Positions 1 through 64,000 of a DNA stretch of 64,000 nucleotides are shown here, in pieces. The first letter of the stretch is position 1. Each line of letters begins with the position of its first letter. The position numbers and the translations under genes were made by a program. The notes beneath the pieces were generated by a model. That model was not told where the DNA came from and did not search any database. It saw only the letters and a list, made by a program, of their open reading frames with translations. The stretch is from Actinoplanes sp. L3-i22 (GTDB lineage: Bacteria > Actinomycetota > Actinomycetes > Mycobacteriales > Micromonosporaceae). Where the stretch lies: assembly GCF_019704555.1 (NCBI RefSeq), contig NZ_AP024745.1, forward strand, positions 11,149,501-11,213,500. The letters are read 5' to 3'.

Positions 1-1
1 C

Positions 2-190
2 AAGAGCGCTCTGATCGCCAACCCGGCCATCTTCACCACCACGTTCCCCGGCAACCCGGTCATCGGCCCCCACGCCGCAGCTCCCGGGCAGTCGATCTCC
101 TCGAGCGTGACCATCGGCGATCTGCCGCAGGCCTGTGCCGGCAAGGCGATCAAGATCAACTACACCTTCACCGGTGTGAGCGCGGCCTGA
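2..190 (+). CDS. C-terminus of a secreted surface protein (cut by window edge)
   Basis: Only the last 62 residues are visible; the 5' end lies before the window. The sequence ends with a Gly/Ser-rich linker, then LPQACAGKAIKINYTFTG and a TGA stop. The Cys-x-Gly-then-F/Y-x-F/V pattern matches the C-termini of the proteins at 251-730 (RKCAGARFTVSISG) and 1802-2410 (KACVGATFTVPLRA), so I read it as a third member of one family of extracytoplasmic beta-rich proteins. Function is unknown. The next gene starts 60 bp downstream, so the genes probably form one transcription unit. Confidence 0.7.
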   Translation, partial: KSALIANPAIFTTTFPGNPVIGPHAAAPGQSISSSVTIGDLPQACAGKAIKINYTFTGVSAA

Positions 191-250
191 TCCGATCGCC
201 GAGGTGGGGTGGCCCAGCCACCCCACCTTCTCGCTTCCCGGGGGCAGCTC

Positions 251-730
251 ATGTCGAAGAAGTGGTGGATGGCGGCCGCGTCAGCGGCGGCCCTGATCAC
301 GGCCGCGTTCGTCGTGGCGACCGATTCGTCGGGAACGCCGGACGATGGCAACCTCGTCCTGGTCGGGCAGGGCAGCCACCAGGATGGTCCGCTCTACTTC
401 CAGCTGAAGGGGAAGCCGGTGAAGGGCCTCTACCCCGGAGCGGTCAAGCAGATGCGGATCACCGTGATCAACCCGCTCGGCTACCGGCTCCGGGTGCAGA
501 GCCTGACCGCCCGGGTGTCCGACTCGAACCGGCGCGGTTGCCACGCCAACTCGGAGAATCTGCAGATCCGGGGGTACGACGGCCAGCTGCCGATCATGGT
601 GGCAGCGGCCGGCCGGACCGAACTGAGTGGAGTCTTCCCGGTCACGATGCCGCGCGGCGCGACCCGGAAGTGCGCGGGGGCTCGGTTCACGGTCTCGATC
701 TCGGGGGTCGGCCGGCGGGTGACGGGATGA
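251..730 (+). CDS. Secreted or anchored surface protein, Cys-motif family
   Basis: This is a 159-residue protein. The ATG at 251 is chosen because a G-rich ribosome site (gggggcag) precedes it and a signal-like hydrophobic segment (KKWWMAAASAAALITAAFVVA) follows at once; a start at 209 would add an unlikely leader. The mature part is beta-rich: a LYPGA..QMRITVINP segment near residue 75, a central Cys, and a C-terminal FPVTMPRGATRKCAGARFTV block shared with the protein at 1802-2410. The layout resembles actinobacterial proteins that are often found with SipW-type signal peptides (inference). Its stop overlaps the next start (ATGA), so translation is probably coupled. Role unknown; possibly cell-surface or fibre material. 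Confidence 0.7.
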   Translation: MSKKWWMAAASAAALITAAFVVATDSSGTPDDGNLVLVGQGSHQDGPLYFQLKGKPVKGLYPGAVKQMRITVINPLGYRLRVQSLTARVSDSNRRGCHANSENLQIRGYDGQLPIMVAAAGRTELSGVFPVTMPRGATRKCAGARFTVSISGVGRRVTG

Positions 731-1419
731 GGCGGGCCGGGCGGATCCTGCTGATCGGCGCGGTGGTGGGCTCCCTCGGGGTGGCCGGGACGGTCTTCGC
801 CTACGCCGGTGGCTGGATCGTCACCGGCAAACCGACCCGGCTCACCGCGAACGTCGCCAAGATGCCGCGTGGGGCCGAGCCGAGCGTGGCCAAGCAGGGC
901 AGCGACGCGGTGGTCAGCTGGAGTGCTCAGGAGATCGCGCCGGGCGTGCGGATGGATCACTACGTGGTGACCGCGCACAGCGTGGACGAGCCGGTCCAGC
1001 CGGACATCGCACGGACCGTGACGGCCGGCAGCGGGCCGGCCGAGACGGTCGTGTTCGCGGCGGCCGAGGTGGCCGGCGGGAAGTGGCGCTGGTCGGTCGT
1101 GCCGAAGTACCGGGACTGGACCGGTGAGGCGAGCAAGCCGAGTCAGCGCCTGGTCTTCCCGGCCCTGCCCGCCGCTCAGGTGGCGGCCCTGCCCGCGCCG
1201 GATCCGGGGGCGAAAGCCGGGTCGACGGCCCCGACCCCGGGGGCGTCGGCGCAGAGCACTCCGGCGAGCGGGGCGACGACCGGCCCGGCGCAGGAGGAGG
1301 AGAAGACGTCGCCGACGCCGGCCGCGAAGCCGGACCCGACCACACCCGCGGCGGATCCGGGTCCGACTCCGCCGGTGGCCCCGGCCGATCCGGACCCGGC
1401 GGGTTCCTCGGCGTCCTGA
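727..1419 (+). CDS. Membrane-anchored Fn3-like protein with Pro/Ala/Thr tail
   Basis: This is a 230-residue protein whose ATG overlaps the previous stop. It has an N-terminal hydrophobic segment (ILLIGAVVGSLGVAGTVFAYAGGW, roughly residues 6-29). One domain of about 110 residues then follows with a fibronectin-III-like pattern: VVSWSAQE..., DHYVVTAHS, and GKWRWSVVPKYRDWTGEASKPS near the end. The last 75 residues are a low-complexity Pro/Ala/Thr/Ser stretch typical of extracellular or wall-spanning linkers. The companion proteins on both sides suggest a shared surface assembly. No catalytic motif is visible. The Fn3 assignment is by pattern only. Confidence 0.65.
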   Translation: MRRAGRILLIGAVVGSLGVAGTVFAYAGGWIVTGKPTRLTANVAKMPRGAEPSVAKQGSDAVVSWSAQEIAPGVRMDHYVVTAHSVDEPVQPDIARTVTAGSGPAETVVFAAAEVAGGKWRWSVVPKYRDWTGEASKPSQRLVFPALPAAQVAALPAPDPGAKAGSTAPTPGASAQSTPASGATTGPAQEEEKTSPTPAAKPDPTTPAADPGPTPPVAPADPDPAGSSAS

Positions 1420-1801
1420 CCCGCATGCACGGTTCGAGCCCCCGGTGTCCGTACCCGCCGGGGGCTCGATCCGTCCGCCTCGACGGTCGCGGATTTGAGT
1501 CGGCGGACGGTGGCCGCTAGGTGCGCATCGGTGCTGGTCGCGGCGGACCCGGAGAGCATCGTGGACGGTTTTCCCGGCGCGTCGGAGCGGGTCCGATCCC
1601 TCGGGCGGGGTAAACCGGTTGGGTGGATCGTTCCGATTTATGCGCCTACTACGGCGGACGGAAAACCGATCACATCGGACATCTCTATCAGGGAATGTTG
1701 TATGAACGCCAGCCTGGCCCTTTCCACCGCGTCCGAGGAGGAGCGAGCCGCATGCTTGATCTGAGCGATCCGCCCGCGGCTGCGGCCTCGGGGGCCGGCT
1801 C
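1420..1801 (+). other. Intergenic region, no convincing gene
   Basis: This stretch of about 380 bp separates the Fn3-like gene from the next surface protein. It includes a patch near 1605-1710 that is less G+C-rich than its surroundings, which could hold the promoter for 1802-2410. Two short open frames (1495-1764, and 1623-1805 overlapping the next start by GTGA) lack recognisable domains and good ribosome sites, so I do not call them genes. Confidence 0.5.
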
Positions 1802-2410
1802 GTGATGCGGCGGGACGTCCTGACCAACTCGCAGCACGGCGCCGGGCAACCGGAGGGCCGGATCGAGCTGGATCCGGTCGACCACGAGGAGCCGACCTGG
1901 GAGGTACGGTCGCCGCGGCGAAAACGGTTCGATCGGCGGTCGCGGACCATTCTCGGGGTGGCGGCGCTCGCGGCGATCCTGGCGAACGCCGGTGCGGCCT
2001 GGGCGTACTGGAAGATCACCCAGCCCGGGGAGCAGGTGGCCGCGGCGCCGCCGGCCGCGGTCGACATGGTGCTGCGCGGGCGCAACGACCTGAACCAGAC
2101 GCTGCGGCCGGGGGACACCGGGAACCTGATGGTGACGGTGACCAACGACAGGAGCGTGCCGATCCGGATCACCTCGATCCGGCGGGGGCCCGGGAACGTG
2201 GTGGCCGACCCGGAGCACCGGGACGCGGGGTGCGTGGATCCGGGCGTGCGGGTCAACCGGTCGGTCTTCCCGGTCTCCTGGGAGGTGCCGCGGAACACCG
2301 TGGGCGCGTTCACCGTGGCCGGGGCGCTGACCATGCCGGACGGGGTGCCGAAGGCGTGCGTGGGGGCGACGTTCACCGTGCCGCTGCGCGCGGAGGGTGT
2401 CCAGCGCTGA
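1802..2410 (+). CDS. Secreted or anchored surface protein, Cys-motif family
   Basis: This is a 202-residue protein; the start is GTG at 1802 or the adjacent ATG at 1805. A basic cytoplasmic N-terminus of about 50 residues (RSPRRKRFDRRSR) leads to a hydrophobic segment ending AGAAWAYWKITQPG, which resembles SipW-type signal peptides (A-Y-W/F after the core). The mature part contains LRPGDTGNLMVTVTN, PIRITSI, a Cys near residue 142, and VAGALTMPDGVPKACVGATF at the C-terminus, matching the protein at 251-730. The long basic N-terminus before the signal is unusual. Function unknown; predicted extracellular and beta-rich. Confidence 0.7.
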   Translation: MMRRDVLTNSQHGAGQPEGRIELDPVDHEEPTWEVRSPRRKRFDRRSRTILGVAALAAILANAGAAWAYWKITQPGEQVAAAPPAAVDMVLRGRNDLNQTLRPGDTGNLMVTVTNDRSVPIRITSIRRGPGNVVADPEHRDAGCVDPGVRVNRSVFPVSWEVPRNTVGAFTVAGALTMPDGVPKACVGATFTVPLRAEGVQR

Positions 2411-2446
2411 GGTTTCCCCCCGCCGGATCCTGGTCATTCCCTCGGT

Positions 2447-3451
2447 ATGACCAGGATTTCGGTAGTGACCGGGGCGAGTGGCGGAATCGGCCGGGCGGTC
2501 GCCCGGCGGCTGGCGGCCCGGGGTGACACCGTCGCCCTGCTGGCCCGCGGGGCGGACGGGCTGGCCGGTGCGGCCGAGGACGTACGCCGGGCCGGTGGCA
2601 CCGCGCTGGCGATCGAGGTGGACATGGCCGATCACCTGGCGGTGGACGCGGCCGCGGAACGGGTGGAGAAGGAGCTCGGGCCGATCGGGCTCTGGGTCAA
2701 CAACGCGTTCTCCAGCGTCTTCGCCCCGTTCACCGAGATCGAGATGCCGGAGTTCGCCCGGGTCACCGAGGTCAGCTACCTGGGGTACGTGTACGGCACG
2801 CACGCCGCGCTGTCCCGGATGCGGACCCGTGACCAGGGGGCGATCGTGCAGGTCGGGTCGGCGCTGGCGTATCGCGGGATCCCGCTGCAGAGCGCGTACT
2901 GCGGGGCGAAGCACGCGATCCAGGGGTTCACCGAGTCGCTGCGGGTGGAGCTGCTGCACGAGAAGAGCAACGTGCACGTGACGATGGTGCAGATGCCGGC
3001 GGTGAACACCCCGCAGTTCGGGTGGGTGCTGTCCCGGCTGCCGAAGAAGGCGCAACCGGTGCCGCCGATCTACCAGCCGGAGGTGGCGGCGCGGGCGGTG
3101 GAGTACGCCGCGGACCACCCGCAGCGCCGGGAGTACTGGGTGGGCGGGTCGACCGCGCTGACCCTGGCGGCGAACGCGATCGCGCCCGGGATCCTGGACC
3201 GGTATCTGGCGTTGACCGGGTTCAAGGGGCAGCAGACGAGCGAGGCGCGGCCGGCGGACCAGCCGGCCAACCTGTGGGAGCCGGCGGACGGGCCGGGCGA
3301 GCCGGACGCCGGGGCACACGGGGCGTTCGACGACCGGGCCACGTCGCGGAGTCTGCAGCTCTGGGCGTCGCAGCACCACGGCCTGCTGGCCGCGGTGGGC
3401 GGTGGACTGGCCGCGGCCGGTGCGGCGTGGGCGTTCGGCCGTCGCTCTTGA
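2447..3451 (+). CDS. SDR family oxidoreductase with C-terminal extension
   Basis: This is a 334-residue short-chain dehydrogenase. The nucleotide-binding motif TGASGGIG is at residues 8-15, N(N)A-type residues are near 85, and the catalytic triad is Ser138, Tyr151 and Lys155 (YCGAK). Classical SDRs are about 250 residues. Here about 80 extra residues follow, acidic and Pro-rich, ending in a hydrophobic stretch (AAVGGGLAAAGAAWAFGRR) that could be a membrane anchor. Cofactor is probably NADP(H) or NAD(H); the substrate cannot be read from sequence. It follows the surface-protein genes by 36 bp and may or may not be co-transcribed. Repeat elements lie directly downstream. Confidence 0.85.
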   Translation: MTRISVVTGASGGIGRAVARRLAARGDTVALLARGADGLAGAAEDVRRAGGTALAIEVDMADHLAVDAAAERVEKELGPIGLWVNNAFSSVFAPFTEIEMPEFARVTEVSYLGYVYGTHAALSRMRTRDQGAIVQVGSALAYRGIPLQSAYCGAKHAIQGFTESLRVELLHEKSNVHVTMVQMPAVNTPQFGWVLSRLPKKAQPVPPIYQPEVAARAVEYAADHPQRREYWVGGSTALTLAANAIAPGILDRYLALTGFKGQQTSEARPADQPANLWEPADGPGEPDAGAHGAFDDRATSRSLQLWASQHHGLLAAVGGGLAAAGAAWAFGRRS

Positions 3452-3482
3452 TCTTGGGGGTTGCACCGCAACCACCCGCGGA
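3448..3482 (+). repeat. Partial copy of the repeat end-motif
   Basis: The segment ttgatcttggg...gcaaccacccgcgg resembles the left end of the larger repeat at 3541-3690 (GGGTTTTACCGCAACCACCC). It lies about 80 bp before that end, so the motif is duplicated in direct orientation. A similar second, divergent end-motif lies beyond the other copy at about 61489-61510. Confidence 0.6.
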
Positions 3483-3540
3483 ATGAAATGGCCTACGCGA
3501 GCGGCATCGTGGCCCGGGCAGGGACGCGGCTCAGGGTCTT

Positions 3541-3690
3541 GGGTTTTACCGCAACCACCCACGGATGTCGCCCTGTAGGGCCTCGCGTTTAGGGCGCGCC
3601 AGCGCCCTGCGAGGCCCGGAAGGGTCCCCGCGGGAGCGACGATCAGTTATCGGCCGCAGCATAGGCAAAAAAGATCTTGAAATTGATCTT
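3541..3690 (+). repeat. Dispersed structured repeat, copy A
   Basis: These 150 bp are nearly identical to the reverse complement of 61305-61456. The core folds as a stem: GGGCCTCGC at 3578-3586 pairs with GCGAGGCCC at 3609-3617, and AGGGCGC pairs with GCGCCCT inside it, leaving a 4-nt GTTT bulge on one side. A second dyad, AAGATC...GATCTT, ends at 3690 and supplies the T of the stop codon of the leftward gene. It sits between convergent genes, so it could act as a bidirectional terminator or be a REP/MITE-like element. No terminal inverted repeat or target duplication is clear. Confidence 0.8.
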
Positions 3691-4937
3691 CAGGCGTCGA
3701 TGCGGTCGTGCCAGAAGCGGCGTTCCAGCTCGGCCGGGTCGACGATGACCGCGGTGTGCAGGACGGCCCGGGCCCGTTCGGTCGCGGCCCGGGCGAGTTG
3801 GGCATCGTGGCTCGCCGCCTCGATGCCGTCGGCGACCACCTTCGCGGTCGCGTCGCCGTAGGTGCGCGCGTCGTGCACCTCACGCTCGTGGATCAGCGCG
3901 GCCTCGTGCTCACGCAGCCGCGCGGACCGGGCCTCGTTGCGCTCGTAGGCGTTGCCGCGGGACGCGAACTTCAGCCCGATCGCCGCGCAGTCCAGCGCGA
4001 CCAGCAGCAACGCGATGCCCAGGTAGTAGATGCCGACGCCCCAGACGTCCGCGGTGACCAGGTGCCACATCGCGGCGGTCCGCGCGCCGAAGCCGGAGTC
4101 GCCGCGCACCGCGTCGGCGTTCGCCGAGCGCTCGTCGTTGATCAGCGCGGCCAGCCGGGACTGCTCGCCGGCCCGGGCCGCCCGCTCCGCGCGCTGATCG
4201 CGCTGCAGGTCGGCGGCCTGCCGGTCGAGCGCGGCGGCCTGGTCGTCCAGCGCGCGGGACCGGTGGACCAGGTGGTCGCAGTAACCGCCGCGCGGGCAGC
4301 CGGGACTGCGGGTGACGCCGGAGCCGGCCGAGTCGGCGAGGGCCTGGCGGTAGAGCGTGCGGGCGTCGTGGCGCTTGCCGGCGGCCCGGTCGGCGAGCTT
4401 CTGGACCGCCGTGTCGTCGTCCCGGGTCTCCCGCCGCAGTTCGGCGAGCCGGGACTGGTAGCCGGCCACCGCACCGCCCGCGTCCAGGCTGCTCAGCTGG
4501 GTGCTGTGGGTGACGGCGAGCCGGGCGTCGATCTCGCCGCGGTAGCGGGCCAGCATCAGCGGCTCGGTCACCACCACCGCGAAGAGCAGCGCCAGACCGA
4601 CCCGGCCCAGGTAGAGGCCGAGCGTCGGCGGGCGCAGCAGGTGCCGCGGGTCGGTCGAGTCCAGATTGTCGTAGCTGATCCCGACCCGGCCGACGACGGC
4701 CCGGTCGTAGGCGACCACGCCGATCGCGACCAGCGGGCCGACCAGCCACTGGTACCAGGGGTGCCGATAACCACTGCTGGCGTCGACGAACGCGGCGCCG
4801 CCGATCGTGGCGTAGAGGAAGTAGAGCAGGATGAAGACACCGATCGAGCGATACAGCACCCGGTCCGAATGCGTCGTCACGCTGCGCGGATTCACGTTCG
4901 CCACCCGCAGGAGCAGATGCCCGAGGCCCGTGCGCAT
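3690..4937 (-). CDS. DUF4407 family membrane protein
   Basis: This is a 415-residue membrane protein. The ATG at 4937 (MRTGLGHLLLRVANVNP) fits the family N-terminus. Three hydrophobic segments lie in the first 140 residues (SIGVFILLYFLYATIGGAAF, LVGPLVAIGVVAYDRAVVG, VGLALLFAVVVTEPLML). A charged, coiled-coil-like region of about 150 residues rich in Arg/Asp/Ala follows, then a fourth segment (YYLGIALLLVALDCAAIGL), then a long helical C-terminus. This is the DUF4407 layout; no biochemical role is established that I can cite. Its last codon runs into the dispersed repeat. The SIMPL gene lies 50 bp upstream on the same strand. Confidence 0.75.
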   Translation of the reverse strand: MRTGLGHLLLRVANVNPRSVTTHSDRVLYRSIGVFILLYFLYATIGGAAFVDASSGYRHPWYQWLVGPLVAIGVVAYDRAVVGRVGISYDNLDSTDPRHLLRPPTLGLYLGRVGLALLFAVVVTEPLMLARYRGEIDARLAVTHSTQLSSLDAGGAVAGYQSRLAELRRETRDDDTAVQKLADRAAGKRHDARTLYRQALADSAGSGVTRSPGCPRGGYCDHLVHRSRALDDQAAALDRQAADLQRDQRAERAARAGEQSRLAALINDERSANADAVRGDSGFGARTAAMWHLVTADVWGVGIYYLGIALLLVALDCAAIGLKFASRGNAYERNEARSARLREHEAALIHEREVHDARTYGDATAKVVADGIEAASHDAQLARAATERARAVLHTAVIVDPAELERRFWHDRIDA

Positions 4938-4987
4938 GCGGTCGAGTCTTGCCGAACCGGGCCCCGGCCGGGCCCGGAATCGGCAGA

Positions 4988-5641
4988 TCAGGCCGTCGGC
5001 AGGGTCGGCTCGGTGATCGTGACGGTGACCTTGACCGTGGCCTGCACGGTCTGCAGCTCCGGTTCCAGCTCCAGGGCCTGCGCCTCGTCGCCGCCGCCCT
5101 TCGACCGCATCATGGCGCCGGCCACCCCGCCCCGGAACCCGCCGTCGGACAGCGAGTCGGTGATCTCGACCAGCCGGTCGACCCGGGCGCCGACGGCGGC
5201 GGCGTATTCCGCCGCCTTCACCAGCGCGTCGGCGACCGCGGCCTGCCGGACGTCGGACCCGGCCCGGCTGTCCGGCCGCATCCGCCACCACGGGCCGTGC
5301 ACGCTGGTCAGCTCCTCGGAGCCGAGTTTCAGCATGAGGTCGCCGAGCACGGTGAAGTCGGTGACGATCACGTCGATGCCGATGCTGCCGTGGTAGGCCA
5401 GCACCTCCTCGCCGCGCCGCTTCATCTGCGGGCGGATGTGCAGGCCGGCCGACTCACGCCGCTCGATCGCGGCGGTGAACTGGTCGAGCACCACCCCGAT
5501 CGCGGCCGACCGCTGGGTGAGACGCTCCAGCACCGACTCCCGGCTGCGGCCCTTCGACTCCGACCGCACACTGACCACGGCCTGCTCGGGCAGCACTTCC
5601 CGGACGGCCTCGCCGGTGGCGACAACGATCGGCTCGGTCAT
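4988..5641 (-). CDS. SIMPL domain protein (DUF541)
   Basis: This is a 217-residue protein with the SIMPL/DUF541 pattern: an opening VVATGEAVREVLPEQAVVSVRSES strand, ...SRESVLERLTQRSAAIGVVLDQF, and a C-terminal region with ...YAAAVGARVDRLVEITD. Many SIMPL proteins are periplasmic or secreted, but no signal peptide is visible, so this one looks cytosolic. Its ATG at 5641 shares one base with the TGA of dapC (TGATG), so the two are probably translated together. Function is unknown. Confidence 0.8.
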   Translation of the reverse strand: MTEPIVVATGEAVREVLPEQAVVSVRSESKGRSRESVLERLTQRSAAIGVVLDQFTAAIERRESAGLHIRPQMKRRGEEVLAYHGSIGIDVIVTDFTVLGDLMLKLGSEELTSVHGPWWRMRPDSRAGSDVRQAAVADALVKAAEYAAAVGARVDRLVEITDSLSDGGFRGGVAGAMMRSKGGGDEAQALELEPELQTVQATVKVTVTITEPTLPTA

Positions 5642-6738
5642 CAGAGTCCTTCGGCGAGACGGTCGGCGGCGGCGGCGACCCGCTCGTCGGTCGCGGTCAG
5701 CGCGACCCGCACGTGCTGGGCGGCGGACGGGCCGTAGAACGCGCCCGGAGCGGCCAGGATGCCCCGCTCGGCGAGCCGGTCGACGGTCTGCCAGCAGTCC
5801 TCACCACGGGTCGCCCAGAGGTAGAGCCCGGCCTCCGAGTGACTGATCGCGAAGCCGGCCTTGGTGAGGGCGGCCCGCAGGATCTCGCGGCGGGCCGCGT
5901 AACGCTCCCGCTGCGCGGCCACGTGCTCCTCGTCCCGCAGCGCCGCGACCATGGCCGCCTGCACCGGGGCCGGCACGATCATGCCGGCGTGCTTGCGGAC
6001 CGCGAGCAGCTCACCGACCAGGGCCGGGTCACCGCCCACGAAACCGGCGCGGTAACCGGCCAGGTTGGAGCGCTTGGAGAGCGAGTGGACGGCGAGCACC
6101 CCGGTGTAGTCGCCACCGGTCACCTCGTCGGCGAGCACCGACACCGGCTCGGCGTCCCAGCCGAGCGACAGGTAGCACTCGTCGCTGACCACGATCGTGC
6201 CCCGCTCACGGGCCCAGGCGACGACCTTGCGCAGGTGCTCGGCGGGCAGCACCTGGCCGGTCGGGTTGGACGGCGAGTTGATCCAGATCAGCTTGACGCG
6301 TTCCGGGCCGACCGCGGTGAGCGAGTCGGACCGGATCACCTCGGCGCCGGCCAGGCGCACCCCGACCTCGTACGTCGGGTAGCAGACCTGCGGGATGACC
6401 ACCTTGTCGCCGGGCCCGACGCCGAGCAGCGTCGGCAGCCAGGCGACCAGCTCCTTGGAGCCGATGGTGGGCAGCACGCCCAGCTCACCGGAGGCCCCGC
6501 AGGCACGGGCCAGCCAGCCCGCGATCGCGGCCCGCAACGTCGCGGTGCCCGCGGTCAGCGGGTAGCCCGGCGCGTCGGCGGCCTCGGCGAGGGCCTGCCG
6601 GACGACCGCGGGGACCGGGTCGACCGGAGTGCCGACCGAGAGGTCGACGATGCCGCCCGGGTGGGCGGCGGCGCGCGTCTTGGCCGGCTCCAGCAGGTCC
6701 CAGGGGAAATCCGGCAGGGCCGACGACAGTGCGCTCAG
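5641..6738 (-). CDS. dapC: Succinyldiaminopimelate transaminase (lysine/DAP pathway)
   Basis: This fold-type I PLP aminotransferase converts N-succinyl-2-amino-6-oxopimelate to N-succinyl-LL-diaminopimelate for lysine and peptidoglycan synthesis. Visible features are [10 protein letters not shown] (residues 153-162), [10 protein letters not shown], and the Schiff-base lysine in [13 protein letters not shown] (Lys222). Start choice is unusual: downstream of an in-frame GTG at 6870, which would put 44 non-family residues inside fdxA, there is no ATG, GTG or TTG. The family N-terminus ([16 protein letters not shown]) begins at a CTG, at 6738 overlapping the fdxA stop as CTGA, or two codons later. 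A length of 365 residues fits the family. fdxA-dapC adjacency is common in actinobacteria. Confidence 0.9.
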
Positions 6739-7061
6739 TGCGCGTCCCCACGCGGCGGCTGGGCGATCACGAACGGCGTGTCCTTGTCGATCTTGCCGAC
6801 CTTGGCGGCGCCGCCGGGTGAGCCGAGGTCCTCGAAGAACTCGTAGTTCGCGTTCGTGTAGTCCTTCCACTGCTCCGGGACGTCATCCTCGTAGAAGATC
6901 GCCTCGACCGGGCAGACCGGCTCACACGCACCGCAGTCCACGCACTCATCGGGGTGGATGTAGAGCATCCGATTGCCCTCGTAGATGCAGTCGACCGGGC
7001 ATTCCTCGATGCATGCCTTGTCGAGAACATCGACGCAGGGCTCAGCGATGATGTAGGTCAC
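6735..7061 (-). CDS. fdxA: 7Fe ferredoxin FdxA
   Basis: This 108-residue ferredoxin has a GTG start. Cys9, Cys17, Cys21 and Cys25 lie in the first half ([17 protein letters not shown]) and Cys40, Cys43, Cys46 and Cys50 in the second ([11 protein letters not shown]), the pattern of a [3Fe-4S]/[4Fe-4S] ferredoxin. The extended C-terminus with [13 protein letters not shown] is typical of actinobacterial FdxA. It is a soluble electron carrier; partners cannot be read here. A modest ribosome site (aaggga) lies upstream. It is divergent from the acetyltransferase at 7144. Confidence 0.95.
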
Positions 7062-7143
7062 GGGTCTTTCCCTTCAAAGCCACGCCGCGTGGACCGCCGA
7101 CGACAAATGCAGAGCCTAGTATTCCCGCCGAAGGAGGTAATAC

Positions 7144-8103
7144 GTGCTCCGACAGCAGGATGTGGGACACCGGGTGGTGGTACGGCGAATTGTAGGCGTA
7201 TCCGAGGATCGGCCGCTGTACACGGATGCCCTCGGTGAGCTCGTCGACCTCACGGAGACCGAACTCACACTCGCCACCGACAAGGGAACCCTGCGGGTGC
7301 CGCTGCGCGAGGTGCACCGGGCCAAGCGGGTCCCGCCCGCGCGCCGCCCGCACGCCGCCGCGGTGATCGCCCTCGAACTCGCCGCCGACCAGGCCTGGCC
7401 GGCCCCGGTGCGGGCGAAACTCGGCAACTGGCTGCTGCGGGCCGCGGACAACTGGACCGGCCGGGCGAACTCGGCGCTCGCCGTCGGCGACCCGGACCGC
7501 CCGCTCGACGCGGCGATCGACGCCGTCGAGAAGTGGTACCGGGACCACGGCCAGCGCCCGATGATCAACGCACCGATGCCGCTGGCCGCCCCGGTCAACG
7601 CGACGCTCGACGCCCGCGGCTGGTCGGCCCGGCCGCTCACGCTGGTGCAGACCGCGTCGCTGGCGCCGATCCTGGCCGCGCCGGGCCGGACCGACCTGCC
7701 CCCGGTCGACCTGGCCGACTCCCCCGGCGACGACTGGTACGCGATGGTCGCCGATCACAAGGGGACGCTGCCGCCGGCCGCGATCCGGATCCTCACCGGC
7801 GTGCCGGAGAAGGTCTTCGCCCACGTGCACGACGCGGACGGCGCCCTGATCGCGGTCGCCCGCGGCACGGTCACCGGGCCGGACCGCTGGCTCGGCGTCG
7901 CCCTGCTGCAGACGGCGCCGGCCGCCCGGCGGCGCGGCCTCGGACGGCACGTCGTGCGCGGGCTCGCCCAGTGGGCCGCACAGCACGGCGCGACCCGGGC
8001 CTACCTCCAGGTGGAGGAGCGGAACACGGCGGCGGTGGCGCTCTACGGCCGGCTCGGCTTCAGCACGCATCACACCTACCTGACCAGGGAGGCGCCCGGC
8101 TAG
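7144..8103 (+). CDS. GNAT acetyltransferase, Rv0428c-like two-domain type
   Basis: This is a 319-residue protein with a GTG start placed 5 nt after a strong ribosome site, AAGGAGGT (7131-7138). The first 60 residues form a small beta-rich domain (GHRVVVRRIVG..., DALGELVDLTETELTLATDKG) like the SH3-like domain of Rv0428c-type proteins. The C-terminal 90 residues are a GNAT domain with the acetyl-CoA loop RRRGLGRHVVRGLAQWA and the ...QVEERNTAAVALYGRLGF motif. Substrate unknown. Its stop codon overlaps the stop of the convergent membrane-protein gene. Confidence 0.85.
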   Translation: MLRQQDVGHRVVVRRIVGVSEDRPLYTDALGELVDLTETELTLATDKGTLRVPLREVHRAKRVPPARRPHAAAVIALELAADQAWPAPVRAKLGNWLLRAADNWTGRANSALAVGDPDRPLDAAIDAVEKWYRDHGQRPMINAPMPLAAPVNATLDARGWSARPLTLVQTASLAPILAAPGRTDLPPVDLADSPGDDWYAMVADHKGTLPPAAIRILTGVPEKVFAHVHDADGALIAVARGTVTGPDRWLGVALLQTAPAARRRGLGRHVVRGLAQWAAQHGATRAYLQVEERNTAAVALYGRLGFSTHHTYLTREAPG

Positions 8104-8567
8104 CGCCGGACCACCCGGCGCGGCTTCATGGTCTTCGCCCGGGTGTACGCCTGGAGCGAGCGGGAGCGGTAGTCCTTGGCGAGCATCACCGCGATCCAGT
8201 AACCGACCAGGGTGCCGGCGATCGCGCAGCCGCTGTACAGCCAGATCTGCGCGAAGAAGTCGCCGCCCCCGTTCGCGAACGGCTCGCTGCCGCTCAGGAA
8301 CGGTCCGGCCAGGACGGTCACCAACATCCCGGCGAGCGCGCCGAAGCCCAGGTCGGGCAGCCAGTCGCTCGGTCGGCGGTGCTGGCACCAGACGAAGGCG
8401 ATCGCGCCCAGCACCAGCGCGACCAGCGCGAACATCACGATCGAGCCGCGGCTCTGGGCGGTGTCCGTCGCGTCGAATCCGAAGCGGACGACCAGTCTGG
8501 TCACCGCGTTGATCGCGAACAGCGCGACCGCCAGCACCGTGATCCGGAACCAGCGCTGCTGCCTCAT
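8100..8567 (-). CDS. Small four-helix membrane protein, unknown
   Basis: This is a 155-residue protein with about four hydrophobic segments: ITVLAVALFAINAVTRLVV, GSIVMFALVALVLGAIAFVW, FGALAGMLVTVLAGPFL and GCAIAGTLVGYWIAVML. A basic C-terminus follows. The ATG at 8567 is preceded by a GGGAGGA ribosome site. No family was recognised. The stop overlaps the end of the GNAT gene by 4 bp. Confidence 0.7.
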   Translation of the reverse strand: MRQQRWFRITVLAVALFAINAVTRLVVRFGFDATDTAQSRGSIVMFALVALVLGAIAFVWCQHRRPSDWLPDLGFGALAGMLVTVLAGPFLSGSEPFANGGGDFFAQIWLYSGCAIAGTLVGYWIAVMLAKDYRSRSLQAYTRAKTMKPRRVVRR

Positions 8568-8688
8568 CAGTCCTCCCGGGGAACGTTTCGTGGCCGGGAT
8601 CGTAGCGCCCGGGAAACCCGTGGTGCTCGATCTCCCGGCCATCTTCGCGGATGATGCGCGACAGTTCCTACCGGCGAGCTGTGAGTCC

Positions 8689-8703
8689 CCTGAAAAAATC
8701 AGG
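8689..8703 (-). terminator. Small hairpin at the end of 8699-9175
   Basis: CCTGA and TCAGG pair around a run of five A residues and include the stop codon of the leftward gene. The stem is only 5 bp, so this is a weak terminator candidate. Confidence 0.3.
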
Positions 8704-9175
8704 TCTTCTTCAGAGGCTTCATGATCATTTTGTACGCGTACACGGCGAACGCCAGGCTGCCCGCCAGGATCATCACCAGGGCCACCCAGTTGTCGGCGCC
8801 GAGCAGATAGTCCCCCTCGGTGGTCCGGGTGCCGGCCGCGCCGAGGATCAGCAGCGTCCACAGCGCCCAGGGGACACCGATCGCCCAGCCGCGCGCGATC
8901 GTGGTGGTGGCGAACCAGGCCAGCGCCAGGTTGGCCGCGACGGTCACCGGGATGGCCAGGCCGATCAGCTCGCCGGTGCCCTGCCAGGCGGCGAAGTCGC
9001 CGTGGAACAGCCCGGTGACGCCGCCGACCCGCAGGACGCTCAGCTCCAGCTCGATCAGCGTGATCACCAGGGTGGCGACCACGCTGACCAGCACACCGGC
9101 GACGCGGACCAGGACGTCGCTCCTCGGTGCGGACTGCTCCTCGACCTTTTCCGCGGGCGCTTCGGTCACCGTCAT
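8699..9175 (-). CDS. Membrane protein coupled to mshB, unknown
   Basis: This is a 158-residue protein. The ATG at 9175 is chosen because it overlaps the mshB stop (ATGA). An acidic N-terminus of about 20 residues precedes four hydrophobic segments ([85 protein letters not shown]). No family was recognised. Co-translation with mshB is conserved-looking, but a role in mycothiol metabolism would be guesswork. Confidence 0.7.
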
Positions 9176-10056
9176 CTGCCGTCCAGATCCAGGCCCGCGA
9201 ACAGGTCGGTCTCCCACTTGAGCGGGCCCTCGCCGGGGCCGCGCTCCCCCTTGGCCAGGGTGTAGTGCTCCATGCCCATGAACTCGCCGCCGAAGTCGCC
9301 GGCCATCCCGTACAGCCAGGAGTTGTCCGGGATCTGGGTGGCGTGGGCACGCATCGCGGCGATCTTGTTGGGGTAGAACTCGGTGCCGTCGATGCGGGCC
9401 GCGATCTCCTCGTCCGGCGTGCCGAACGGCAGGTCCTCGACGCTCGCCACGTCGGCGAACGGGTTGCTCTCCGACTCGCGGAACGCCTCCATGCCGTCGC
9501 GGAGCACGCTCAGCGGCTGGGCCGTCCAGTAGATCTTGGACGGGCCGTCCGGGCCGGCCAGCTCGGCGGCGCGCATCGCGACCCGGTGCGCCTGGATGTG
9601 GTCCGGGTGACCGTAGAAGCCGTTCTCATCGTAGGTGATCATGACCTGCGGGCGGATCTCCCGCATGATCTCGACCAGGTGCGCGGCGGCCTCGTCCAGA
9701 TCGGCGCCCCAGAACGCGCGGGGGTGCTTGTTCGTCTCCAGGCCCATCATGCCGGAGTCCCGGTAGCGGCCCGGGCCGCCGAGCATCCGGCGGTCGGCGA
9801 CGAGCAGCGCGTCACACGAGCGCTCCCACTCGACGAGACGCCACCCGCCGAGCTGGTCGGCCTGGCCGGCGGCGAGCTGCGACAACGCCGGGACGTGGAT
9901 CTCGCCCTCCTCGCCGAGGGTGCAGGTCACCAGCGTCACGTGGGCGCCGTCGGAGGCGTAGTGCGCCATCGTGGCGCCGGTCCCGATGACCTCGTCGTCG
10001 GGGTGCGCGTGCACCAGCAGCAGACGACGGGCGGGCAACGAATCAGGTGCGGTCAC
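9172..10056 (-). CDS. mshB: Mycothiol biosynthesis deacetylase MshB
   Basis: This 294-residue zinc deacetylase removes acetate from GlcNAc-inositol to give GlcN-Ins, the second step of mycothiol synthesis. Zinc ligands fit His18 and Asp21 in HAHPDDE and His153 in GHPDH. The long C-terminal part ([16 protein letters not shown]..., [18 protein letters not shown]) is MshB-like rather than Mca-like. The GTG at 10056 is preceded by TACAGT with a 7-nt gap and no Shine-Dalgarno sequence, so the message may be leaderless. It is divergent from the gene at 10130. Confidence 0.92.
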
Positions 10057-10063
10057 GGCCGAT

Positions 10064-10069
10064 ACTGTA
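10064..10069 (-). promoter_or_regulatory. Putative leaderless -10 (TACAGT) for mshB
   Basis: TACAGT ends 7 nt before the GTG of mshB, and no ribosome site is visible. Confidence 0.5.
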
Positions 10070-10129
10070 CGCGCGACCACCGACACGTTCGCCCGACGAG
10101 CCCGACGGTTTACCCGGCGGGAGCCCACC

Positions 10130-11962
10130 TTGATCAGCGATGCTGAGGGCGTGGACTACCCCGGACTCGCCGGGCGCACCGGCGACTTCAGCCACGGCGC
10201 CCCCCATGCCGTGACGGTCGGCGCCGACGGGGCGCGGGTCGTGTTCCTGCGTTCCACCGGCCCGTTCGAGGCGGCGGCCGGGCTCTGGGTGCTCGACCTG
10301 GAGACCCTCGCCGAGCACCTGGTCGCGCCGGGGCCGGTCGACTCGTACGCGGTGGACCGGGACGCCCGGGTGGCCGCCTTCGCCCGCGGCGGCCGGCTGT
10401 TCCGCGCCGACCTGGTGGCCGGCGCGGTCACCGCGATCCCGACCGGCGAGCCGGTGCACGATCCCCGGCCGGACCCGCAGGGCCTGCGGATCGGCTACGT
10501 CACCGACCCGGGCGGCTCGGCGTCGCTGCGGCACACCGGGCCGGACGGGGACCGGCTGCTCGCCGGGGAGCAGGGCAGCGCCTGGCGGGAGCACACCGGC
10601 AACATCGCCTGGGGGGTGGCCGGGACCGGCGCCGCCGAGTTCGGCCGGACCCGCGGCTGGTGGTGGTCGCCGGACGGGCGCCAGGTGCTGGCCGTGCGCA
10701 CCGCCGGGTCGATCAGCCTGCACCTGCTCGACCTGGACGACGGCTGGGTGGACGTGCACTGGGACCGGGAGACGTACCCGCACCTGGCCCAGGTGCGCTG
10801 GTCCGGCGGCGGTCCGCTGATCACCGTGCTGCGCCGGATGCAGCAGCACGGGCTGGTGCTCTCGGTCGACCCGCGGACCGGCGAGACCCAGGTGCACGCG
10901 GAGCTGGCCGACGCCCGCTGGGTCGAGCCGATCCCGGGCACGCCGCGCCACCTGCCGGACGGCCGGGTGCTGGTCGGCGGGGAACTGGCGCACGACGGGT
11001 TCGACGCGCGCTGCCTGTTCGCCGACGGCAGCCTGCTCACCCCGCCCGGCCTCTACGTGCGGCGGGTGGCCGGCACGCTGCCCCGCCCGGACGGGCCGGC
11101 CGGCGCGCCGGACCTGATCGTCGAGGGGAGCCTGGGCGATCCCGCGGTGCGCGAGATCTTCCGGGTCCGCACGTCGCTGGGCGGCGGCGGGCCCGAGGTG
11201 ACCCGGCTGACCACGGCCGCGGCGGAGCTCGCCACCGGCGGGGACGTGCTGGTCGCGGGCGACCGGGTGTGGCGGGGGGACCGGCCGGTGGGGACGCTGC
11301 GGTCGCTGGCGGCGGCGCTGCCGTACCACCCGGAGCCGGTTCTCTCCCGGGTCACCGATCGTCGTCTGCCGGCCGCCGTGCTCTATCCCACCGGGTTCGT
11401 CGGGGGCGGCCTTCCGGTTCTGGTCACCCTGGGCGACGGTCCGGGAATTCAGGGGGTACGGGCGGAGCCGCCCGCCTGGCAGGAACGCCAGTGGTGGGCG
11501 GACGCCGGCTTCGCCGTCGTCAGTGTCGACTCCCGCGGTACGCCCGGGATCGCGCCCAGCTTCGAGAAAGCCGTCCACCGGCGGCTCGCCGACCTGGTCC
11601 TGACCGACCTGGTGGACGCGCTGCGGGCGCTCACCGGCAAGCACCCCGACCTGGACCTGACCCGGGTCGCGGTGCGCGGCCGCGGGCTGGGCGGCTGGCT
11701 CGCCGCGCTGGCCGTGCTGCGCCGCCCGGAGGTGTTCCGCTGCGCGGTGGCCCGGGACCCGGTGCTGGACTGGTCCCGGCTGCCGCGGCCGGTGGCCGAG
11801 CGCTACCTGGGCGACCCGGCCGACTCGGCGCACGTCTACCGCAACCACGATCTGACCGCTGAGCTGGCCGAGGCCGGCTCGGACGGGCCGGTGCGGCTGG
11901 CCGGCGCGGAGACCGGACTGGCCGAGGAGCTGGCCTGGATACAGCAACTGTTGGCCACCTAG
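10130..11962 (+). CDS. S9 (DPP-IV-like) peptidase homologue lacking the catalytic Ser
   Basis: This is a protein of about 610 residues; the TTG at 10130 follows a GGCGGGAG site, and a GTG at 10151 is the alternative. The N-terminal 400 residues look like the DPP-IV beta-propeller ([52 protein letters not shown]). The C-terminal part is an alpha/beta-hydrolase-like domain. The nucleophile elbow, normally GxSxGG, reads GRGLGG here, with Gly519 where Ser is expected. The usual HGxxDxxV segment with Asp and His is also missing. It is therefore probably not a peptidase but a structural or binding homologue. tldD follows 36 bp downstream. Confidence 0.8.
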
Positions 11963-11985
11963 TCGGTTTTGTCGTACGCGGCACC

Positions 11986-11991
11986 TAGGGT
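11986..11991 (+). promoter_or_regulatory. Putative leaderless -10 (TAGGGT) for tldD
   Basis: TAGGGT ends 7 nt before the ATG at 11999. The same CCTAGGGT block precedes the starts at 18753 and 56744. Confidence 0.55.
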
Positions 11992-11998
11992 CGAGGGC

Positions 11999-13426
11999 AT
12001 GAGCCACTTCGATGAGGCGGGTGCTGCCGTCCAGGCCGCACTCGACGCCGGCGCCCGTTATGCGGACGCCCGTGTCATGGTCTGCCGCACCGAGTCGATG
12101 ACGGCCCGCAACGGGGCCGTCGAGGATCTGGGCTCCGACGAGAGCGCCGGCCTGGGCGTGCGCGCCCTGGTCGGCTCGAGTTGGGGCTTCTACGCCGTTC
12201 CGGACCTGTCCGAGCCGGCGGCCCGGGCCGCCGGGCGCCGCGCCGCGGAGATCGCCGCGGCCAGCGCCCAGGTGGCCGGCCCGCCCGCCGAGCTGACCAC
12301 GTCCACGCCGGTGACCGCGAGCTGGGCCAGCGACTGCAAGGTCGACCCGCTCACCGTGCCGCTGGCCGACAAGGGCGACCTGCTGGTCCGGGCCACCGCC
12401 GCGGCCAAGGCGGCGGGCGCCGACCAGGCCGAGGCGAGCTACGCGATCTGGGACACCCACAAGTGGTTCGTCTCCAGCGAGGGCCACCGCGTCGACCAGC
12501 ACATCCGGGAGTGCGGCGGCGGGGTGAGCGCCATCGCCATCGGGGACGGCGAGGTCCAGCGCCGCTCCCTGCCCGGGCAGTACGGGACCCGCGGCTGGGA
12601 GCTGATCGACGAGCTCGACCTGGTCGGCAACGCGCCGCGCCTCGCCGAGGAGGCCCGCGAGCTGCTCACCGCGCCGCTCTGCCCGGCCGGCGAGACCACG
12701 CTGATCCTCGGCGGCTCGCAGCTCGCGCTGCAGATCCACGAGTCGGTCGGGCACGCCATCGAGCTGGACCGGATCCTCGGCTGGGAGGCCGCGTTCGCCG
12801 GCACCAGCTGGCTGGACCTGACCCGGCTGGGCTCGCTGCGGTACGGGTCGGACCTGATGAACATCACCATCGACCCGACGTTCCCGGGCGCGCTGGGCAG
12901 CTTCGGCTTCGACGACGAGGGCACCCCCGCGGTGAAACGGCACGCGGTCCGCGACGGCATCTGGGTCGGCGTGCTGGCCGGGCGGGACTCGGCCGCGGTC
13001 GCCGGGCTGGACTACGCCGGCAGCGTGCGCTCCGACGGCTGGTCCCGGCTGCCGATGGTGCGGATGACCAACGTCGGCCTGGAGCCCGGGCCGCACACCC
13101 TCGACGAGATCATCGCGGCCACCGACGACGGCGTGTTCATGGACGTCAACCGGTCCTGGTCGATCGACGACCGGCGGCTGAACTTCCAGTTCGGCTGCGA
13201 GATCGGCTACGAGATCAAGAACGGGAGACGGGGCCGGATGCTGCGCAACCCGACCTACACCGGGATCGGCCCGAAGTTCTGGCAGTCGATGGACATGCTG
13301 TCCGCCGAGACCGTCGCCTGGGGCACGCCGAACTGCGGTAAGGGCCAGCCCGGCCAGATCGGGCACACCGGACACCCGGCGGCGCCGGCCCGGTTCACCG
13401 GCGTCCGGGTGGGGGTTCGAGGATGA
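11999..13426 (+). CDS. tldD: Metalloprotease subunit TldD
   Basis: This is a 475-residue TldD. The active-site motif HESVGH (His247, Glu248, His252) binds zinc in the TldD/TldE heterodimer, which degrades unfolded peptides and matures some RiPPs such as microcin B17. Other family features are the DEG.. block (FDDEGTPAVKRHAVRDG) and the C-terminal NCGKGQPGQ. The ATG at 11999 carries the promoter-like hexamer just upstream. tldE overlaps by ATGA. No RiPP precursor is obvious nearby, so a general proteolytic role is the default reading. Confidence 0.92.
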   Translation: MSHFDEAGAAVQAALDAGARYADARVMVCRTESMTARNGAVEDLGSDESAGLGVRALVGSSWGFYAVPDLSEPAARAAGRRAAEIAAASAQVAGPPAELTTSTPVTASWASDCKVDPLTVPLADKGDLLVRATAAAKAAGADQAEASYAIWDTHKWFVSSEGHRVDQHIRECGGGVSAIAIGDGEVQRRSLPGQYGTRGWELIDELDLVGNAPRLAEEARELLTAPLCPAGETTLILGGSQLALQIHESVGHAIELDRILGWEAAFAGTSWLDLTRLGSLRYGSDLMNITIDPTFPGALGSFGFDDEGTPAVKRHAVRDGIWVGVLAGRDSAAVAGLDYAGSVRSDGWSRLPMVRMTNVGLEPGPHTLDEIIAATDDGVFMDVNRSWSIDDRRLNFQFGCEIGYEIKNGRRGRMLRNPTYTGIGPKFWQSMDMLSAETVAWGTPNCGKGQPGQIGHTGHPAAPARFTGVRVGVRG

Positions 13427-14853
13427 GCACCGAGATCGAGCTGGCGGCGAAGGTGGTGGAGCTGGTCCGGGAGTTGGCCGGGCGGTCCGCCGAGGCCGAG
13501 GTCAACGTGCGGCACCAGGCGCTCGCGCTGACCCGGTTCGCCAACTCCGCGATCCATCAGAACGTGGCCGAGGCGACCACCGGCGTGCGGCTGCGGCTGC
13601 ACCTGGACGGCCGGACGGCGACCGGCTCCACCACGCTGACCGGCGTGGACGGCCTGCGCTCGCTGGTCGAGCGGACCGTCGCCGCGGCCCGGGTGACCCC
13701 GCCCGACCCGGGCTGGGCCGGCCTCACCCGGCCCGCCGCGCTGCACATCTCGGCCGCGCACCCGGGCTCCGGCGAGCACTCCGGACTGGCCTTCGGCTTC
13801 GACGAGGCGACCGCCCGGGCCACCCCGGGAGAACGGGCCGAGCGGGTCCGCGCGTTCGTCGACGCGGCCGGCGGCCTGGAGACGGCCGGTTACTGCAAGA
13901 CCGAGTACCTCTCCGCCGCCTTCGCGAACACCGCCGGCCAGGCCGTCGAGGGCCGCACCGCGGAGGCCGCGATGGACGGCATCGCCCGCAACAACGGCGC
14001 CGACGGCGTGGCCCGCCTGCTCGCGTCCCGGCTGAGTGACCTGGACGGGGCCGCGCTGGGCGCCCGGGCCGCGGCCAAGGCCCGCGCCGCGGCCGACCCG
14101 ATCGAGCTCCCGCCGGGGCACTACGAGGTGGTCCTCGAACCGACCGCGGTCGCCGACCTGCTGCAGAACTTCTCGATCTTCGGCTTCAACGGCAAGTCCT
14201 GGACCCAGAAGCAGTCCTTCGCCGAGCTGGGCAAGGAGCAGTTCGACCCGTCGGTGACCATCGTGGACGACCCGCTGGGCAGTCGCGGGGAGCCGGCGCC
14301 CGGCCTGCCCTTCGACGACGAGGGCACCCCGGCGCGGTCGCTGGTGCTGGTCCGGGAGGGGATCACCCGGGCGGTGACCCACGACCGGACGTCCGCGGCC
14401 GAGGCCGGCGCCACCGAGTCGACCGGGCACGCCTCCCCGGCCTCCCGATCCTGGGGGCCGTTCCCCGGGCACCTGCGCCTGGAGGCGGGCCCGGCCGGCG
14501 GCACCGCGGACGGCCCGGCGGCGGTGGCCGGGTCGGCCCGGCCGTTCGTCGCCCGGATGCGCCGCGGCCTGCTGGTCACCGACCTCTGGTACACCCGGGT
14601 GCTGGACCCGAAGACGCTGGTGGTGACCGGACTGACCCGCAACGGCGTGTGGCTGGTGGAGGACGGGGAGATCACCCGCCCGGTGGGCAACCTGCGCTTC
14701 ACCCAGTCCTACCCGCAGGCGCTGGGCCCGGGCCAGGTGCTCGGGATCGGCGCCGAGTCGGTGCTGCTGCCGGATTCCTGGGGCGGCGCGCGGTACGCGG
14801 CACCGGCCCTGCACCTGGCGTCGTGGAACATCACCGGCAACGCCTCGGGCTAG
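13423..14853 (+). CDS. tldE: TldE/PmbA partner subunit
   Basis: This is a 476-residue TldD/PmbA family protein without the HExxxH motif, hence the TldE-type subunit of the heterodimer. It shares the FDDEGTPARSLVLVREG block and the C-terminal GGARYAAPALHL region. The start overlaps the tldD stop (ATGA). A stable hairpin follows at 14879-14919 before the sdh operon. Confidence 0.9.
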   Translation: MSTEIELAAKVVELVRELAGRSAEAEVNVRHQALALTRFANSAIHQNVAEATTGVRLRLHLDGRTATGSTTLTGVDGLRSLVERTVAAARVTPPDPGWAGLTRPAALHISAAHPGSGEHSGLAFGFDEATARATPGERAERVRAFVDAAGGLETAGYCKTEYLSAAFANTAGQAVEGRTAEAAMDGIARNNGADGVARLLASRLSDLDGAALGARAAAKARAAADPIELPPGHYEVVLEPTAVADLLQNFSIFGFNGKSWTQKQSFAELGKEQFDPSVTIVDDPLGSRGEPAPGLPFDDEGTPARSLVLVREGITRAVTHDRTSAAEAGATESTGHASPASRSWGPFPGHLRLEAGPAGGTADGPAAVAGSARPFVARMRRGLLVTDLWYTRVLDPKTLVVTGLTRNGVWLVEDGEITRPVGNLRFTQSYPQALGPGQVLGIGAESVLLPDSWGGARYAAPALHLASWNITGNASG

Positions 14854-14878
14854 ATCCAATAACGCATAGGTGATCGTC

Positions 14879-14919
14879 TTTGCGGGCCGGGATGATGTTT
14901 TTGTGACCCGGCCCGCAAA
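14879..14919 (+). terminator. Strong hairpin terminator after tldE
   Basis: TTTGCGGGCCGGG (14879-14891) pairs perfectly with CCCGGCCCGCAAA (14907-14919) around a 15-nt loop, and an AAAA run follows. It separates tldE from sdhC and is the clearest terminator in this part of the window. Confidence 0.8.
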
Positions 14920-14992
14920 ACCGTCAGACCTTCGGCGTAACGTGTGCCACACATCACCGTCGCACGAGGACGGCTGAGGAGCAGGCACCACT

Positions 14993-15838
14993 GTGTCCGC
15001 TTCCGGTCGGCCCGTGCACCTGGCGCGGCACCGGCAGGGGTATGACATGACGACGACGGCAACGTGGCCGGGTGGGCGACGCCTGCGCGCCGCGATCTCG
15101 GCGCGAACACTTCGGACCGATCGGTGGTGGCTGGCGCCGCTGATCACGTTCCTCGGGCTGACCGCCTGGGTGGCGTACGCGACGGTCCGGGTCTTCATGC
15201 ACAAGTGGTTCTACGTCGAGGAGTATCACTACCTCACGCCGTTCTACTCACCGTGCATCACCGACCGCTGCGGTGAGGCGGCCGAGTTCGGCACTCCCCT
15301 GCCGAGCTTCTGGCTGATCCCGGAGGCGTCGTTCACCCTGCCGTTCCTGCTGCTCTTCCGGCTGACCTGCTATTACTACCGGAAGGCGTACTACCGGGCG
15401 TTCTGGTTGTCCCCGCCGGCCTGCGCGGTGCCCGACGGTCATCAGACGTATTCCGGCGAGACCCGCTTCCCGCTGGTCTTCCAGAACGCCCATCGGTACG
15501 CGTTCTACGCCGCCGGGATCATCTCGCTGATCAACACCTGGGACGCGATCCGTGCCCAGGCGACCGGGATCGGCCTGGGCAACGTGATCCTCTGGGTCAA
15601 CGTGATCATGCTCTGGGCGTACACGCTGTCCTGCCACTCCTGCCGGCACATCGCCGGCGGCCGGCTCAAGCACTTCTCCAAGCACCCGGTGCGGTACCGC
15701 TTCTGGACCTTCGTGTCCAAGCTGAACACCCGGCACATGCAGCTGGCCTGGATCACCCTCGGGACGCTCGCGCTGACCGATTTCTACATCATGGCGGTCT
15801 CCGCCCACTGGTTCTCCGACCTTCGGCTCATCGGTTAG
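14993..15838 (+). CDS. sdhC: Succinate dehydrogenase membrane subunit (Sdh1 type)
   Basis: This is a 281-residue membrane protein starting with GTG after a GAGGAGC site; an ATG at 15047 is the alternative start. It has about five hydrophobic segments (LAPLITFLGLTAWVAYATV, SFTLPFLLLFRLTCYYY, YAFYAAGIISLINTWDA, GNVILWVNVIMLWAYTLSC, LAWITLGTLALTDFYIM) and several candidate haem-ligand His residues. It resembles the single large membrane subunit of mycobacterial Sdh1 (Rv0249c). It anchors SdhAB and passes electrons to quinone. sdhA begins 12 bp downstream. Confidence 0.85.
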   Translation: MSASGRPVHLARHRQGYDMTTTATWPGGRRLRAAISARTLRTDRWWLAPLITFLGLTAWVAYATVRVFMHKWFYVEEYHYLTPFYSPCITDRCGEAAEFGTPLPSFWLIPEASFTLPFLLLFRLTCYYYRKAYYRAFWLSPPACAVPDGHQTYSGETRFPLVFQNAHRYAFYAAGIISLINTWDAIRAQATGIGLGNVILWVNVIMLWAYTLSCHSCRHIAGGRLKHFSKHPVRYRFWTFVSKLNTRHMQLAWITLGTLALTDFYIMAVSAHWFSDLRLIG

Positions 15839-15850
15839 GCGGCACGGACG

Positions 15851-17734
15851 ATGACCACCCTGGAACGCCATCTGTACGACGTCGTGGTGATCGGTGCCGG
15901 TGGCGCCGGGCTGCGCGCGGCGATCGAGGCACGACTGGCCGGCAAGAAGACCGCGATCATCTCCAAGTCGCTGTTCGGCAAGGCGCACACGGTGATGGCC
16001 GAGGGCGGCGCGGCGGCCGCGATGGGGAACGCGAACTCCCGGGACAACTGGATGGTCCACTTCCGGGACACCATGCGCGGCGGCAAGTTCCTGAACAACT
16101 TCCGGATGGCCGAGCTGCACGCCAAGGAGGCCCCGGAGCGGATCTGGGAGCTGGAGACGTACGGGGCGTTGTTCGACCGTACGAAGGACGGAAAGATCTC
16201 CCAGCGGAACTTCGGCGGCCACGAGTACCCGCGGCTGGCCCACGTCGGCGACCGCACCGGCCTGGAGCTGATCCGCACCCTGCAGCAGAAGATCGTCTCC
16301 CTGCAGCAGGAGGACTTCGCCGAGACCGGCAGCTACGACTCGCGGATCCGGGTCTTCCAGGAGACCACGATCACCGAGCTGATGCTCGACGGCGACCGGG
16401 TGGCCGGCGCGTTCGGCTACTACCGCGACTCCGGCGACTTCCTGCTCTTCGAGGCGCCCGCGGTGGTGCTCGCCACCGGCGGCGTCGGCCGCAGCTACAA
16501 GGTCACCTCGAACTCCTGGGAGTACACCGGCGACGGCCACGCGCTGGCCCTGCGCGCCGGCGCGACCCTGATCAACATGGAGTTCCTGCAGTTCCACCCG
16601 ACCGGCATGGTCTGGCCGCCGAGCGTCAAGGGCATCCTGGTCACCGAGTCGGTCCGGGGCGACGGCGGCGTGCTGCGCAACTCCGAGAACAAGCGGTTCA
16701 TGTTCGACTACGTCCCTGACGTCTTCCGCAAGCAGTACGCGGAGACCGAGGAGGAGGCGGACCGCTGGTACGAGGATCCGGACAACAACCGGCGACCGCC
16801 CGAACTGCTGCCCCGCGACGAGGTGGCCCGGGCGATCAACAACGAGGTCAAGTCCGGACGGGGCAGCCCGGCCGGGGGCGTCTTCCTGGACATCGCGAGC
16901 CGGCTGCCGGCCGAGCAGATCGTCCGGCGGCTCCCGTCGATGCACCACCAGTTCAAGGAGCTGGCCGACGTCGACATCACCAAGGAGCCGATGGAGGTCG
17001 GCCCGACCTGCCACTACGTGATGGGCGGGGTCGAGGTCGACCCGGACTCCGGCGCCGCGTTCGGCTCGGTGCAGGGCCTGTTCGCGGCGGGTGAGGTGTC
17101 CGGCGGCATGCACGGCTCCAACCGGCTCGGCGGCAACTCCCTCTCCGACCTGCTGGTCTTCGGCAAACGGGCCGGTGAGCACGCCGCGGCGTACGTGGAC
17201 GCGCTCGCCAAGCGCCCCAAGCCGGACCGGGTGGACGTGGCCGCCGCGACCGAGGTCGCGCTCGCGCCGCTGGCCCGGACCGAGGGCGAGAATCCGTACA
17301 CCCTGCAGCAGGACCTGCAGGCGGTGATGGGCGACCTGGTCGGCATCATCCGCCGGGAGGGCGAGCTGAGCGACGCGCTCAAGCGGCTGCACGAGCTGCG
17401 CGTGCGGGTGGCGAACGTCGCGGTCGGCGGCGGCCGGCTCTACAACCCCGGCTGGCACCTCGCCCTCGACCTGCGCAACATGCTGGTCGTCTCGGAGTGC
17501 ACGGCGAAGGCGGCGCTGGAACGCGAGGAGTCGCGCGGCGGCCACACCCGGGAGGACTTCCCGAAGATGAGCCCCGAGTGGCGGCGGCTCAACCTGGTCT
17601 GCTCGCTCGACGAGGCCGGTGAGGTGCACCTGGAACGCAAGCCGGTGCCGGCCATGCGCCCCGAGCTGATCGACCTCTTCGACCGCAGCGAACTGACCAA
17701 GTACATGACCGACGAGGAGCTGGGGGCAGAGTGA
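15851..17734 (+). CDS. sdhA: Succinate dehydrogenase flavoprotein SdhA
   Basis: This 627-residue flavoprotein oxidises succinate to fumarate. The FAD-binding GAGGAGLRAAIEA is near residue 16, the His for covalent flavin is in GKAHTVMAEGG, and active-site motifs are QFHPTG, ESVRGDGG and HGSNRLGGNSLSD. The C-terminal capping region is complete. The gene sits between sdhC and sdhB, and its stop overlaps the sdhB start (GTGA). The arrangement C-A-B is the Sdh1 order. Confidence 0.97.
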   Translation: MTTLERHLYDVVVIGAGGAGLRAAIEARLAGKKTAIISKSLFGKAHTVMAEGGAAAAMGNANSRDNWMVHFRDTMRGGKFLNNFRMAELHAKEAPERIWELETYGALFDRTKDGKISQRNFGGHEYPRLAHVGDRTGLELIRTLQQKIVSLQQEDFAETGSYDSRIRVFQETTITELMLDGDRVAGAFGYYRDSGDFLLFEAPAVVLATGGVGRSYKVTSNSWEYTGDGHALALRAGATLINMEFLQFHPTGMVWPPSVKGILVTESVRGDGGVLRNSENKRFMFDYVPDVFRKQYAETEEEADRWYEDPDNNRRPPELLPRDEVARAINNEVKSGRGSPAGGVFLDIASRLPAEQIVRRLPSMHHQFKELADVDITKEPMEVGPTCHYVMGGVEVDPDSGAAFGSVQGLFAAGEVSGGMHGSNRLGGNSLSDLLVFGKRAGEHAAAYVDALAKRPKPDRVDVAAATEVALAPLARTEGENPYTLQQDLQAVMGDLVGIIRREGELSDALKRLHELRVRVANVAVGGGRLYNPGWHLALDLRNMLVVSECTAKAALEREESRGGHTREDFPKMSPEWRRLNLVCSLDEAGEVHLERKPVPAMRPELIDLFDRSELTKYMTDEELGAE

Positions 17735-18729
17735 AACGCCACTTCCGTGTCTGGCGAGGCGATTCGTCCGGCGGCGACCTGGAGAACTTCGACGTCGAGG
17801 TCAACGAGGGCGAGGTGGTGCTGGACATCATCCACCGGCTGCAGGCCACCCAGACCCCCGACCTGGCCTGCCGGTGGAACTGCAAGGCCGGCAAGTGCGG
17901 CTCCTGCTCGATGGAGATCAACGGCATGCCCCGGCTGGGCTGCATGACCCGGATGTCCACGTTCACCCCGGACGAGACCATCACGATCACCCCGCTGCGG
18001 ACCTTCCCGGTGATCCGCGACCTGGTCACCGACGTCTCCTTCAACTACGAGAAGGCGCGCGAGACCCCCGCGTTCGCGCCGCCCGCCGGGGTCGCCCCGG
18101 GGCAGTACCGGATGCAGCAGATCGACGTCGAGCGGAGCCAGGAGTTCCGCAAGTGCATCGAGTGCTTCCTCTGCCAGAACACCTGCCACGTGGTCCGCGA
18201 CCACGAGGAGAACAAGGAGTCGTTCTCCGGCCCGCGCTTCTTCATCCGCGCCGCCGAGCTCGACATGCACCCGCTGGACGCCCGCGACGACCGCAAGCAG
18301 TACGCCCAGCAGAGCCAGGGCCTGGGCTTCTGCAACATCACCAAGTGCTGCACCGAGGTCTGCCCGGAGCACATCAAGATCACCGACAACGCCATCATCC
18401 CGATGAAGGAGCGCGTCGTGGATCGTCGTTACGACCCGCTGGTCCGGCTCGGCCGCAAGATCTTCCGCCGCGATCAGCTGGAGGCGGGCGCCACCGAGGT
18501 GCCGGCTCAGCGGATCACCGGGGAGACCCCGTTCGGCCAGCGTCTGCCCGAGGGGCCGCCGGTCGGCCCGGACGGGCGGCTCGACGTCGCCGAACTGGCG
18601 GCGCCGATCCAGGGTGGCCTGTCACCGTTCGGCGAGGACACGACGTTTCCGCTGCCCCCGGAGCGGGTCGCCTACCACCACCCGGAGCCGGACCCGACCC
18701 TGCCGCCCGAGGCGCCGGCCCATCCGTGA
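17731..18729 (+). CDS. sdhB: Succinate dehydrogenase iron-sulfur subunit SdhB, extended
   Basis: This is a 332-residue protein with a GTG start. The [2Fe-2S] cysteines lie in CRWNCKAGKCGSC plus GC downstream; the [4Fe-4S] and [3Fe-4S] ligands lie in CIECFLCQNTC and CNITKCCTEVCPEH. Usual SdhB is about 250 residues. Here about 75 residues follow the conserved end (VDRRYDPLVRLGRKIF), rich in Pro, Glu and Gly, with no cofactor motif. The tail may be a local elaboration. It is the last gene of the sdh operon. Confidence 0.95.
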   Translation: MKRHFRVWRGDSSGGDLENFDVEVNEGEVVLDIIHRLQATQTPDLACRWNCKAGKCGSCSMEINGMPRLGCMTRMSTFTPDETITITPLRTFPVIRDLVTDVSFNYEKARETPAFAPPAGVAPGQYRMQQIDVERSQEFRKCIECFLCQNTCHVVRDHEENKESFSGPRFFIRAAELDMHPLDARDDRKQYAQQSQGLGFCNITKCCTEVCPEHIKITDNAIIPMKERVVDRRYDPLVRLGRKIFRRDQLEAGATEVPAQRITGETPFGQRLPEGPPVGPDGRLDVAELAAPIQGGLSPFGEDTTFPLPPERVAYHHPEPDPTLPPEAPAHP

Positions 18730-18740
18730 GGGCGACGGCC

Positions 18741-18746
18741 TAGGGT
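18741..18746 (+). promoter_or_regulatory. Putative leaderless -10 (TAGGGT)
   Basis: TAGGGT ends 6 nt before the ATG at 18753. It lies inside a small dyad (GCGACG...CGTCGC) just after the sdhB stop. Confidence 0.55.
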
Positions 18747-18752
18747 CGTCGC

Positions 18753-19322
18753 ATGCCTTCGCTCGTCACCCCCGCGCTCGCGACCGGCACGCTGGCCGCC
18801 TCGACCCAGCCGGAGATTCCCGGCGACGACCTGCTGCTGCGACCGTGGCGGGCGGCGGACCGGGCGGCGGTGGTGACCGGCTTCGCCGATCCGGCGATCC
18901 AGCGCTGGCACTGCCGGGTGCTGGACGACGACGAGGCGGCGGCCTGGATCGCCGACTGGCCGCACCGCTGGCGGAGCGAGTCCGGCGCGAGCTGGGCCGT
19001 GGTCGCGGCGGGTGAGGTGGCCGGGCAGATCGGTCTCCGGCGGATCGACCTGGCCGAGGGCGCGGCCCACCTCTCCTACTGGGTGCTGCCCGGGTTCCGC
19101 GGGCGCCGGATCGCCCCGCGCGCGCTGACCGCGCTGACCACCTGGGCGTTCACCGGGCTGGGCCTGCACCGGCTGGAGCTGTGTCACTCGACCGCGAACC
19201 CCGCCTCGTGCCGGGTCGCCGAGCAGGCCGGTTACCCGGCCGAGGGCACCCGGCGGTCCGAGGCCCGGCACGCCGACGGCTGGCACGACATGCACCAGCA
19301 CGCGCGCCTCGCCACCGACTGA
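18753..19322 (+). CDS. GNAT acetyltransferase, RimJ/RimL-like
   Basis: This is a 189-residue N-acetyltransferase. It shows LLLRPWRAADRAAV near residue 28, SYWVLPGFRGRRIAPRALTALTTWAF (acetyl-CoA loop) and LELCHSTANPASCRVAEQAGY, the RimJ/RimL arrangement. Substrate could be a protein N-terminus or a small molecule. The stop directly abuts the stop of the convergent GNAT gene. A leaderless start is likely. Confidence 0.85.
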   Translation: MPSLVTPALATGTLAASTQPEIPGDDLLLRPWRAADRAAVVTGFADPAIQRWHCRVLDDDEAAAWIADWPHRWRSESGASWAVVAAGEVAGQIGLRRIDLAEGAAHLSYWVLPGFRGRRIAPRALTALTTWAFTGLGLHRLELCHSTANPASCRVAEQAGYPAEGTRRSEARHADGWHDMHQHARLATD

Positions 19323-19847
19323 TCAGGCCGGGTCGGCGGGGGCGGCGGTGGACGGCGTCAGGAAGAGCTGGGTGATGGCCACGTCGTGCCACGCGTCGTG
19401 CTTCCAGCCGATCCGGGCGTGGGTGCCGACCGGCTCGAAGCCCAGGGCCCGGTGCAGGCCCATGCTCGCGTCGTTCGGCAGGGTGGTCTTCGCGACCGCG
19501 ACCCGATAGCCACGGGCGATCAGCCGCGGCAGCAGCACCTGGTAGAGGGCCCGGCCGGCGCCGGTGCGGCGGCGGTCCGCCGCCAGGTAGACGCTTACCT
19601 CGCAGGACCAGCGATAGGCCGCGCGGGCGGCGAACGGCCGAGCATACGCATAGCCGATGACCTGGCCGTCCAGCTCGGCGACCAGCCAGGCGTGGGTGGC
19701 GGCGGACTCGGCGATCCGGGCGGCCATCTCGGCCGGCGTCGGCGGGTCGGTCTCGAAGGTGATCGCGGTGTCCAGCACATACGGCCGGTAGATGGCGGCA
19801 CAGGCCGCCGCGTCGGCGGCGGTGGCATCCCGGATGAGCAGCGACAT
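19323..19847 (-). CDS. GNAT acetyltransferase, phosphinothricin acetyltransferase-like
   Basis: This is a 174-residue protein. The opening IRDATAADAAACAAIYRPYVLDTAITFE and the TEMAARI-type segment followed by GYAYARPFAARAAYRWSCEVSVYL are typical of Pat/MddA-like enzymes. The acetyl-CoA loop is RRRTGAGRALYQVLL, and the end HRALGFEPVGTHARIGWKHDAWHDV also fits. Such enzymes acetylate phosphinothricin or methionine analogues; the native substrate is uncertain. A longer frame exists upstream, but family alignment favours the ATG at 19847. Confidence 0.88.
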   Translation of the reverse strand: MSLLIRDATAADAAACAAIYRPYVLDTAITFETDPPTPAEMAARIAESAATHAWLVAELDGQVIGYAYARPFAARAAYRWSCEVSVYLAADRRRTGAGRALYQVLLPRLIARGYRVAVAKTTLPNDASMGLHRALGFEPVGTHARIGWKHDAWHDVAITQLFLTPSTAAPADPA

Positions 19848-19948
19848 GCGCACCACGGTACGGCGCGGCGACGGTCCGTCCCGCCGGTCGGCGGCGGGGC
19901 GCGCCGACCTGACCGGGCTCGGGCGGGCGTGCTTCACGACGTACAAAA

Positions 19949-20680
19949 TCAGGCGGCTTTTTGGGGTTGGGCTTCTTTGGCGAGCCAGAGGGCCAGGCCG
20001 TCGAGCAGGCGCTCCAGGCCGAAGGCGAACGTGGTTGCCATCATGTTGTCCGGGTCGGGGCCGGCGACGCCGTTGGCGCGGCGCCACGCGTCGTAGTGCG
20101 GATAGTCGCCGGCCATCCGGTCGACCAGCGGGGCGATCCGGTCGACCATCTCGGCGGGGCTCACACCCGCGCCGGCCAGCGCGGACTCGGTGGTGGCCGA
20201 GCCGATCGCATGCGAGTGCAGCAGGGAGCCCGCGTAGGAGACCGCCATGCCGGCGAAGCCCGCGGCGGTGAGCAGCGCGACCGTCCGGTCACCCAGGCGC
20301 ATCGCGTTCGGCCCCAGGGTGGGACGGACGCCGAGCTGGCCGAGCGCCCACGGATGACGCAGCAGCGCCGCGCGCATGCCGTTGGCCAGGATCGACGCGC
20401 CGACGCGCCAGTCGGTGTCGCCCGGCTCGGGCACGTAGACCTCGCCGAGCACCTCGTCGACGGCCAGCTCGAGCAGCTCGTCCTTGTTCGCGACATGCCA
20501 ATAGGCCGACGTGGTGCCGGAGCCCAGCCGGGTGCCCAGGCGCCGCATGCTCAGGCCGGCCGGGCCCTCGGCGTCGAGCAGCTCGATCGCGGCGCGGACG
20601 ATCTGCTCGCGGCTGAGCGTGGGCTGGTCACCGCGGGCGGGGCGGGGCGGATGGGCCCACACCGAGTTCAAGTCGGGCAT
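19949..20680 (-). CDS. TetR family repressor, divergent from MFS pump
   Basis: This is a 243-residue regulator. The HTH spans roughly residues 25-70 (LSREQIVRAAIELLDAEGPAGLSMRRLGTRL...TSAYWHVANKDELL). The C-terminal ligand domain is of the type often paired with efflux pumps. It is divergent from the MFS gene across a 16-bp perfect inverted repeat (20699-20754). TAGGAT 6 nt before its ATG suggests a leaderless, operator-proximal promoter, so autoregulation is expected. Confidence 0.9.
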   Translation of the reverse strand: MPDLNSVWAHPPRPARGDQPTLSREQIVRAAIELLDAEGPAGLSMRRLGTRLGSGTTSAYWHVANKDELLELAVDEVLGEVYVPEPGDTDWRVGASILANGMRAALLRHPWALGQLGVRPTLGPNAMRLGDRTVALLTAAGFAGMAVSYAGSLLHSHAIGSATTESALAGAGVSPAEMVDRIAPLVDRMAGDYPHYDAWRRANGVAGPDPDNMMATTFAFGLERLLDGLALWLAKEAQPQKAA

Positions 20681-20686
20681 GGTCCG

Positions 20687-20692
20687 ATCCTA
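20687..20692 (-). promoter_or_regulatory. Putative leaderless -10 (TAGGAT) for tetR
   Basis: The hexamer ends 6 nt before the ATG at 20680 and lies next to the operator. Confidence 0.5.
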
Positions 20693-20698
20693 GCGAAC

Positions 20699-20754
20699 CT
20701 CGTACGGCGTTCGAGGCGATGGTACGGTGTATGAGTCATCGAACGCCGTACGAG
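20699..20754. promoter_or_regulatory. TetR operator region with three related half-sites
   Basis: CTCGTACGGCGTTCGA at 20699-20714 is repeated as a perfect inverted copy, TCGAACGCCGTACGAG, at 20739-20754, with a 24-bp gap. The gap contains a third, degenerate direct copy (GGTACGGTGTATGAG). The region lies between the divergent repressor and pump genes and should be the repressor's target. Confidence 0.85.
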
Positions 20755-20766
20755 AGAAGGCCGGTC

Positions 20767-22263
20767 ATGCCCGAGCGCGATCCTCGACGCTGGTTGATCC
20801 TCGGTGTGCTGTGCCTGGCGATGCTGGTCGTCGTCGTCGACAACATGGTGCTGAACATCGCGATCCCGGCCCTGATCCGGGACCTCGGCGCGAGCACCGC
20901 CGAGATCCAGTGGATCATCGATGCGTACATCCTGGTCTTCGCCGGCCTGCTGCTCACCGCCGGTGGGCTCTCCGACCGGCACGGGCGCCGCCGCGGCCTG
21001 GTGATCGGCCTGGTCGTCTTCGGTGGCGCGTCCCTGCTGGCCACCATGTGCCAGACCCCCGGTCAGCTGATCGCGACCCGCGGCCTGATGGGCGTCGGGG
21101 CGGCGTTCCTGATGCCCGGCACCCTCTCCATCCTCACCACGGTCTTCGACGACGCCGAGCGGAAGAAGGCGATCGCGATCTGGGGCTCGGTCCTGATGCT
21201 CGGCGCGCTGGGCGGGCCCAGCCTGGGCGGCCTGCTGCTGGAGCACTTCTGGTGGGGCTCGGTCTTCCTGATGAACATCCCGATCGCGGCGCTCGGCGTG
21301 CTCGCCGCACTCGTGATCATCCCGGAGTCCCGCGGGCCGGCCGGGCGGCCCGACCTGGTCGGCGCGCTCGCCTCGACGATCGGGATGACCGCCCTGGTCT
21401 GGGGCGTGATCTCGGCGCCGAAGGAGGGCTGGGGCTCGCCGAGCACGCTGGGCGGGTTCGTGGTCGCCGCGGTCGCGCTGGTCGTCTTCGCCCTCTGGGA
21501 GCGGCACACCGACGAGCCGATGTTGCCGCTCGCCCTGTTCCGCAACCGCAACTTCGCCGGGGCCAGCCTGTCCATCGTGCTGCTGTCGTTCTCGGCCGGC
21601 GGCGTGATGCTCGCCCTGACGCAGTACGTGCAGTTCGTGCTCGGATACGAGCCGCTCAAGGCCGGGTTCGCGTTCGTTCCGATGATCGTCAGCGGGCTGG
21701 TCTTCAACGGGATCGGCGTGGTGATCGACAAGCGGTTCGGTGCGCGGGCCGCCCTGACGCTCGGGCTGCTGCTGATGGGCGGCGGGTTCGGGGTGCTCGC
21801 CTCGCTCGGCCCGGCCGACGGCTACCTGAAGCTGGCGATCGCGCTGGTGGTGATCGGGGCGGGCAGTGGCACGGCGACCCCCGCCGCGGTCGGGACCCTG
21901 CTCGCGGCGCTGCCGAAGGAGCGGGCCGGGGTGGGCTCCGCGGTCAACGACACCGTTCAGCAGTTGGGGGCGGCGCTCTCGGTGGCGGTGCTGGGCAGTG
22001 TGCTGACCACGGCGTACCGGGCGGCGATGCCGGCGTCCGCGCCGGCGTCCGCGCGGGACTCGATCGGGGACGCGCTGCGGATCGGGGACCCGTCGCTGGC
22101 CCGGGTCGCCAAGGCCTCGTTCGTGGACGCGATCGCCACGACGTCCTGGCTGGGCGTCGTCGGCGGGGTGGCGGCGGCGGTCGTGGCCGTGCTCGTGCTG
22201 CGGCCGGGGTTATCCACAGGGGTGACCGAGGAGGCGAACATCAGTACTAATATTGCGGCATGA
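20767..22263 (+). CDS. MFS drug efflux pump, DHA2 (14-TM) family
   Basis: This is a 498-residue transporter. The ATG at 20767 follows an AGAAGG site; starts further upstream would fall inside the operator. It has DHA2 signatures: LDATVVNVA-like VVVDNMVLNIAIPAL in TM1, SDRHGRRRGLVIGLVVFG in loop 2-3, RGLMGVGAAFLMPGTLSIL in TM4, and LGGPSLGGLLLEHFWWGSVFLMNIP in TM5 (motif C). It probably exports lipophilic drugs by proton antiport and is repressed by the divergent TetR. Its stop overlaps the start of an AlkB-like gene (ATGA). Confidence 0.92.
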   Translation: MPERDPRRWLILGVLCLAMLVVVVDNMVLNIAIPALIRDLGASTAEIQWIIDAYILVFAGLLLTAGGLSDRHGRRRGLVIGLVVFGGASLLATMCQTPGQLIATRGLMGVGAAFLMPGTLSILTTVFDDAERKKAIAIWGSVLMLGALGGPSLGGLLLEHFWWGSVFLMNIPIAALGVLAALVIIPESRGPAGRPDLVGALASTIGMTALVWGVISAPKEGWGSPSTLGGFVVAAVALVVFALWERHTDEPMLPLALFRNRNFAGASLSIVLLSFSAGGVMLALTQYVQFVLGYEPLKAGFAFVPMIVSGLVFNGIGVVIDKRFGARAALTLGLLLMGGGFGVLASLGPADGYLKLAIALVVIGAGSGTATPAAVGTLLAALPKERAGVGSAVNDTVQQLGAALSVAVLGSVLTTAYRAAMPASAPASARDSIGDALRIGDPSLARVAKASFVDAIATTSWLGVVGGVAAAVVAVLVLRPGLSTGVTEEANISTNIAA

Positions 22264-22901
22264 GCAGCGCATATCAGCCTTCGATGCTCGACCTGATGTC
22301 GGCGGGCGACTCGGCCTCCCCCACGCTGGAGCCGCTGGCCGGGGCGACCCGGCACCAGCTCACCGCCGGGGCATGGGTCGACGTGCTGCCGGGGTGGCTG
22401 CACGGGTCCGACGCGGTGTTCGAGACGCTGCTCGGCATCGACTGGCGGGCCGAGCGGCGGAAGATGTTCGACGACGTGGTCGACGTGCCGCGGCTGCTGC
22501 GGTGGTTCCGCGAGGACGAGCCGCTGCCGCACCCGGCGCTGACTTCGGCGCGGGCCGCGCTGAACTCGCACTATGCGGCGGAGCTCGGCGAGGAGTTCGC
22601 CACCGCCGGGATGTGTCTGTACCGGGACGGGCGGGACAGTGTGGCCTGGCACGGGGACACGCTCGGGCGGTCGGCCACCGAGGACACCATGGTGGCGATC
22701 CTGTCGGTGGGGTCGCCTCGGAATCTGGTGCTGCGGCCTCGGGCTGGGGGGCATGAGACGTTGCGGTTTCCGCTGGGGCACGGGGATCTGATCGTGATGG
22801 GCGGGTCCTGTCAGCGGACCTGGGAGCATGCGGTGCCGAAGACGGCTCGGGGGGTGGGGCCGCGGGTGAGTGTTCAGTTTCGGCCTCGGGGGGTGGCTTA
22901 G
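22260..22901 (+). CDS. AlkB-like Fe(II)/2-oxoglutarate dioxygenase
   Basis: This is a 213-residue protein of the AlkB family (oxidative demethylation of alkylated bases). Iron ligands fit His131, Asp133 (HGD) and His190 (WEHAVPK); Arg202 (GPRVSVQFR) fits the 2-oxoglutarate contact. It is translationally coupled to the drug pump (ATGA), an unusual pairing that puts it under the TetR. The 3' half has more T- and G-ending codons than its neighbours, and the gene runs into a G+C-rich repeat block. Confidence 0.88.
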   Translation: MSSAYQPSMLDLMSAGDSASPTLEPLAGATRHQLTAGAWVDVLPGWLHGSDAVFETLLGIDWRAERRKMFDDVVDVPRLLRWFREDEPLPHPALTSARAALNSHYAAELGEEFATAGMCLYRDGRDSVAWHGDTLGRSATEDTMVAILSVGSPRNLVLRPRAGGHETLRFPLGHGDLIVMGGSCQRTWEHAVPKTARGVGPRVSVQFRPRGVA

Positions 22902-23420
22902 CGCTTTCCTGGCCGCGCCCGGGCTGGGCCGGGCCGCGGGTGCGGGTGCGGCCGCGGGTGCGGGTGCGAGCGGCGGGTGTGGGCGGCAGGCACGGGGCGC
23001 GGGCGGCAGGCGCGGACGTGGGGTGTGGGGCGGCCGGCGCGGACGCGGGCATGGCAGTCGGGTTACGCCGTGCGGCGTTGGGCTGCACCGGGCCGCGCCG
23101 GGCCGCGCCGGGCTGGTCCAGGCCGGGCTACCCCGGGCCGCGCCAAGCCGCGCCAAGCCGCGCCGCGCCGCACCGGGCTGGGCTCCGCCGGGCTGCGCCC
23201 GGATGGGCTGGACCGCGCCGCACTGGGCCTGGCCGGGCTACGCCGCGCCAGGCTGGGCAAGGCCTCGCCGTGCCGCACGGGGCTGGCTCCACCGGGCCGG
23301 GCCGCGCTGCGCTGCACGGGGCTGGCTCCGCCTCGCCGCGCCCGGACGGGCTGGACCGCGTCGCGCCGCGCAGGGGCCAGGCCGGGCCGCACAGCGCGGA
23401 GCTCCGCCGGGCCGCGCGCC
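22902..23420. repeat. Degenerate G+C-rich low-complexity block
   Basis: About 520 bp consist almost entirely of variants of gccgcgccgggctg-like words. Long frames stay open on both strands simply because stop codons are rare in such DNA; none has a recognisable domain or ribosome site. It grades into the regular tandem array at 23421. Confidence 0.7.
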
Positions 23421-23690
23421 GGGCGGGCTGAGCCGGCCGGGCCGGGCCGCGCGCCGGGCGGGCTGAGCCGGCCGGGCCGGGCCGCGCCCGGGCGGGCTGA
23501 GCCGGCCGGGCCGGGCCGCGCGCCGGGCGGGCTGAGCCGGCCGGGCCGGGCCGCGCGCCGGGCGGGCTGAGCCGGCCGGGCCGGGCCGCGCGCCGGGCGG
23601 GCTGAGCCGGCCGGGCCGGGCCGCGCCCGGGCGGGCTGAGCCGGCCGGGCCGGGCCGCGCCCGGGTGGGCTGAGCCGGGACCCGGGTGGG
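23421..23690. repeat. Minisatellite, 34/35-bp unit, about seven copies
   Basis: The unit begins GGGCGGGCTGAGCC and continues through two GGGCC blocks to CGCGC(GC)CC. Copies of 35 and 34 bp alternate, so neither length keeps a reading frame, and one TGA occurs per unit. An eighth, truncated copy ends near 23690. It lies between convergent genes (AlkB-like and DUF4328). Such arrays are prone to slippage. Confidence 0.85.
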
Positions 23691-23694
23691 CTTG

Positions 23695-24921
23695 TCAGTA
23701 GGGCTGGGGGAACTGCTGTTGCTGGTCGGCGGTTACTCGGCGGACCAGGAGGATGGCGGCTACCGCGGCTACCGGTAGGGCGGCCATCGACAGGATTCCC
23801 AGGGCGGTGGTCGGGCCGACCGTGGTGCCGGTGGCGCGCTCCAGGACCAGGTCCAGGGACCAGGCGACGGCCCAGATCGTGAAGAGGGCCGGGCCGTGGT
23901 CGCGGGTTTCGCGGTCCACCTCGCGGACTACGAGCAGGGGCATGACCAGGTTGGCTACCGGGATGAGCCAGGCGCCGATGGTCCAGCCGGGGCGCCACTT
24001 CATCGCGTGGCCGGTGTTCCAGAGGTTGGTCGACGCCCGGTGGAGCCAGGTCAGGAACGACGCGGCGGTGAAGATGAACACGGCGGCGTAGCCGAGGAAC
24101 ACGCCGATCAGGAACCCGGGTTCCGCGCGGTCGAAGGTCGTGCTCGTGACGGAGGCGGCGACCTGGAGGAGCAGCGAGTACACCGCGGTCAGGGCCAGGC
24201 CGGCGACGGCCAGGCGGGACGGGACGTAGAGCGGCTTGACCGGGCCGTCGGCATACGACCGCGGGTAGGTGTAGGGGGCCGGTCCGTAGTCGGCCGGCGG
24301 GGGCGGATAGGCGGAGGCCGCGCCGGGGTAGCCCGGATGGCCCGGGGCGGGGTAGGCCGGAGCGGGGTATGCCTGCGGCGGGTAGCCCGGCTGCTGCGGC
24401 GCCGCCGAGGTGGGCGGATACGACTGCTGGTACGGGCCCTGCCAAGGCTGCTGCGGCGCTCCCGACGTGGGCGGATACGACGGCTGCTGCGGCGCGGGCG
24501 GGGCGTAGGCGGGCGGCGGGGCGTAGGCGGGCGGCGCGGCCGAGGCCGGCGGCGCGGCGTAAGCGGGCGGCGCGGCCGAGGCCGGCGGAACGGCTGAGAC
24601 TGAGGGCGCGGCTGAGGCCGGCGGCGCGGGCGGTGATGACGGGGCTGCCGCCAGCGGGTCGGCGGCGGGCTGGGCGGGAGCCTGGAACAGCGGGTCCGCG
24701 AGGGCCAGCGGGTCCGATGAGGACAGCGGCGCCGCGGACGACCACGGATCAGCCGGCGGGGTGAGCTCCGGAGAACGCGGGTCACCCGACGGTCCGAAGC
24801 CGTCCGGCGAGCGCGAGCCATCCGAAGGACGCGGGCTCGGAACAGCCGGCGCGCCGGCGCCGTCCGACGGTTGCGGGGTGGGCTGGTTGTCCCGGCTGGG
24901 CGGGGTGGGCTCTGCGGTCAT
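23695..24921 (-). CDS. DUF4328 membrane protein with Pro/Ala-rich N-terminus
   Basis: This is a 408-residue protein; the ATG at 24921 (MTAEPTPPSRDNQ) starts a Pro/Ala/Ser/Tyr-rich disordered region of about 215 residues with PPAYAP and QQPSYPPTS repeats. The C-terminal 190 residues hold four to five hydrophobic helices and the DUF4328 core (FLTWLHRASTNLWNTGHAMKWRPGWTIGAWLIPVANLVMPLLVVREVDRE). Role unknown; such proteins are common in actinomycetes. The last residues are QQQQFPQPY. Confidence 0.85.
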   Translation of the reverse strand: MTAEPTPPSRDNQPTPQPSDGAGAPAVPSPRPSDGSRSPDGFGPSGDPRSPELTPPADPWSSAAPLSSSDPLALADPLFQAPAQPAADPLAAAPSSPPAPPASAAPSVSAVPPASAAPPAYAAPPASAAPPAYAPPPAYAPPAPQQPSYPPTSGAPQQPWQGPYQQSYPPTSAAPQQPGYPPQAYPAPAYPAPGHPGYPGAASAYPPPPADYGPAPYTYPRSYADGPVKPLYVPSRLAVAGLALTAVYSLLLQVAASVTSTTFDRAEPGFLIGVFLGYAAVFIFTAASFLTWLHRASTNLWNTGHAMKWRPGWTIGAWLIPVANLVMPLLVVREVDRETRDHGPALFTIWAVAWSLDLVLERATGTTVGPTTALGILSMAALPVAAVAAILLVRRVTADQQQQFPQPY

Positions 24922-25081
24922 CGGGCACCTCGCGCGGATCGGTGGGCTCAAGGCGCAGGGTAGCCGGGCCGGACAACGCGACATTGGGGGCGTTTTCGCT
25001 GATCACCGCAGGGATGGCGGAATTGCCGGTCGCTTCAGGTAACGGGGATGTTGCAAGTAGTTGACGAGCCGGATCAGAAAG

Positions 25082-25098
25082 TTACACTCCTAGTGTAA
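25082..25098. promoter_or_regulatory. Operator palindrome upstream of the ABC operon
   Basis: TTACACTCCTAGTGTAA is a perfect 7-bp inverted repeat with a 3-bp centre. It lies just before a TTGACC -35-like element (about 25103) and 54 bp before the first ATPase gene. The core CACTnnnAGTG recurs at 29962-29974 inside the same operon. Confidence 0.75.
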
Positions 25099-25151
25099 AT
25101 AGTTGACCATCACTCTCCACTGTGGATCCTCGCGGTCCGAACGAGGTGGCA

Positions 25152-26006
25152 ATGTCGACGAAACCCCCTGCTCCTGAGCTTGTTCTCGACCACATAACGG
25201 TTCGCTTCGGCGGGCTGGTCGCTCTCGATGACGTGTCCCTGCGGGTGCCCGCGGGGCGGATCATGGGGGTGATCGGGCCGAACGGGGCCGGTAAGACCAC
25301 GCTGTTCAACATCATCTGCGGGTTCGTGACGCCGACCGCCGGGGAGATCACCCTGGACGGGCGGCCCTGGCGACCCCGGCCGCACCACCTCAACCGGCTC
25401 GGTATCGCTCGCACGCTGCAGGGCGTGGGCCTCTTCAACGGCCTCACCGTGCTGGAGAACGTGCAGGTCGGCGCGCGCGGGCACCGATCCGGGACGGACC
25501 TCCCGCCGATCACGGCCAGCCCCGCAAAAGCCGCCGAACCGACGGGAACGGGCCGGGTCGACGACGAAACCGGCGCGGATCACGGGGCCACGGCCCGGCC
25601 GGAGAGCGCCCCACCCAAGGGCCGCGAGCGACGGTCCGAACAGGACGCCCGCGCGGCCCTGGAACGATGCGGCGTCGCGGAATACGCGCACGCGCATCCC
25701 GGCGCACTGCCCTACGCGATCCGCAAGCGGATCGAGCTGGCCCGCGCCCTCGCCGCCCGGCCCCGGATCCTGATGCTCGACGAGCCGGCCGGCGGCCTGG
25801 ACCCCGACGAGATCCACTGGCTGGCCGGGCTGATCCGCGCGACCGGCACCACGGTGCTGCTGGTCGAGCACCACATGGACCTGGTCATGTCGGTCTGCGA
25901 CGAGATCCTGGTGCTGGACTTCGGCAAGCCGATCGCGCTCGGCTCCCCCGCCGAGATCAGCGCGAACGACCGGGTGACCGAGGCCTACCTGGGAGCCGCC
26001 GCGTGA
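25152..26006 (+). CDS. LIV-type ABC importer ATPase (LivG-like)
   Basis: This is a 284-residue ATPase with the ATG at 25152 after a GAGG site. Walker A is GPNGAGKTT, Walker B is ILMLDEPAGG, and the switch His is in VEHHMDLV. The ABC signature region reads LPYAIRKRIELARAL in place of a canonical LSGGQ, a form tolerated in LivG-like proteins. Between the first helical segment (NVQVGARGH) and DARAALERC there is an insertion of about 60 residues, hydrophilic and rich in Ala, Pro and Gly. It is the first gene of a five-gene importer; the next gene overlaps by GTGA. Confidence 0.9.
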   Translation: MSTKPPAPELVLDHITVRFGGLVALDDVSLRVPAGRIMGVIGPNGAGKTTLFNIICGFVTPTAGEITLDGRPWRPRPHHLNRLGIARTLQGVGLFNGLTVLENVQVGARGHRSGTDLPPITASPAKAAEPTGTGRVDDETGADHGATARPESAPPKGRERRSEQDARAALERCGVAEYAHAHPGALPYAIRKRIELARALAARPRILMLDEPAGGLDPDEIHWLAGLIRATGTTVLLVEHHMDLVMSVCDEILVLDFGKPIALGSPAEISANDRVTEAYLGAAA

Positions 26007-26803
26007 GCGACGGGACCAGCGCGAACGACCGGCCCGGGAGCCGCCGCGGAAGAGCGGAACCGAACCTGGACGAGCCCTACCGGAAGACCACCCCACTGCT
26101 GGAGGTCGAGGACCTCACGGCCGGCTACGGCGCCGCCCCGGTCCTGCACGACGTCCGGCTCAGCGTGCGGCCCGGCGAGATCGTCGCGGTGCTGGGCGCG
26201 AACGGCGCCGGCAAGACCACCCTCCTGCGTACCCTCTCGGGTCTGGTGAAAGCGGACCACGGCCGGATCCGCTTCGACGGCGAGGACCTGCGCCGGACGA
26301 AGGTCGAGCAGATGGTCCGCCGCGGCATCGCGCACGTCCCGGAGGGCCGTGGCGTCGTCACCGAGCTGACCGTGGACGAGAACCTGCGGCTCGGCGGCCT
26401 GTGGCGACGTGACCGCGCGGACGCGACCCGCGCCCTGAACGAGGTCTACGACCTCTTCCCGGCGCTGGCACAACGGCGTGCCAGCGCCGGGCACCAGCTC
26501 TCCGGCGGCGAGCGGCAGATGCTCGCGCTGGGCCGCGCGCTGGTCGGGCGGCCGCGGTTGCTGCTGCTCGACGAGCCGTCGCTGGGCCTGGCCCCGAAGA
26601 TCACCGCCCAGATCCTGGCCCTCCTGCGGGACCTGCGGGACCGCACCGGGCTGGCGGTGCTGCTGGTCGAGCAGAACGTGCGCAGCGCGCTCTCGGTGGC
26701 CGACGAGGGCATCGTCCTGTCGCTCGGCCGCGTGGTCACCCGCAACTCCGCTGCCGATCTGCGTGATGACGCCGATCTGCGTCACGCCTACCTGGGGTTC
26801 TAG
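26003..26803 (+). CDS. LIV-type ABC importer ATPase (LivF-like)
   Basis: This is a 266-residue ATPase with a GTG start overlapping the previous stop. About 30 hydrophilic residues precede the domain. Walker A is GANGAGKTT, the signature is LSGGERQML, Walker B is LLLLDEPSLGL and the switch His is replaced by Q in VEQNV, normal for LivF. IAHVPEGRGVVTELTVDENL is characteristic of this family. It pairs with the LivG-like subunit. Confidence 0.92.
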   Translation: MSDGTSANDRPGSRRGRAEPNLDEPYRKTTPLLEVEDLTAGYGAAPVLHDVRLSVRPGEIVAVLGANGAGKTTLLRTLSGLVKADHGRIRFDGEDLRRTKVEQMVRRGIAHVPEGRGVVTELTVDENLRLGGLWRRDRADATRALNEVYDLFPALAQRRASAGHQLSGGERQMLALGRALVGRPRLLLLDEPSLGLAPKITAQILALLRDLRDRTGLAVLLVEQNVRSALSVADEGIVLSLGRVVTRNSAADLRDDADLRHAYLGF

Positions 26804-26805
26804 CG

Positions 26806-27684
26806 ATGGACAGATTCGTCTACCTGACCTTCGACGGGCTCAGCCGGGGCGCGGTCTACGCCGCGTTCGCGCTGGCCCTGGTGCTGATCTGGCGGGCCGC
26901 CCGGATCGTCAACTTCGCCCAGGGCGCGATGGCGGTGGCCGCCGTCTACGTGGCGTACTCGGTGACCGAGAAGACCGGCTCGTACTGGCTCGGTTTCGCC
27001 GCCGCGCTGGTCTTCGGCCTGCTGCTGGGCATCGCGGTGGAGAAGGCGGTGATGCGCTTCGTCGACCACTCGTCGCCGCTCAACGGCGTGGTCGTCGCGC
27101 TCGGCCTGGTGCTGATCGTGCAGGGGGTGCTCGGCATCGTCTACGGCAACGAGTTCCGCCCGGTGCAGACGCCGTTCCGGCGGGACGCGTTCGACATCGG
27201 CGGGATCGCGGTGCTCAGCCGCTACGACGTCTTCGTCTTCGCCGCGGTGGGCGCGGTGGTCATCGGGCTCACCGTGCTCTTCACCCGGACCGCGGTCGGT
27301 CTGCGGATGCGGGCCGCGGCGTTCGCGCCGGACGTCTCGCGGCTGCTCGGCGTCCCGGTCGGCGGCATGTTGACGCTGGGCTGGGCGCTGGCCGCCGCGG
27401 TCGGCTCGCTCGCCGGGATGCTGGTGGTCCCGACCGAGCTGGGCCTGAATCCGAACGCGATGGACGTGCTGTTCGTGTCCGCGTTCACCGCGGCCGTGGT
27501 GGGTGGTCTGGACAGCCCGATCGGCGCGGTGACCGGGGGGCTGATCGTCGGGCTGCTGCTCTCCTACGTCAGCGGTTATCTGGGCGCGACGGTGGCGCCG
27601 ATGGCGGTGCTGCTCCTGCTCGTGGTGGTGCTGCTGGGCCGGCCCGGCGGCCTCTTCTCCAGTTCGAAGGCGAGGCTGGCATGA
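26806..27684 (+). CDS. LIV-type ABC importer permease (LivH-like)
   Basis: This 292-residue inner-membrane permease has about eight hydrophobic segments. The N-terminal GLSRGAVYAAFALALVLIWRAARIVNFAQGAMA and the later GLRMRAAAFAPDVSRLLGVPV loop (ATPase contact) are LivH hallmarks, as is VVGGLDSPIGAVTGGLIVGLL. It starts 2 bp after the LivF-like stop, and the next gene overlaps by ATGA. Confidence 0.93.
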   Translation: MDRFVYLTFDGLSRGAVYAAFALALVLIWRAARIVNFAQGAMAVAAVYVAYSVTEKTGSYWLGFAAALVFGLLLGIAVEKAVMRFVDHSSPLNGVVVALGLVLIVQGVLGIVYGNEFRPVQTPFRRDAFDIGGIAVLSRYDVFVFAAVGAVVIGLTVLFTRTAVGLRMRAAAFAPDVSRLLGVPVGGMLTLGWALAAAVGSLAGMLVVPTELGLNPNAMDVLFVSAFTAAVVGGLDSPIGAVTGGLIVGLLLSYVSGYLGATVAPMAVLLLLVVVLLGRPGGLFSSSKARLA

Positions 27685-28697
27685 CGGACATCAAGGAGAA
27701 GCGCCCGGCGATCACCCCCGAGCAGACCACGAGCAAACCCCGGAAAAGACCACATCCGATTTGGTACGCGATAGCCGGCGCCGTCCTCATCGCGGCGCTC
27801 ACCTACTACCTGCCGCCGTTCCGGAACTACCAGCTGGCCACCGTCGGCGCGTACTTCACCGTGACCGCCGGCCTGACCGTCCTCACCGGACTCAACGGGC
27901 AGCTCTCGCTGGGCCACGGCGCCCTGATGGCCACCGGCGCGTACACGTTCGCGCTGACCCAGAACCGGTGGCTGACCATGCCGCTGAGTTTCCTGGCCGC
28001 CGTGCTCGCCACGGTCCTGGCGGGCGCGGTGATCGGGCTGGCCGCGGCCCGGCTGCGGGGTCCCTACCTGGCCGGGCTCACGCTCGCGGTCGCGGTCGTG
28101 GTCCCCTCGGTGGCGAGCACGTTCGACGACACGCTCGGCAGCGACATGGGCCTGTCGATCGCGCTCGACCCGCCGCCCGGGGTGATCCCGATGGAGCGCT
28201 GGCAGGCCTGGCTCTGCTGGGCCGGGGCGCTGCTCACCGCGCTGCTGCTGGCGTTGCTGGTGCGCGGCCGGTTCGGGCGGGACCTGCGCGCGGTGCGGGA
28301 CGACGAGACCGCGGCCCGGTTGGCGGGCGTGCACATCGCCCGTACCCAAATCCTGGCTTTTGTCGTCAGCGCGGCCTGCGCCGGCCTGGCCGGCGCCCTC
28401 TTCGCCTTCCTTGCCCAGAGTGTCTCGCCCGGCGCGTTCCCGCTGACGCTGTCGCTGTTCCTGGTGATGGCGATCGTGATCGGCGGCCTGGGCCGGCTGT
28501 TCGGCGCGCTGCTCGGCGCGTTGCTGCTGGTCCTGCTGCCGGCGCTGGCCCAGTCCGTCGCGGAGGGCTCCGGCTCACAGCATCTGGAGGGCAACCTCGC
28601 CCTGGTGATCTTCGGCGTGGTGCTCGTGGTCGTCATGCTCGCCGCCCCTGGCGGCCTCGCGTCAATCCGATTCACATCTATCAGGAGGAAACGATGA
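27681..28697 (+). CDS. LIV-type ABC importer permease (LivM-like)
   Basis: This 338-residue permease has a soluble N-terminus of about 25 residues and some eight to nine hydrophobic segments. LivM signatures are GLNGQLSLGHGALMATGAY, the ATPase-contact loop GRDLRAVRDDETAARLAGVHIARTQ, and the GGLGRLFGALLGALLLVLLP segment. Its 3' end contains the ribosome site (aggagga) of the binding-protein gene, whose start overlaps its stop. Confidence 0.93.
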   Translation: MTDIKEKRPAITPEQTTSKPRKRPHPIWYAIAGAVLIAALTYYLPPFRNYQLATVGAYFTVTAGLTVLTGLNGQLSLGHGALMATGAYTFALTQNRWLTMPLSFLAAVLATVLAGAVIGLAAARLRGPYLAGLTLAVAVVVPSVASTFDDTLGSDMGLSIALDPPPGVIPMERWQAWLCWAGALLTALLLALLVRGRFGRDLRAVRDDETAARLAGVHIARTQILAFVVSAACAGLAGALFAFLAQSVSPGAFPLTLSLFLVMAIVIGGLGRLFGALLGALLLVLLPALAQSVAEGSGSQHLEGNLALVIFGVVLVVVMLAAPGGLASIRFTSIRRKR

Positions 28698-29956
28698 AAC
28701 GCACCACGGCGGTGTTCCTCGCCGTCCTCTTGTTCGCGGGAGCATGCGACTCCGGCAGCGGAGGCGGCAGCTCCTCATCCACCACTACGCCAGGGGTCAC
28801 CGACACCGAGGTCGTCGTCGGCACGCACATGCCGCTGACCGGACCGGCCGCGGCCGGATACTCCAAGATCTCGCCGGCCACGAAGGCCTACTTCGACTTC
28901 GTGAACGCGGGCGGCGGGATCAACGGCCGGAAGATCACCTACAAGGTCAAGGACGACGGCTACAACCCGGCGACCACCCAGCAGGTGGTCCGGGAGCTGG
29001 TGCTGCAGGACAAGGTGTTCGCGATCCTGAACGGCCTGGGCACCCCGACGCACTCCGGCGTGCTGGACTTCCTGAAGACCAACAAGGTGCCGGACCTCTT
29101 CGTGGCCAGCGGCAGCCGCAGCTGGAACCAGCCGGACAAGTATCCGGGCACGTTCGGCTTCAACCCGGACTACACGGTCGAGGGCAAGATCCTCGGCACG
29201 TACGTCAAGGAGAACCTGGCCGGCAAGAAGGCCTGCTTCCTCGGCCAGGACGACGACTTCGGCAAGGACAGCCTGGCCGGGATCGAGAAGGTCCTGGGCG
29301 CGGTGGTCGCCAAGCAGAACTACGTGACCAGCAACCCGAACGTCGGCCCGCAGATGGGCGCGCTCAAGGCGGCCGGCTGCGAGGTGGTCCTGCTGGCCAC
29401 CATCCCGGGCTTCACCGCGCTGTCGATCGGCACCGCCGCGAAGATCGGCTTCAAGCCGCAGTTCGTGGTCAGCAACGTGGGCGCCGACCCGACCACCGTC
29501 GGCAAGGCGCTGGGTGCGGCCGCGCCGCTGCTGGAGGGCGTGGTCTCGGCGAACTACCTGCCGATCAACACCGACGACACGAACCCGTGGATCCAGCTCT
29601 TCAAGAAGGTCAACGACCAGTACAACGCGGGTGCGGAGTTCGACAACAACATCGTCTACGGGATGGCCGTGGCGTACCTGTTCGTGCAGTCGCTGCAGTC
29701 CGCGGGCAAGGATCTGACCCGTGACGGCATCGTCGCCGCGGTGCAGAAGAACGGATTCCAGGGCCCGGGTCTGGTCCCGCTGCGCTTCGCCGACAAGGAT
29801 CATTCGGGGTACGGCGGTGAACAGCTCACCAAGGTGCAGGGCGGCAAGGCGGTGTTCTTCGGTCAGCCGTACACCACCGACGACGCCGACGGCGCCGTGC
29901 AGCCCTACACCGGTCAGGCCGTGACACCGCCGCAGAACGGGATCCCGGCGGCGTAA
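28694..29956 (+). CDS. LIV-type ABC importer substrate-binding lipoprotein
   Basis: This is a 420-residue protein. A signal peptide ends in a lipobox-like FAGAC (Cys18), then a Ser/Gly/Thr linker leads to a Peripla_BP_6 domain: VVVGTHMPLTGPAAAGYSKI..., GGGINGRKITYKVKDDGYNPATT, VFAILNGLGTPTHSGVLDFL, and FGFNPDYTVEGKILGTYV. The AGGAGGA site 5 nt upstream is the strongest in the operon, consistent with high expression. The ligand is not readable; this branch includes binders of amino acids, amides, aromatic acids and fatty-acid-like ligands. Confidence 0.92.
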   Translation: MKRTTAVFLAVLLFAGACDSGSGGGSSSSTTTPGVTDTEVVVGTHMPLTGPAAAGYSKISPATKAYFDFVNAGGGINGRKITYKVKDDGYNPATTQQVVRELVLQDKVFAILNGLGTPTHSGVLDFLKTNKVPDLFVASGSRSWNQPDKYPGTFGFNPDYTVEGKILGTYVKENLAGKKACFLGQDDDFGKDSLAGIEKVLGAVVAKQNYVTSNPNVGPQMGALKAAGCEVVLLATIPGFTALSIGTAAKIGFKPQFVVSNVGADPTTVGKALGAAAPLLEGVVSANYLPINTDDTNPWIQLFKKVNDQYNAGAEFDNNIVYGMAVAYLFVQSLQSAGKDLTRDGIVAAVQKNGFQGPGLVPLRFADKDHSGYGGEQLTKVQGGKAVFFGQPYTTDDADGAVQPYTGQAVTPPQNGIPAA

Positions 29957-29961
29957 TATCC

Positions 29962-29974
29962 GCACTCTGAGTGC
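29962..29974. promoter_or_regulatory. Second CACTnnnAGTG palindrome inside the operon
   Basis: GCACTCTGAGTGC lies between the binding-protein stop and the AGGAGGT site of the first SDR. The core matches the palindrome at 25082-25098, so the same repressor could bind both and give the catabolic genes their own promoter. Confidence 0.6.
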
Positions 29975-29995
29975 AAGTTACTAGGAGGTAATGCG

Positions 29996-30742
29996 ATGGC
30001 GGACCAAGTGGCAGTCGTGACCGGAGCAAGCCGGGGAATCGGGTTCGCCATCGCGCAACGCTTCGTCGCCCAGGGCGCGAAAGTGGCGATCACCGGGCGG
30101 GACGCGGACGCCCTGGCGGCCGCGGTGAAGGAGCTGGGCGGCCCGGAGGTCGCTCTCGGGGTGGCCGGCAAGGGCGACAACGCGGACCACCGGGCAGCGG
30201 TGATCGACCAGGTCAACGCGGCGTTCGGGCCGGTCACCACCCTGATCAACAACATCGGGATCAACCCGGCGTACGGGCCGCTGGCGACGCTCGACCTGAA
30301 CGCCGCCCGCAAGATGGCCGAGGTCAACCTGATCGGCACGCTCGGCTGGGTGCAGGAGGCGCTGCGTGGCGGCCTCGCCGGGTCGGGCGGCTCGATCGTC
30401 AACATCTCGTCGGTCTCCGGGGTCCGCCCGGCGCCCGGCATCGCGTTCTACGGCACCACCAAGGCCGCGCTGATCCACCTGACCGAGGAGCTGGCCGTCG
30501 AGCTCGCCCCGAAGATCCGGGTGAACGCGGTCGCCCCGGCCGTGGTCAAGACCCGCTTCGCCGCCGCGCTGTTCGAGGGCCGGGAGGAGCAGGTCGTCGC
30601 GACCTACCCGCTGAAGCGCCTCGGCGTGCCGGAGGACGTGGCCGGCACGGTCGCGTTCCTCTGCTCGCCGGACGCGTCCTGGATCACCGGCCAGACCATC
30701 GTCCTCGACGGCGGCGTCACCCTGACCGGGGTGGTCGAGTGA
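29996..30742 (+). CDS. SDR family oxidoreductase, FabG-like
   Basis: This is a 248-residue classical SDR preceded by AGGAGGT. The cofactor motif is TGASRGIG (residues 9-16), LINNIG replaces the usual NNAG, and the catalytic residues are Ser in NISSVSG with Tyr/Lys in YGTTK. The C-terminal [17 protein letters not shown] is typical of FabG-like enzymes. In this operon it could reduce or oxidise a hydroxy- or keto-acyl-CoA. The next gene overlaps by GTGA. Confidence 0.9.
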
Positions 30743-31512
30743 AGCGGGTCGTCGTCACCGGCGCCGGCGGGGGCATCGGCGCGGCGCTGGCCCGGCGGTT
30801 CGCCGCCGACGGCGCGAAGGTCGTGGTCAGCGACATCAACCCGGACGCGGCCGGCAAGACCGCGGCCGAGATCAACGGAATCGCCGTCGCCGCTGACGCC
30901 GCCTCGGAAGAAGATGTCCGGAACCTCGTCGAGCGGGCGCACGCGGAGCTGGGCGGGATCGATCTGTTCTGCTCGAACGCCGGCGTGCTCAGCGCCGGTG
31001 ACGAGAACACCCCGGACCAGCAGTGGGAGCGCGACTTCGGGGTGAACGTGATGTCGCACGTCTACGTCACCCGGGCACTGCTGCCGAAGTGGCTGGACTC
31101 CGGCGAGCCGAAGCGGCTGCTGATCACGGTCAGCGCGGCCGGCCTGCTGACCCTGCTGGGCAGCGCGACCTACTCGGTGACCAAGCACGCGGCGCTCGCG
31201 TACGCGGAGTGGCTGCGGGCGACGTACGCGCACCGGGGTCTGATCGTCCAGGCGCTGTGCCCGCAGGGCGTCCGCACCGACATGCTGACCGGCGGGAACG
31301 CGCGGGGCAGCGGGAGCGCGGCGCTGCTCTCCGAGGGCGCGCTGGAACCGTCGGAGGTCGCCGAGCTGGTCGCTGCGTCCGTACGGGAAAATCAGTTTTT
31401 GATCCTCCCTCATCCGGAGGTGGCGGAGTACTACCGCTTGCGCGCGGCCGATCCGGACCGTTGGCTGGGTGGCATGAACAAGATGCAGCGCGGGTTCGAG
31501 GCCCGGAAATGA
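30739..31512 (+). CDS. SDR family oxidoreductase
   Basis: This is a 257-residue SDR with a GTG start. TGAGGGIG is at residues 7-14, CSNAGV holds the NAG motif, the catalytic Ser is in [20 protein letters not shown], and Tyr/Lys are in YSVTK. The C-terminus ([20 protein letters not shown]) is longer and more polar than in FabG, so the substrate probably differs from that of the neighbouring SDR. It overlaps the kinase gene by ATGA. Confidence 0.9.
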
Positions 31513-32489
31513 AGGGGCTGGACCTGGCGAAGCTCCAGGCCTATCTGGACAGTCCGCCGCTGAGCGCGACGATGTTCGCCGGTGGGCGGTCGAACCTGAC
31601 CTACGCGGTGACCGACGGGACGAACCGCTGGGTGCTGCGCCGGCCGCCGCTCGGGCACGTGCTGCCGACCGCGCACGACATGGCCCGCGAGCATCGCGTG
31701 CTGTCCGCGCTCTCGCAGGCCGGCTTCCCGGTTCCGGCGCCGGTCGTGCTTTGTTCTGATATTTCGGTCATCGGTGCTCCGTTCTATCTCATGGAGCACG
31801 TCGACGGAAAGATCTACCGGGACGCCGCGGACCTGGCGAAGATCGACCTGCGCGCGGTGACGTTCACGCTGGTCGACACGCTCGCCGACCTGCACGCGCT
31901 GGAGCCGGAGAAGATCGGGCTGGGCGACTTCGGCAAGCCGGAGGGCTTCAACGCCCGCCAGGTGCGGCGCTGGAAGCAGCAGCTCGACGCGTCCCGCAGC
32001 CGTGAGCTGACCGGGATCGAGGAGTTGCACGCCCGGCTGGCCGCGGAGATCCCGGCTGGTGGACCGGGCACGGTCGTGCACGGCGACTTCCGCCTGGACA
32101 ATGTGCTGATCGGCCCGTCCGGCGAGGTCAACGCGGTGCTCGACTGGGAGATGTCGACACTCGGCGATCCGCTCAGCGACCTCGCCCTGATGCTGGTCTA
32201 CGCCGGCCGCCCGCTGCTGTTCAAGGACGGCAAGCCGTTCGCCCCGATCGACCTGCCCGGCCACCCCTCGCTCGACGAGATGGCCGCCCGGTACGCCGAA
32301 CGCAGTGGCCGCGACGTCGGCGACCTGCACTGGTACGTCGGGTTCGCGGCGTTCAAGCTCGCCGTCATCCTGGAGGGCGTGCACTACCGCTACACCAAGG
32401 GCCAGACCGTCGGCGCCGGCTTCGACACCGTGGGCGCGATGGTGCCCGAGCTGATCGAGCAGGGCCACCGAGCGCTGGAAGGACACTGA
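31509..32489 (+). CDS. APH-family phosphotransferase, ACAD10/11-kinase-like
   Basis: This is a 326-residue kinase-like protein. It shows the glycine-rich start [26 protein letters not shown], the catalytic loop HGDFRLDN (Asp193) and the metal-binding Asp212 in [16 protein letters not shown]. This subfamily is the one fused to acyl-CoA dehydrogenase in mammalian ACAD10/ACAD11 and includes LvaA of Pseudomonas levulinate catabolism, which phosphorylates 4-hydroxyacyl-CoA (established for those proteins). Here the acyl-CoA dehydrogenase gene overlaps directly (TGATG), so a matching two-step reaction is a reasonable inference. Confidence 0.88.
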
Positions 32490-33694
32490 TGGACTTCGAG
32501 TTCGACGCGACGACCGAGGACTACCGCAAGCGGCTGCTCGCGTTCATGGATGAGCACATCTATCCGTTCGAGGGCGATTTTCACGCCGCGGGCGACGGCT
32601 GGGAGGTGCCCCCGGTCCTGTCCACCATGCAGGCCGCGGCGAAGGCGGCCGGCCTCTGGAACCTGTTCCTGCCGGGTGAGCACGGCGCCGGGCTGACGAA
32701 CCTGCAGTACGCGCCGCTGGCCGAGATCATGGGGCACAGCCCGGCGATCGCGCCGGCCGCGTTCAACTGCAACGCCCCGGACACCGGCAACATGGAGGTG
32801 CTGGCCGAGTTCGGCACCCCAGCGCAGCAGGAACAGTGGCTGAAGCCGCTGCTCGAGGGTTCCATTCGCTCCGCGTTCGCGATGACCGAGCCGCAGGTCG
32901 CGTCGTCGGACGCGACGAACATCGGCACCCGGATCGAACGCGACGGCGACGACTACGTCATCAACGGCCGGAAGTTCTACATCACCGGCGCGATGAACCC
33001 GAACTGCAAGATCTTCATCGTGATGGGCAAGACCGACCCGGACGCGGACCGGCACGTCCAGCAGAGCCAGATCCTGGTCCCCCGGGACACCCCCGGCCTG
33101 ACCGTCGTGCGCGGCATGACCGTCTTCGGCTACGCCGACGGCGACCACGGCGGCCACGCCGAGCTGCTCTTCGAGAACGTCCGGGTGCCGGCGAGCAACC
33201 TGATCGGCGTCGAGGGCGGCGGCTTCGCGATCTCCCAGGCCCGGCTCGGCCCCGGCCGGATCCACCACTGCATGCGGCTGATCGGGATGGCCGAACGCGC
33301 GCTGGAGCTGATGTGCAAGCGGGCGCTGGCCCGCACCCCGTTCGGCAAGCCGCTCGCCGAGCAGGGCGTGATCCAGGACTGGATCGCCGAGTCCCGGGTC
33401 CGGATCGAGCAGGCCCGCCTGCTCGTGCTCAAGGCCGCCTGGCTGATGGACACGGTCGGCAACAAGGGCGCGCACACCGAGATCCAGTCCATCAAGATCG
33501 TGGTGCCGCAGACCGTCGAATGGATCCTGGACAAGGCGATCCAGGCCCACGGCGCGGTCGGCACCAGCCAGGACACGCCGCTCGCCCAGCTCTGGGTGGC
33601 GGCCCGCACGCTGCGTCTCGCCGACGGCCCCGACGAGGTGCACAAGCGCTCGCTGGCCCGGCGGGAGCTGAACCGTTACCGGAGTCGTACGTGA
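32489..33694 (+). CDS. Acyl-CoA dehydrogenase family protein, ACAD11/LvaC-like context
   Basis: This is a 401-residue FAD enzyme. Typical blocks are [72 protein letters not shown] and the C-terminal [43 protein letters not shown]. It is the kind of dehydrogenase associated with APH kinases, where in ACAD11 and LvaC systems it eliminates phosphate from a 4-phosphoacyl-CoA rather than simply oxidising. The exact reaction here is inferred from context. Confidence 0.92.
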
Positions 33695-33722
33695 CCTCGC
33701 TGAATCTTTGCCGGAGTCGTCA

Positions 33723-34298
33723 GTGACCACACCTCCTCGCGTCGACGGTCGCACCGCGCGGTCCGAACGGACCCGCAACGCGATCGTCGACGCCCACCTC
33801 CGGTTGATCGCCGAGGGCGACCTGCGCCCGACCGCGGACCGGATCGCCAAGCTGGCCGGGGTCTCGCTCCGGGCACTGTGGAGCCACTTCGCCGACATGG
33901 AGGCGCTGATGGCGGCCAGCGGGCAGCGGGTCCTGGAGCAGCGGGACGTGTCGTACCAGCCGATCGCGCCGGACCTGCCGCTGGCCGAGCGGATCGAGTC
34001 GTTCTGCCGGCAGCGGGCCCGGATGCTGGAGGAGATCGCGCCGGCGGCTCGGGCGTCCGCGCTCAAGGAGCCGTTCTCCAGCGCCCTGCAGCGGTATCGG
34101 CGGGTGCACGTGGCCCGCGTCCGGGACGAGCTGACCAGCACGTTCGCCGAGGAGATCGGGGCGGACGAGGAGTTGCTGAACGCACTGACCGCGATCAGCC
34201 TCTGGCCGACGTGGTCGACCTGGCGCGAGGCGATGGACCTGCCGGTGGAGGTGGCCCAGGCCGCCCTCGCCCGCGGCGTCCGCGCCCTGCTCACCTGA
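33723..34298 (+). CDS. TetR family regulator of the ABC/catabolic operon (inferred)
   Basis: This is a 191-residue regulator; the GTG at 33723 follows a GGAG site, and a TTG at 33708 is an alternative. The HTH lies at about residues 15-60 (RNAIVDAHLRLIAEGDLRPTADRIAKLAGVSLRALWSHFADME). A duplicated ccggagtcgt word (33680 and 33710) overlaps the upstream coding end and supplies the ribosome site. As the last gene of the operon it is the best candidate to bind the CACTnnnAGTG palindromes. Confidence 0.85.
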   Translation: MTTPPRVDGRTARSERTRNAIVDAHLRLIAEGDLRPTADRIAKLAGVSLRALWSHFADMEALMAASGQRVLEQRDVSYQPIAPDLPLAERIESFCRQRARMLEEIAPAARASALKEPFSSALQRYRRVHVARVRDELTSTFAEEIGADEELLNALTAISLWPTWSTWREAMDLPVEVAQAALARGVRALLT

Positions 34299-34349
34299 CG
34301 TCGGGACGGGTGGGCCGGCCTCCGATCCGGGGCCGGTTCCCCCGTTCGA

Positions 34350-36917
34350 TCAGTTCGGCGAGGTCAGCCCGAGCCGGGTGGCTTCGGCGGCGGCCTGGCC
34401 GCGGCGGGAGACGCCGAGTTTGCGGAGGATCGCGGAGACGTGGTGGTGGACCGTCTTGGTGGACAGGAACAGCCGCTCGGCGATCTCCACATTCGACAGA
34501 CCCTGCTGGACCAGCGTCAGCACCTCCACCTCGCGCCGGGTCAGCTCGGCCGGGTTGCCCCGGGTCCAGCGCTGCGGGCCGCGCGGAATGTCCCGGACGC
34601 CGCGCGACCGCAGCCGGCGGGTGACGACCGCCGCGGCCGGGCGGGCGCCGAGCCGCTGGAACTCGGCGAGCGAGGCCCGCAGGTCGGCCACGTCCGGGCT
34701 GCCGGCCAGGGCCAGCGCGGCATCGTAGGAGCAGTCGCGTTTGCGCCAGCGCTCGGCGGCCGCGTTCACGTCGCCGGCGAGCTGCACGGCGTACGGCTCA
34801 AGCAGTGTGATCTTGTGAAGGTCTTTCCCGGGCTCCCCGGCGAGCCGGCGCAGCCAGGCGAGCTCGCCCAGCACCCATGCGGACCGCCGGCGTTCCGCGA
34901 GCTCCCAGGTGGCGGCGATCTCCGGCTCGACCGGCAGCCCGGCCAGCCACGCCGCCTCGGCCCGCGCGGTCGCCGCCGGCGCCAGGTACTGCAGCTCGGT
35001 CCGCCCGACGGTCAGCGCGCGCATCTCGTCCAGGACCGGCCACGGGTCGGTGTCGCCGCGCCGGGCCGCGATCAGCCCGACCACGCTCAGCGCGATGATC
35101 CGCAGCAACGGCACCGGCCCGCAGTTGGCCAGGATCCACTCGGCGTCCGCGGCCGCCGCCTCCCAGTCGCCCATGTCCAGGTGGTAGCGGGCGCGGTGGG
35201 CGAGCACGTAGTGCTTCCAGCCGTCCAGCCCCAGGTCGTCGCAGACCGTGACGCCCCGGTCCAGCCAGGACGCCAGGTGGTAGGAGCGGACCCGGGTCAT
35301 CGCCCAGCCGGCGTGGATGTACGCGCGGCCGATGTGCTCCTCCAGGCCCTCCCGCTCGGCCGTGGCGAGGCTGCGCTCCAGCTTGCCGATCCCCTCCGGC
35401 TCGCCGTTGAGCATCATCATCGTGCCCAGGTTGTTCAGGCTGTGCACGACGACCTCGGCATCGTCGTACTCCTCGCCGAGCCGCAGCGCCCGGGTGCCGA
35501 GCTCGATCGCGTCGGCGTACTCCTCGATGTTCAGCGCGACCGCCGCCTGGTTCGTGTACGCGACCGCCAACTCCCGCCCCGGCATCGACTCCAGCAGCCG
35601 CAACGCCTCCCGGCCGGCCTCGGCCGCGTCGTCCGGGAAGCCGCCGCACCACAGCCGGCGGGACAGGTTCGACAGCGCGACGCCCTCGCCGCGCTGGTCG
35701 CCGATCCGCCGGCGCTCCCGGATCGCCTCCCGCAGCGCCGCGATCGAGTCCGGCGTCTGCTCGGTCAGATAGCACTCGTAGGAGCGGCGCTCCAGCAGGT
35801 CGGCGCGGTCCTTCGGGGCCAGGTCCGAGGCGAAGCGCAGGGCTCGGGCGTACTGCGCCGCCGCCTCCCGATGCGCGCCCGACGCCGCGGCCTGCTCGGC
35901 GGCCCGCGGCGCCCAGTCCAGGACGACCGCCGCGTCGCCGGCCGCCTCCGCGTGGTGCGCGATCCGGCTCGGGTCGGCGGTCTTCTCCAGCAGCGCCGCC
36001 AGGACCCGGCGATGCAGCTCCAGCCGCCGATGCGGGGCCAGCGACTCCTCGACGGTGAGCCGCGCCAGCTCGTGCCGGAACGCCACCCCGCCGGGCACGC
36101 TGACCAGCATCCCCGCTCGCAGCGCCTCGTCCAGTCCGTCCTCTTCGACGATCACGTGCATTTCGGCGTACGGCGGAATGATCGAGACCACGTCGAGAAC
36201 CGCGCCCGCCGCGGGACTCAGCCGGGCCGCCCGGGCGAGCACCGCGTCCCGCACGGTCAGCGGCACCTCCCCGCCGTCCCGGGCCAGCACCTCGGTCACG
36301 AAGAACGGGTTCCCGCAGGTCGCCCGGTGCAGCGCGGGCCCGTCCCGGCCGTGCTCCGCGGCGAGCTCGCCGACCGCCGCGGCGGACAGCGGCTCCACGC
36401 TCAGCCGCCGGATCGCCGCGCCCTGCAGCTCGCCGAGCAGCCGCCGCAGCGGATGCCCGCGGTCCACCTCGTCACTGCGGTAGGTGGCGATCACCAGCGC
36501 CGGGATCGTGCCGATCCGCCGGCCGAGCAGGCTCAGCACGTCCAGGGTCGCCTCGTCCGCCCAGTGCAGGTCCTCCAGCACCAGGATCAGGCCGGGCCGC
36601 TCCCGCACGTCCCGGATGATCCCGGCGGCCAGCTCGTACGACTTCCCGGCGAAGTCGGTCAGCTCGTCCATCTCCAGGAACGGCCCGAGCGGGCGCGGGG
36701 TGTAGAGCGGATCGCAGGCGCCCCAGAGCACCGGCCGGCTCGCCCGCGCCTCCGCCCGGAACTGCCGGACCAGCGCCGTCTTGCCGCCGCCGGCCTCCCC
36801 GCCGAGCAGCACCAGGACCCCACTCCGGGTGGCGGCGACGGACGCGTGGGCCTGGTGCAGCGCAGCGAGCTGGACGGACCGCTCCAGCAGCCCGTTCCGG
36901 GCAGACAACTCCCCCAT
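34350..36917 (-). CDS. Large LuxR-family ATPase regulator (LAL type)
   Basis: This is an 855-residue regulator. The N-terminal AAA/NTPase domain has Walker A GGEAGGGKTALV (about residues 39-50) and Walker B LILVLEDLHWADEATLD. The middle 450 residues are TPR-like helical repeats. The C-terminal LuxR HTH is LTRREVEVLTLVQQGLSNVEIAERLFLSTKTVHHHVSAILRKLG. LAL proteins (MalT-like) activate operons in response to a ligand; the target is unknown. It is convergent with the TetR gene and has about 180 bp of upstream DNA with no obvious dyad. Confidence 0.92.
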   Translation of the reverse strand: MGELSARNGLLERSVQLAALHQAHASVAATRSGVLVLLGGEAGGGKTALVRQFRAEARASRPVLWGACDPLYTPRPLGPFLEMDELTDFAGKSYELAAGIIRDVRERPGLILVLEDLHWADEATLDVLSLLGRRIGTIPALVIATYRSDEVDRGHPLRRLLGELQGAAIRRLSVEPLSAAAVGELAAEHGRDGPALHRATCGNPFFVTEVLARDGGEVPLTVRDAVLARAARLSPAAGAVLDVVSIIPPYAEMHVIVEEDGLDEALRAGMLVSVPGGVAFRHELARLTVEESLAPHRRLELHRRVLAALLEKTADPSRIAHHAEAAGDAAVVLDWAPRAAEQAAASGAHREAAAQYARALRFASDLAPKDRADLLERRSYECYLTEQTPDSIAALREAIRERRRIGDQRGEGVALSNLSRRLWCGGFPDDAAEAGREALRLLESMPGRELAVAYTNQAAVALNIEEYADAIELGTRALRLGEEYDDAEVVVHSLNNLGTMMMLNGEPEGIGKLERSLATAEREGLEEHIGRAYIHAGWAMTRVRSYHLASWLDRGVTVCDDLGLDGWKHYVLAHRARYHLDMGDWEAAAADAEWILANCGPVPLLRIIALSVVGLIAARRGDTDPWPVLDEMRALTVGRTELQYLAPAATARAEAAWLAGLPVEPEIAATWELAERRRSAWVLGELAWLRRLAGEPGKDLHKITLLEPYAVQLAGDVNAAAERWRKRDCSYDAALALAGSPDVADLRASLAEFQRLGARPAAAVVTRRLRSRGVRDIPRGPQRWTRGNPAELTRREVEVLTLVQQGLSNVEIAERLFLSTKTVHHHVSAILRKLGVSRRGQAAAEATRLGLTSPN

Positions 36918-37095
36918 CGCCGCACCATGTCACCGAGTGCCGTCCACCTCCATCACCTATCCGACATCCGAAAACTCCGATCAACTACCGCACGTCCGGT
37001 CCGGCTGGTCAGGTGTAGCGATTTCCAGACTCCGCCATCGTGAAAGACGAGTTCCGCAGCCGGATCTCGTCGCGCGGGAGCGCGGAGGCCTGACC

Positions 37096-37308
37096 ATGAC
37101 CAGGTATTTCACGTGGAGTGACATTCGCGCCGAATTCGTCGCGCAGGCGGGTGGCGAGGAGGCGATCGCCGAGGCTCGTCGGCAGAGCCAGGCCTACATC
37201 GACGCCTATCGGCCGGCCGAGCAGCGGATCGCCCAGGGACAGGACGTCACCGTGGGCGACGAGGCGAGCGAGCCGCCGGTGATTCGCCCCGAAGTGGAGG
37301 CCGCCTAG
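37096..37308 (+). CDS. Short HigA-like antitoxin remnant
   Basis: This is a 70-residue protein. RYFTWSDIRAEFVAQAGGEEAIAEARRQSQAYIDAYRPAEQRIAQGQ resembles the N-terminal helices of XRE/HigA-like antitoxins (pattern YRLAEmRrarGLTQ), but where the HTH should start it turns into an acidic tail (DVTVGDEASEPPVIRPEVEAA). I read it as a truncated or degenerate antitoxin. No toxin gene is adjacent. Family assignment is by eye. Confidence 0.5.
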   Translation: MTRYFTWSDIRAEFVAQAGGEEAIAEARRQSQAYIDAYRPAEQRIAQGQDVTVGDEASEPPVIRPEVEAA

Positions 37309-37327
37309 GTATCCAACCGTTTCGCGG

Positions 37328-37567
37328 ATGATTACTGTGATATCGGTGGGAACCAAGGGAAAGCTCTACACGACCGGGGACATCGCCGGGCGACTCGGCG
37401 TCAGCCGGCAGCGGGCATACGCGCTGGCGAACCGAGAAAGCTTCCCGGAATCCTTCGACGACCTGCCCGGCGGCTCGGTGTGGCTGGTCGGCGAGGTCGA
37501 ATCCTGGATCGGCGTGCACCGCCCGGCCCGCGCCAGAAACTTCGAGGACGGAATCGTGCCCGGCTGA
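37328..37567 (+). CDS. AlpA/MerR-like small HTH protein
   Basis: This is a 79-residue protein. LYTTGDIAGRLGVSRQRAYALANRESFPESFDDLPGGSVWLVGEVESWI is the winged-HTH pattern of AlpA/excisionase-like DNA-binding proteins, common on mobile elements. No integrase is near. It follows the HigA-like remnant by 19 bp. The start could be ATG 37328 or an in-frame GTG a few codons later. Confidence 0.7.
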   Translation: MITVISVGTKGKLYTTGDIAGRLGVSRQRAYALANRESFPESFDDLPGGSVWLVGEVESWIGVHRPARARNFEDGIVPG

Positions 37568-37596
37568 TCGATCACCCGGGCACGAACCCGGCCGGG

Positions 37597-38181
37597 TCAG
37601 CCCTTACGCCTGGTGAGCAGTGCGTCCAGGTCGAGCTCGATAGCGAACGGCACACGGCTGCGCAGCTCACCGCGGTGGATGCCGGCCGATGTGTAGGACC
37701 GTGTCGGCTCGTCGAGTTCGTAGGCATGGACGACTGGCAACTCGTCCTCTTTCTCGACACGCCAGTAGTGCGCAATGCCGGCTTCCGCGTACTTGCTCAG
37801 CTTGACGATCCGGTCACGGTGCGCTGACTCCGGCGAGACCACTTCGCCCACCAGGAGCACCTGTTCGGGAACGTAGAAGGTGAGATCCGGCCGGTAGGGC
37901 ACTGTTGTCACGACAAAATCCGGTTCCGGACGATTGAGCTTGTCAAGCCGGATCGTCATCTCCCGCTCGACCTCGATGCCTGCCGGCGCCTGCTCGTTGA
38001 GTGCGTTCACCAAAGCAGTGACGATCCGGCCGTGCCAGAGGCGCTGGGGGGACATCATGAAAACGAGCGCTCCATCGATCAGTTCGGTATGGCGAGGCGC
38101 TTCCGGAAGGTGGTCAAGGTCGTCGGCGAACCACCCCTCCTCGCGGGGCGGGTTCATCCACTCGGGCACCGCTGACGTCAT
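37597..38181 (-). CDS. Uma2 family (DUF820) putative endonuclease
   Basis: This is a 194-residue protein. The restriction-endonuclease-like core shows HTELIDGALVFMMSPQRLWH, NRPEPDFVVTT (PD motif), LVGEVVSPESAHRDRIVKLSKYAEAGIAHYWRV (E...K) and a short C-terminal region. The family is widespread in actinobacteria and cyanobacteria; its biological role is unclear. The ATG has TACGGT 6 nt upstream and no ribosome site, so the message may be leaderless. Confidence 0.88.
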   Translation of the reverse strand: MTSAVPEWMNPPREEGWFADDLDHLPEAPRHTELIDGALVFMMSPQRLWHGRIVTALVNALNEQAPAGIEVEREMTIRLDKLNRPEPDFVVTTVPYRPDLTFYVPEQVLLVGEVVSPESAHRDRIVKLSKYAEAGIAHYWRVEKEDELPVVHAYELDEPTRSYTSAGIHRGELRSRVPFAIELDLDALLTRRKG

Positions 38182-38187
38182 AGCTCC

Positions 38188-38193
38188 ACCGTA
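38188..38193 (-). promoter_or_regulatory. Putative leaderless -10 (TACGGT) for the Uma2 gene
   Basis: TACGGT ends 6 nt before the ATG at 38181. Confidence 0.45.
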
Positions 38194-38207
38194 ACAATCC
38201 GGGCCGG

Positions 38208-38750
38208 TCAGCGGGGACGGGCGTTGCGGAGGCGGATGCCGCTGAAGTCCAGCGTGCTCGCGGTGACCGCGTCCCAGAACGGCCACAACCCGGGCAGGAT
38301 CCGCAGCTGGATTCCCGCCGCGGAGTGAACCTCGATCAGGTCGCCGACCGGCGACGGCGGCGCCAGCGGCGTGACCGGTGAGGTCGCCACCCAGGCGTGT
38401 GTGCCGAACGGCCGGAACCGCTCGGCCGGCAGGCGGTAGGCGTACAGCGACGTCGATCGCATCGCCGCGAGCCACGAGAACTCGATGGCATGGACCCGTT
38501 CCCCGCACCCTGCCCCGACGATCCGGTCGCGATCGGATTCGGTCGTCGACGGCACGGTCCAGGCGAGCGCACGCGGGCAGTCCCGCGGAAACCAGTAGGA
38601 CGGCGCCTGCTCCGCGTCGACCGCCCAGACATACGGCTCGGACTGCTGAGCGGTAGCGGCGACGTGCGGCACGAACCGGGTGATCGACGGATCCTCGGAG
38701 AAGTGCAGCACCTCACCGGGCGCGGGCCGGCTGAGCCCGGTGAGGCGCAT
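38208..38750 (-). CDS. DUF6886-like protein
   Basis: This is a 180-residue protein. VLHFSEDPSITRFVPHVA, EPYVWAVDAEQAPSYWFPRDCPRALAW and RVHAIEFSWLAAMRSTSLYAYRLPAERF match a conserved actinobacterial and Bacillus family that I know as DUF6886. The role is unknown; the fold may resemble ADP-ribosyl- or RES-like domains, but I cannot show that. It lies 5 bp after the alcohol dehydrogenase gene on the same strand. Confidence 0.65.
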   Translation of the reverse strand: MRLTGLSRPAPGEVLHFSEDPSITRFVPHVAATAQQSEPYVWAVDAEQAPSYWFPRDCPRALAWTVPSTTESDRDRIVGAGCGERVHAIEFSWLAAMRSTSLYAYRLPAERFRPFGTHAWVATSPVTPLAPPSPVGDLIEVHSAAGIQLRILPGLWPFWDAVTASTLDFSGIRLRNARPR

Positions 38751-38755
38751 CGTGA

Positions 38756-39844
38756 TCAGAGCCGGACGACCGACCGGGCGCCCTCGCCCCGGGCCATCCG
38801 CTCGAAGGCGGCCGGCACGCCGGCCAGCTCGATCCGGTCGGTGATCAGGTGGTCGAGCGACAACCGGCCGTCGAGCACGTCCCGGGCCAGCGCGGGCACC
38901 GCCACGTCCGGGTCGGCCTGGCCGTAGACCGAGGCCCGCAACGTCCGCGCCGACGAGAAGATGTCGAGCGCGGCGATCTGCACCAGGTCGTCGGCCGCGC
39001 CCATCCCGACCACGGTGACCTGGCCGCCGCGCCGGGTGGCCCGCCACGCGGCGCGGATCGTCGACGCCCGGCCGACGCATTCGATGGCGTGGTCGGCGCC
39101 GCGTCCCTCGGTGCGCACCCGGATGTCCTTGGAGAGCGCGTCCGTCGACACCACGAAGTCGGTCGCGCCGGCCGCCTCGGCCAGCCCCTTCTTCGCCTCG
39201 CTGACGTCGACCGCGATGACCTGGCCGGCGCCGGCCGCCCGGGCCGCCGCGACGACCGACAGGCCGACCCCGCCGAGCCCGATGACCAGCACCGATTCGC
39301 CCGGCTGCACGTTCGCGGTGTTCCGGACCGCGCCGGACCCGGTCAGCACCGCGCACCCGAGGAGCGCCGCAACGTCAAAATCCAATTGCGACGGTACGGC
39401 GATGACCGCGTTCTCCGGGGCCACCACCTGCTCGGCGAACGCGCCCAGCCCGAGGGTCACGTGCACCGGCGCGCCGTCGAGCGTGATCCCGTTCTCCAGC
39501 GCCGCGACGCCGGACGACGTGGAGCAGAGCCACGGCTGCCCGCGCTCGCAGAACCAGCAGTGCCGGCACGGCGGCTGCCAGTTCAGCACCACGTGGTCGC
39601 CGACCGCGGCCCGGGTGACGTGCTCGCCGATCTCGACGACCTCGCCGGCCGCCTCGTGGCCGAGGACGAGCGGGTGCGGCGGGCGCAACGTCCCGTTGAT
39701 CATCGACAGGTCGGAGTGGCAGACGCCGGCCGCCCGGACCCGGACGCGGACCTGGCCGGGCCCGATCTCGGGCAGGCGCAGCTCCTCGACGGTGGCCGGC
39801 CCGTCCGGCTCGCGAACGACCAGCCCGGGCACATAGTGGGTCAT
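38756..39844 (-). CDS. Zinc-dependent alcohol dehydrogenase
   Basis: This is a 362-residue MDR enzyme. Catalytic zinc ligands are Cys in AAGVCHSD, His-Glu in LGHEAAGEV and a further Cys in LLGCAVLTG; the structural zinc site is CRHCWFCERGQPWLC. The NAD-binding motif is GLGGVGLS. It would interconvert a primary alcohol and aldehyde. It overlaps the aldehyde dehydrogenase gene (ATGA), forming an alcohol-to-acid pair under the divergent TetR. Confidence 0.93.
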   Translation of the reverse strand: MTHYVPGLVVREPDGPATVEELRLPEIGPGQVRVRVRAAGVCHSDLSMINGTLRPPHPLVLGHEAAGEVVEIGEHVTRAAVGDHVVLNWQPPCRHCWFCERGQPWLCSTSSGVAALENGITLDGAPVHVTLGLGAFAEQVVAPENAVIAVPSQLDFDVAALLGCAVLTGSGAVRNTANVQPGESVLVIGLGGVGLSVVAAARAAGAGQVIAVDVSEAKKGLAEAAGATDFVVSTDALSKDIRVRTEGRGADHAIECVGRASTIRAAWRATRRGGQVTVVGMGAADDLVQIAALDIFSSARTLRASVYGQADPDVAVPALARDVLDGRLSLDHLITDRIELAGVPAAFERMARGEGARSVVRL

Positions 39845-41250
39845 CGCTGAATCGCCTTGACCTGCTGGAACTCCTCCAGGCCGAACTGACCCAGCTCCCG
39901 GCCGACGCCGGACTGCTTGTACCCGCCGAACGGGGCGAACGGGTTGAACGAGCCGCCGTTCACGTCCACCGCGCCGGTCCGGATCCGCCGGGCCACCGCC
40001 AGGGCGTGCTCGTCGCCGCCCCAGACGCCACCGGCCAGGCCGTACTTCGAATTGTTGGCGATCTCGACGGCCTCGTCGTCGGAGTCGAACGGGATGATCG
40101 ACAGCACCGGGCCGAAGATCTCCTCCTGGGCCAGCTCGCTGTCCGGGTCGACGTCGGCGAAGACGGTCGGCGCGACGAAGTGCCCGGTGTCCGGCAGCGG
40201 CGCGTCCAGTCCGCCGGCCACCAGCCGGGCCCGCGCCCGCTCGATGAAGCCGCGGACCCGGTCGCGCTGGGCGGCGGAGACCAGCGGGCCGAGCCGGGTG
40301 GCCGGGTCGAACGGGTCGCCGACGGTGTAACCGGCCGCGGTCTTGGCCGCGAGCGCGACCGCCTCGTCGTAGTGACCGCGGTGCACCAGCATCCGGGTCC
40401 ACGCCGTGCAGGTCTGCCCGGAGTTCAGGAACGCGTTGCCGACCCCGACCTTGACCGCCTTGACCAGGTCGGCGTCGTCCAGGATCACGTTCGCCGACTT
40501 GCCGCCGAGCTCCAGGGAGACCTTGGCGATCCGGTCGGCGGCGGCGTGGGTGATGGCCCGGCCGGTCGCGGTGGAACCGGTGAACGAGATCAGGTCGACG
40601 TCCGGGTGGCCGGCGATCGCCGCGCCCACCGCGGCGCCGGTGCCGGTGACCAGGTTGAGCACGCCGGGCGGCAGGCCGGCCTCGTCGGCCGCGTCGAGCA
40701 GCAGGTACGCCACCAGCGGCGTGAGCTCGCTCGGCTTGAGCACCACCGTGCAGCCGGCCGCGAGCGCCGCGCCGACCTTCGCCACCACCTGGTGCAGCGG
40801 ATAGTTCCACGGGGTGATCGCACCGACCACGCCGGCCGCCTCGCGCACGATCAGCGAGTTGCCGATGGTCCGTTCCTCCGCGGGCGCGAGCGCCAGATCG
40901 GCGTACCCCCGAAGGACCGTGAGGGGCAGGCCCGCCTGGACCGCCTGCGCGATCTTGACCGGTGTCCCGAGCTCCTGGCCGACCGTGCGGGCGATGTCCG
41001 CGGCGCGGGCCGCGAGCGCCCGGTGCAGGCGGTCCAGGTGGGCGCCGCGCTCCGCCATCGGCAGCGCGGACCAGCCGTCGAAGGCCTGCCGGGCGGCCGA
41101 GACAGCGAGGTTCACGTCCTCCGGCGTGCCGGCCGGGACGTGCCCGATGACCTGCTCGGTGTACGGGTTCTCCACCTCGATCCGCTCGCTGGAGTCCGGC
41201 GGCACCCACGCGCCACCGATGTAGAGCTGTTCGCGGAATTCCGACGTCAT
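39841..41250 (-). CDS. Aldehyde dehydrogenase
   Basis: This is a 469-residue NAD(P)-dependent ALDH. WNYPLHQVVAKVGAALAAGCTVVLKPSE, SFTGSTATG, the general base Glu in LELGGKSANVIL and the nucleophile Cys in NSGQTCTAWTRML are present, as is EEIFGPVLSIIPFDSDDEAVEIAN. It oxidises an aldehyde to the acid. The start overlaps the TetR stop, so TetR-ALDH-ADH is one operon. Confidence 0.94.
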   Translation of the reverse strand: MTSEFREQLYIGGAWVPPDSSERIEVENPYTEQVIGHVPAGTPEDVNLAVSAARQAFDGWSALPMAERGAHLDRLHRALAARAADIARTVGQELGTPVKIAQAVQAGLPLTVLRGYADLALAPAEERTIGNSLIVREAAGVVGAITPWNYPLHQVVAKVGAALAAGCTVVLKPSELTPLVAYLLLDAADEAGLPPGVLNLVTGTGAAVGAAIAGHPDVDLISFTGSTATGRAITHAAADRIAKVSLELGGKSANVILDDADLVKAVKVGVGNAFLNSGQTCTAWTRMLVHRGHYDEAVALAAKTAAGYTVGDPFDPATRLGPLVSAAQRDRVRGFIERARARLVAGGLDAPLPDTGHFVAPTVFADVDPDSELAQEEIFGPVLSIIPFDSDDEAVEIANNSKYGLAGGVWGGDEHALAVARRIRTGAVDVNGGSFNPFAPFGGYKQSGVGRELGQFGLEEFQQVKAIQR

Positions 41251-41876
41251 CGGCGTACCCCCTGGTCGTAGTGGTCGGACAGGCCGGCGATGAGCACGTC
41301 CAGCCCGAGTTCGAACGCGCCCTCGTCGACCGCGGCGCGATGGGCCGACAGCTCGTGGGCGCGGTGCAGGTGCGGATAGCGGTCGTACAGCTCGGGGTCG
41401 CTCTCGAAGCCGAGCGCGAACGAGCCGAGCGCGGACCCGGTGATCAGGTATCGCATCAGCGCGCCGATGTGGGTGGCCCGGGTGCGGGACCAGCCGGCGT
41501 CGATCAGCGCGCCGTAGACGGCCTCGGCCATGGCCAGCCCGTACGGCCGGCGGCCGGGCCCGGTGGCCAGCACCGGGATGATGTGCGGGTGGGCGGCGAG
41601 CACCGCGTGGTACGACTTCGCCCAGAGCCGCAGCCCGTCCCGCCAGTCGCAGTCGGCGAACACCCCGATGTCCACCTCGGCGACCACCGACTCGGCGACC
41701 GCGTCGACGATCTCGGCCTTGGTCGCGAAGTGGTTGTAGAGCGACGGGCCCTGCACGCCGAGCTCGGTGGCGAGCCGGCGCATCGACAGCGCGTCCAGGC
41801 CCTCCGCGTCGATCAGCGCGGAGGCGGCCTCGACGATGCGCTCGCGGGTCAGCAGCGCCTGTCTCGGCCGGGCCAT
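41247..41876 (-). CDS. TetR family regulator of the ALDH/ADH operon
   Basis: This is a 209-residue regulator. The ATG at 41876 (MARPRQALLTRERIVEAAS) follows an AGGGA site. The HTH is at roughly residues 10-55 (ALSMRRLATELGVQGPSLYNHFATKAEIV). It is the first gene of its operon and is divergent from the acyl-CoA ligase across the dyad at 41916-41944, so it probably controls both sides. Confidence 0.9.
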   Translation of the reverse strand: MARPRQALLTRERIVEAASALIDAEGLDALSMRRLATELGVQGPSLYNHFATKAEIVDAVAESVVAEVDIGVFADCDWRDGLRLWAKSYHAVLAAHPHIIPVLATGPGRRPYGLAMAEAVYGALIDAGWSRTRATHIGALMRYLITGSALGSFALGFESDPELYDRYPHLHRAHELSAHRAAVDEGAFELGLDVLIAGLSDHYDQGVRR

Positions 41877-41915
41877 GTTGGCAACTCCCTGGAAATCAGC
41901 AATCAACACTGGACG

Positions 41916-41944
41916 CGCAAAAACTTACGCCGCTAGTTTATGCG
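41916..41944. promoter_or_regulatory. Divergent operator dyad
   Basis: CGCAAAAACT (41916-41925) and AGTTTATGCG (41935-41944) form an inverted repeat with one mismatch and a 9-bp centre. TAGTTT (rightward) and TAAGTT (leftward) -10-like hexamers fall inside the dyad, so binding would block both promoters. Confidence 0.75.
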
Positions 41945-41981
41945 GAAGCTGCGACGTACATCACTCCTGAGGGGAACCAGC

Positions 41982-43520
41982 ATGACGACTCTGTCCCTGG
42001 CCACAGTTCTGGCGGAGAGCGCACGCCGGTACCCGGAGAAGGTCGCGGTGGTCGACGCGGGCGCCCGGATCACCTATCGGGAGCTGTGGCAGCAGACCCG
42101 GGAGTACGCGGCCGGCCTGCAGGCGCTCGGCGTCGGCCCGGGCAGCACGGTCGCCGTGATGATCCCGAACGTCGCCGACTTCCCGCGGGTCTACTACGCC
42201 GCGCTGGCCGTGGGCGCCCGGGTGGTGCCGGTGTCGCTGCTGCTCCAGCCGGCCGAGGTGGCCTACGTGCTGACCGACAGCCAGGCCGACCTGATCGTCA
42301 CCCACTCCGCGTTCCTGCAGGTGGGCGCGGCCGCGGCACAGCTCGCCGGCACCCCGCTGGTCAACGTCGGGCCGCTGCCGGCCGAGCTGCCGAGCCCGCC
42401 GCGGCGCCTGGAGGAGGTGTCCGCCGGCGTCCCGGCGCTGCGCACCTACGTGACCCGCGAGGCCGAGGACGTCGCGGTGATCCTCTACACCAGCGGCACC
42501 ACCGGCCAGCCGAAGGGCGCCCTGCTCACCCACCTCAACCTGGTGATGAACGCCGCGGTGAACGTGTTCGACGTGCACCCGCTCACCGGCGACGACATCG
42601 TGCTGGGCTGTCTGCCGCTGTTCCACACGTTCGGCCAGACGGTCGGGATGAACGCGACGTTCCGGCTCGGCGGGACGCTCGTGCTGCTGCCCCGGTTCTC
42701 CGGCGAGGCGGCGATCGACCTGATCCTGCGGGAGCACGTGACGATCTTCCACGGCGTGCCGACCATGTACATCGGCCTGCTGGAGGCGGCGGCGAAGGCC
42801 GAGCAGCTGCCCAAGCTCAAGCTCTGCGTCTCCGGTGGGGCGTCGCTGCCGGTCGCCGTGCTGGAGCGGTTCGCCGAGACGTTCGGCTCGCACATCTGGG
42901 AGGGCTACGGTCTTTCCGAGACATCGCCTACGGCGACCACCAACCAGCCGGCGTACGGCGCCAAGCCCGGCACCGTCGGGCATCCGATCTGGGGCGTCGA
43001 GGTGGAGATCGCCCGGCCCGAGGTGCCGGAACGCATCGAGTTCCTGCCGGACGGCGAGCTGGGCGAGATCGTGATCCGCGGGCACAACATCTTCGCCGGC
43101 TACCTGAACCGCCCGGAGGCGACCGCCGAGGCCATCGTCGACGGCTGGTTCCGTACCGGTGACCTGGGGATCAAGGACGACGAGGGCTTCATCAGCATCG
43201 TCGACCGGACCAAGGATCTGATCATCCGCGGCGGCTTCAACGTCTACCCCCGCGAGGTGGAGGAGACCCTCGCCCGGCACCCGGCGATCCAGCAGGTCGC
43301 GGTGATCGGCGTGGCTGACCCTACGCACGGCGAGGAGATCTGCGCGGTGGTGGTGCTCGACGAGAAGGGCTTGACCGAGCAGGAGCTGATCGACTGGTCG
43401 CGCGAGCGGCTGGGCAAGCACAAGTACCCGCGGCAGGTGCGGTTCGCCGAGTCGCTCCCGCTCGGGCCGAGCATGAAGGTCCTCAAGCGGGAGCTGCGCA
43501 AGCAGTACTCAGGCCAGTAG
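41982..43520 (+). CDS. AMP-forming long-chain fatty-acid-CoA ligase family
   Basis: This is a 512-residue adenylate-forming ligase. Motifs are YTSGTTGQPKGALLTH, GYGLSETSP, YLNRPEATAEAIVDGWFRTGDLG and the C-terminal catalytic Lys in GPSMKVLKRELRKQY. The ATG at 41982 follows GAGGGGA. It would activate a carboxylic acid as acyl-CoA, which fits downstream of the divergent ADH/ALDH pair (alcohol to aldehyde to acid to acyl-CoA). The 3' end overlaps the convergent NUDIX gene by 12 bp. Confidence 0.93.
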   Translation: MTTLSLATVLAESARRYPEKVAVVDAGARITYRELWQQTREYAAGLQALGVGPGSTVAVMIPNVADFPRVYYAALAVGARVVPVSLLLQPAEVAYVLTDSQADLIVTHSAFLQVGAAAAQLAGTPLVNVGPLPAELPSPPRRLEEVSAGVPALRTYVTREAEDVAVILYTSGTTGQPKGALLTHLNLVMNAAVNVFDVHPLTGDDIVLGCLPLFHTFGQTVGMNATFRLGGTLVLLPRFSGEAAIDLILREHVTIFHGVPTMYIGLLEAAAKAEQLPKLKLCVSGGASLPVAVLERFAETFGSHIWEGYGLSETSPTATTNQPAYGAKPGTVGHPIWGVEVEIARPEVPERIEFLPDGELGEIVIRGHNIFAGYLNRPEATAEAIVDGWFRTGDLGIKDDEGFISIVDRTKDLIIRGGFNVYPREVEETLARHPAIQQVAVIGVADPTHGEEICAVVVLDEKGLTEQELIDWSRERLGKHKYPRQVRFAESLPLGPSMKVLKRELRKQYSGQ

Positions 43521-43931
43521 TTTCGGCAGCTCGGCAACGATCGGGACGTCCGCCGGCAGCCACGGGACACTGTCCAACTGGTCCACGGCCAGCCAGCGCA
43601 GAGCCATGTGCTCCAGCGCCTCCGGCACGCCGCCGTCGAGCACCGCGGCGGCGTAGACCCGGAGCACGGCCCGGCCGTGGGCCAGCGGCACGTCCGGGCC
43701 GACCCGGTCGCCGACCTCGACGCTGATGCCGAGCTCCTCCACGCATTCGCGGGCCAGCGCCTGCTGGTCGGTCTCGCCGCGCTCGACCTTGCCGCCGGGG
43801 AACTCCCACTTGCCGGCCGCCTCCGGCGGGGCGCTGCGCTGGCAGGCGAGAACCCGCCCACCCTCGATGATCGCCGCCGCCACAATCACCCTGGGTGATG
43901 GCAGGCGCTTGACGTACTGTTCCGACGGCAT
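43509..43931 (-). CDS. NUDIX hydrolase, MutT-like (8-oxo-dGTP diphosphatase type)
   Basis: This is a 140-residue protein. The NUDIX box is complete (GKVERGETDQQALARECVEELGI), preceded by VIVAAAIIEGGRVLACQRS and WEFPGG as in MutT. It would hydrolyse oxidised or other nucleoside triphosphates. The start is ATG 43931 (a TTG three codons upstream is possible). Confidence 0.9.
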   Translation of the reverse strand: MPSEQYVKRLPSPRVIVAAAIIEGGRVLACQRSAPPEAAGKWEFPGGKVERGETDQQALARECVEELGISVEVGDRVGPDVPLAHGRAVLRVYAAAVLDGGVPEALEHMALRWLAVDQLDSVPWLPADVPIVAELPKLLA

Positions 43932-44113
43932 GAGAAACAAGATCGCACAAAACTTCGCCGATCAGGTTGCCCGAGCCGCCCCGATCGTCCCCCAAACGCG
44001 GATATGTGGGCGTGGACATCACTGTCCCAACGGACGAGACTGTGCGTACCGACCATGACGACACGGCGACAGTTCGGCCACAAGCCGGCAACGACGCTTT
44101 GGGGGGTGGTGCC

Positions 44114-44428
44114 ATGCGGGCTAGAAAACGCCGGACCAATACCGGCTCGGACTATCTGAGCGACGCCCTCGCGCTGTTGAGCGGCTGGACCCGGGACGGC
44201 GTGCAGCTGCGCCGCGATCTCGCGTGCGACGACAGCCAGCATGCCGCATTGACCGAGCGGATCAAGGTGGCGGCGGACACACTCTCGATCCGGCCGATGA
44301 TCCGGCGCGTCGACGGGCACACCCAGATCTGCCTCGGTGAGCGGGACGGCGACGCCATCACGGACGGTGAGGTCACCCTGGCGGCCCGGATAGAGGACTT
44401 CTATCGCACCGTGCTGGAGCATCCGTAG
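44114..44428 (+). CDS. Pterin dehydratase-like small protein without the HHP motif
   Basis: This is a protein of about 104 residues (ATG 44114). Its layout, LLSGWTRDGVQLRRDL..., AALTERIKVAADTLSIRPMIRRVDGHTQICLGERDGDAITDGEVTLAARIEDFYR, follows the secondary-structure order of pterin-4a-carbinolamine dehydratases, but the catalytic HHP motif is replaced by RPM. It is probably a non-enzymatic member or a different protein of that fold. The assignment is tentative. Confidence 0.6.
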   Translation: MRARKRRTNTGSDYLSDALALLSGWTRDGVQLRRDLACDDSQHAALTERIKVAADTLSIRPMIRRVDGHTQICLGERDGDAITDGEVTLAARIEDFYRTVLEHP

Positions 44429-44439
44429 CCATCTCGGGC

Positions 44440-44445
44440 TACGCT
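44440..44445 (+). promoter_or_regulatory. Putative leaderless -10 (TACGCT)
   Basis: TACGCT ends 7 nt before the ATG at 44453. Confidence 0.45.
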
Positions 44446-44452
44446 GCGCCGC

Positions 44453-44815
44453 ATGGCAGACGTGATCTATGACAACAAGTCTCAGCTGGAGCAGGTCGAG
44501 AGCGGCCTCCTCGAGGGCGAGACGGTCATCGCCGTATACGACGCGATCGGCGTGGGCACCGGGTTCCTGGGCCTGACCAACCGCCGGATCATCATCCAGG
44601 ACAAGTCGTTCGTCGGTAAGAAGTTCGCGATCACGAGCATCCCCTACAACAAGGTGAGCTCGGTCAGCGTGGTCAGCAACAAGAGCTGGGTCGGCCAGTT
44701 CTTCTCCAGTGGCGAGATCGCCATCACCGTGGGCCAGCACGTCTACGAGGTCGAGTTCCGCGGCTCGGACAAGGCCCACCACGCGCACAACCTGATCCTC
44801 GGCTACGCCTCCTGA
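44453..44815 (+). CDS. PH-domain-like protein
   Basis: This is a 120-residue protein of the bacterial PH-domain type: GLLEGETVIAVYDAIGVGTGFLGLTNRRIIIQDKSFVGKKFAITSIPYNKVSSVSVVSNKSW... and GEIAITVGQHVYEVEFRGSDKAHHAHNLIL. The LTNRRIII and SIPYNKVSSV segments are diagnostic. It is soluble, with unknown binding partners. The start appears leaderless. Confidence 0.82.
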   Translation: MADVIYDNKSQLEQVESGLLEGETVIAVYDAIGVGTGFLGLTNRRIIIQDKSFVGKKFAITSIPYNKVSSVSVVSNKSWVGQFFSSGEIAITVGQHVYEVEFRGSDKAHHAHNLILGYAS

Positions 44816-45073
44816 CGTCAGCGCCCGCCGACCGCCTCCGTCAGATCCCAGACGTACCGGCGGCCGGCGGGCTTTCTCGTCGCGGCCGCAAGAGCTTCGG
44901 CTCGGCCGTTCGGCCCGTGCGCGACGGCCGGACGGCGGATGTCGCATGCCAGACTGAACCGTCGGCCAGGAGTCGTCCGCGGCAACTATTGCCGCCCCGA
45001 CCGGCCCGCCGCATGCTACCCGGGAGAGTCCCCGCGACCGATCGATGCCGCTGCCCCCTGGAGGCGTTCACCG

Positions 45074-45280
45074 ATGCTGGCTCACCTGCAGAAACCGCTG
45101 ACCCGACGGCCGAGCCACGATCTCTTCGACAGCGATCCCGGCCTCGCGCCGACGATCGGCGGCGGTGAAGGGGGCCGGTCGCACCGGCCGGTCGGGCCGC
45201 TCGCCGCGAACCCGGTGTTCACCCTGGCGCTGCTGCTCACGGCGGTGCTCGCCGGCCTCGCCACGGTCGCGCTGCGCTGA
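45074..45280 (+). CDS. Small single-helix membrane protein, hypothetical
   Basis: This is a 68-residue protein; the ATG at 45074 is favoured because a GGAGG site lies about 10 nt upstream. A polar N-terminus of about 45 residues precedes one hydrophobic C-terminal helix (NPVFTLALLLTAVLAGLATVAL). No family was recognised. About 260 bp without a convincing gene separate it from the PH-like gene. Confidence 0.5.
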   Translation: MLAHLQKPLTRRPSHDLFDSDPGLAPTIGGGEGGRSHRPVGPLAANPVFTLALLLTAVLAGLATVALR

Positions 45281-45297
45281 CCCGGCCGCCGGCTCGG

Positions 45298-46044
45298 TCA
45301 GTTCGGATATTCCGGGAGAACCCGGGTCGGCAGCGGCGTCTCGGTGACCGTCCCGTCGGCGGCGCGCTTCAGCTCGTACCCAAGCGGCCCTTCGCGATCC
45401 GCGACCACCGCCTCGAGTGAGGTGCCCCGGTAGACCAGCCCCGCGCCGTCGTCGGTGGCGAAGCCATCCGACAGCGTGCCGTCACCGATCAGCTCGTGCA
45501 TCTTCGGGCGGCGCTGCTCCTCGTGGTCGTAGTGCACGCCGTTGCTGTACGGCAGCCAGCCCAGCCCGTCGGTGAACCCGCGCAGCTCCAGCCCGTAGCT
45601 GTCGGTGCTGCCGCCCTGGTGCCAGCAGATCGAGCCGGCCGACACGCCGCTCATCACCACGCCGGCCTGCCACGCCTCGTGCAGGATCTCGTCCACCCCG
45701 TGCACCCGCCAGAGCGCGCAGAGGTTCGCCACGCTGCCGCCGTCCACCCAGATGATGTCCTGGGCCAGCAGGTGCGCGCGGATGTCGTCGACGTTCGGCA
45801 TCGGGAACAACTGCAGGTGGGACATGGTGAACCTGGTGCCGGCGAAGGCCGAGTAGAACGCGCCGATCCGGGCGTCGGGGTCACCGGTCGCCTGGGTCAG
45901 CACGCAGATCTTCGGAGCCTCGGTGGCGTTGGCCAGCTCCGCCGCGAAGTGGTGGATGCGGCCGGGCCGCATGTCGAAGAGGCCGTACCGGCCGCGCTGG
46001 AAGCTCGCGCTGGTGGCCAGAATGGTAGGAATGTCCGCGGTCAT
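45298..46044 (-). CDS. Peptidase E-like protein (S51 family)
   Basis: This is a 248-residue protein. Family S51 features are ILATSASFQRGRYGLFDMRPG..., IIWVDGGSVANLCALWRVHGVDEIL and the nucleophile elbow MSGVSAGSICW. Peptidase E cleaves Asp-X dipeptides; this larger variant may act on other isoaspartyl or cyanophycin-like substrates. The ATG at 46044 overlaps the upstream stop (ATGA). Confidence 0.88.
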   Translation of the reverse strand: MTADIPTILATSASFQRGRYGLFDMRPGRIHHFAAELANATEAPKICVLTQATGDPDARIGAFYSAFAGTRFTMSHLQLFPMPNVDDIRAHLLAQDIIWVDGGSVANLCALWRVHGVDEILHEAWQAGVVMSGVSAGSICWHQGGSTDSYGLELRGFTDGLGWLPYSNGVHYDHEEQRRPKMHELIGDGTLSDGFATDDGAGLVYRGTSLEAVVADREGPLGYELKRAADGTVTETPLPTRVLPEYPN

Positions 46045-46874
46045 CGCAACATCATCGCGCACGCCTCGGTGGTCTCCAGCACGAGATCGGCGGCGATGTC
46101 GATGGCCAGCGTGAGCCGCAACGGATCGCTGGTGATCGCAGCGAACGCGGCGTCCACCCGCTGCTGGAACTTCGCCGGCGCGCCCGGCAGCCGACCGGCC
46201 GCCGCCACCGCGCCCTTCTCGTTGACCAGCCACTGCCCGGCCGCGCCGTGCAGCGCGTGCGCACACACCCCGACCAGCCGGAACAGGCAGCCCGCGACGT
46301 AGCTGGTGTCGGACCGGGAGACCCCCTTGCGGGCCAGGCCGACCAGGAAGTCCGCCTCCCAGAGCCGGGTGACCAGGGCCTCGGCCAACGGCCTCGGAAA
46401 GACCCGGACGCGGCGTTGCAGCGCCACCAGCTCGCCGGTCGGATCGGCCAGGATCCGGCCAAGACCCAATTCGCCGGCGTACGCGAAGTCCGGCACCCCG
46501 AGCGGATGTCCGCCCTGTGCGTGGAACTCGTAGCGGCCCTGCTCGGCGTCGGCCCAGCTCCGGTGCACCCGGTCCAGGTCCCGGTAGAGCCAGTCCACCG
46601 GGTGGTCGCCGATCCGCAGCCAGCCGCCGCCGTCGACCCACGGCCCCCACTCGCCCGGCGCGGTGACCCGGGCGTTGGCGCCGGCGACCGCGATCGCCAG
46701 CTCGCCGAGCCGGTCGGTGTCGAACGGCGCCCGGTAGTAGAGCCCCAGATCGGTGTCGGACTCCACCGTGTGCGTCTGCCGGTCGCGGCTGCCGCCGAGC
46801 ACGACCCCGACCACCCCCGGAACGGTGAGCAGCCGCTGGGCCATCTCGGTCAGTTCGGCGTCGGAGAGTGCCAT
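46041..46874 (-). CDS. Nucleotidyltransferase-domain protein
   Basis: This is a 277-residue protein with an NTase core GVVLGGSRDRQTHTVESDTDLGLYY (GS...D-x-D). A helical C-terminal region (LVTRLWEADFLVGLARKGVSRSDTSYVAGCLFRLVGVC) resembles DUF4037-like or aminoglycoside-nucleotidyltransferase-like proteins. Substrate unknown. TAGGCT ends 6 nt before the ATG, suggesting a leaderless message. Confidence 0.82.
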   Translation of the reverse strand: MALSDAELTEMAQRLLTVPGVVGVVLGGSRDRQTHTVESDTDLGLYYRAPFDTDRLGELAIAVAGANARVTAPGEWGPWVDGGGWLRIGDHPVDWLYRDLDRVHRSWADAEQGRYEFHAQGGHPLGVPDFAYAGELGLGRILADPTGELVALQRRVRVFPRPLAEALVTRLWEADFLVGLARKGVSRSDTSYVAGCLFRLVGVCAHALHGAAGQWLVNEKGAVAAAGRLPGAPAKFQQRVDAAFAAITSDPLRLTLAIDIAADLVLETTEACAMMLR

Positions 46875-46880
46875 GTCCCG

Positions 46881-46886
46881 AGCCTA
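46881..46886 (-). promoter_or_regulatory. Putative leaderless -10 (TAGGCT)
   Basis: TAGGCT ends 6 nt before the ATG at 46874. Confidence 0.5.
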
Positions 46887-46905
46887 TGACGATCGGCCGG
46901 CCGGT

Positions 46906-47793
46906 TCAGCACACCGTGGCCGGTTCCCACCTGAGGTCGGTGAGCGCATCCGGGTCGAGCAGCGCGAGGTCCTCGTCGGTGACCGTCGGCGGCCCGTCCT
47001 CGGTCTCGGTGACCGTCGTCCTCGGGGCCGGGGTGGCGGGCGCCGGCTCGTCCGGGCACGTGGTCCGGCGGCCGAGCGGCACGCAGAGGTCCAGCGCGCT
47101 CGCGCAGTCCTCCTGGACGCCGAAGACCACCACGCGCTGCTGCGGCTGCCGGGTGACCGTGGTGCCCAGCACCCGCCGGCCGGACGGCTTCCCGTCGACG
47201 AGCGTGACCAGGTAGCGGATCGTCTGCTCGCCCGGCGTGCCCGGGGTCTGCACCCGGCGGAAGCCCTGCGGCAACGAGTCGTCGCGGACCACCCGGGTCC
47301 GGAACGGGATGGGCTGGGTCTCCACGTCGGTCCGGGTGGTGACGACCGGCTCGGCCTTCGCGTGGCTGCTCCCCGGCTTCTTCTTCGCCGCCGGCTTGTC
47401 CGCGGCCGTGCGCGAGGAGCGCGGGACGCGCGGGCCGGTCCGGTCGGCCGGGTCCTCGCCGCGGGCGCGGCTCAGCTCGGCGCCGGTCTCGGCCGGCTGC
47501 CCGGCGATCGGGGGCGCGGGCTGCACCGGGACGTGCACGTGCCGCTGCGGCAGCGGCTCGGCGGCCGCCGCCTCCCGGCTGACGATCTCCGGGTCCTGTT
47601 CCAGGTGCGCGGCGCCGGGGTCACCGGCCAGCGTCTGCTCGGCGGTCCGCCCGCCGTCGCCGGACAGCACGGCGGCGCCGGCCACCCCGCCGCTGAGGAG
47701 CGCCAGCAGCGCGCTGGTCCCGGCGAGCATGCGAACACCGAACGGCAGACGGGCCCACCAAGACTTTCGTGGCAATTCGAGCAGATGCTGCAT
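46906..47793 (-). CDS. Membrane-anchored G5-domain protein
   Basis: This is a 295-residue protein. The ATG at 47793 (MQHLLELPRKSWW) precedes one transmembrane or signal helix (MLAGTSALLALLSGGVAGAAVL). A disordered Pro/Ala/Lys region follows, then a G5 domain (VETQPIPFRTRVVRDDSLPQGFRRVQTPGTPGEQTIRYLVTLVDGKPSGRRVLGTTVTRQPQQRVVVFG). The Cys-containing C-terminal tail is short. G5 domains bind wall polymers; there is no Rpf or hydrolase domain. Confidence 0.82.
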   Translation of the reverse strand: MQHLLELPRKSWWARLPFGVRMLAGTSALLALLSGGVAGAAVLSGDGGRTAEQTLAGDPGAAHLEQDPEIVSREAAAAEPLPQRHVHVPVQPAPPIAGQPAETGAELSRARGEDPADRTGPRVPRSSRTAADKPAAKKKPGSSHAKAEPVVTTRTDVETQPIPFRTRVVRDDSLPQGFRRVQTPGTPGEQTIRYLVTLVDGKPSGRRVLGTTVTRQPQQRVVVFGVQEDCASALDLCVPLGRRTTCPDEPAPATPAPRTTVTETEDGPPTVTDEDLALLDPDALTDLRWEPATVC

Positions 47794-47969
47794 TGAGTCA
47801 CTAGTTGTCTGGTTTTGCACCAAAGCATTGTGACTTGTCCGGAACGAAAGGCAAGCGTCCGACAGTCCCCCGAAATGCTGACCGCCGCAGCCCGTCACCG
47901 CGTGAATCGTTCACTCCACGAGGCGAAATATCGCCGTTCCGGCCCCGCGGGCGGGATGCGGGGCGGCCG

Positions 47970-47975
47970 TACGAT
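47970..47975 (+). promoter_or_regulatory. Putative leaderless -10 (TACGAT) for marR
   Basis: TACGAT ends 7 nt before the ATG at 47983. Confidence 0.5.
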
Positions 47976-47982
47976 CACAGAC

Positions 47983-48441
47983 ATGCCAGCATCTGGACCC
48001 CCCGTCCCCCTGAGCCCGGCGGAGGAGGCGGTGATGCGCGCACTCGGGCGCTTCCTTCTGGTCGTGCCCCGCGCGCTGGACGCCGACCTGATACGCGAGC
48101 AGCGGATGTCCGCCAGTGAGTACTCGGTGCTCCGGCACCTCTCCGAGACGCCGGACCGGCGGATGCGGATGAGCGAGCTCGCCGCGGCCTGCGACATGTC
48201 GCTGAGCGGGATGACCCGGCTCGCGGCGAAACTGGAGTCGCTCGGCTACCTGAAACGGATCCGGTGCGAGGAGGACGCCCGCGGGGCGAACGCGGTGCTC
48301 ACCGAGAGCGGGCTGGAGCGGCTGCGGGAGGCGTGGCCGACCCACCTGGACAGCGTGCGCCGGCACATCTTCGACCACCTGGGCGAGCTGGACCTGGAAC
48401 GGCTGGCGGCGGCGTTCTCGGCGATGGCGACCGAGAGCTAG
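47983..48441 (+). CDS. MarR family regulator
   Basis: This is a 152-residue winged-helix regulator: ALGRFLLVVPRALDADLIREQRMSASEYSVLRHLSETPDRRMRMSELAAACDMSLSGMTRLAAKLESLGYLKRIRCEEDARGANAVLTESG. The recognition helix and wing are complete. Target genes are not evident; the nearest are the divergent G5-protein gene and a convergent GNAT. Confidence 0.9.
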   Translation: MPASGPPVPLSPAEEAVMRALGRFLLVVPRALDADLIREQRMSASEYSVLRHLSETPDRRMRMSELAAACDMSLSGMTRLAAKLESLGYLKRIRCEEDARGANAVLTESGLERLREAWPTHLDSVRRHIFDHLGELDLERLAAAFSAMATES

Positions 48442-48456
48442 GCCCTGGCTCGTCGA

Positions 48457-48942
48457 TCATGCGGAGCGAGGCGGGGCCTGGAGCGCCTTCTCGAAACAGC
48501 GGGAGATCGGGGAGCCGAGGTACTTGCCGTACAGCGGGATCTCCCGGTAGCCCTCCCGCTGGTAGAAGCGGATCGCGTCGGGCTGGGCGGTGCCGGTCTC
48601 CAGACGCAGCGTCAGCCAGCCGCGCTGTTTCGCGGCGGCCTCCAGGGCGCGGAGGATCGCGGGGGCGACGCCGGAGCCGCGGCCGGCCGGGGTCACGTAC
48701 ATCCGTTTGACCTCGGCGCTGTGCTCGTCGAGCCGTCGCAACGCGCCGCAGCCGATCGCCGTCGCGCCGTCGTCCCGCACGTGCGTCGCTACGAGGAAGA
48801 CGTCGATCTCGGCGGCGGACGGGGCGCCGCCCGGCTCGTGGTCATCGGATCCGTAGCGGGCGTCCAGCTCGGCGCGTTGGGCCAGCCGGAGGGCCACGCC
48901 GGCCGGGTCGTCCCAGGGGCGCTCCTCGATCGTCCACGTCAT
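48457..48942 (-). CDS. GNAT acetyltransferase
   Basis: This is a 161-residue protein. It shows EVKRMYVTPAGRGSGVAPAILRALEAAAKQRGW (acetyl-CoA binding) and LETGTAQPDAIRFYQREGYREIP. The order is typical of small-molecule GNATs; the substrate is not readable. TACCGT lies 6 nt before the ATG. Confidence 0.88.
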   Translation of the reverse strand: MTWTIEERPWDDPAGVALRLAQRAELDARYGSDDHEPGGAPSAAEIDVFLVATHVRDDGATAIGCGALRRLDEHSAEVKRMYVTPAGRGSGVAPAILRALEAAAKQRGWLTLRLETGTAQPDAIRFYQREGYREIPLYGKYLGSPISRCFEKALQAPPRSA

Positions 48943-48948
48943 GCGGTC

Positions 48949-48954
48949 ACGGTA
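48949..48954 (-). promoter_or_regulatory. Putative leaderless -10 (TACCGT)
   Basis: TACCGT ends 6 nt before the ATG at 48942. Confidence 0.45.
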
Positions 48955-49015
48955 CGACGGCCGTACGGCAGATGTGTTTCGGTTTTTCTGGTCGCTTCTC
49001 TGGTCGGCTTCGCTG

Positions 49016-49606
49016 TCAGCGGAGCACCGGGAAGATTGTGCCGGCGACGACGGCGCCGGCCAGCGCGCCGACCACCACCTGGGCCGGGGTGTGCGCGGTC
49101 AGCCGCACCCGGGCCCACCCGCCGAGCACCACCAGCGGCGCCCCGAGCAGCGCCACCGGTCCGTAGATCGCGATCATCGTCGCCAGGGTCCCGGCGGCCA
49201 CCCCGGCGTGTATCGACATCTTCCACCAGTGCGTGACCAGCGCGAAGATCACCAGCCCGGTGCCGCCCGCGACGAGCAGCGCCAGCACCTCCCGGGGGGC
49301 GCCGAGCAGCACCAGCACGATCAGCCCGGCGGTCAGCGACGCGACCCCGAACAGCAGCGGCAGCCGCCGGTCGGCCCGGTCCGGGATGTGATGGTCGGTG
49401 AGGCGGCCGGTGCGCACCCCGTGCAACACGTACCCCAGCGGGATGACCGCCGCGAAGATCGCGCCCGGCAGCCCCCACCAACGGGAGACACCGGGCGCGT
49501 CACCGGCGTGCCACCCCACGGCGACCAGCAGCGCCGCCACCAGCACGGCCGGCGCCAGCACTTCGGAGACGATGCGAGCGACGCGCTCGCCCAGGGTGTT
49601 GATCAC
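49016..49606 (-). CDS. PAP2-like membrane phosphatase homologue
   Basis: This is a 196-residue protein with about five hydrophobic segments. DRADRRLPLL, KMSIHAGVAAG and RVRLTAHTPAQVVVGALAG correspond to the three PAP2 phosphatase motifs (KxxxxxxRP, SxHxG, SRxxxxxHxxxD). The first is weakened, and the last Asp is replaced by Gln. It may act on lipid phosphates or be inactive. The start is GTG. Confidence 0.75.
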   Translation of the reverse strand: MINTLGERVARIVSEVLAPAVLVAALLVAVGWHAGDAPGVSRWWGLPGAIFAAVIPLGYVLHGVRTGRLTDHHIPDRADRRLPLLFGVASLTAGLIVLVLLGAPREVLALLVAGGTGLVIFALVTHWWKMSIHAGVAAGTLATMIAIYGPVALLGAPLVVLGGWARVRLTAHTPAQVVVGALAGAVVAGTIFPVLR

Positions 49607-49670
49607 GCTTCATTCTGGCAGGCAGGCGCGGATTCACCGCTGATCATCGCCGTGGGTGGTCCGGTGTCGG

Positions 49671-50453
49671 TCAGGCCGGGCTGGTCAAGATCCGGCCCAC
49701 CTCGGCGGCGCGGTCGCCGAGCGCGGCCCGCAACGCCGCCGCCACCTGGTGCGGCGGCGTGGCCGGCGACGACAGCGACGCGATCCACTGCTCCACCACG
49801 CCGAGCCGGGAGTCGATCGACGTGTAGCGGTCGTTCGCCTCCGACGCCTTGTCGTCGCCGCGCGCCGCGTATATCACCGCGAGCTGGAGCAACGTCGCCG
49901 CCGTCATCTTCTCGCCGGCCTTGCGGCCGAGCTCCTTCGCGGTGTCGGCGGTCAGCGTGATCTGGTCGTTGGCCAGAGCCATGTCGTCCTCCTCCAGCAG
50001 CCCCCACGGGCTGGTGTCCTGCTCCTGCGCGGTCGTGTACCGGGACGAGAAGTGCGCGTGGTCGGTGTGCGGATCCGTCGTCGACGTGTAGGTCCGCCAG
50101 CGCCAGTTGTCGACCGAGCGGTTCGCGATCCGGTGGTTCCAGATCACGTACTGCAGCCGGTCGTCCGCACCGGTGCGATGCCGGTCCACGATGGCCTTGA
50201 CCGCCTGGTCGAACCAGGCGGCCCCACCCGGCCACGGCCCCGAACTGTCGATGTCGAGGGCGTGCACCTCGTTCTTCGAGTCCGAGTCGTGGTCACGCAG
50301 GATGTCCGAGTCCTCATCCGGCGTGTGGTCGGACGAGGACGTGTGCGCGCTGTCCCCGATCGACCCGTCGGAACCCTTGTCGCGGGATGGGGAGACGGCG
50401 TTGAACTCGGCCCGCAGCGTTACCAGACACGGCACCAGAACCCAGTCAGACAT
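49671..50453 (-). CDS. Phage-lysin-like protein, M15/LAS-type peptidase fold
   Basis: This is a 260-residue protein. SIGDSAHTSSSDHTPDEDSD..., NEVHALDID and DPHTDHAHFS resemble the SxHxxGxAxD and HxH metal-binding motifs of D,D-peptidase-like or phage endolysin domains. The C-terminal 90 residues are a polar helical region (ALANDQITLTADTAKELGRKAGE..., TSIDSRLGVVEQWIA) of the kind seen in phage lysins. No other phage genes adjoin it, so it is either a stand-alone lysin or a relic. Confidence 0.65.
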   Translation of the reverse strand: MSDWVLVPCLVTLRAEFNAVSPSRDKGSDGSIGDSAHTSSSDHTPDEDSDILRDHDSDSKNEVHALDIDSSGPWPGGAAWFDQAVKAIVDRHRTGADDRLQYVIWNHRIANRSVDNWRWRTYTSTTDPHTDHAHFSSRYTTAQEQDTSPWGLLEEDDMALANDQITLTADTAKELGRKAGEKMTAATLLQLAVIYAARGDDKASEANDRYTSIDSRLGVVEQWIASLSSPATPPHQVAAALRAALGDRAAEVGRILTSPA

Positions 50454-50581
50454 CGGCAACCCCTCGAAGTGGTCCGTCGTACACGGACGAACGTTCCCAC
50501 GAGACCGGGGGTGTCAATCGCACTCCGCGTGCCTGGAATCACCCGATGGGGGCAGCGAAGGCCGATGTGGAAGAAACCCGG

Positions 50582-50977
50582 CTACAGCCCGATGACCCGG
50601 ACCTGCCGCCCGCACAGCTTGATCATGTCGTCCACATCAGACGTCAGGACGGCCACCGGTGCGGGCAGGCGCAGCGCGACGTCGGCGACCATGGCGTCGA
50701 TGGCGTACTTGTGCCCGTGCAGCCCAGCCCCCTTCAGCAGCTGCGCACTGCGACGGGCACTTTCCTTCGTCACCGCTTCCACCCGGATCCGGGACAGCAA
50801 CCAGCTCAGCCGTGCGGCGTCCACGCCGGGGTGGGAGACCTCGATGATCGTGGCGGCCGACATGGCCAGATCGGCCCCGTCCCGCTCCGCCTGCTCCAGC
50901 AGGCGCATCACCTTGCGGTCCCGATCGATCCACCCCGAGAAGCCCTGCGAGTCGAGCACCAGCGACTCGAGGCTCAC
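50582..50977 (-). CDS. vapC: VapC-like PIN-domain toxin
   Basis: This is a 131-residue protein. PIN active-site acids fit Asp9 (LVLDSQGF), Glu46 (TIIEV), Asp94 (YAIDAMVAD) and Asp114 (TSDVDD). It would be a Mg-dependent RNase. The GTG at 50977 overlaps the antitoxin stop (GTGA), the standard vapBC order. Confidence 0.88.
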   Translation of the reverse strand: MSLESLVLDSQGFSGWIDRDRKVMRLLEQAERDGADLAMSAATIIEVSHPGVDAARLSWLLSRIRVEAVTKESARRSAQLLKGAGLHGHKYAIDAMVADVALRLPAPVAVLTSDVDDMIKLCGRQVRVIGL

Positions 50978-51213
50978 GCCGCGCGCTCCGCCTCCTCGGT
51001 CCCGTGCAGGAGCGCCCGGGCCTCCGCCATCTCCGCGTCCGAGAACGCCCCGAACTCACCCTGGTAGCGGTCCAGTTCCTCGCGCAGGAGCCGGCGGCGC
51101 TCGGCCCGCTCGGCCAGCTCGGTGAGGTAACCGGAGACGTTGTCGGTGTGCGACTTCATGCTCTCCAGCAGCTCCACCGGCAGCGTGATCGTGACCTTTT
51201 TCGTCCTCGCCAT
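50974..51213 (-). CDS. vapB: VapB-like ribbon-helix-helix antitoxin
   Basis: This is a 79-residue protein. KKVTITLPVELLESMKSHTDNVSGYLTELAERAERRRLLREEL is a ribbon-helix-helix DNA-binding domain followed by an acidic toxin-binding tail. It should neutralise VapC and autoregulate. TATGGT, part of a small ACCATGGT palindrome, lies 6 nt before the ATG. Confidence 0.85.
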   Translation of the reverse strand: MARTKKVTITLPVELLESMKSHTDNVSGYLTELAERAERRRLLREELDRYQGEFGAFSDAEMAEARALLHGTEEAERAA

Positions 51214-51219
51214 GCATCG

Positions 51220-51225
51220 ACCATA
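51220..51225 (-). promoter_or_regulatory. Putative leaderless -10 (TATGGT) for vapB
   Basis: TATGGT ends 6 nt before the ATG and overlaps an ACCATGGT palindrome that could be the VapBC operator. Confidence 0.5.
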
Positions 51226-51262
51226 CCATGGTGTTACCGCATCGCGACGCACCCGAACGGCG

Positions 51263-51294
51263 CCGGAAGCCACCCCGGGGAGGGTGGCATCCGG
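51263..51294 (-). terminator. Hairpin terminator after ychF
   Basis: GCCACCC (51269-51275) pairs with GGGTGGC (51282-51288), extended by outer CCGG/CCGG pairs across a 2-nt mismatch. It lies between the ychF stop and the vapB promoter. Confidence 0.6.
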
Positions 51295-51316
51295 CCGGAC
51301 GAACGTCGACACGAAA

Positions 51317-52402
<1,086 letters not shown>

Positions 52403-52410
52403 GGAACGCC

Positions 52411-52416
52411 AGTCTA
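52411..52416 (-). promoter_or_regulatory. Putative leaderless -10 (TAGACT) for ychF
   Basis: TAGACT ends 8 nt before the GTG at 52402. Confidence 0.4.
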
Positions 52417-52425
52417 CGGGTTCCG

Positions 52426-53211
52426 CTATCCGAAGAACCTCCGCAGTTCCGCGGCGACCAGGGCGGGCTTGCCGCTGTTGTCGGCGGCGAGATGACCGAC
52501 GCCGGTCAAGGTCACCCGGGACGCTTGCGGCAGCACCGGCTCAAGGCCGCTCAAGACCGCTTTGAGGTACGCCGGGGACCGGTCCCCGCCGAGCAGCAAC
52601 GTCTCCGCCGTCACCCGCGCATACGTGGTCAGGGGGCCCGCCGCGTCCTCGACGACCGCCGCGTCGAGTCGCATCGTCGGCACCAGATCGGCGAGCTCCG
52701 AACTGCGCACCGCGAGACCGGCCAGCGGGAGCATCGCCGCGCGCGGCACGAACCGGGCGCCGCCGGTGCCCTTCACGACCGTGGTGAACGCGGCCGCGGT
52801 CCGGCCACGGGACAGCTCCGCCTCGTACCTCGGAAGCCAGGCGACCGGATCGTGCCCGCCGTGCTTGAGCGGGGGTTCGTAGAGCGCGAGTCGCTCGATC
52901 GGCAGTTCGAGGGCCGCCCGCAGCGCGATGACCGCGCCGGAGCTGAGGCCGAACACGTTGCGCGCGCCGGTCTCGTCGAGCACCGCGGCCAGGTCCGCGA
53001 TCTCGGCCCGCAGGCCGTGGCCGGGGGCGGCCGGGCCGCTGAACCCGCGACCGCGCCGATCCGGGAGATAGACGGTGAAGTCGCCGGCCAGCTCATGGGC
53101 CAGTCTCGTGAAGTTCGCCGAGGTCTGCATACCGCCGTGCAGGAGCACGACCTTGGGGCCGCCGTCACCGAAGGCGCGCCACCGGATGTCCGTGTTCACC
53201 AAAGCCATCAT
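52426..53211 (-). CDS. Alpha/beta hydrolase
   Basis: This is a 261-residue protein. The oxyanion motif LLHGGMQ and the nucleophile elbow GLSSGAVIAL (Ser in NVFGLSSGA) are present, as is the final His in GVGHLAADN. The substrate is unknown. Its start lies 3 bp from the first GTCAACCGTAGTTGAC palindrome, so it is probably controlled by a repressor that also affects the divergent gene. Confidence 0.88.
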   Translation of the reverse strand: MMALVNTDIRWRAFGDGGPKVVLLHGGMQTSANFTRLAHELAGDFTVYLPDRRGRGFSGPAAPGHGLRAEIADLAAVLDETGARNVFGLSSGAVIALRAALELPIERLALYEPPLKHGGHDPVAWLPRYEAELSRGRTAAAFTTVVKGTGGARFVPRAAMLPLAGLAVRSSELADLVPTMRLDAAVVEDAAGPLTTYARVTAETLLLGGDRSPAYLKAVLSGLEPVLPQASRVTLTGVGHLAADNSGKPALVAAELRRFFG

Positions 53212-53213
53212 GC

Positions 53214-53258
53214 GTCAACCGTAGTTGACAGCATGCCGAGTCGTCAACCGTAGTTGAC
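53214..53258. promoter_or_regulatory. Twin palindromic operators
   Basis: GTCAACCGTAGTTGAC is a perfect palindrome present twice, at 53214-53229 and 53243-53258, 29 bp start to start. It fills the gap between the divergent hydrolase and propeller-like genes. No regulator gene is adjacent, so the repressor is encoded elsewhere. Confidence 0.85.
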
Positions 53259-53260
53259 AC

Positions 53261-53266
53261 TAGCCT
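53261..53266 (+). promoter_or_regulatory. Putative leaderless -10 (TAGCCT)
   Basis: TAGCCT ends 8 nt before the ATG at 53275, just after the second operator palindrome. Confidence 0.4.
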
Positions 53267-53274
53267 TGTCGGTC

Positions 53275-54246
53275 ATGCGTCCCCGACTGCTCGCCTCGGT
53301 GGCCGGCCACCCCGGGGAGACCTGGCCGATCGCGACGGGTGGATGGCTGACCACGTACTACAACGCCCAGCACGTCTGGATCCTGGACCGGCGGCTCGAG
53401 GTGATCGCGGCGATCCCGTACGCCGACGGCTTTCCCTACACCGACGGCCGGCACCTGGCCGTGGTGAATGACCACGAGATCGTGGTGACCGACATGCGGC
53501 GGCGGCCGCGGTGGCGGCGGGCCGGCACCGGGATCCGCACCTGCCACTTCGACGGCGACCTGCTGCGGATCCTCACCGACGAGACGCTGACCACGGTCCA
53601 CGCCGGCACCGGTGAGCGGATCGGCGAGTCCCGGCACGGGATCGACCACGTCGACACCGCCTGGATCACCGATCCGGCGCACGGCCGGATCGCCCTGACC
53701 GCCGAGACCCAGGGCCGGGCGGCTCGCGGCCGGCTGCTGGACTTCGACCCCACCGGGGTCCGGGTGACCGAGCTGCCCGCGCCGCTCCTCGACTTCCACC
53801 GCGGGCAGCCGCGCTACCTGTCGATCTCGCCGGACCGGCACCGGCTCACCATGCGCGACGTCGCGACCGGGGCCGTCGTGGCGAGCTGCAGCGACGAGGA
53901 GCTCGGCGGACCGGACGCGGAGCTGAGCCCGTACGGGAACGCCGTCGTCTCCGAGTCCGTGATCGTCACGGAGATCGAGGACCACTACGGCGAGCCGTCG
54001 CGGCACGTGCTGCTGTGTGCGGAGACGTTGCAGCCCCGGGCGGTCGTCGACTACCCCCGGCCCGGGCAGCGCACCCCGAAGCGGTCGACGGAGTCCGGCA
54101 CGTGGCTGACCTCGGAAACCGGCGGCGGCCTGTGCCTCTGGCAGCTCGACGGGCCGCTCGGCGACGGCGCGGCGGCGTGGCCCTGGGCCGCGTCCGTACG
54201 GCCGGCGCCACCGGCAGTGCTGCCGGGCCAGCTCGACCTGTTCTGA
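53275..54246 (+). CDS. Beta-propeller-like hypothetical protein
   Basis: This is a 323-residue soluble protein. Repeated blade-like units (HVWILDRRLEVIAAIPYADGFPYTDGRHLAVVNDHEIVVTDMRRR..., LLRILTDETLTTVHAGTGERIG..., RYLSISPDRHRLTMRDVATGAVVASCSD) suggest a WD40-like propeller. No signal peptide or catalytic motif is visible. It is divergent from the hydrolase over the twin operators and followed by a short tandem repeat. Confidence 0.7.
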   Translation: MRPRLLASVAGHPGETWPIATGGWLTTYYNAQHVWILDRRLEVIAAIPYADGFPYTDGRHLAVVNDHEIVVTDMRRRPRWRRAGTGIRTCHFDGDLLRILTDETLTTVHAGTGERIGESRHGIDHVDTAWITDPAHGRIALTAETQGRAARGRLLDFDPTGVRVTELPAPLLDFHRGQPRYLSISPDRHRLTMRDVATGAVVASCSDEELGGPDAELSPYGNAVVSESVIVTEIEDHYGEPSRHVLLCAETLQPRAVVDYPRPGQRTPKRSTESGTWLTSETGGGLCLWQLDGPLGDGAAAWPWAASVRPAPPAVLPGQLDLF

Positions 54247-54252
54247 GCGCCC

Positions 54253-54322
54253 CCTCCCGAGCAGCCCCTCCCGAGCAGCCCCTCCCGAGCAGCCCCTCCC
54301 GAGCGGGCCCTCCCGAGCGGGC
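54253..54322 (+). repeat. Tandem repeat, 14-bp unit, five copies
   Basis: The unit CCTCCCGAGCAGCC occurs three times, then CCTCCCGAGCGGGC twice, ending in CTTTTG. It starts a few bases after the stop at 54246. It may act in transcription termination; the unit length is not a multiple of three. Confidence 0.8.
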
Positions 54323-54394
54323 CTTTTGAGCGGCGCACGGTCATGTCCGAAACCCGCCAGCCGGTGGGTGGGTGCGCGGAGCAGACTCGAAGAC

Positions 54395-55891
54395 ATGGAG
54401 CTGGACTTCGAACATTGCTACCGCGCTGTCGACAGCCGTGACCAGCGGTTCGACGGGTGCTTCTACACCGCGGTCCGGACCACCGGGATCTACTGCCGGC
54501 CGTCCTGCCCGGCCGTCACACCGAAACGGCAGAACGTCACGTTCTACGTCAGCGCGGCCGCCGCCCAGCGCGGCGGGTTCCGCGCCTGCCGCCGGTGCCG
54601 GCCCGACGCGGCGCCCGGATCGCCCGAATGGGACGCCCGCGCCGACACCGTCGGACGGGCCATGCGCCTGATCGGCGACGGCATCGTCGACCGGGAAGGC
54701 GTCACCGGACTCGCGTCCCGGCTCGGCTACACCGAACGGCACCTCAACCGGATGCTGACCGCGGAACTCGGCGCCGGGCCGCTCGCACTCGCCCGGGCGC
54801 AACGGGCCCAGACCGCCCGGATCCTCGTCGAGACGACCGACCTGGGGCTCGCGGAGATCGCGTTCGCGGCCGGGTTCGGCAGCGTGCGGCAGTTCAACGA
54901 CACGATGCTCGAGGTGTACGCGCAGTCGCCCAGCCGGTTGCGGGAGAAACGGCCCGTGGCCCGGGGCGAGGCCGGGGTGATCAACCTGCGGCTGGCGTAT
55001 CGGGCGCCTCTGCACGCGGCGGCACTGCTGGAGTTCCTCGGGGCGCGGACGTTGCCCGGCGTGGACGAGGTGGTCGGAACGACGTACCGGCGTGGTTTGG
55101 CTCTTCCCCATGGGACCGCGAATGTCTCGTTGCGGCCTGGGGAGCGGTGGGTTTTCGCGGAGCTGCGGTTGAGCGATGTGCGGGATCTGGCGCCGGCGGT
55201 GGCCCGGTGCCGGCGGCTGTTCGATCTCGACGCTGATCCGGACGCGGTGGACGCGATGCTCGGGGCGGATCCGGCGCTGGCCGATGCGGTGCGGGCGGAG
55301 CCGGGGGTGCGGGTGCCTCGGGCGGTGGATGGGTTCGAGATCGCGGTTCGGGCTGTTGTGGGGCAGCAGGTGAGTGTTTCTGGGGCTCGGACGACGTTGG
55401 GGCGGATTGTTCGGGCGGCGGTTGAGGGTTCGGTGGGTGATGTTGACGGACTGGACGGACTGGACGGACTCGGCCCTTCGGGCCCCGCCCCCGCCCCCAC
55501 CTCCACCAACCAACTTGCCGGTTTTCCGTCGGCGGCCGTCGTAGCCGACCTGCCGGACTCCGCCTTCGGCATGCCCACGGCACGTCGCGCCACCATCCGA
55601 GCCCTAGCCACCGCCGTAGCCGACGGCAAGCTCGACCTCGAGCCCGGCGCCGACCGCGCCGAAACCACCGCCCGCCTGCTCGAGCTCCCCGGCATCGGCC
55701 CCTGGACCGCCGGTTACGTGGCGATGCGCGCCATCGGTGACCCGGACGTCTTCCTCCCCACCGATCTGGCCGCCCGTCGTGGCGCGGCCGCGCTGGGTCT
55801 TCCGCACTCGGCGAAGGCGCTCGCCGAGCATGCCGAACGCTGGCGCCCATGGCGTTCGTACGCCCTGATCCGGCTGTGGCGGGCGGCCTGA
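54395..55891 (+). CDS. alkA: AlkA glycosylase fused to Ada-type sensor and AraC HTH
   Basis: This 498-residue protein has three parts. Residues 1-75 are an Ada zinc domain with Cys34, Cys38, Cys65 and Cys68 (GIYCRPSC, CRRC); Cys34 matches the methyl-phosphotriester acceptor. Residues 80-190 are an AraC-type HTH (GVTGLASRLGYTERHLNRML, LAEIAFAAGFGSVRQFNDTM). The rest is 3-methyladenine glycosylase II, with the helix-hairpin-helix LPGIGPWTAGYVAMRA and catalytic Asp457 (LPTDLAARRG). A low-complexity linker (DGLDGLDGLGPSG...) interrupts the glycosylase near 55440, where codon bias changes from G/T-ending to C-ending. ogt follows. Confidence 0.93.
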   Translation: MELDFEHCYRAVDSRDQRFDGCFYTAVRTTGIYCRPSCPAVTPKRQNVTFYVSAAAAQRGGFRACRRCRPDAAPGSPEWDARADTVGRAMRLIGDGIVDREGVTGLASRLGYTERHLNRMLTAELGAGPLALARAQRAQTARILVETTDLGLAEIAFAAGFGSVRQFNDTMLEVYAQSPSRLREKRPVARGEAGVINLRLAYRAPLHAAALLEFLGARTLPGVDEVVGTTYRRGLALPHGTANVSLRPGERWVFAELRLSDVRDLAPAVARCRRLFDLDADPDAVDAMLGADPALADAVRAEPGVRVPRAVDGFEIAVRAVVGQQVSVSGARTTLGRIVRAAVEGSVGDVDGLDGLDGLGPSGPAPAPTSTNQLAGFPSAAVVADLPDSAFGMPTARRATIRALATAVADGKLDLEPGADRAETTARLLELPGIGPWTAGYVAMRAIGDPDVFLPTDLAARRGAAALGLPHSAKALAEHAERWRPWRSYALIRLWRAA

Positions 55892-55935
55892 CCGGGCTGC
55901 GACCAACCTAGCCCGGACGGCCACCGCGAAACGCG

Positions 55936-55963
55936 TTGTCCACAGGCGAGTTCGTTGTCCACA
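55936..55963 (+). promoter_or_regulatory. Two DnaA-box-like sites upstream of ogt
   Basis: TTGTCCACA at 55936-55944 and 55955-55963, each followed by GGCG, 19 bp apart in the same orientation. This is the high-G+C form of the DnaA box. Confidence 0.6.
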
Positions 55964-56038
55964 GGCGGCGAAGAAAGTTGTTCCCGGCCGACGGAGTTCG
56001 GCCAGGCTGTATCCCCCGATTCAGAGGAGTTGAGCAGC

Positions 56039-56536
56039 ATGTTGCGGCATTCGATAATGGAGACCCCGGCCGGCCCGTTCACCCTGGTGGTCGCGGATTC
56101 CGGCGCGGTGCGGGCCGCCGGCTTCACCACGAACGTGCCCGGCCTGATCAGCCTGATCCACCCGGCGCTGGTGGAGACGACCGAGCCGGCTGACGACGTG
56201 GGCCCGGCTCAGGCCGCGGTGCGGGCGTATTTCGCCGGCGACCTGACCGCGCTGGACACGATCGCGGTCGAGCAGCGCACCGGCGGCGAGTTCATGGGTC
56301 ACGCCTGGCAGGTGATGCGGGAGATCAAGCCGGGCAACCCGGTGACGTATTCGCACTATGCGGAGCTGTCCGGGCGTCCGGCGGCGATCCGGGCGGCGGC
56401 CGCGGCGTGCGCGCGCAACGCGGTGGCGCTGATCGTGCCGTGTCACCGGGTGTTGCGGACGGACGGTTCGCTGGGTGGCTACCGGTGGGGCCTGCCGGTG
56501 AAGTCCTGGCTGCTGGAGCACGAGTCGGCGGGCTGA
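56039..56536 (+). CDS. ogt: O6-methylguanine-DNA methyltransferase
   Basis: This is a 165-residue suicide methyltransferase with acceptor Cys135 in IVPCHRVLR, the recognition helix YAELSGRPAAIRAAAAACARNAVAL and the end GGYRWGLPVKSWLLEHE. It removes methyl groups from O6-methylguanine. The ATG at 56039 follows AGAGGAG; an ATG at 56057 is possible. With the Ada-domain AlkA it makes up most of the activity of an Ada system, split over two genes. Confidence 0.94.
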   Translation: MLRHSIMETPAGPFTLVVADSGAVRAAGFTTNVPGLISLIHPALVETTEPADDVGPAQAAVRAYFAGDLTALDTIAVEQRTGGEFMGHAWQVMREIKPGNPVTYSHYAELSGRPAAIRAAAAACARNAVALIVPCHRVLRTDGSLGGYRWGLPVKSWLLEHESAG

Positions 56537-56559
56537 GCCCCGCCGAGAGCGGTCCGGGC

Positions 56560-56692
56560 TGTGGACAACCGGGGCCGGCCTGTGGACGACGCCGCGACGC
56601 GAGCGGCCGCCGAGCCCTCCAGGGATCGACGGACATCGAAGACAGCGGCGTCGGGGCCAGCCCGGCTGGTCCATTTCGGAGAGTTATCCACA
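56560..56692. promoter_or_regulatory. Three more DnaA-box-like sites downstream of ogt
   Basis: TGTGGACAA (56560-56568) and the near-match TGTGGACGA (56581-56589) are on the minus strand; TTATCCACA (56684-56692) on the plus strand is the consensus DnaA box. Confidence 0.55.
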
Positions 56693-56731
56693 GGCAGGAA
56701 AATGGCCTGGCCGGGGCCGTCGCGGCGAGCC

Positions 56732-56737
56732 TAGGGT
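56732..56737 (+). promoter_or_regulatory. Putative leaderless -10 (TAGGGT) for valS
   Basis: TAGGGT ends 6 nt before the ATG at 56744, as at tldD and 18753. Confidence 0.55.
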
Positions 56738-56743
56738 GACCGC

Positions 56744-59245
56744 ATGACTGATACGGGAGCCGGGCGCCCCGGTCTTCCCGAGCGGCCGTCGCCGGACGGG
56801 CTCGAGGAGAAGTGGGCGCCGAAGTGGCAGGAGGAGGGCACGTACACGTTCGACCGGGAGAAGGGGCGGTCGGACGTATTCGCTGTCGACACCCCGCCAC
56901 CAACCGTGTCGGGTGAGTTGCACATCGGGCACGTCTTCTCGTTCACCCACACCGACACGGTCGCGCGCTTCCAGCGTATGCGCGGCAAGGCGGTCTTCTA
57001 CCCGATGGGCTGGGACGACAACGGCCTGCCCACCGAGCGCCGGGTCCAGAACGTGTTCGGCGTCCGCTGCGACCCGTCGTTGCCGTTCGAGCCGGGCTGG
57101 CAGCCGCCGGCCACTCCGCCGGATCCACCGGTCGCGATCTCCCGGCGCAACTTCGTCGAGCTGTGCGGCCGGCTGACCGCCGCGGACGAGAAGGCGTATG
57201 AGGACGTCTGGCGGCGGCTCGGCCTGTCCGTCGACTGGGCACTGACGTATACGACGATCGGCGACCGGGCGCGGGCGGTCTCGCAGCGGGCGTTCCTGGC
57301 GAACGTGGCTCGCGGGGAGGCCTACGCGGCGGAGGCCCCGACGCTGTGGGACGTCGGCTACCGGACCGCGGTCGCCCAGGCCGAGCTGGAGGACCGGGAG
57401 CGGCCCGGCGCGTTCCACACGCTGCGGTTCCGCGGGCCGGCCGGGCCGGTCGAGGTCGACACCACCCGGCCGGAGCTGCTGCCGGCCTGCGTCGCGCTGG
57501 TCCATCACCCGGGTGACGAGCGGTTCGCCGGGCTGACGTCGGCCCGGTCGCCGCTGTTCGGGGTCGAGGTCCCGGTGTTCGCGCACCCGCTCGCCGCGCC
57601 GGAGAAGGGCACCGGCATCGCGATGGTCTGCACGTTCGGCGACCTGACCGACGTCACCTGGTGGCGGGACCTGAGCCTGGACACCCGGGTGGTCCTGGGC
57701 CGCGACGGCCGCTTCCTGCCGGAGGCGCCGGCCGGCGTCCCCGCCGAGACCTATCGCCCGCTGGCCGGGCTGACCGTCAAGGCCGCCCGGCGGGAGGTCG
57801 TCCGGCTGCTGCGCGAGTCGGGTGAGCTGCTCGGGGAGCCGCGGCCGGTCACGCATCCGGTCAAGTTCTTCGAGCGGGGCGAGACACCGCTGGAGATCGT
57901 CACCAGCCGGCAGTGGTTCATCCGCAACGGCGGGCGGGACGCGGAGCTGCGCGAGCGGCTGCTGGCCCGCGGCCGGGAGCTGCGCTGGGTCCCGGAGCAC
58001 ATGCGGCACCGGTATGAGCACTGGGTCGCCGGCCTCACCGGGGACTGGTTGATCAGCCGGCAGCGGTTCTTCGGCGTGCCGTTCCCGATCTGGTACCGGC
58101 TCGACGACGCTGGCGAGCCGGACTTCGACCAGCCTCTCATACCGGACGATTCGGCACTGCCGGTCGATCCGACTTCCGACTGCCCGCCCGGCTTCGACGA
58201 GGCCGCGCGGGACCGGCCGGGCGGCTTTACCGCCGATCCGGACGTCATGGACACCTGGGCCACGTCCTCGCTGACCCCGGAGATCGCCGGGCTCTTCCCG
58301 ATGGACCTGCGGCCACAGGGTCAGGAGATCATCCGTACCTGGCTGTTCTCCACGATCCTGCGCGCCGAGCTGACCCACGGGGTGCTGCCCTGGCACACCG
58401 CGGTCCTCTCCGGCTGGATCCTCGACCCGGACCACAAGAAGATGTCGAGCTCCAAGGGCAACGTGGTCACCCCGGCCGAGCCGCTCAAACGGTTCGGGGC
58501 GGACGCGATGCGCTACTGGGCGGCGAGCGGGCGGCCCGGCGTCGACATGGCCTACGACGAGGCGCAGCTGAAGGTCGGGCGGCGGCTGGCGACCAAGCTG
58601 CTCAACGCGTCGAGGTTCGCGCTCGGGCTCGGCGCCGCCGACGCGCTGCGGCAGCCGGTCGCCGAGCCGCTCGACCGGGCGATGCTCGGCCGGCTGGCCG
58701 ACGTGACCACCGCGGTCACCGACGCGTTCGACCGGTATCAGCACACCGACGCGCTGCAGGCCGCCGAGGCGTTCTTCTGGACGTTCTGCGACGACTACAT
58801 CGAGCTGGTCAAGGACCGGGCGTACGCGTCGGGCCCGCCCGCCGACTCGGCCCGGGCCGCGCTGGCCGCCGGGTTGTCGGTGCAGTTGCGGTTGTTCGCG
58901 CCGTTCCTGCCGTACGTGACGGAGGAGGTCTGGTCGTGGTGGCGGTACGGGTCGGTGCACCGCGCCACCTGGCCGACGAAGTACGAGCTGACCCGGGTCG
59001 CGCCGGACAGCGAGCCGGCCCTGCTCGACCTGGCCGGGGACGCCCTGCGCCAGGTCCGCAAGGCGAAGTCGGACCGCAAACTGTCGATGCGGGCCGAGGT
59101 GCCGCTGGCGGAGGCGCTCGGGCCCGGGCCGCTTCTCGACCAGCTGAAACTGATCGAGGGTGACGTCCAGGCGGCCGGGCGGATAACCCGGCTCGATCTG
59201 CTTCCAGGCCGAACACCGGAGCTGATCATCGCCTGCGCGTTCTGA
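56744..59245 (+). CDS. valS: Valyl-tRNA synthetase, archaeal-style
   Basis: This is an 833-residue class I synthetase that charges tRNA-Val. HIGH is HIGH at residue 60, and KMSKS is KKMSSSKGN at 566-574. WDDNGLPTERRVQNVFGVRCDP and the editing-domain region (VDTTRPELLPACVALVHHP) follow the archaeal/eukaryote-like ValRS pattern rather than the bacterial one with a GTDHAGIATQ motif. The C-terminal coiled coil of bacterial ValRS is short or absent. This form is known in several actinobacteria. A strong hairpin follows the stop. Confidence 0.93.
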   Translation: MTDTGAGRPGLPERPSPDGLEEKWAPKWQEEGTYTFDREKGRSDVFAVDTPPPTVSGELHIGHVFSFTHTDTVARFQRMRGKAVFYPMGWDDNGLPTERRVQNVFGVRCDPSLPFEPGWQPPATPPDPPVAISRRNFVELCGRLTAADEKAYEDVWRRLGLSVDWALTYTTIGDRARAVSQRAFLANVARGEAYAAEAPTLWDVGYRTAVAQAELEDRERPGAFHTLRFRGPAGPVEVDTTRPELLPACVALVHHPGDERFAGLTSARSPLFGVEVPVFAHPLAAPEKGTGIAMVCTFGDLTDVTWWRDLSLDTRVVLGRDGRFLPEAPAGVPAETYRPLAGLTVKAARREVVRLLRESGELLGEPRPVTHPVKFFERGETPLEIVTSRQWFIRNGGRDAELRERLLARGRELRWVPEHMRHRYEHWVAGLTGDWLISRQRFFGVPFPIWYRLDDAGEPDFDQPLIPDDSALPVDPTSDCPPGFDEAARDRPGGFTADPDVMDTWATSSLTPEIAGLFPMDLRPQGQEIIRTWLFSTILRAELTHGVLPWHTAVLSGWILDPDHKKMSSSKGNVVTPAEPLKRFGADAMRYWAASGRPGVDMAYDEAQLKVGRRLATKLLNASRFALGLGAADALRQPVAEPLDRAMLGRLADVTTAVTDAFDRYQHTDALQAAEAFFWTFCDDYIELVKDRAYASGPPADSARAALAAGLSVQLRLFAPFLPYVTEEVWSWWRYGSVHRATWPTKYELTRVAPDSEPALLDLAGDALRQVRKAKSDRKLSMRAEVPLAEALGPGPLLDQLKLIEGDVQAAGRITRLDLLPGRTPELIIACAF

Positions 59246-59252
59246 CGCACAC

Positions 59253-59292
59253 GGCGCGGTTCGGCCTGCCCGAAAACAGGTCGAACCGCGCC
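59253..59292 (+). terminator. Strong hairpin terminator after valS
   Basis: GGCGCGGTTCGGCCTG (59253-59268) pairs with CAGGTCGAACCGCGCC (59277-59292) through 16 positions with one G-T wobble and an 8-nt loop. No U-tract follows, as is common in actinobacteria. Confidence 0.85.
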
Positions 59293-59358
59293 GCCGAACC
59301 AAGGCGTGGTGGGGGTGGGGGGAGGGCCCTCAAGAACAGCGCACAACAGCCCCCCAGC

Positions 59359-60612
59359 TCACAACGTGACCACAACCCCGCCGTGCCGAGCCTCCTCAGC
59401 CGCCCACACCACCCGATGACTGTCGAGACTCGCCGCCGCCCCAGACCCCAGATACGACTCATCCCGGCTGATCACCGCCGACAGAAACGCCTCCACCAGC
59501 CCGGCGTCCCCACCCCCGTGCCCCCCGGCCGCGGTCCCGCCGTCCCCCGCCGGCACCACGATCACCCGCTCACTCCCGTCCCGGAAGTCGGTCACTGTCA
59601 TCGACCGCCCGTCCCCGTCCAGACTCCCGTGACTGCCGAAGATCCGGGTCCGCCGGTACCCGTCCGACGGCGAGAACGCGGTCATCGTCAGCGTCGCCGT
59701 CGCACCGCCCACGAACTCGAAGTTCACCACCTGGTGATCCACCACGTCGTTGTCGCACCGGTAGACGCACCGCCCGTACGGCCCGTCCCGCAGCGCCCGC
59801 AGCACCCCGTCCTCGGTAGCGTCCGAGGTCACCGGCCCGAGCGGCCACCGTTCGCGGCTCGGGTCCCCGAGGCAGCCGAGGTAGAGGCGCTTCGCCGAGT
59901 ACGGGCACCCCGCCTCCACGCCGCAGTCCAGGCACCGGTCCGCGGCCCCGGCCGGCTGCTTCTCCGGGCGGAAGTGGGCGAGCCCGCCGAACGACGACAC
60001 CCGGGCCACCGCGTCCCCGACCAGGTGCATGATCCAGTCCACGTCGTGACAGCTCTTGGTGAGCAGCATCGGCCCGGAGCCGGCCTCGGAGCGCCAGTTC
60101 CCGCGGACGAACGCGTGCGCCTGATGCCACCACCCGACCGGTTCCAGGTGCTGCACGTTGATCACGTCACCGAGCGCCCCGTCCCGGATCAGCTCGCGGA
60201 TCATCGCGGTGTACGGGGTGTACCGCAGCACATGGCACACCCCGAAGATCCGCCCGCTGGCCACCGCCGCCGCCGCGATCCGTGCGGCCTCCGCGAGCGT
60301 GGGCGCCATCGGCTTCTCCAGCAGCACGTCATACCCGTGCCCGAGCAGCGCCACCGCCGGCTCCACGTGCAGCCGGTCCTGGGTCGCGACGATCACCGCG
60401 TCGGCGGCCCGCGGCCCGTCGACGAGCCCCGTCCAGTCCCGGTGGACCTGTGACGGGTCCAGGCCGAACTCGGCCGCGAACCGTTCCCGCCGCTCGTCGT
60501 CGGGTTCCGCGACGGCGACCACCCGGGCCCGCCCGCTCGCCGCCGCCACCCGGGCGTACATCCCGCCCCGGCTGCCGGCGCCCACTACCGCGACGCTGAC
60601 CGATTCTGTCAT
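59359..60612 (-). CDS. Gfo/Idh/MocA family oxidoreductase
   Basis: This is a 417-residue NAD(P)-dependent sugar or inositol dehydrogenase-like enzyme. The Rossmann motif VGAGSRGGMYARVAA is at the N-terminus, and EKPMAPTLAEAARI holds the conserved Lys. A CXXC-like cluster (CLDCGVEAGCPYSAKRLYLGC) in the second domain is less common in the family. It is not adjacent to sugar transport genes, so the substrate is open. Confidence 0.88.
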   Translation of the reverse strand: MTESVSVAVVGAGSRGGMYARVAAASGRARVVAVAEPDDERRERFAAEFGLDPSQVHRDWTGLVDGPRAADAVIVATQDRLHVEPAVALLGHGYDVLLEKPMAPTLAEAARIAAAAVASGRIFGVCHVLRYTPYTAMIRELIRDGALGDVINVQHLEPVGWWHQAHAFVRGNWRSEAGSGPMLLTKSCHDVDWIMHLVGDAVARVSSFGGLAHFRPEKQPAGAADRCLDCGVEAGCPYSAKRLYLGCLGDPSRERWPLGPVTSDATEDGVLRALRDGPYGRCVYRCDNDVVDHQVVNFEFVGGATATLTMTAFSPSDGYRRTRIFGSHGSLDGDGRSMTVTDFRDGSERVIVVPAGDGGTAAGGHGGGDAGLVEAFLSAVISRDESYLGSGAAASLDSHRVVWAAEEARHGGVVVTL

Positions 60613-60715
60613 TTCCGCCTCCCCGTTCGCTTCCGTAACGGCCGGGCGCCGGCCCGGGACGGCAAATGCCGCGATCCCGGGAGCGGAGCCCGTGGTTCGG
60701 TCCACCATAGGAGGC

Positions 60716-61297
60716 ATGCCGATCGCCCCGGAGGAGGTCGAGGCGCCGGCCGTGGACACGATGTTGTTCCGGTCGTCGCCGGCCCGGACATTCGTCGCGG
60801 TGTTCGCCGTGCTGATGCTGTCGTACCTGGTGGTCTCGCCGGTCGTGGGCCGATTGGCCCGCGACACCGGCGATCCGTGGTGGGTCACCACCGCCCAGGC
60901 GGTCATCGTCGGCGGCGCGGTCGCCGCTTTCTACTCACTGTCCGCCCGGGCCGCGCTGTCCACCTGGGTCCGGGTGTCGACCGGCGGCCTGGAACTCGCC
61001 GCGCAGGGCAGTGACCCGATCATGCTGGCCTGGGCGGACGTGGCCGCGGTCACGGTGCGCCGCAGCGGCCTGCGGACCGTGCTCGAGGTGACCCCGGTCG
61101 ACATGGACACGGTCCACCCGCTGCAGGACGCCGGCGAGGGCTGGCCGGCGCAGACCGTCACCCCGCGCGGCCCGGCCTTCGTCGCCGACCTGACCCAGAT
61201 CTGGCCCAGCCCACGAGCGCTGCGCCGCGAGCTCACCCGCCGCCTGCACCCCTACACCCGCCCGGCCGCCGCCGTCACACCCGCTCAGCCCTGGTAA
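60716..61297 (+). CDS. Two-helix membrane protein with PH-like domain, hypothetical
   Basis: This is a 193-residue protein. Two hydrophobic helices (FVAVFAVLMLSYLVVSPVVG, VTTAQAVIVGGAVAAFYSL) are followed by a domain WVRVSTGGLELAAQGSDPIMLAWADVAAVTVRRSGLRTVLEVTPVDMD resembling bacterial PH domains. AGGAGG stands only one base before the ATG at 60716, which is too close for normal initiation; ATG 60761 or a leaderless start is possible. The C-terminus runs to within 8 bp of the dispersed repeat. Confidence 0.65.
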   Translation: MPIAPEEVEAPAVDTMLFRSSPARTFVAVFAVLMLSYLVVSPVVGRLARDTGDPWWVTTAQAVIVGGAVAAFYSLSARAALSTWVRVSTGGLELAAQGSDPIMLAWADVAAVTVRRSGLRTVLEVTPVDMDTVHPLQDAGEGWPAQTVTPRGPAFVADLTQIWPSPRALRRELTRRLHPYTRPAAAVTPAQPW

Positions 61298-61304
61298 AAC
61301 ACCC

Positions 61305-61456
61305 AGATCAAGATCAAATTCTTGATTGCCTACGCTGCGGCCGATAACTGATCGTCGCTCCCGCGGGGACCCTTCCGGGCCTCGCAGGGCGCGGGGCGCC
61401 CAGAACGCGAGACCCTCCAGGGCGACGTCCGCGGGTGGTTGCGGTTCCAAAAACCC
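61305..61456 (-). repeat. Dispersed structured repeat, copy B
   Basis: This is the reverse-complement copy of 3541-3690. Stem arms are GGGCCTCGC (61377-61385) with GCGAGACCC (61407-61415), and AGGGCGC with GCGCCCA inside, with the 4-nt bulge (GAAC, i.e. GTTC on the other strand) in the same place as in copy A. The one outer-arm difference keeps a G-T pair. A divergent second end-motif (GTGGTCGCGGCTTCAAAGG) lies at about 61492-61510. It lies between convergent genes. Confidence 0.8.
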
Positions 61457-61578
61457 GGAACAGCCACCCACGCTGTCAAAGCTCCGGTGAGTGGTCGCGG
61501 CTTCAAAGGACCATCGCAAGCCGGTCCATGGTCCCGGACCGGCCGCGCCTCCCGTTCAGGAGACGCGGCTCGGAAACG

Positions 61579-62373
61579 CTAGAAGTCGCCGCCGAAATCT
61601 CCGCCGCCGAAGTCACCGCCACCGAAGTCGCCGCCGCCCCAGCCGCCGCCGTCGCCACCACCGAGGTCGTTGCCACCCTGGTCGTTGCCACCGAAGTCAC
61701 CGGCCGCGTCGACGTCGTTGCCGGCGTCGAAACCGTCCTGGTAGCCGTCCGCGTAACCGCCGGAGTCACCGAAGGCCGGCGAGAACAGCGCGTCGAAGAT
61801 CAGCATGCCGCCGAGCACGCCGGCGCCCGCCCCGAGCGCGGTCTTCCAGACCGGTGTCGAATACCACCCGGCCGGCACCGGGCGACCCTGCACCCGCCCG
61901 CCCGGGTAGTAGTAGGGAGTGTCGGCCCCGGGCTGCGGCCCGGCCTTGTACGCGTGACCCTGCACGCTGACCTCGCGCTCCTGGGTGAGCTGCCCGGCCC
62001 CACGGGACGCGGCCAGCGGGGGCAGGTCGGGCCCCGGGTCGATGCCCATCGCGAGGCGGGCGGCCCGCACGTAGGCCAGCCCCTCCAGAGCGGACTCACG
62101 GGCCAGCTCGAACTGCCGGACCGAGTTGGCCTGCTGCAGCTGGCCGCCGGCGGCGTTGTACCGCTCGCTCGCGTCGGCCAGGGCCTGCCGGGCGGCCGCC
62201 TCGTCGGCGTGCAGGTTCATCACCTGACCGCCGAGCCGTTCGTACCACCTCGTCGCCTCGGCTCGGGCGTCCTCCAGCTGGGTCTGCTTCAGTTTGCCGC
62301 CGCCGCGCTGGACGCCGACGACAACCAGGGCGACGATCGCCACGATGGCCAGGATGAGCAACACGCCGTTCAT
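61579..62373 (-). CDS. Membrane-anchored helical protein with Gly/Asp/Phe repeat tail
   Basis: This is a 264-residue protein. An N-terminal anchor helix (GVLLILAIVAIVALVVVGV) precedes a coiled-coil-like helical region (residues 25-110). A hydrophobic segment (KTALGAGAGVLGGMLIFDALF) follows, and the C-terminus is a glycine-rich repeat (GGGDFGGGDFGGGDFGGDF). This layout occurs in actinobacterial proteins of unknown function. TACTTT ends 7 nt before the ATG, suggesting a leaderless message. rmuC is divergent. Confidence 0.7.
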   Translation of the reverse strand: MNGVLLILAIVAIVALVVVGVQRGGGKLKQTQLEDARAEATRWYERLGGQVMNLHADEAAARQALADASERYNAAGGQLQQANSVRQFELARESALEGLAYVRAARLAMGIDPGPDLPPLAASRGAGQLTQEREVSVQGHAYKAGPQPGADTPYYYPGGRVQGRPVPAGWYSTPVWKTALGAGAGVLGGMLIFDALFSPAFGDSGGYADGYQDGFDAGNDVDAAGDFGGNDQGGNDLGGGDGGGWGGGDFGGGDFGGGDFGGDF

Positions 62374-62380
62374 GTTTTCC

Positions 62381-62386
62381 AAAGTA
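62381..62386 (-). promoter_or_regulatory. Putative leaderless -10 (TACTTT)
   Basis: TACTTT ends 7 nt before the ATG at 62373. Confidence 0.45.
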
Positions 62387-62427
62387 CCCTCGGCGGTCTT
62401 GTCGTACCTGTCTGGCAATCTGCGGTG

Positions 62428-63561
62428 GTGACGTACTCGACGCTCGGTGTGATCCTGGTCTGTCTGGCAGTCGGCGCCGCCCTGGGCTGGCTGGCCGCCC
62501 GGGCCCGGGCCGCGGCCGACGTCGCCCGGCTGGAGGCGACGGTGGCCGCGGCCCGCGACGGTGAGCAGCGGCTGGAGCAGTCGATGCGGGCGCTGTCCTA
62601 CGAGTCGACCGCGCAGTCGCAGGAGGCGGTGGCCCGCGCCGTCGCGCCGCTGCAGGACACCCTGCGCCGCTACGAGCAGCGGGTCGCCGACCTGGAGCGG
62701 GACCGCGTCGACGCGTACGCGGAGCTGCGCGAACAGGTCCGGGCGATGGGCGCGGTCTCCACCGAGCTGCGCGGCGAGACCCGGCAGCTGGTGTCGGCGC
62801 TGCGCACGCCGCAGGTGCGCGGCCGCTGGGGCGAGCACCAGCTGCGCCGGATCGTCGAGGCGGCCGGCCTGCTGGAGCACTGTGACTTCAGCGAGCAGGT
62901 GTCCGGTGAGACCGATCATCAGGTGGTCCGGCCCGACCTGGTGGTCCGGCTGCACGGCGGCCGCACCGTGGTGGTCGACGCGAAGGCCCCGCTGGAGGGC
63001 TATCTGTCCGCCATGGAGGCCCGGGACGAACGTGACCGGGATCTCTACCTCGATCAGCACGCCCGGCACCTGCGCGCGCACGTGGACGCCCTGTCCGCGA
63101 AGGAGTATTGGACGGCCTTCGCCTCGTCACCGGATTTCGTGGTCCTGTTCGTGCCGGCCGACCCGTTCCTGGACGCGGCGCTGCAGCGCGACCCGGTCCT
63201 GATGGAGTACGCGTTCCGCCGCAACGTGGTGCTGACCACCCCGGCCACGCTGGTCGCGATGCTGCGCACGGTCGCGTTCTCCTGGCGGCAGGAGACGCTG
63301 ACCGGCAACGCGGTCGCCGTGCACACCCTGGCGCGGGAGCTCTACGGCCGGCTGGCGACGATGGGCGAGCACGTGAGCCGGCTCGGCGTGTCGCTGAACG
63401 GGGCGGTCAGCGCGTACAACAAGGCGGTCGGCTCTTTGGAATCTCGGGTTTTGGTCAGCGCACGGAAGCTCGCCGAGATGGGCGTCTCCGACGAGGAACT
63501 GGCGCAGCCACCTCAGATCGAGATCGCCCCACGCCAGCCCCAGGCCCCGGAGCTCAGCTAG
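62428..63561 (+). CDS. rmuC: DNA recombination protein RmuC
   Basis: This is a protein of 377 residues starting at GTG 62428 (an in-frame GTG lies 3 bp upstream). An N-terminal membrane helix ([20 protein letters not shown]) is followed by a coiled coil (residues 35-120). The RmuC nuclease-like core then follows: [57 protein letters not shown] and [16 protein letters not shown]. RmuC limits inversions at repeats. Its 3' end overlaps the ispH end by 8 bp. Confidence 0.92.
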
Positions 63562-64000
63562 CCGCGCGGGCCGCGGCGGCGGCTTTCATGTCGCGGCGGA
63601 GCTCCTGCGGGAGGCTGAAAGTCAGCCGCTCCTCGGCGGTGGTGAACTCGGTGACCTCGCCGAAGCCGCGGTCGGCCAGGTGCGCGAGCACCTCCATGAC
63701 CAGGTCTTCCGGCACGCTCGCGCCGGACGAGACACCGACCGTGGTCGCGCCGGTCAGCCACTCGTCCTGGATCTCGCTCGCGTAGTCGACCAGGTGCCCG
63801 GCCCGGGCGCCGGCGCCGAGCGCGACCTCGACCAGCCGCACCGAGTTCGACGAGTTGGTCGAGCCGACCACGATCACCACGTCGCACTCCGGCGCGATCT
63901 CCTTGATCACGTGCTGCCGGTTCGACGTGGCGTAGCAGATGTCGTCGCTGGGCGGCGACTGCAGCAGCGGCAGCCGGGTCTTGAGCCGGGCCACGGTCTC
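63554..64000 (-). CDS. ispH: HMBPP reductase IspH, C-terminal part (cut by window edge)
   Basis: The last 148 residues of IspH, the [4Fe-4S] enzyme that makes IPP and DMAPP at the end of the MEP pathway. [11 protein letters not shown] holds a cluster Cys, [20 protein letters not shown] and [20 protein letters not shown] are family signatures. The 5' end lies beyond the window. The short C-terminal tail after FSLPQELR is Ala-rich. Confidence 0.96.

Follow-up and report, generated by a model that had tools for sequence, protein, structure and literature searches.

A TetR-linked operon of Actinoplanes sp. L3-i22 joins a LIV-type importer to a predicted 4-hydroxyacyl-CoA kinase and an ACAD11-type acyl-CoA dehydrogenase

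The window analysed here is a stretch of 64,000 nucleotides from the soil actinobacterium Actinoplanes sp. L3-i22 (NZ_AP024745.1, positions 11,149,501 to 11,213,500), in which ten plus-strand genes, LivG, LivF, LivH, LivM, LivK, SDR1, SDR2, an APH-family kinase, an acyl-CoA dehydrogenase (ACAD) and a TetR regulator, form one tight operon that ends at 34298 (Table 1). Neighbouring frames overlap by 4 bases at LivG/LivF, LivH/LivM, LivM/LivK, SDR1/SDR2 and SDR2/kinase, and the remaining gaps are short (LivF/LivH, 2 bp; LivK/SDR1, 39 bp; ACAD/TetR, 28 bp). An earlier note on this DNA had claimed ten tightly overlapping genes, a full LIV-type importer, two SDRs and a TGATG overlap of kinase and ACAD; indeed, all ten were located, on the plus strand, Pfam gave two ATPases, two permeases and one binding lipoprotein, both dehydrogenases were classical SDRs, and the kinase and ACAD frames had one base in common. 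Owing to that one-base overlap there is no room between kinase and ACAD for a gene of the LvaB type, and none was found there; a CoA ligase, sought with Pfam among the ten operon genes, was also absent.

Table 1. Features of the operon and its surroundings, in positions of the window
Feature	Position	Strand	Evidence and remarks
Candidate promoter	25061-25088	+	-35 TTGACG 25061-25066, 16-bp spacer, -10 TACACT 25083-25088
Palindromic operator TTACACTCCTAGTGTAA, predicted TetR site	25082-25098	.	Perfect 7-bp arms; covers the -10
LivG-type ABC ATPase	25152-26006 (alternative GTG start 25122 possible)	+	Pfam ABC_tran, BCA_ABC_TP_C
LivF-type ABC ATPase	26003-26803	+	Pfam ABC_tran; NCBIfam UrtE and LivF models below cut-off
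LivH-type permease	26806-27684	+	Pfam BPD_transp_2
LivM-type permease	27681-28697	+	Pfam BPD_transp_2
LivK-type substrate-binding lipoprotein	28694-29956	+	Pfam Peripla_BP_6; Cys18
SDR1, classical short-chain dehydrogenase/reductase	29996-30742	+	Pfam adh_short_C2; NCBIfam PRK07231 above cut-off
SDR2, classical short-chain dehydrogenase/reductase	30739-31512	+	Pfam adh_short
APH-family kinase, predicted 4-hydroxyacyl-CoA kinase	31509-32489	+	Pfam APH; ACAD11 similarity; D193, N198
ACAD11-type ACAD, predicted phosphate eliminator	32489-33694	+	ACAD11 identity, motif, tree; R252, R257, H260, R263, D379
TetR-family regulator, predicted binder of the operator	33723-34298	+	Pfam TetR_N; found with the operator in related loci
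Aldehyde dehydrogenase, syntenic neighbour	39844-41250	-	Pfam Aldedh; pathway role only inferred
AMP-forming acyl-CoA ligase, candidate activating enzyme	41940-43520	+	Pfam AMP-binding; NCBIfam fatty-acid-CoA-ligase-like, below cut-off

The candidate promoter was the sole sigma-70-like site found within 24900-34500 (shuffles, mean 0.3), and a match of at least 5/6 to TTGACA at a spacing of 15-19 was present in 69 of 71 sites (the window and 70 related sites), for which shuffles expect about 1. A search of the 12-Mb genome gave the operator palindrome as its one site with zero mismatches. Upstream of the Liv genes in 69 related loci it turned up at 70 sites, compared with 0-2 matches for each of five control palindromes. 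We predict from this pattern that TetR binds the palindrome. The earlier note had started its region at 25082, which is the first base of the palindrome, and had left the palindrome itself unmentioned. A regulon beyond the operon was considered and rejected: with up to two mismatches allowed the genome yielded the one zero-mismatch site and two others, and the two weaker sites were not accepted as real because the reversed-pattern control gave 5 per strand. Nor do we claim a second operator ahead of SDR1 (GCACTCTGAGTGC, 29962-29974), the conservation of which is only partial.

The ACAD is 54% identical to the ACAD domain of mouse ACAD11, and its best solved relatives are an M. abscessus protein (4hr3, 441 bits) and the ACAD11 structures (428-433 bits), the next scoring 153 bits. 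In a tree that drew a long-branch warning from the program and from which LvaC and ACAD10 were left out, it lay on the mouse ACAD11 side of a 100/99 split from conventional ACADs. The phosphate-handling residues R252, H260 and R263 (R626, H634 and R637 in ACAD11) and the catalytic Asp D379 (in LADGPDEVH; D753 in ACAD11) are all kept, and these residues matter in ACAD11 according to the accessible part of the published study (PMC12440821). Among relatives of at least 50% identity the motif RLGPGR.HHCMR was present in 112 of 113, compared with 0 of 42 other ACADs, and the wider catalytic-Asp motif in 102 of 113; the string ADG was seen in 8 of the 11 relatives lacking the latter, and none was printed for L079, L080 and L089. 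The kinase is 37% identical to the mouse ACAD11 kinase domain, its D193 and N198 align with the catalytic D220 and N225, and the strict catalytic motif was kept in 111 of 118 kinase relatives, five of the other seven keeping Asp and Asn and two (L101, L144) being those in which they were not located. The CoA-contacting Arg residues of the ACAD11 kinase are R86 and R176 (PMC12440821, accessible part); R150 aligns with R176, and R60 aligns with the ACAD11 Arg beside the alpha-C Glu, which through a one-residue offset counts to 84 and not to R86. For the SDRs, the best solved relative is DHRS4 in the case of SDR1; for SDR2 a (3R)-hydroxyacyl-CoA dehydrogenase comes first, with a score of just 94 bits, followed by generic SDRs.

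By score and catalytic residues for both proteins and also by tree for the ACAD, the kinase and ACAD belong to the ACAD10/11-type pairs, ACAD11 being the member compared, as the earlier note had proposed. That note had named a placement with unrelated subfamilies as the sequence result that would speak against it; since both proteins group with ACAD11, this is not what we found in a comparison run against ACAD11. Adjacency of the pair was rejected as proof by itself, since in L087 and L091 the ACAD next to the kinase relative is of a different type and lacks the motif.

On the importer side, Cys18 of LivK is invariant in 34 aligned LivK proteins, and the signature sequence of LivG is LPYAIRKR and lacks the glycine that is usually there, as do 54 of 56 parsed relatives. 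Solved relatives of LivK match it weakly (best 70 bits) and carry little information on the ligand; among the papers listed around one LivK relative, PDB 4n03, none was informative. The kinase scan gave 311 relatives, the best 80 of which were kept as loci, and the kinase was at least 70% identical in 44 of these 80. SDR1, SDR2, kinase, ACAD and TetR occurred together in 44/44 and LivK in 41/44, so the gene order is not chance. Three of the 44 loci were without LivK (L024, L034, L040): the contig of L024 ends just upstream, and L034 still has, upstream, a LivK-cluster frame of 131 codons together with a LivG-like match, and thus perhaps a reduced importer. In more distant genera (L044-L080 except L060) the kinase was found in 36/36 and LivK of this type in 0/36. 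Among 48 loci drawn by LivK similarity, 18 had LivK, kinase and ACAD. Where LivK came with this TetR (34 loci), kinase and ACAD were missing from the fetched DNA in 22, which suggests that further acyl-CoA gene sets are also served by the importer and that the imported acid may be a precursor; because the LivK-TetR-operator unit also occurs without the pair, the importer may not be restricted to 4-hydroxy acids.

Further, in a second family, f8, all seven LivK genomes were among the 11 kinase genomes of 150 (p ~1e-9), with LivK within 5 kb of a kinase relative in 5/7, and by genus 5/5 LivK genera were among 8 kinase genera of 85 (p ~2e-6). This family was picked after two genomes with LivK and kinase had already been noticed there; with those two left out the counts were 5/5 among 9/148 (p ~2e-7) and, by genus, 3/3 among 6/83 (p ~2e-4), all obtained with the kinase of the LivK-linked locus L154 as query, which favours LivK-linked kinases. 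The linked f8 regions also held ligase and SDR genes, with thiolase in 4/5 and MaoC in 3/5. Co-occurrence was weaker in the window's own family (49/59 LivK genomes among 84 kinase genomes of 121, p ~0.001). By conserved linkage and co-occurrence, the tie between importer and kinase-ACAD pair asserted in the earlier note was upheld and looks real.

The ligase of Table 1 sits 7.6 kb downstream of the operon. An acyl-CoA ligase and an aldehyde dehydrogenase are also near the unit in L092, L099, L104 and L106, and a ligase in L130; a homologue of the window's ligase (47-52%) follows kinase-ACAD in L132-L137 and L154, and in L140 an aldehyde dehydrogenase lies near the kinase-ACAD genes, with no importer found in the stretch. 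The ligase at 41940-43520 is a candidate for the missing piece of the pathway. We read the ten genes, with a probability of roughly two in three, as a TetR-controlled uptake-and-entry operon for the route of 4-hydroxyacyl-CoA phosphorylation and elimination. Gene order, family membership, catalytic residues, the conserved operator, the promoter and the linkage were established by sequence comparison, and we infer the substrate, the direction of the SDRs, the use of the ligase and repression. The LIV-type importer would bring a carboxylic acid into the cell, a CoA ligase encoded elsewhere, of which the above is the best candidate, would activate it, and SDR1 and/or SDR2 would set the oxidation state or stereochemistry of the 4-oxo/4-hydroxy group; the kinase is then predicted to phosphorylate the 4-hydroxyacyl-CoA and the ACAD to eliminate the 4-phosphate, giving a 2-enoyl-CoA that would pass to ordinary beta-oxidation. 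When no inducer is present, TetR on the operator would block the -10.

An unlikely alternative, and the one that survives best, is that a larger acid (alicyclic, terpenoid- or steroid-like, or a lactone) is imported and the 4-hydroxyacyl-CoA arises later, the operon being part of a longer pathway. Beside many related units stand two ACADs similar to pimeloyl-CoA and steroid-ring (IpdE2) enzymes, each at a score far short of the cut-off, and one of the two (ACADb) is found in 22 of 48 LivK loci; their presence is a hint of an acid that is bulky or cyclic. The LivK-TetR unit is often accompanied by this ACAD pair and by a thiolase or MaoC, whether or not kinase-ACAD is there, and two SDRs are more than in the lva operon, where LvaD is the single one (PMC6692424, accessible part). 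However, this strain's genome lacks a close relative of that neighbouring dehydrogenase (best match 44%), and the operon of the Actinoplanes group is pared down to the importer, the SDRs, the kinase, the ACAD and TetR. A thiolase of the genome is 72% identical to the thiolase beside the relatives and lies ~10.3 Mb away in contig coordinates, and no reference genes were found within 18 kb of it. Classical LIV cargo is branched-chain or other amino acids, and it could be proposed that the importer carries these and that the catabolic genes adjoin it for another reason; the Pfam families of its parts do concern ABC and branched-chain amino acid transport, and NCBIfam matches these parts with LIV and urea models, never above cut-off, but we consider this improbable, because the kinase co-occurs with LivK in a second family that has a rearranged gene order and the whole operon stands behind one operator. 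It would be a long shot, slightly more so, that the operon scavenges gamma-lactone-type molecules, including hormone-like butyrolactones of neighbouring actinobacteria, as opened 4-hydroxy acids, which if true would mean signal removal as well as food uptake. That the kinase is a resistance-type or other small-molecule phosphotransferase without an acyl-CoA role is hardly credible and was rejected: although it is an APH member by Pfam and its solved relatives 9o56 (the best, 238 bits) and 9fsg (47 bits) were deposited as "Aminoglycoside phosphotransferase" and "Aminoglycoside phosphotransferase-like protein", it scores 180-184 bits against the ACAD11 kinase domain and 168 bits against 3dxp compared with 23-25 bits against the listed aminoglycoside 3'- and macrolide 2'-phosphotransferases, NCBIfam resistance models fall far below cut-off, and a phosphate-type ACAD adjoins it in 44/44 loci.

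As an uptake-and-entry operon, the locus would place ACAD10/11 chemistry in an actinobacterium, together with an importer dedicated to it and one predicted switch; the binding protein and the regulator then offer a way to search for the natural substrate that does not depend on guesswork. The locus further suggests that many genes with no annotation beyond "phosphotransferase family protein" or "acyl-CoA dehydrogenase" are part of a kinase-ACAD pathway.

The chemistry itself is already known, the ACAD10/11 reaction having been described in papers of 2024 and 2025 (in their accessible parts), while a dedicated importer for it looks new, no ABC importer for kinase-ACAD chemistry having been found in the literature among the matches listed. 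The lva operon of Pseudomonas putida (LvaA-G, LvaR) likewise has a separate kinase and phosphate-eliminating ACAD, an SDR and a 4-oxo/4-hydroxy acid (PMC6692424, PMC12440821, accessible parts), with kinase, ACAD and SDR genes together in the operon as here. It differs, going by the accessible part of PMC6692424, in its transport (acetate-permease-type LvaG with LvaF versus a LIV ABC importer), its regulator (sigma54-dependent versus TetR), its ligase (LvaE in the operon versus a ligase outside it), the presence of LvaB (no LvaB-like gene in the operon here) and a single LvaD versus two SDRs. Mammalian ACAD10/ACAD11 have the same kinase and ACAD families and the same catalytic residues, as compared with ACAD11, but in one polypeptide, in contrast to two genes overlapping by one base with an importer and a regulator. 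With LIV importers the present one shares two ATPases, two permeases and one binding lipoprotein, and it is unlike them in its linkage to acyl-CoA genes and its LivG signature without the usual glycine. An Embleya plasmid locus (L168, NZ_CP108785) also has a kinase, an ACAD with the motif, a CoA ligase and an ABC importer, but that importer is apparently of the sugar type (we take it to be Rbs-like) and the locus includes an alpha/beta hydrolase.

The ten-gene operon proposed in the earlier note was recovered in full by gene calls and family searches, with closely packed genes and one base common to the kinase and acyl-CoA dehydrogenase (ACAD) frames, the overlap that had been described. The window covers positions 11149501-11213500 in a genome of 12.0 Mb made up of a single contig. 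Judged by the kinase, the nearest relatives of this genome among the matches listed are Actinoplanes. The glycine missing from the LivG signature is also absent in 54 of 56 parsed relatives, and the stretch before the signature has 95 residues in the window copy versus 41-66 in 52 of the 56.

Coordinates of features in the window and in relative loci
Feature	Sequence	Coordinates	Strand
GC-rich, repetitive proline/arginine/alanine-rich frames	window	22870-23570	
GC-rich, repetitive proline/arginine/alanine-rich frames	window	24189-24745	
Proline-rich frame with membrane-like segments	window	23698-24984	-
Operon (LivG-F-H-M-K, SDR1, SDR2, kinase, ACAD, TetR)	window	25082-34298	+
Putative operator, perfect palindrome TTACACTCCTAGTGTAA	window	25082-25098	
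LivG, signature LPYAIRKR without the usual glycine	window	25152-26006	+
Perfect palindrome before SDR1, 6-bp arms, GCACTCTGAGTGC; only partly conserved in relatives	window	29962-29974	
CoA ligase gene	window	41940-43520	
ABC importer with alpha/beta hydrolase and CoA ligase genes, next to kinase and ACAD	L168 (Embleya plasmid)	1033-11020	
Possible lactone-opening gene	L090 (plasmid)	11544-12527	
Possible lactone-opening gene	L086 (plasmid)	2645-3733	

Against solved structures, the ACAD scored 441 bits with 4hr3 (M. abscessus), 428-433 with ACAD11 and 153 with the next relative, and the kinase scored 238 with 9o56, 180-184 with ACAD11, 168 with 3dxp, 47 with 9fsg, 43 with 3ats and 23-25 with the macrolide and aminoglycoside kinases among the matches listed; 9o56 is an "Aminoglycoside phosphotransferase" by its depositors' name only, and 3dxp carries the name "putative acyl-CoA dehydrogenase". 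Identity to mouse ACAD11 was 54% for the ACAD (389 aligned positions) and 37% for the kinase (291 aligned positions). Two reports (PMC12440821, PMC11342911) give kinase residue D220, ACAD-domain residue D753, and R626, H634 and R637 in the HCMR region of ACAD11 as catalytic or needed, and describe ACAD10 domains as replaceable by Burkholderia orthologues. Taking published ACAD11 numbers as aligned-chain positions plus one, we found D193, N198 and R150 at the matching positions of the window kinase, and R252, R257, H260, R263 and D379 at those of the ACAD; published kinase R86 lies outside this offset, and its window match rests only on its place beside the alpha-C Glu.

Among the ACAD-like proteins in 151 loci, RLGPGR.HHCMR was present in 112 of the 113 that share 50% or more identity with the window ACAD (the exception, L050, is apparently damaged) and in 0 of the 42 below 45% identity. 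The Asp motif as written occurred in 102 of the 113, and the ADG string was not seen in three of them (L079, L080, L089). Of 118 kinase relatives, 111 had the kinase motif; among the seven without it, five retained Asp and Asn within a variant string, and the residues were not located in two. In a 40-row tree, with long branches flagged and the root for display only, the window ACAD, mouse ACAD11 and 4hr3 fell on one side of a 100/99 split, with the other ACADs outside it, including two also adjoining a kinase relative; the ACAD, whose placement had been left to be checked, thus groups with mouse ACAD11. The kinase-ACAD chemistry of the proposed 4-hydroxy/4-keto acid pathway is well supported by such sequence comparisons. 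After the second strand SDR1 reads GRD and SDR2 reads SDI, which by textbook rules we take to suggest NADP(H) and NAD(H), respectively; possibly the two form an oxidation-reduction pair setting the 4-hydroxyl.

In the best 80 of 311 kinase relatives from the genome collection, 44 loci had a kinase at least 70% identical, and all 44 had SDR1, SDR2, kinase, ACAD and TetR, with LivK in 41 and the operator (at most two mismatches) in 38. The remaining 36, with thresholds applied, had kinase in 36, ACAD in 35, SDR2 in 31, SDR1 in 18 and LivK in none; six Nocardiopsis loci carried all four enzymes contiguously without LivK. The operator palindrome is the single zero-mismatch site in the whole genome. 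Scanning with at most two mismatches gave 83 sites in 73 of the loci scanned, a set with three segments from the window genome, versus 0-2 sites for five control palindromes, and 70 sites in 69 loci lay just upstream of Liv genes. Arm invariance among these sites is partly due to how they were chosen; the -35 element TTGACA, which played no part in that choice, matched at least five of six bases in 69 of 71 sites, window included (about 1 expected), and the -10 falls within the left arm. The natural reading is that the operon's own TetR would repress through this putative site.

Starting from LivK, we examined 121 genomes of the window's family, sampled evenly out of a larger group (E<=1e-90 for LivK and kinase). 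LivK was present in 59 (61 places), kinase in 84 and both in 49 (p ~0.001); six of the ten LivK genomes without kinase at this cut (G011, G026, G069, G085, G099, G105) had a 47-54% identical kinase adjoining LivK. The 48 LivK neighbourhoods examined contained TetR in 34, the operator in 31 and kinase plus ACAD in 18. Linkage and co-occurrence tie the importer to the kinase-ACAD pair; 22 of the 48 neighbourhoods had LivK and TetR with neither enzyme within the DNA examined. Neighbours in such loci included thiolase, MaoC, aldehyde dehydrogenase, CoA ligase and an ACAD pair, of which one member resembles IpdE2 and the other pimeloyl-CoA dehydrogenase, each scoring well under the cut-off.

Six family loci from two genera (L132-L137) had the order LivGFHMK, kinase, ACAD, CoA ligase, and the TetR and SDRs there differ from those of the window; their LivK and kinase branch apart from the window's, and the LivK branch also includes L138 and L139, where no kinase was seen in the DNA examined. 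No CoA ligase was found among the ten operon genes of the window; the window ligase gene outside the operon is syntenic in relatives, and a homologue directly follows the ACAD in this second arrangement. Phylum-wide, LivK at E<=1e-80 occurred in 4 of 396 genomes, the window's included. In two of the other three loci (L154, L155) kinase-ACAD-ligase adjoins LivK in turned-round order, and in the third (L156) it was not found beside LivK. In 150 genomes of the L154/L155 family, picked after those two loci were seen and searched with a kinase query from one of them, LivK occurred in 7 and an L154-kinase relative (E<=1e-90) in 11, all 7 being among the 11 (p 1.1e-9 when genomes are counted and 1.7e-6 when genera are). 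Without the L154 and L155 genomes, all five LivK genomes were among 9 kinase genomes of 148 (p 2.3e-7), or by genus 3/3 among 6 of 83 (p 2.2e-4); genome kinship reduces the effective counts behind all these figures. LivK and kinase were 3.1-4.8 kb apart in five of the seven; the remaining two had spacings of 27 and 40 kb. CoA ligase and SDR genes are also present in all five close loci (L154, L155, L157-L159), with thiolase in four and MaoC in three. Of all the evidence for a pathway shared by importer and kinase, this co-occurrence and close linkage in the second family is the strongest. A region for acid breakdown that combines importer, ligase, kinase and ACAD genes, in several loci with thiolase, MaoC and SDRs as well, was observed in two actinobacterial families (L132-L137, L154, L155 and L157-L159).

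Other importers lay near kinase-ACAD pairs. In L146, LIV-type genes and a CoA ligase run divergently from the pair, and the L168 importer, beside a motif-bearing ACAD, reads as sugar-type (Rbs-type). In the DNA examined of twelve other plasmid neighbourhoods (245 records matched) no LIV gene set was seen; two of them, L089 (two ATPases) and L171 (ATPase and two permeases), had ABC genes at their margins. The possible lactone-opening genes near plasmid kinase-ACAD pairs, in L090 and L086, are annotated as phosphotriesterase and SMP-30/gluconolactonase; such genes would suit gamma-lactones as substrates.

No paper combining a kinase-ACAD pair with ABC uptake of 4-hydroxy or 4-oxo acids was seen in titles and abstract openings of the open-licence papers listed. 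The link between importer and pair is supported and seems to be new. Between the window kinase and ACAD there is no room for an LvaB-like gene. The lva cluster for levulinate in Pseudomonas putida is described as carrying an acetate-permease-type transporter and LvaR (PMC6692424).
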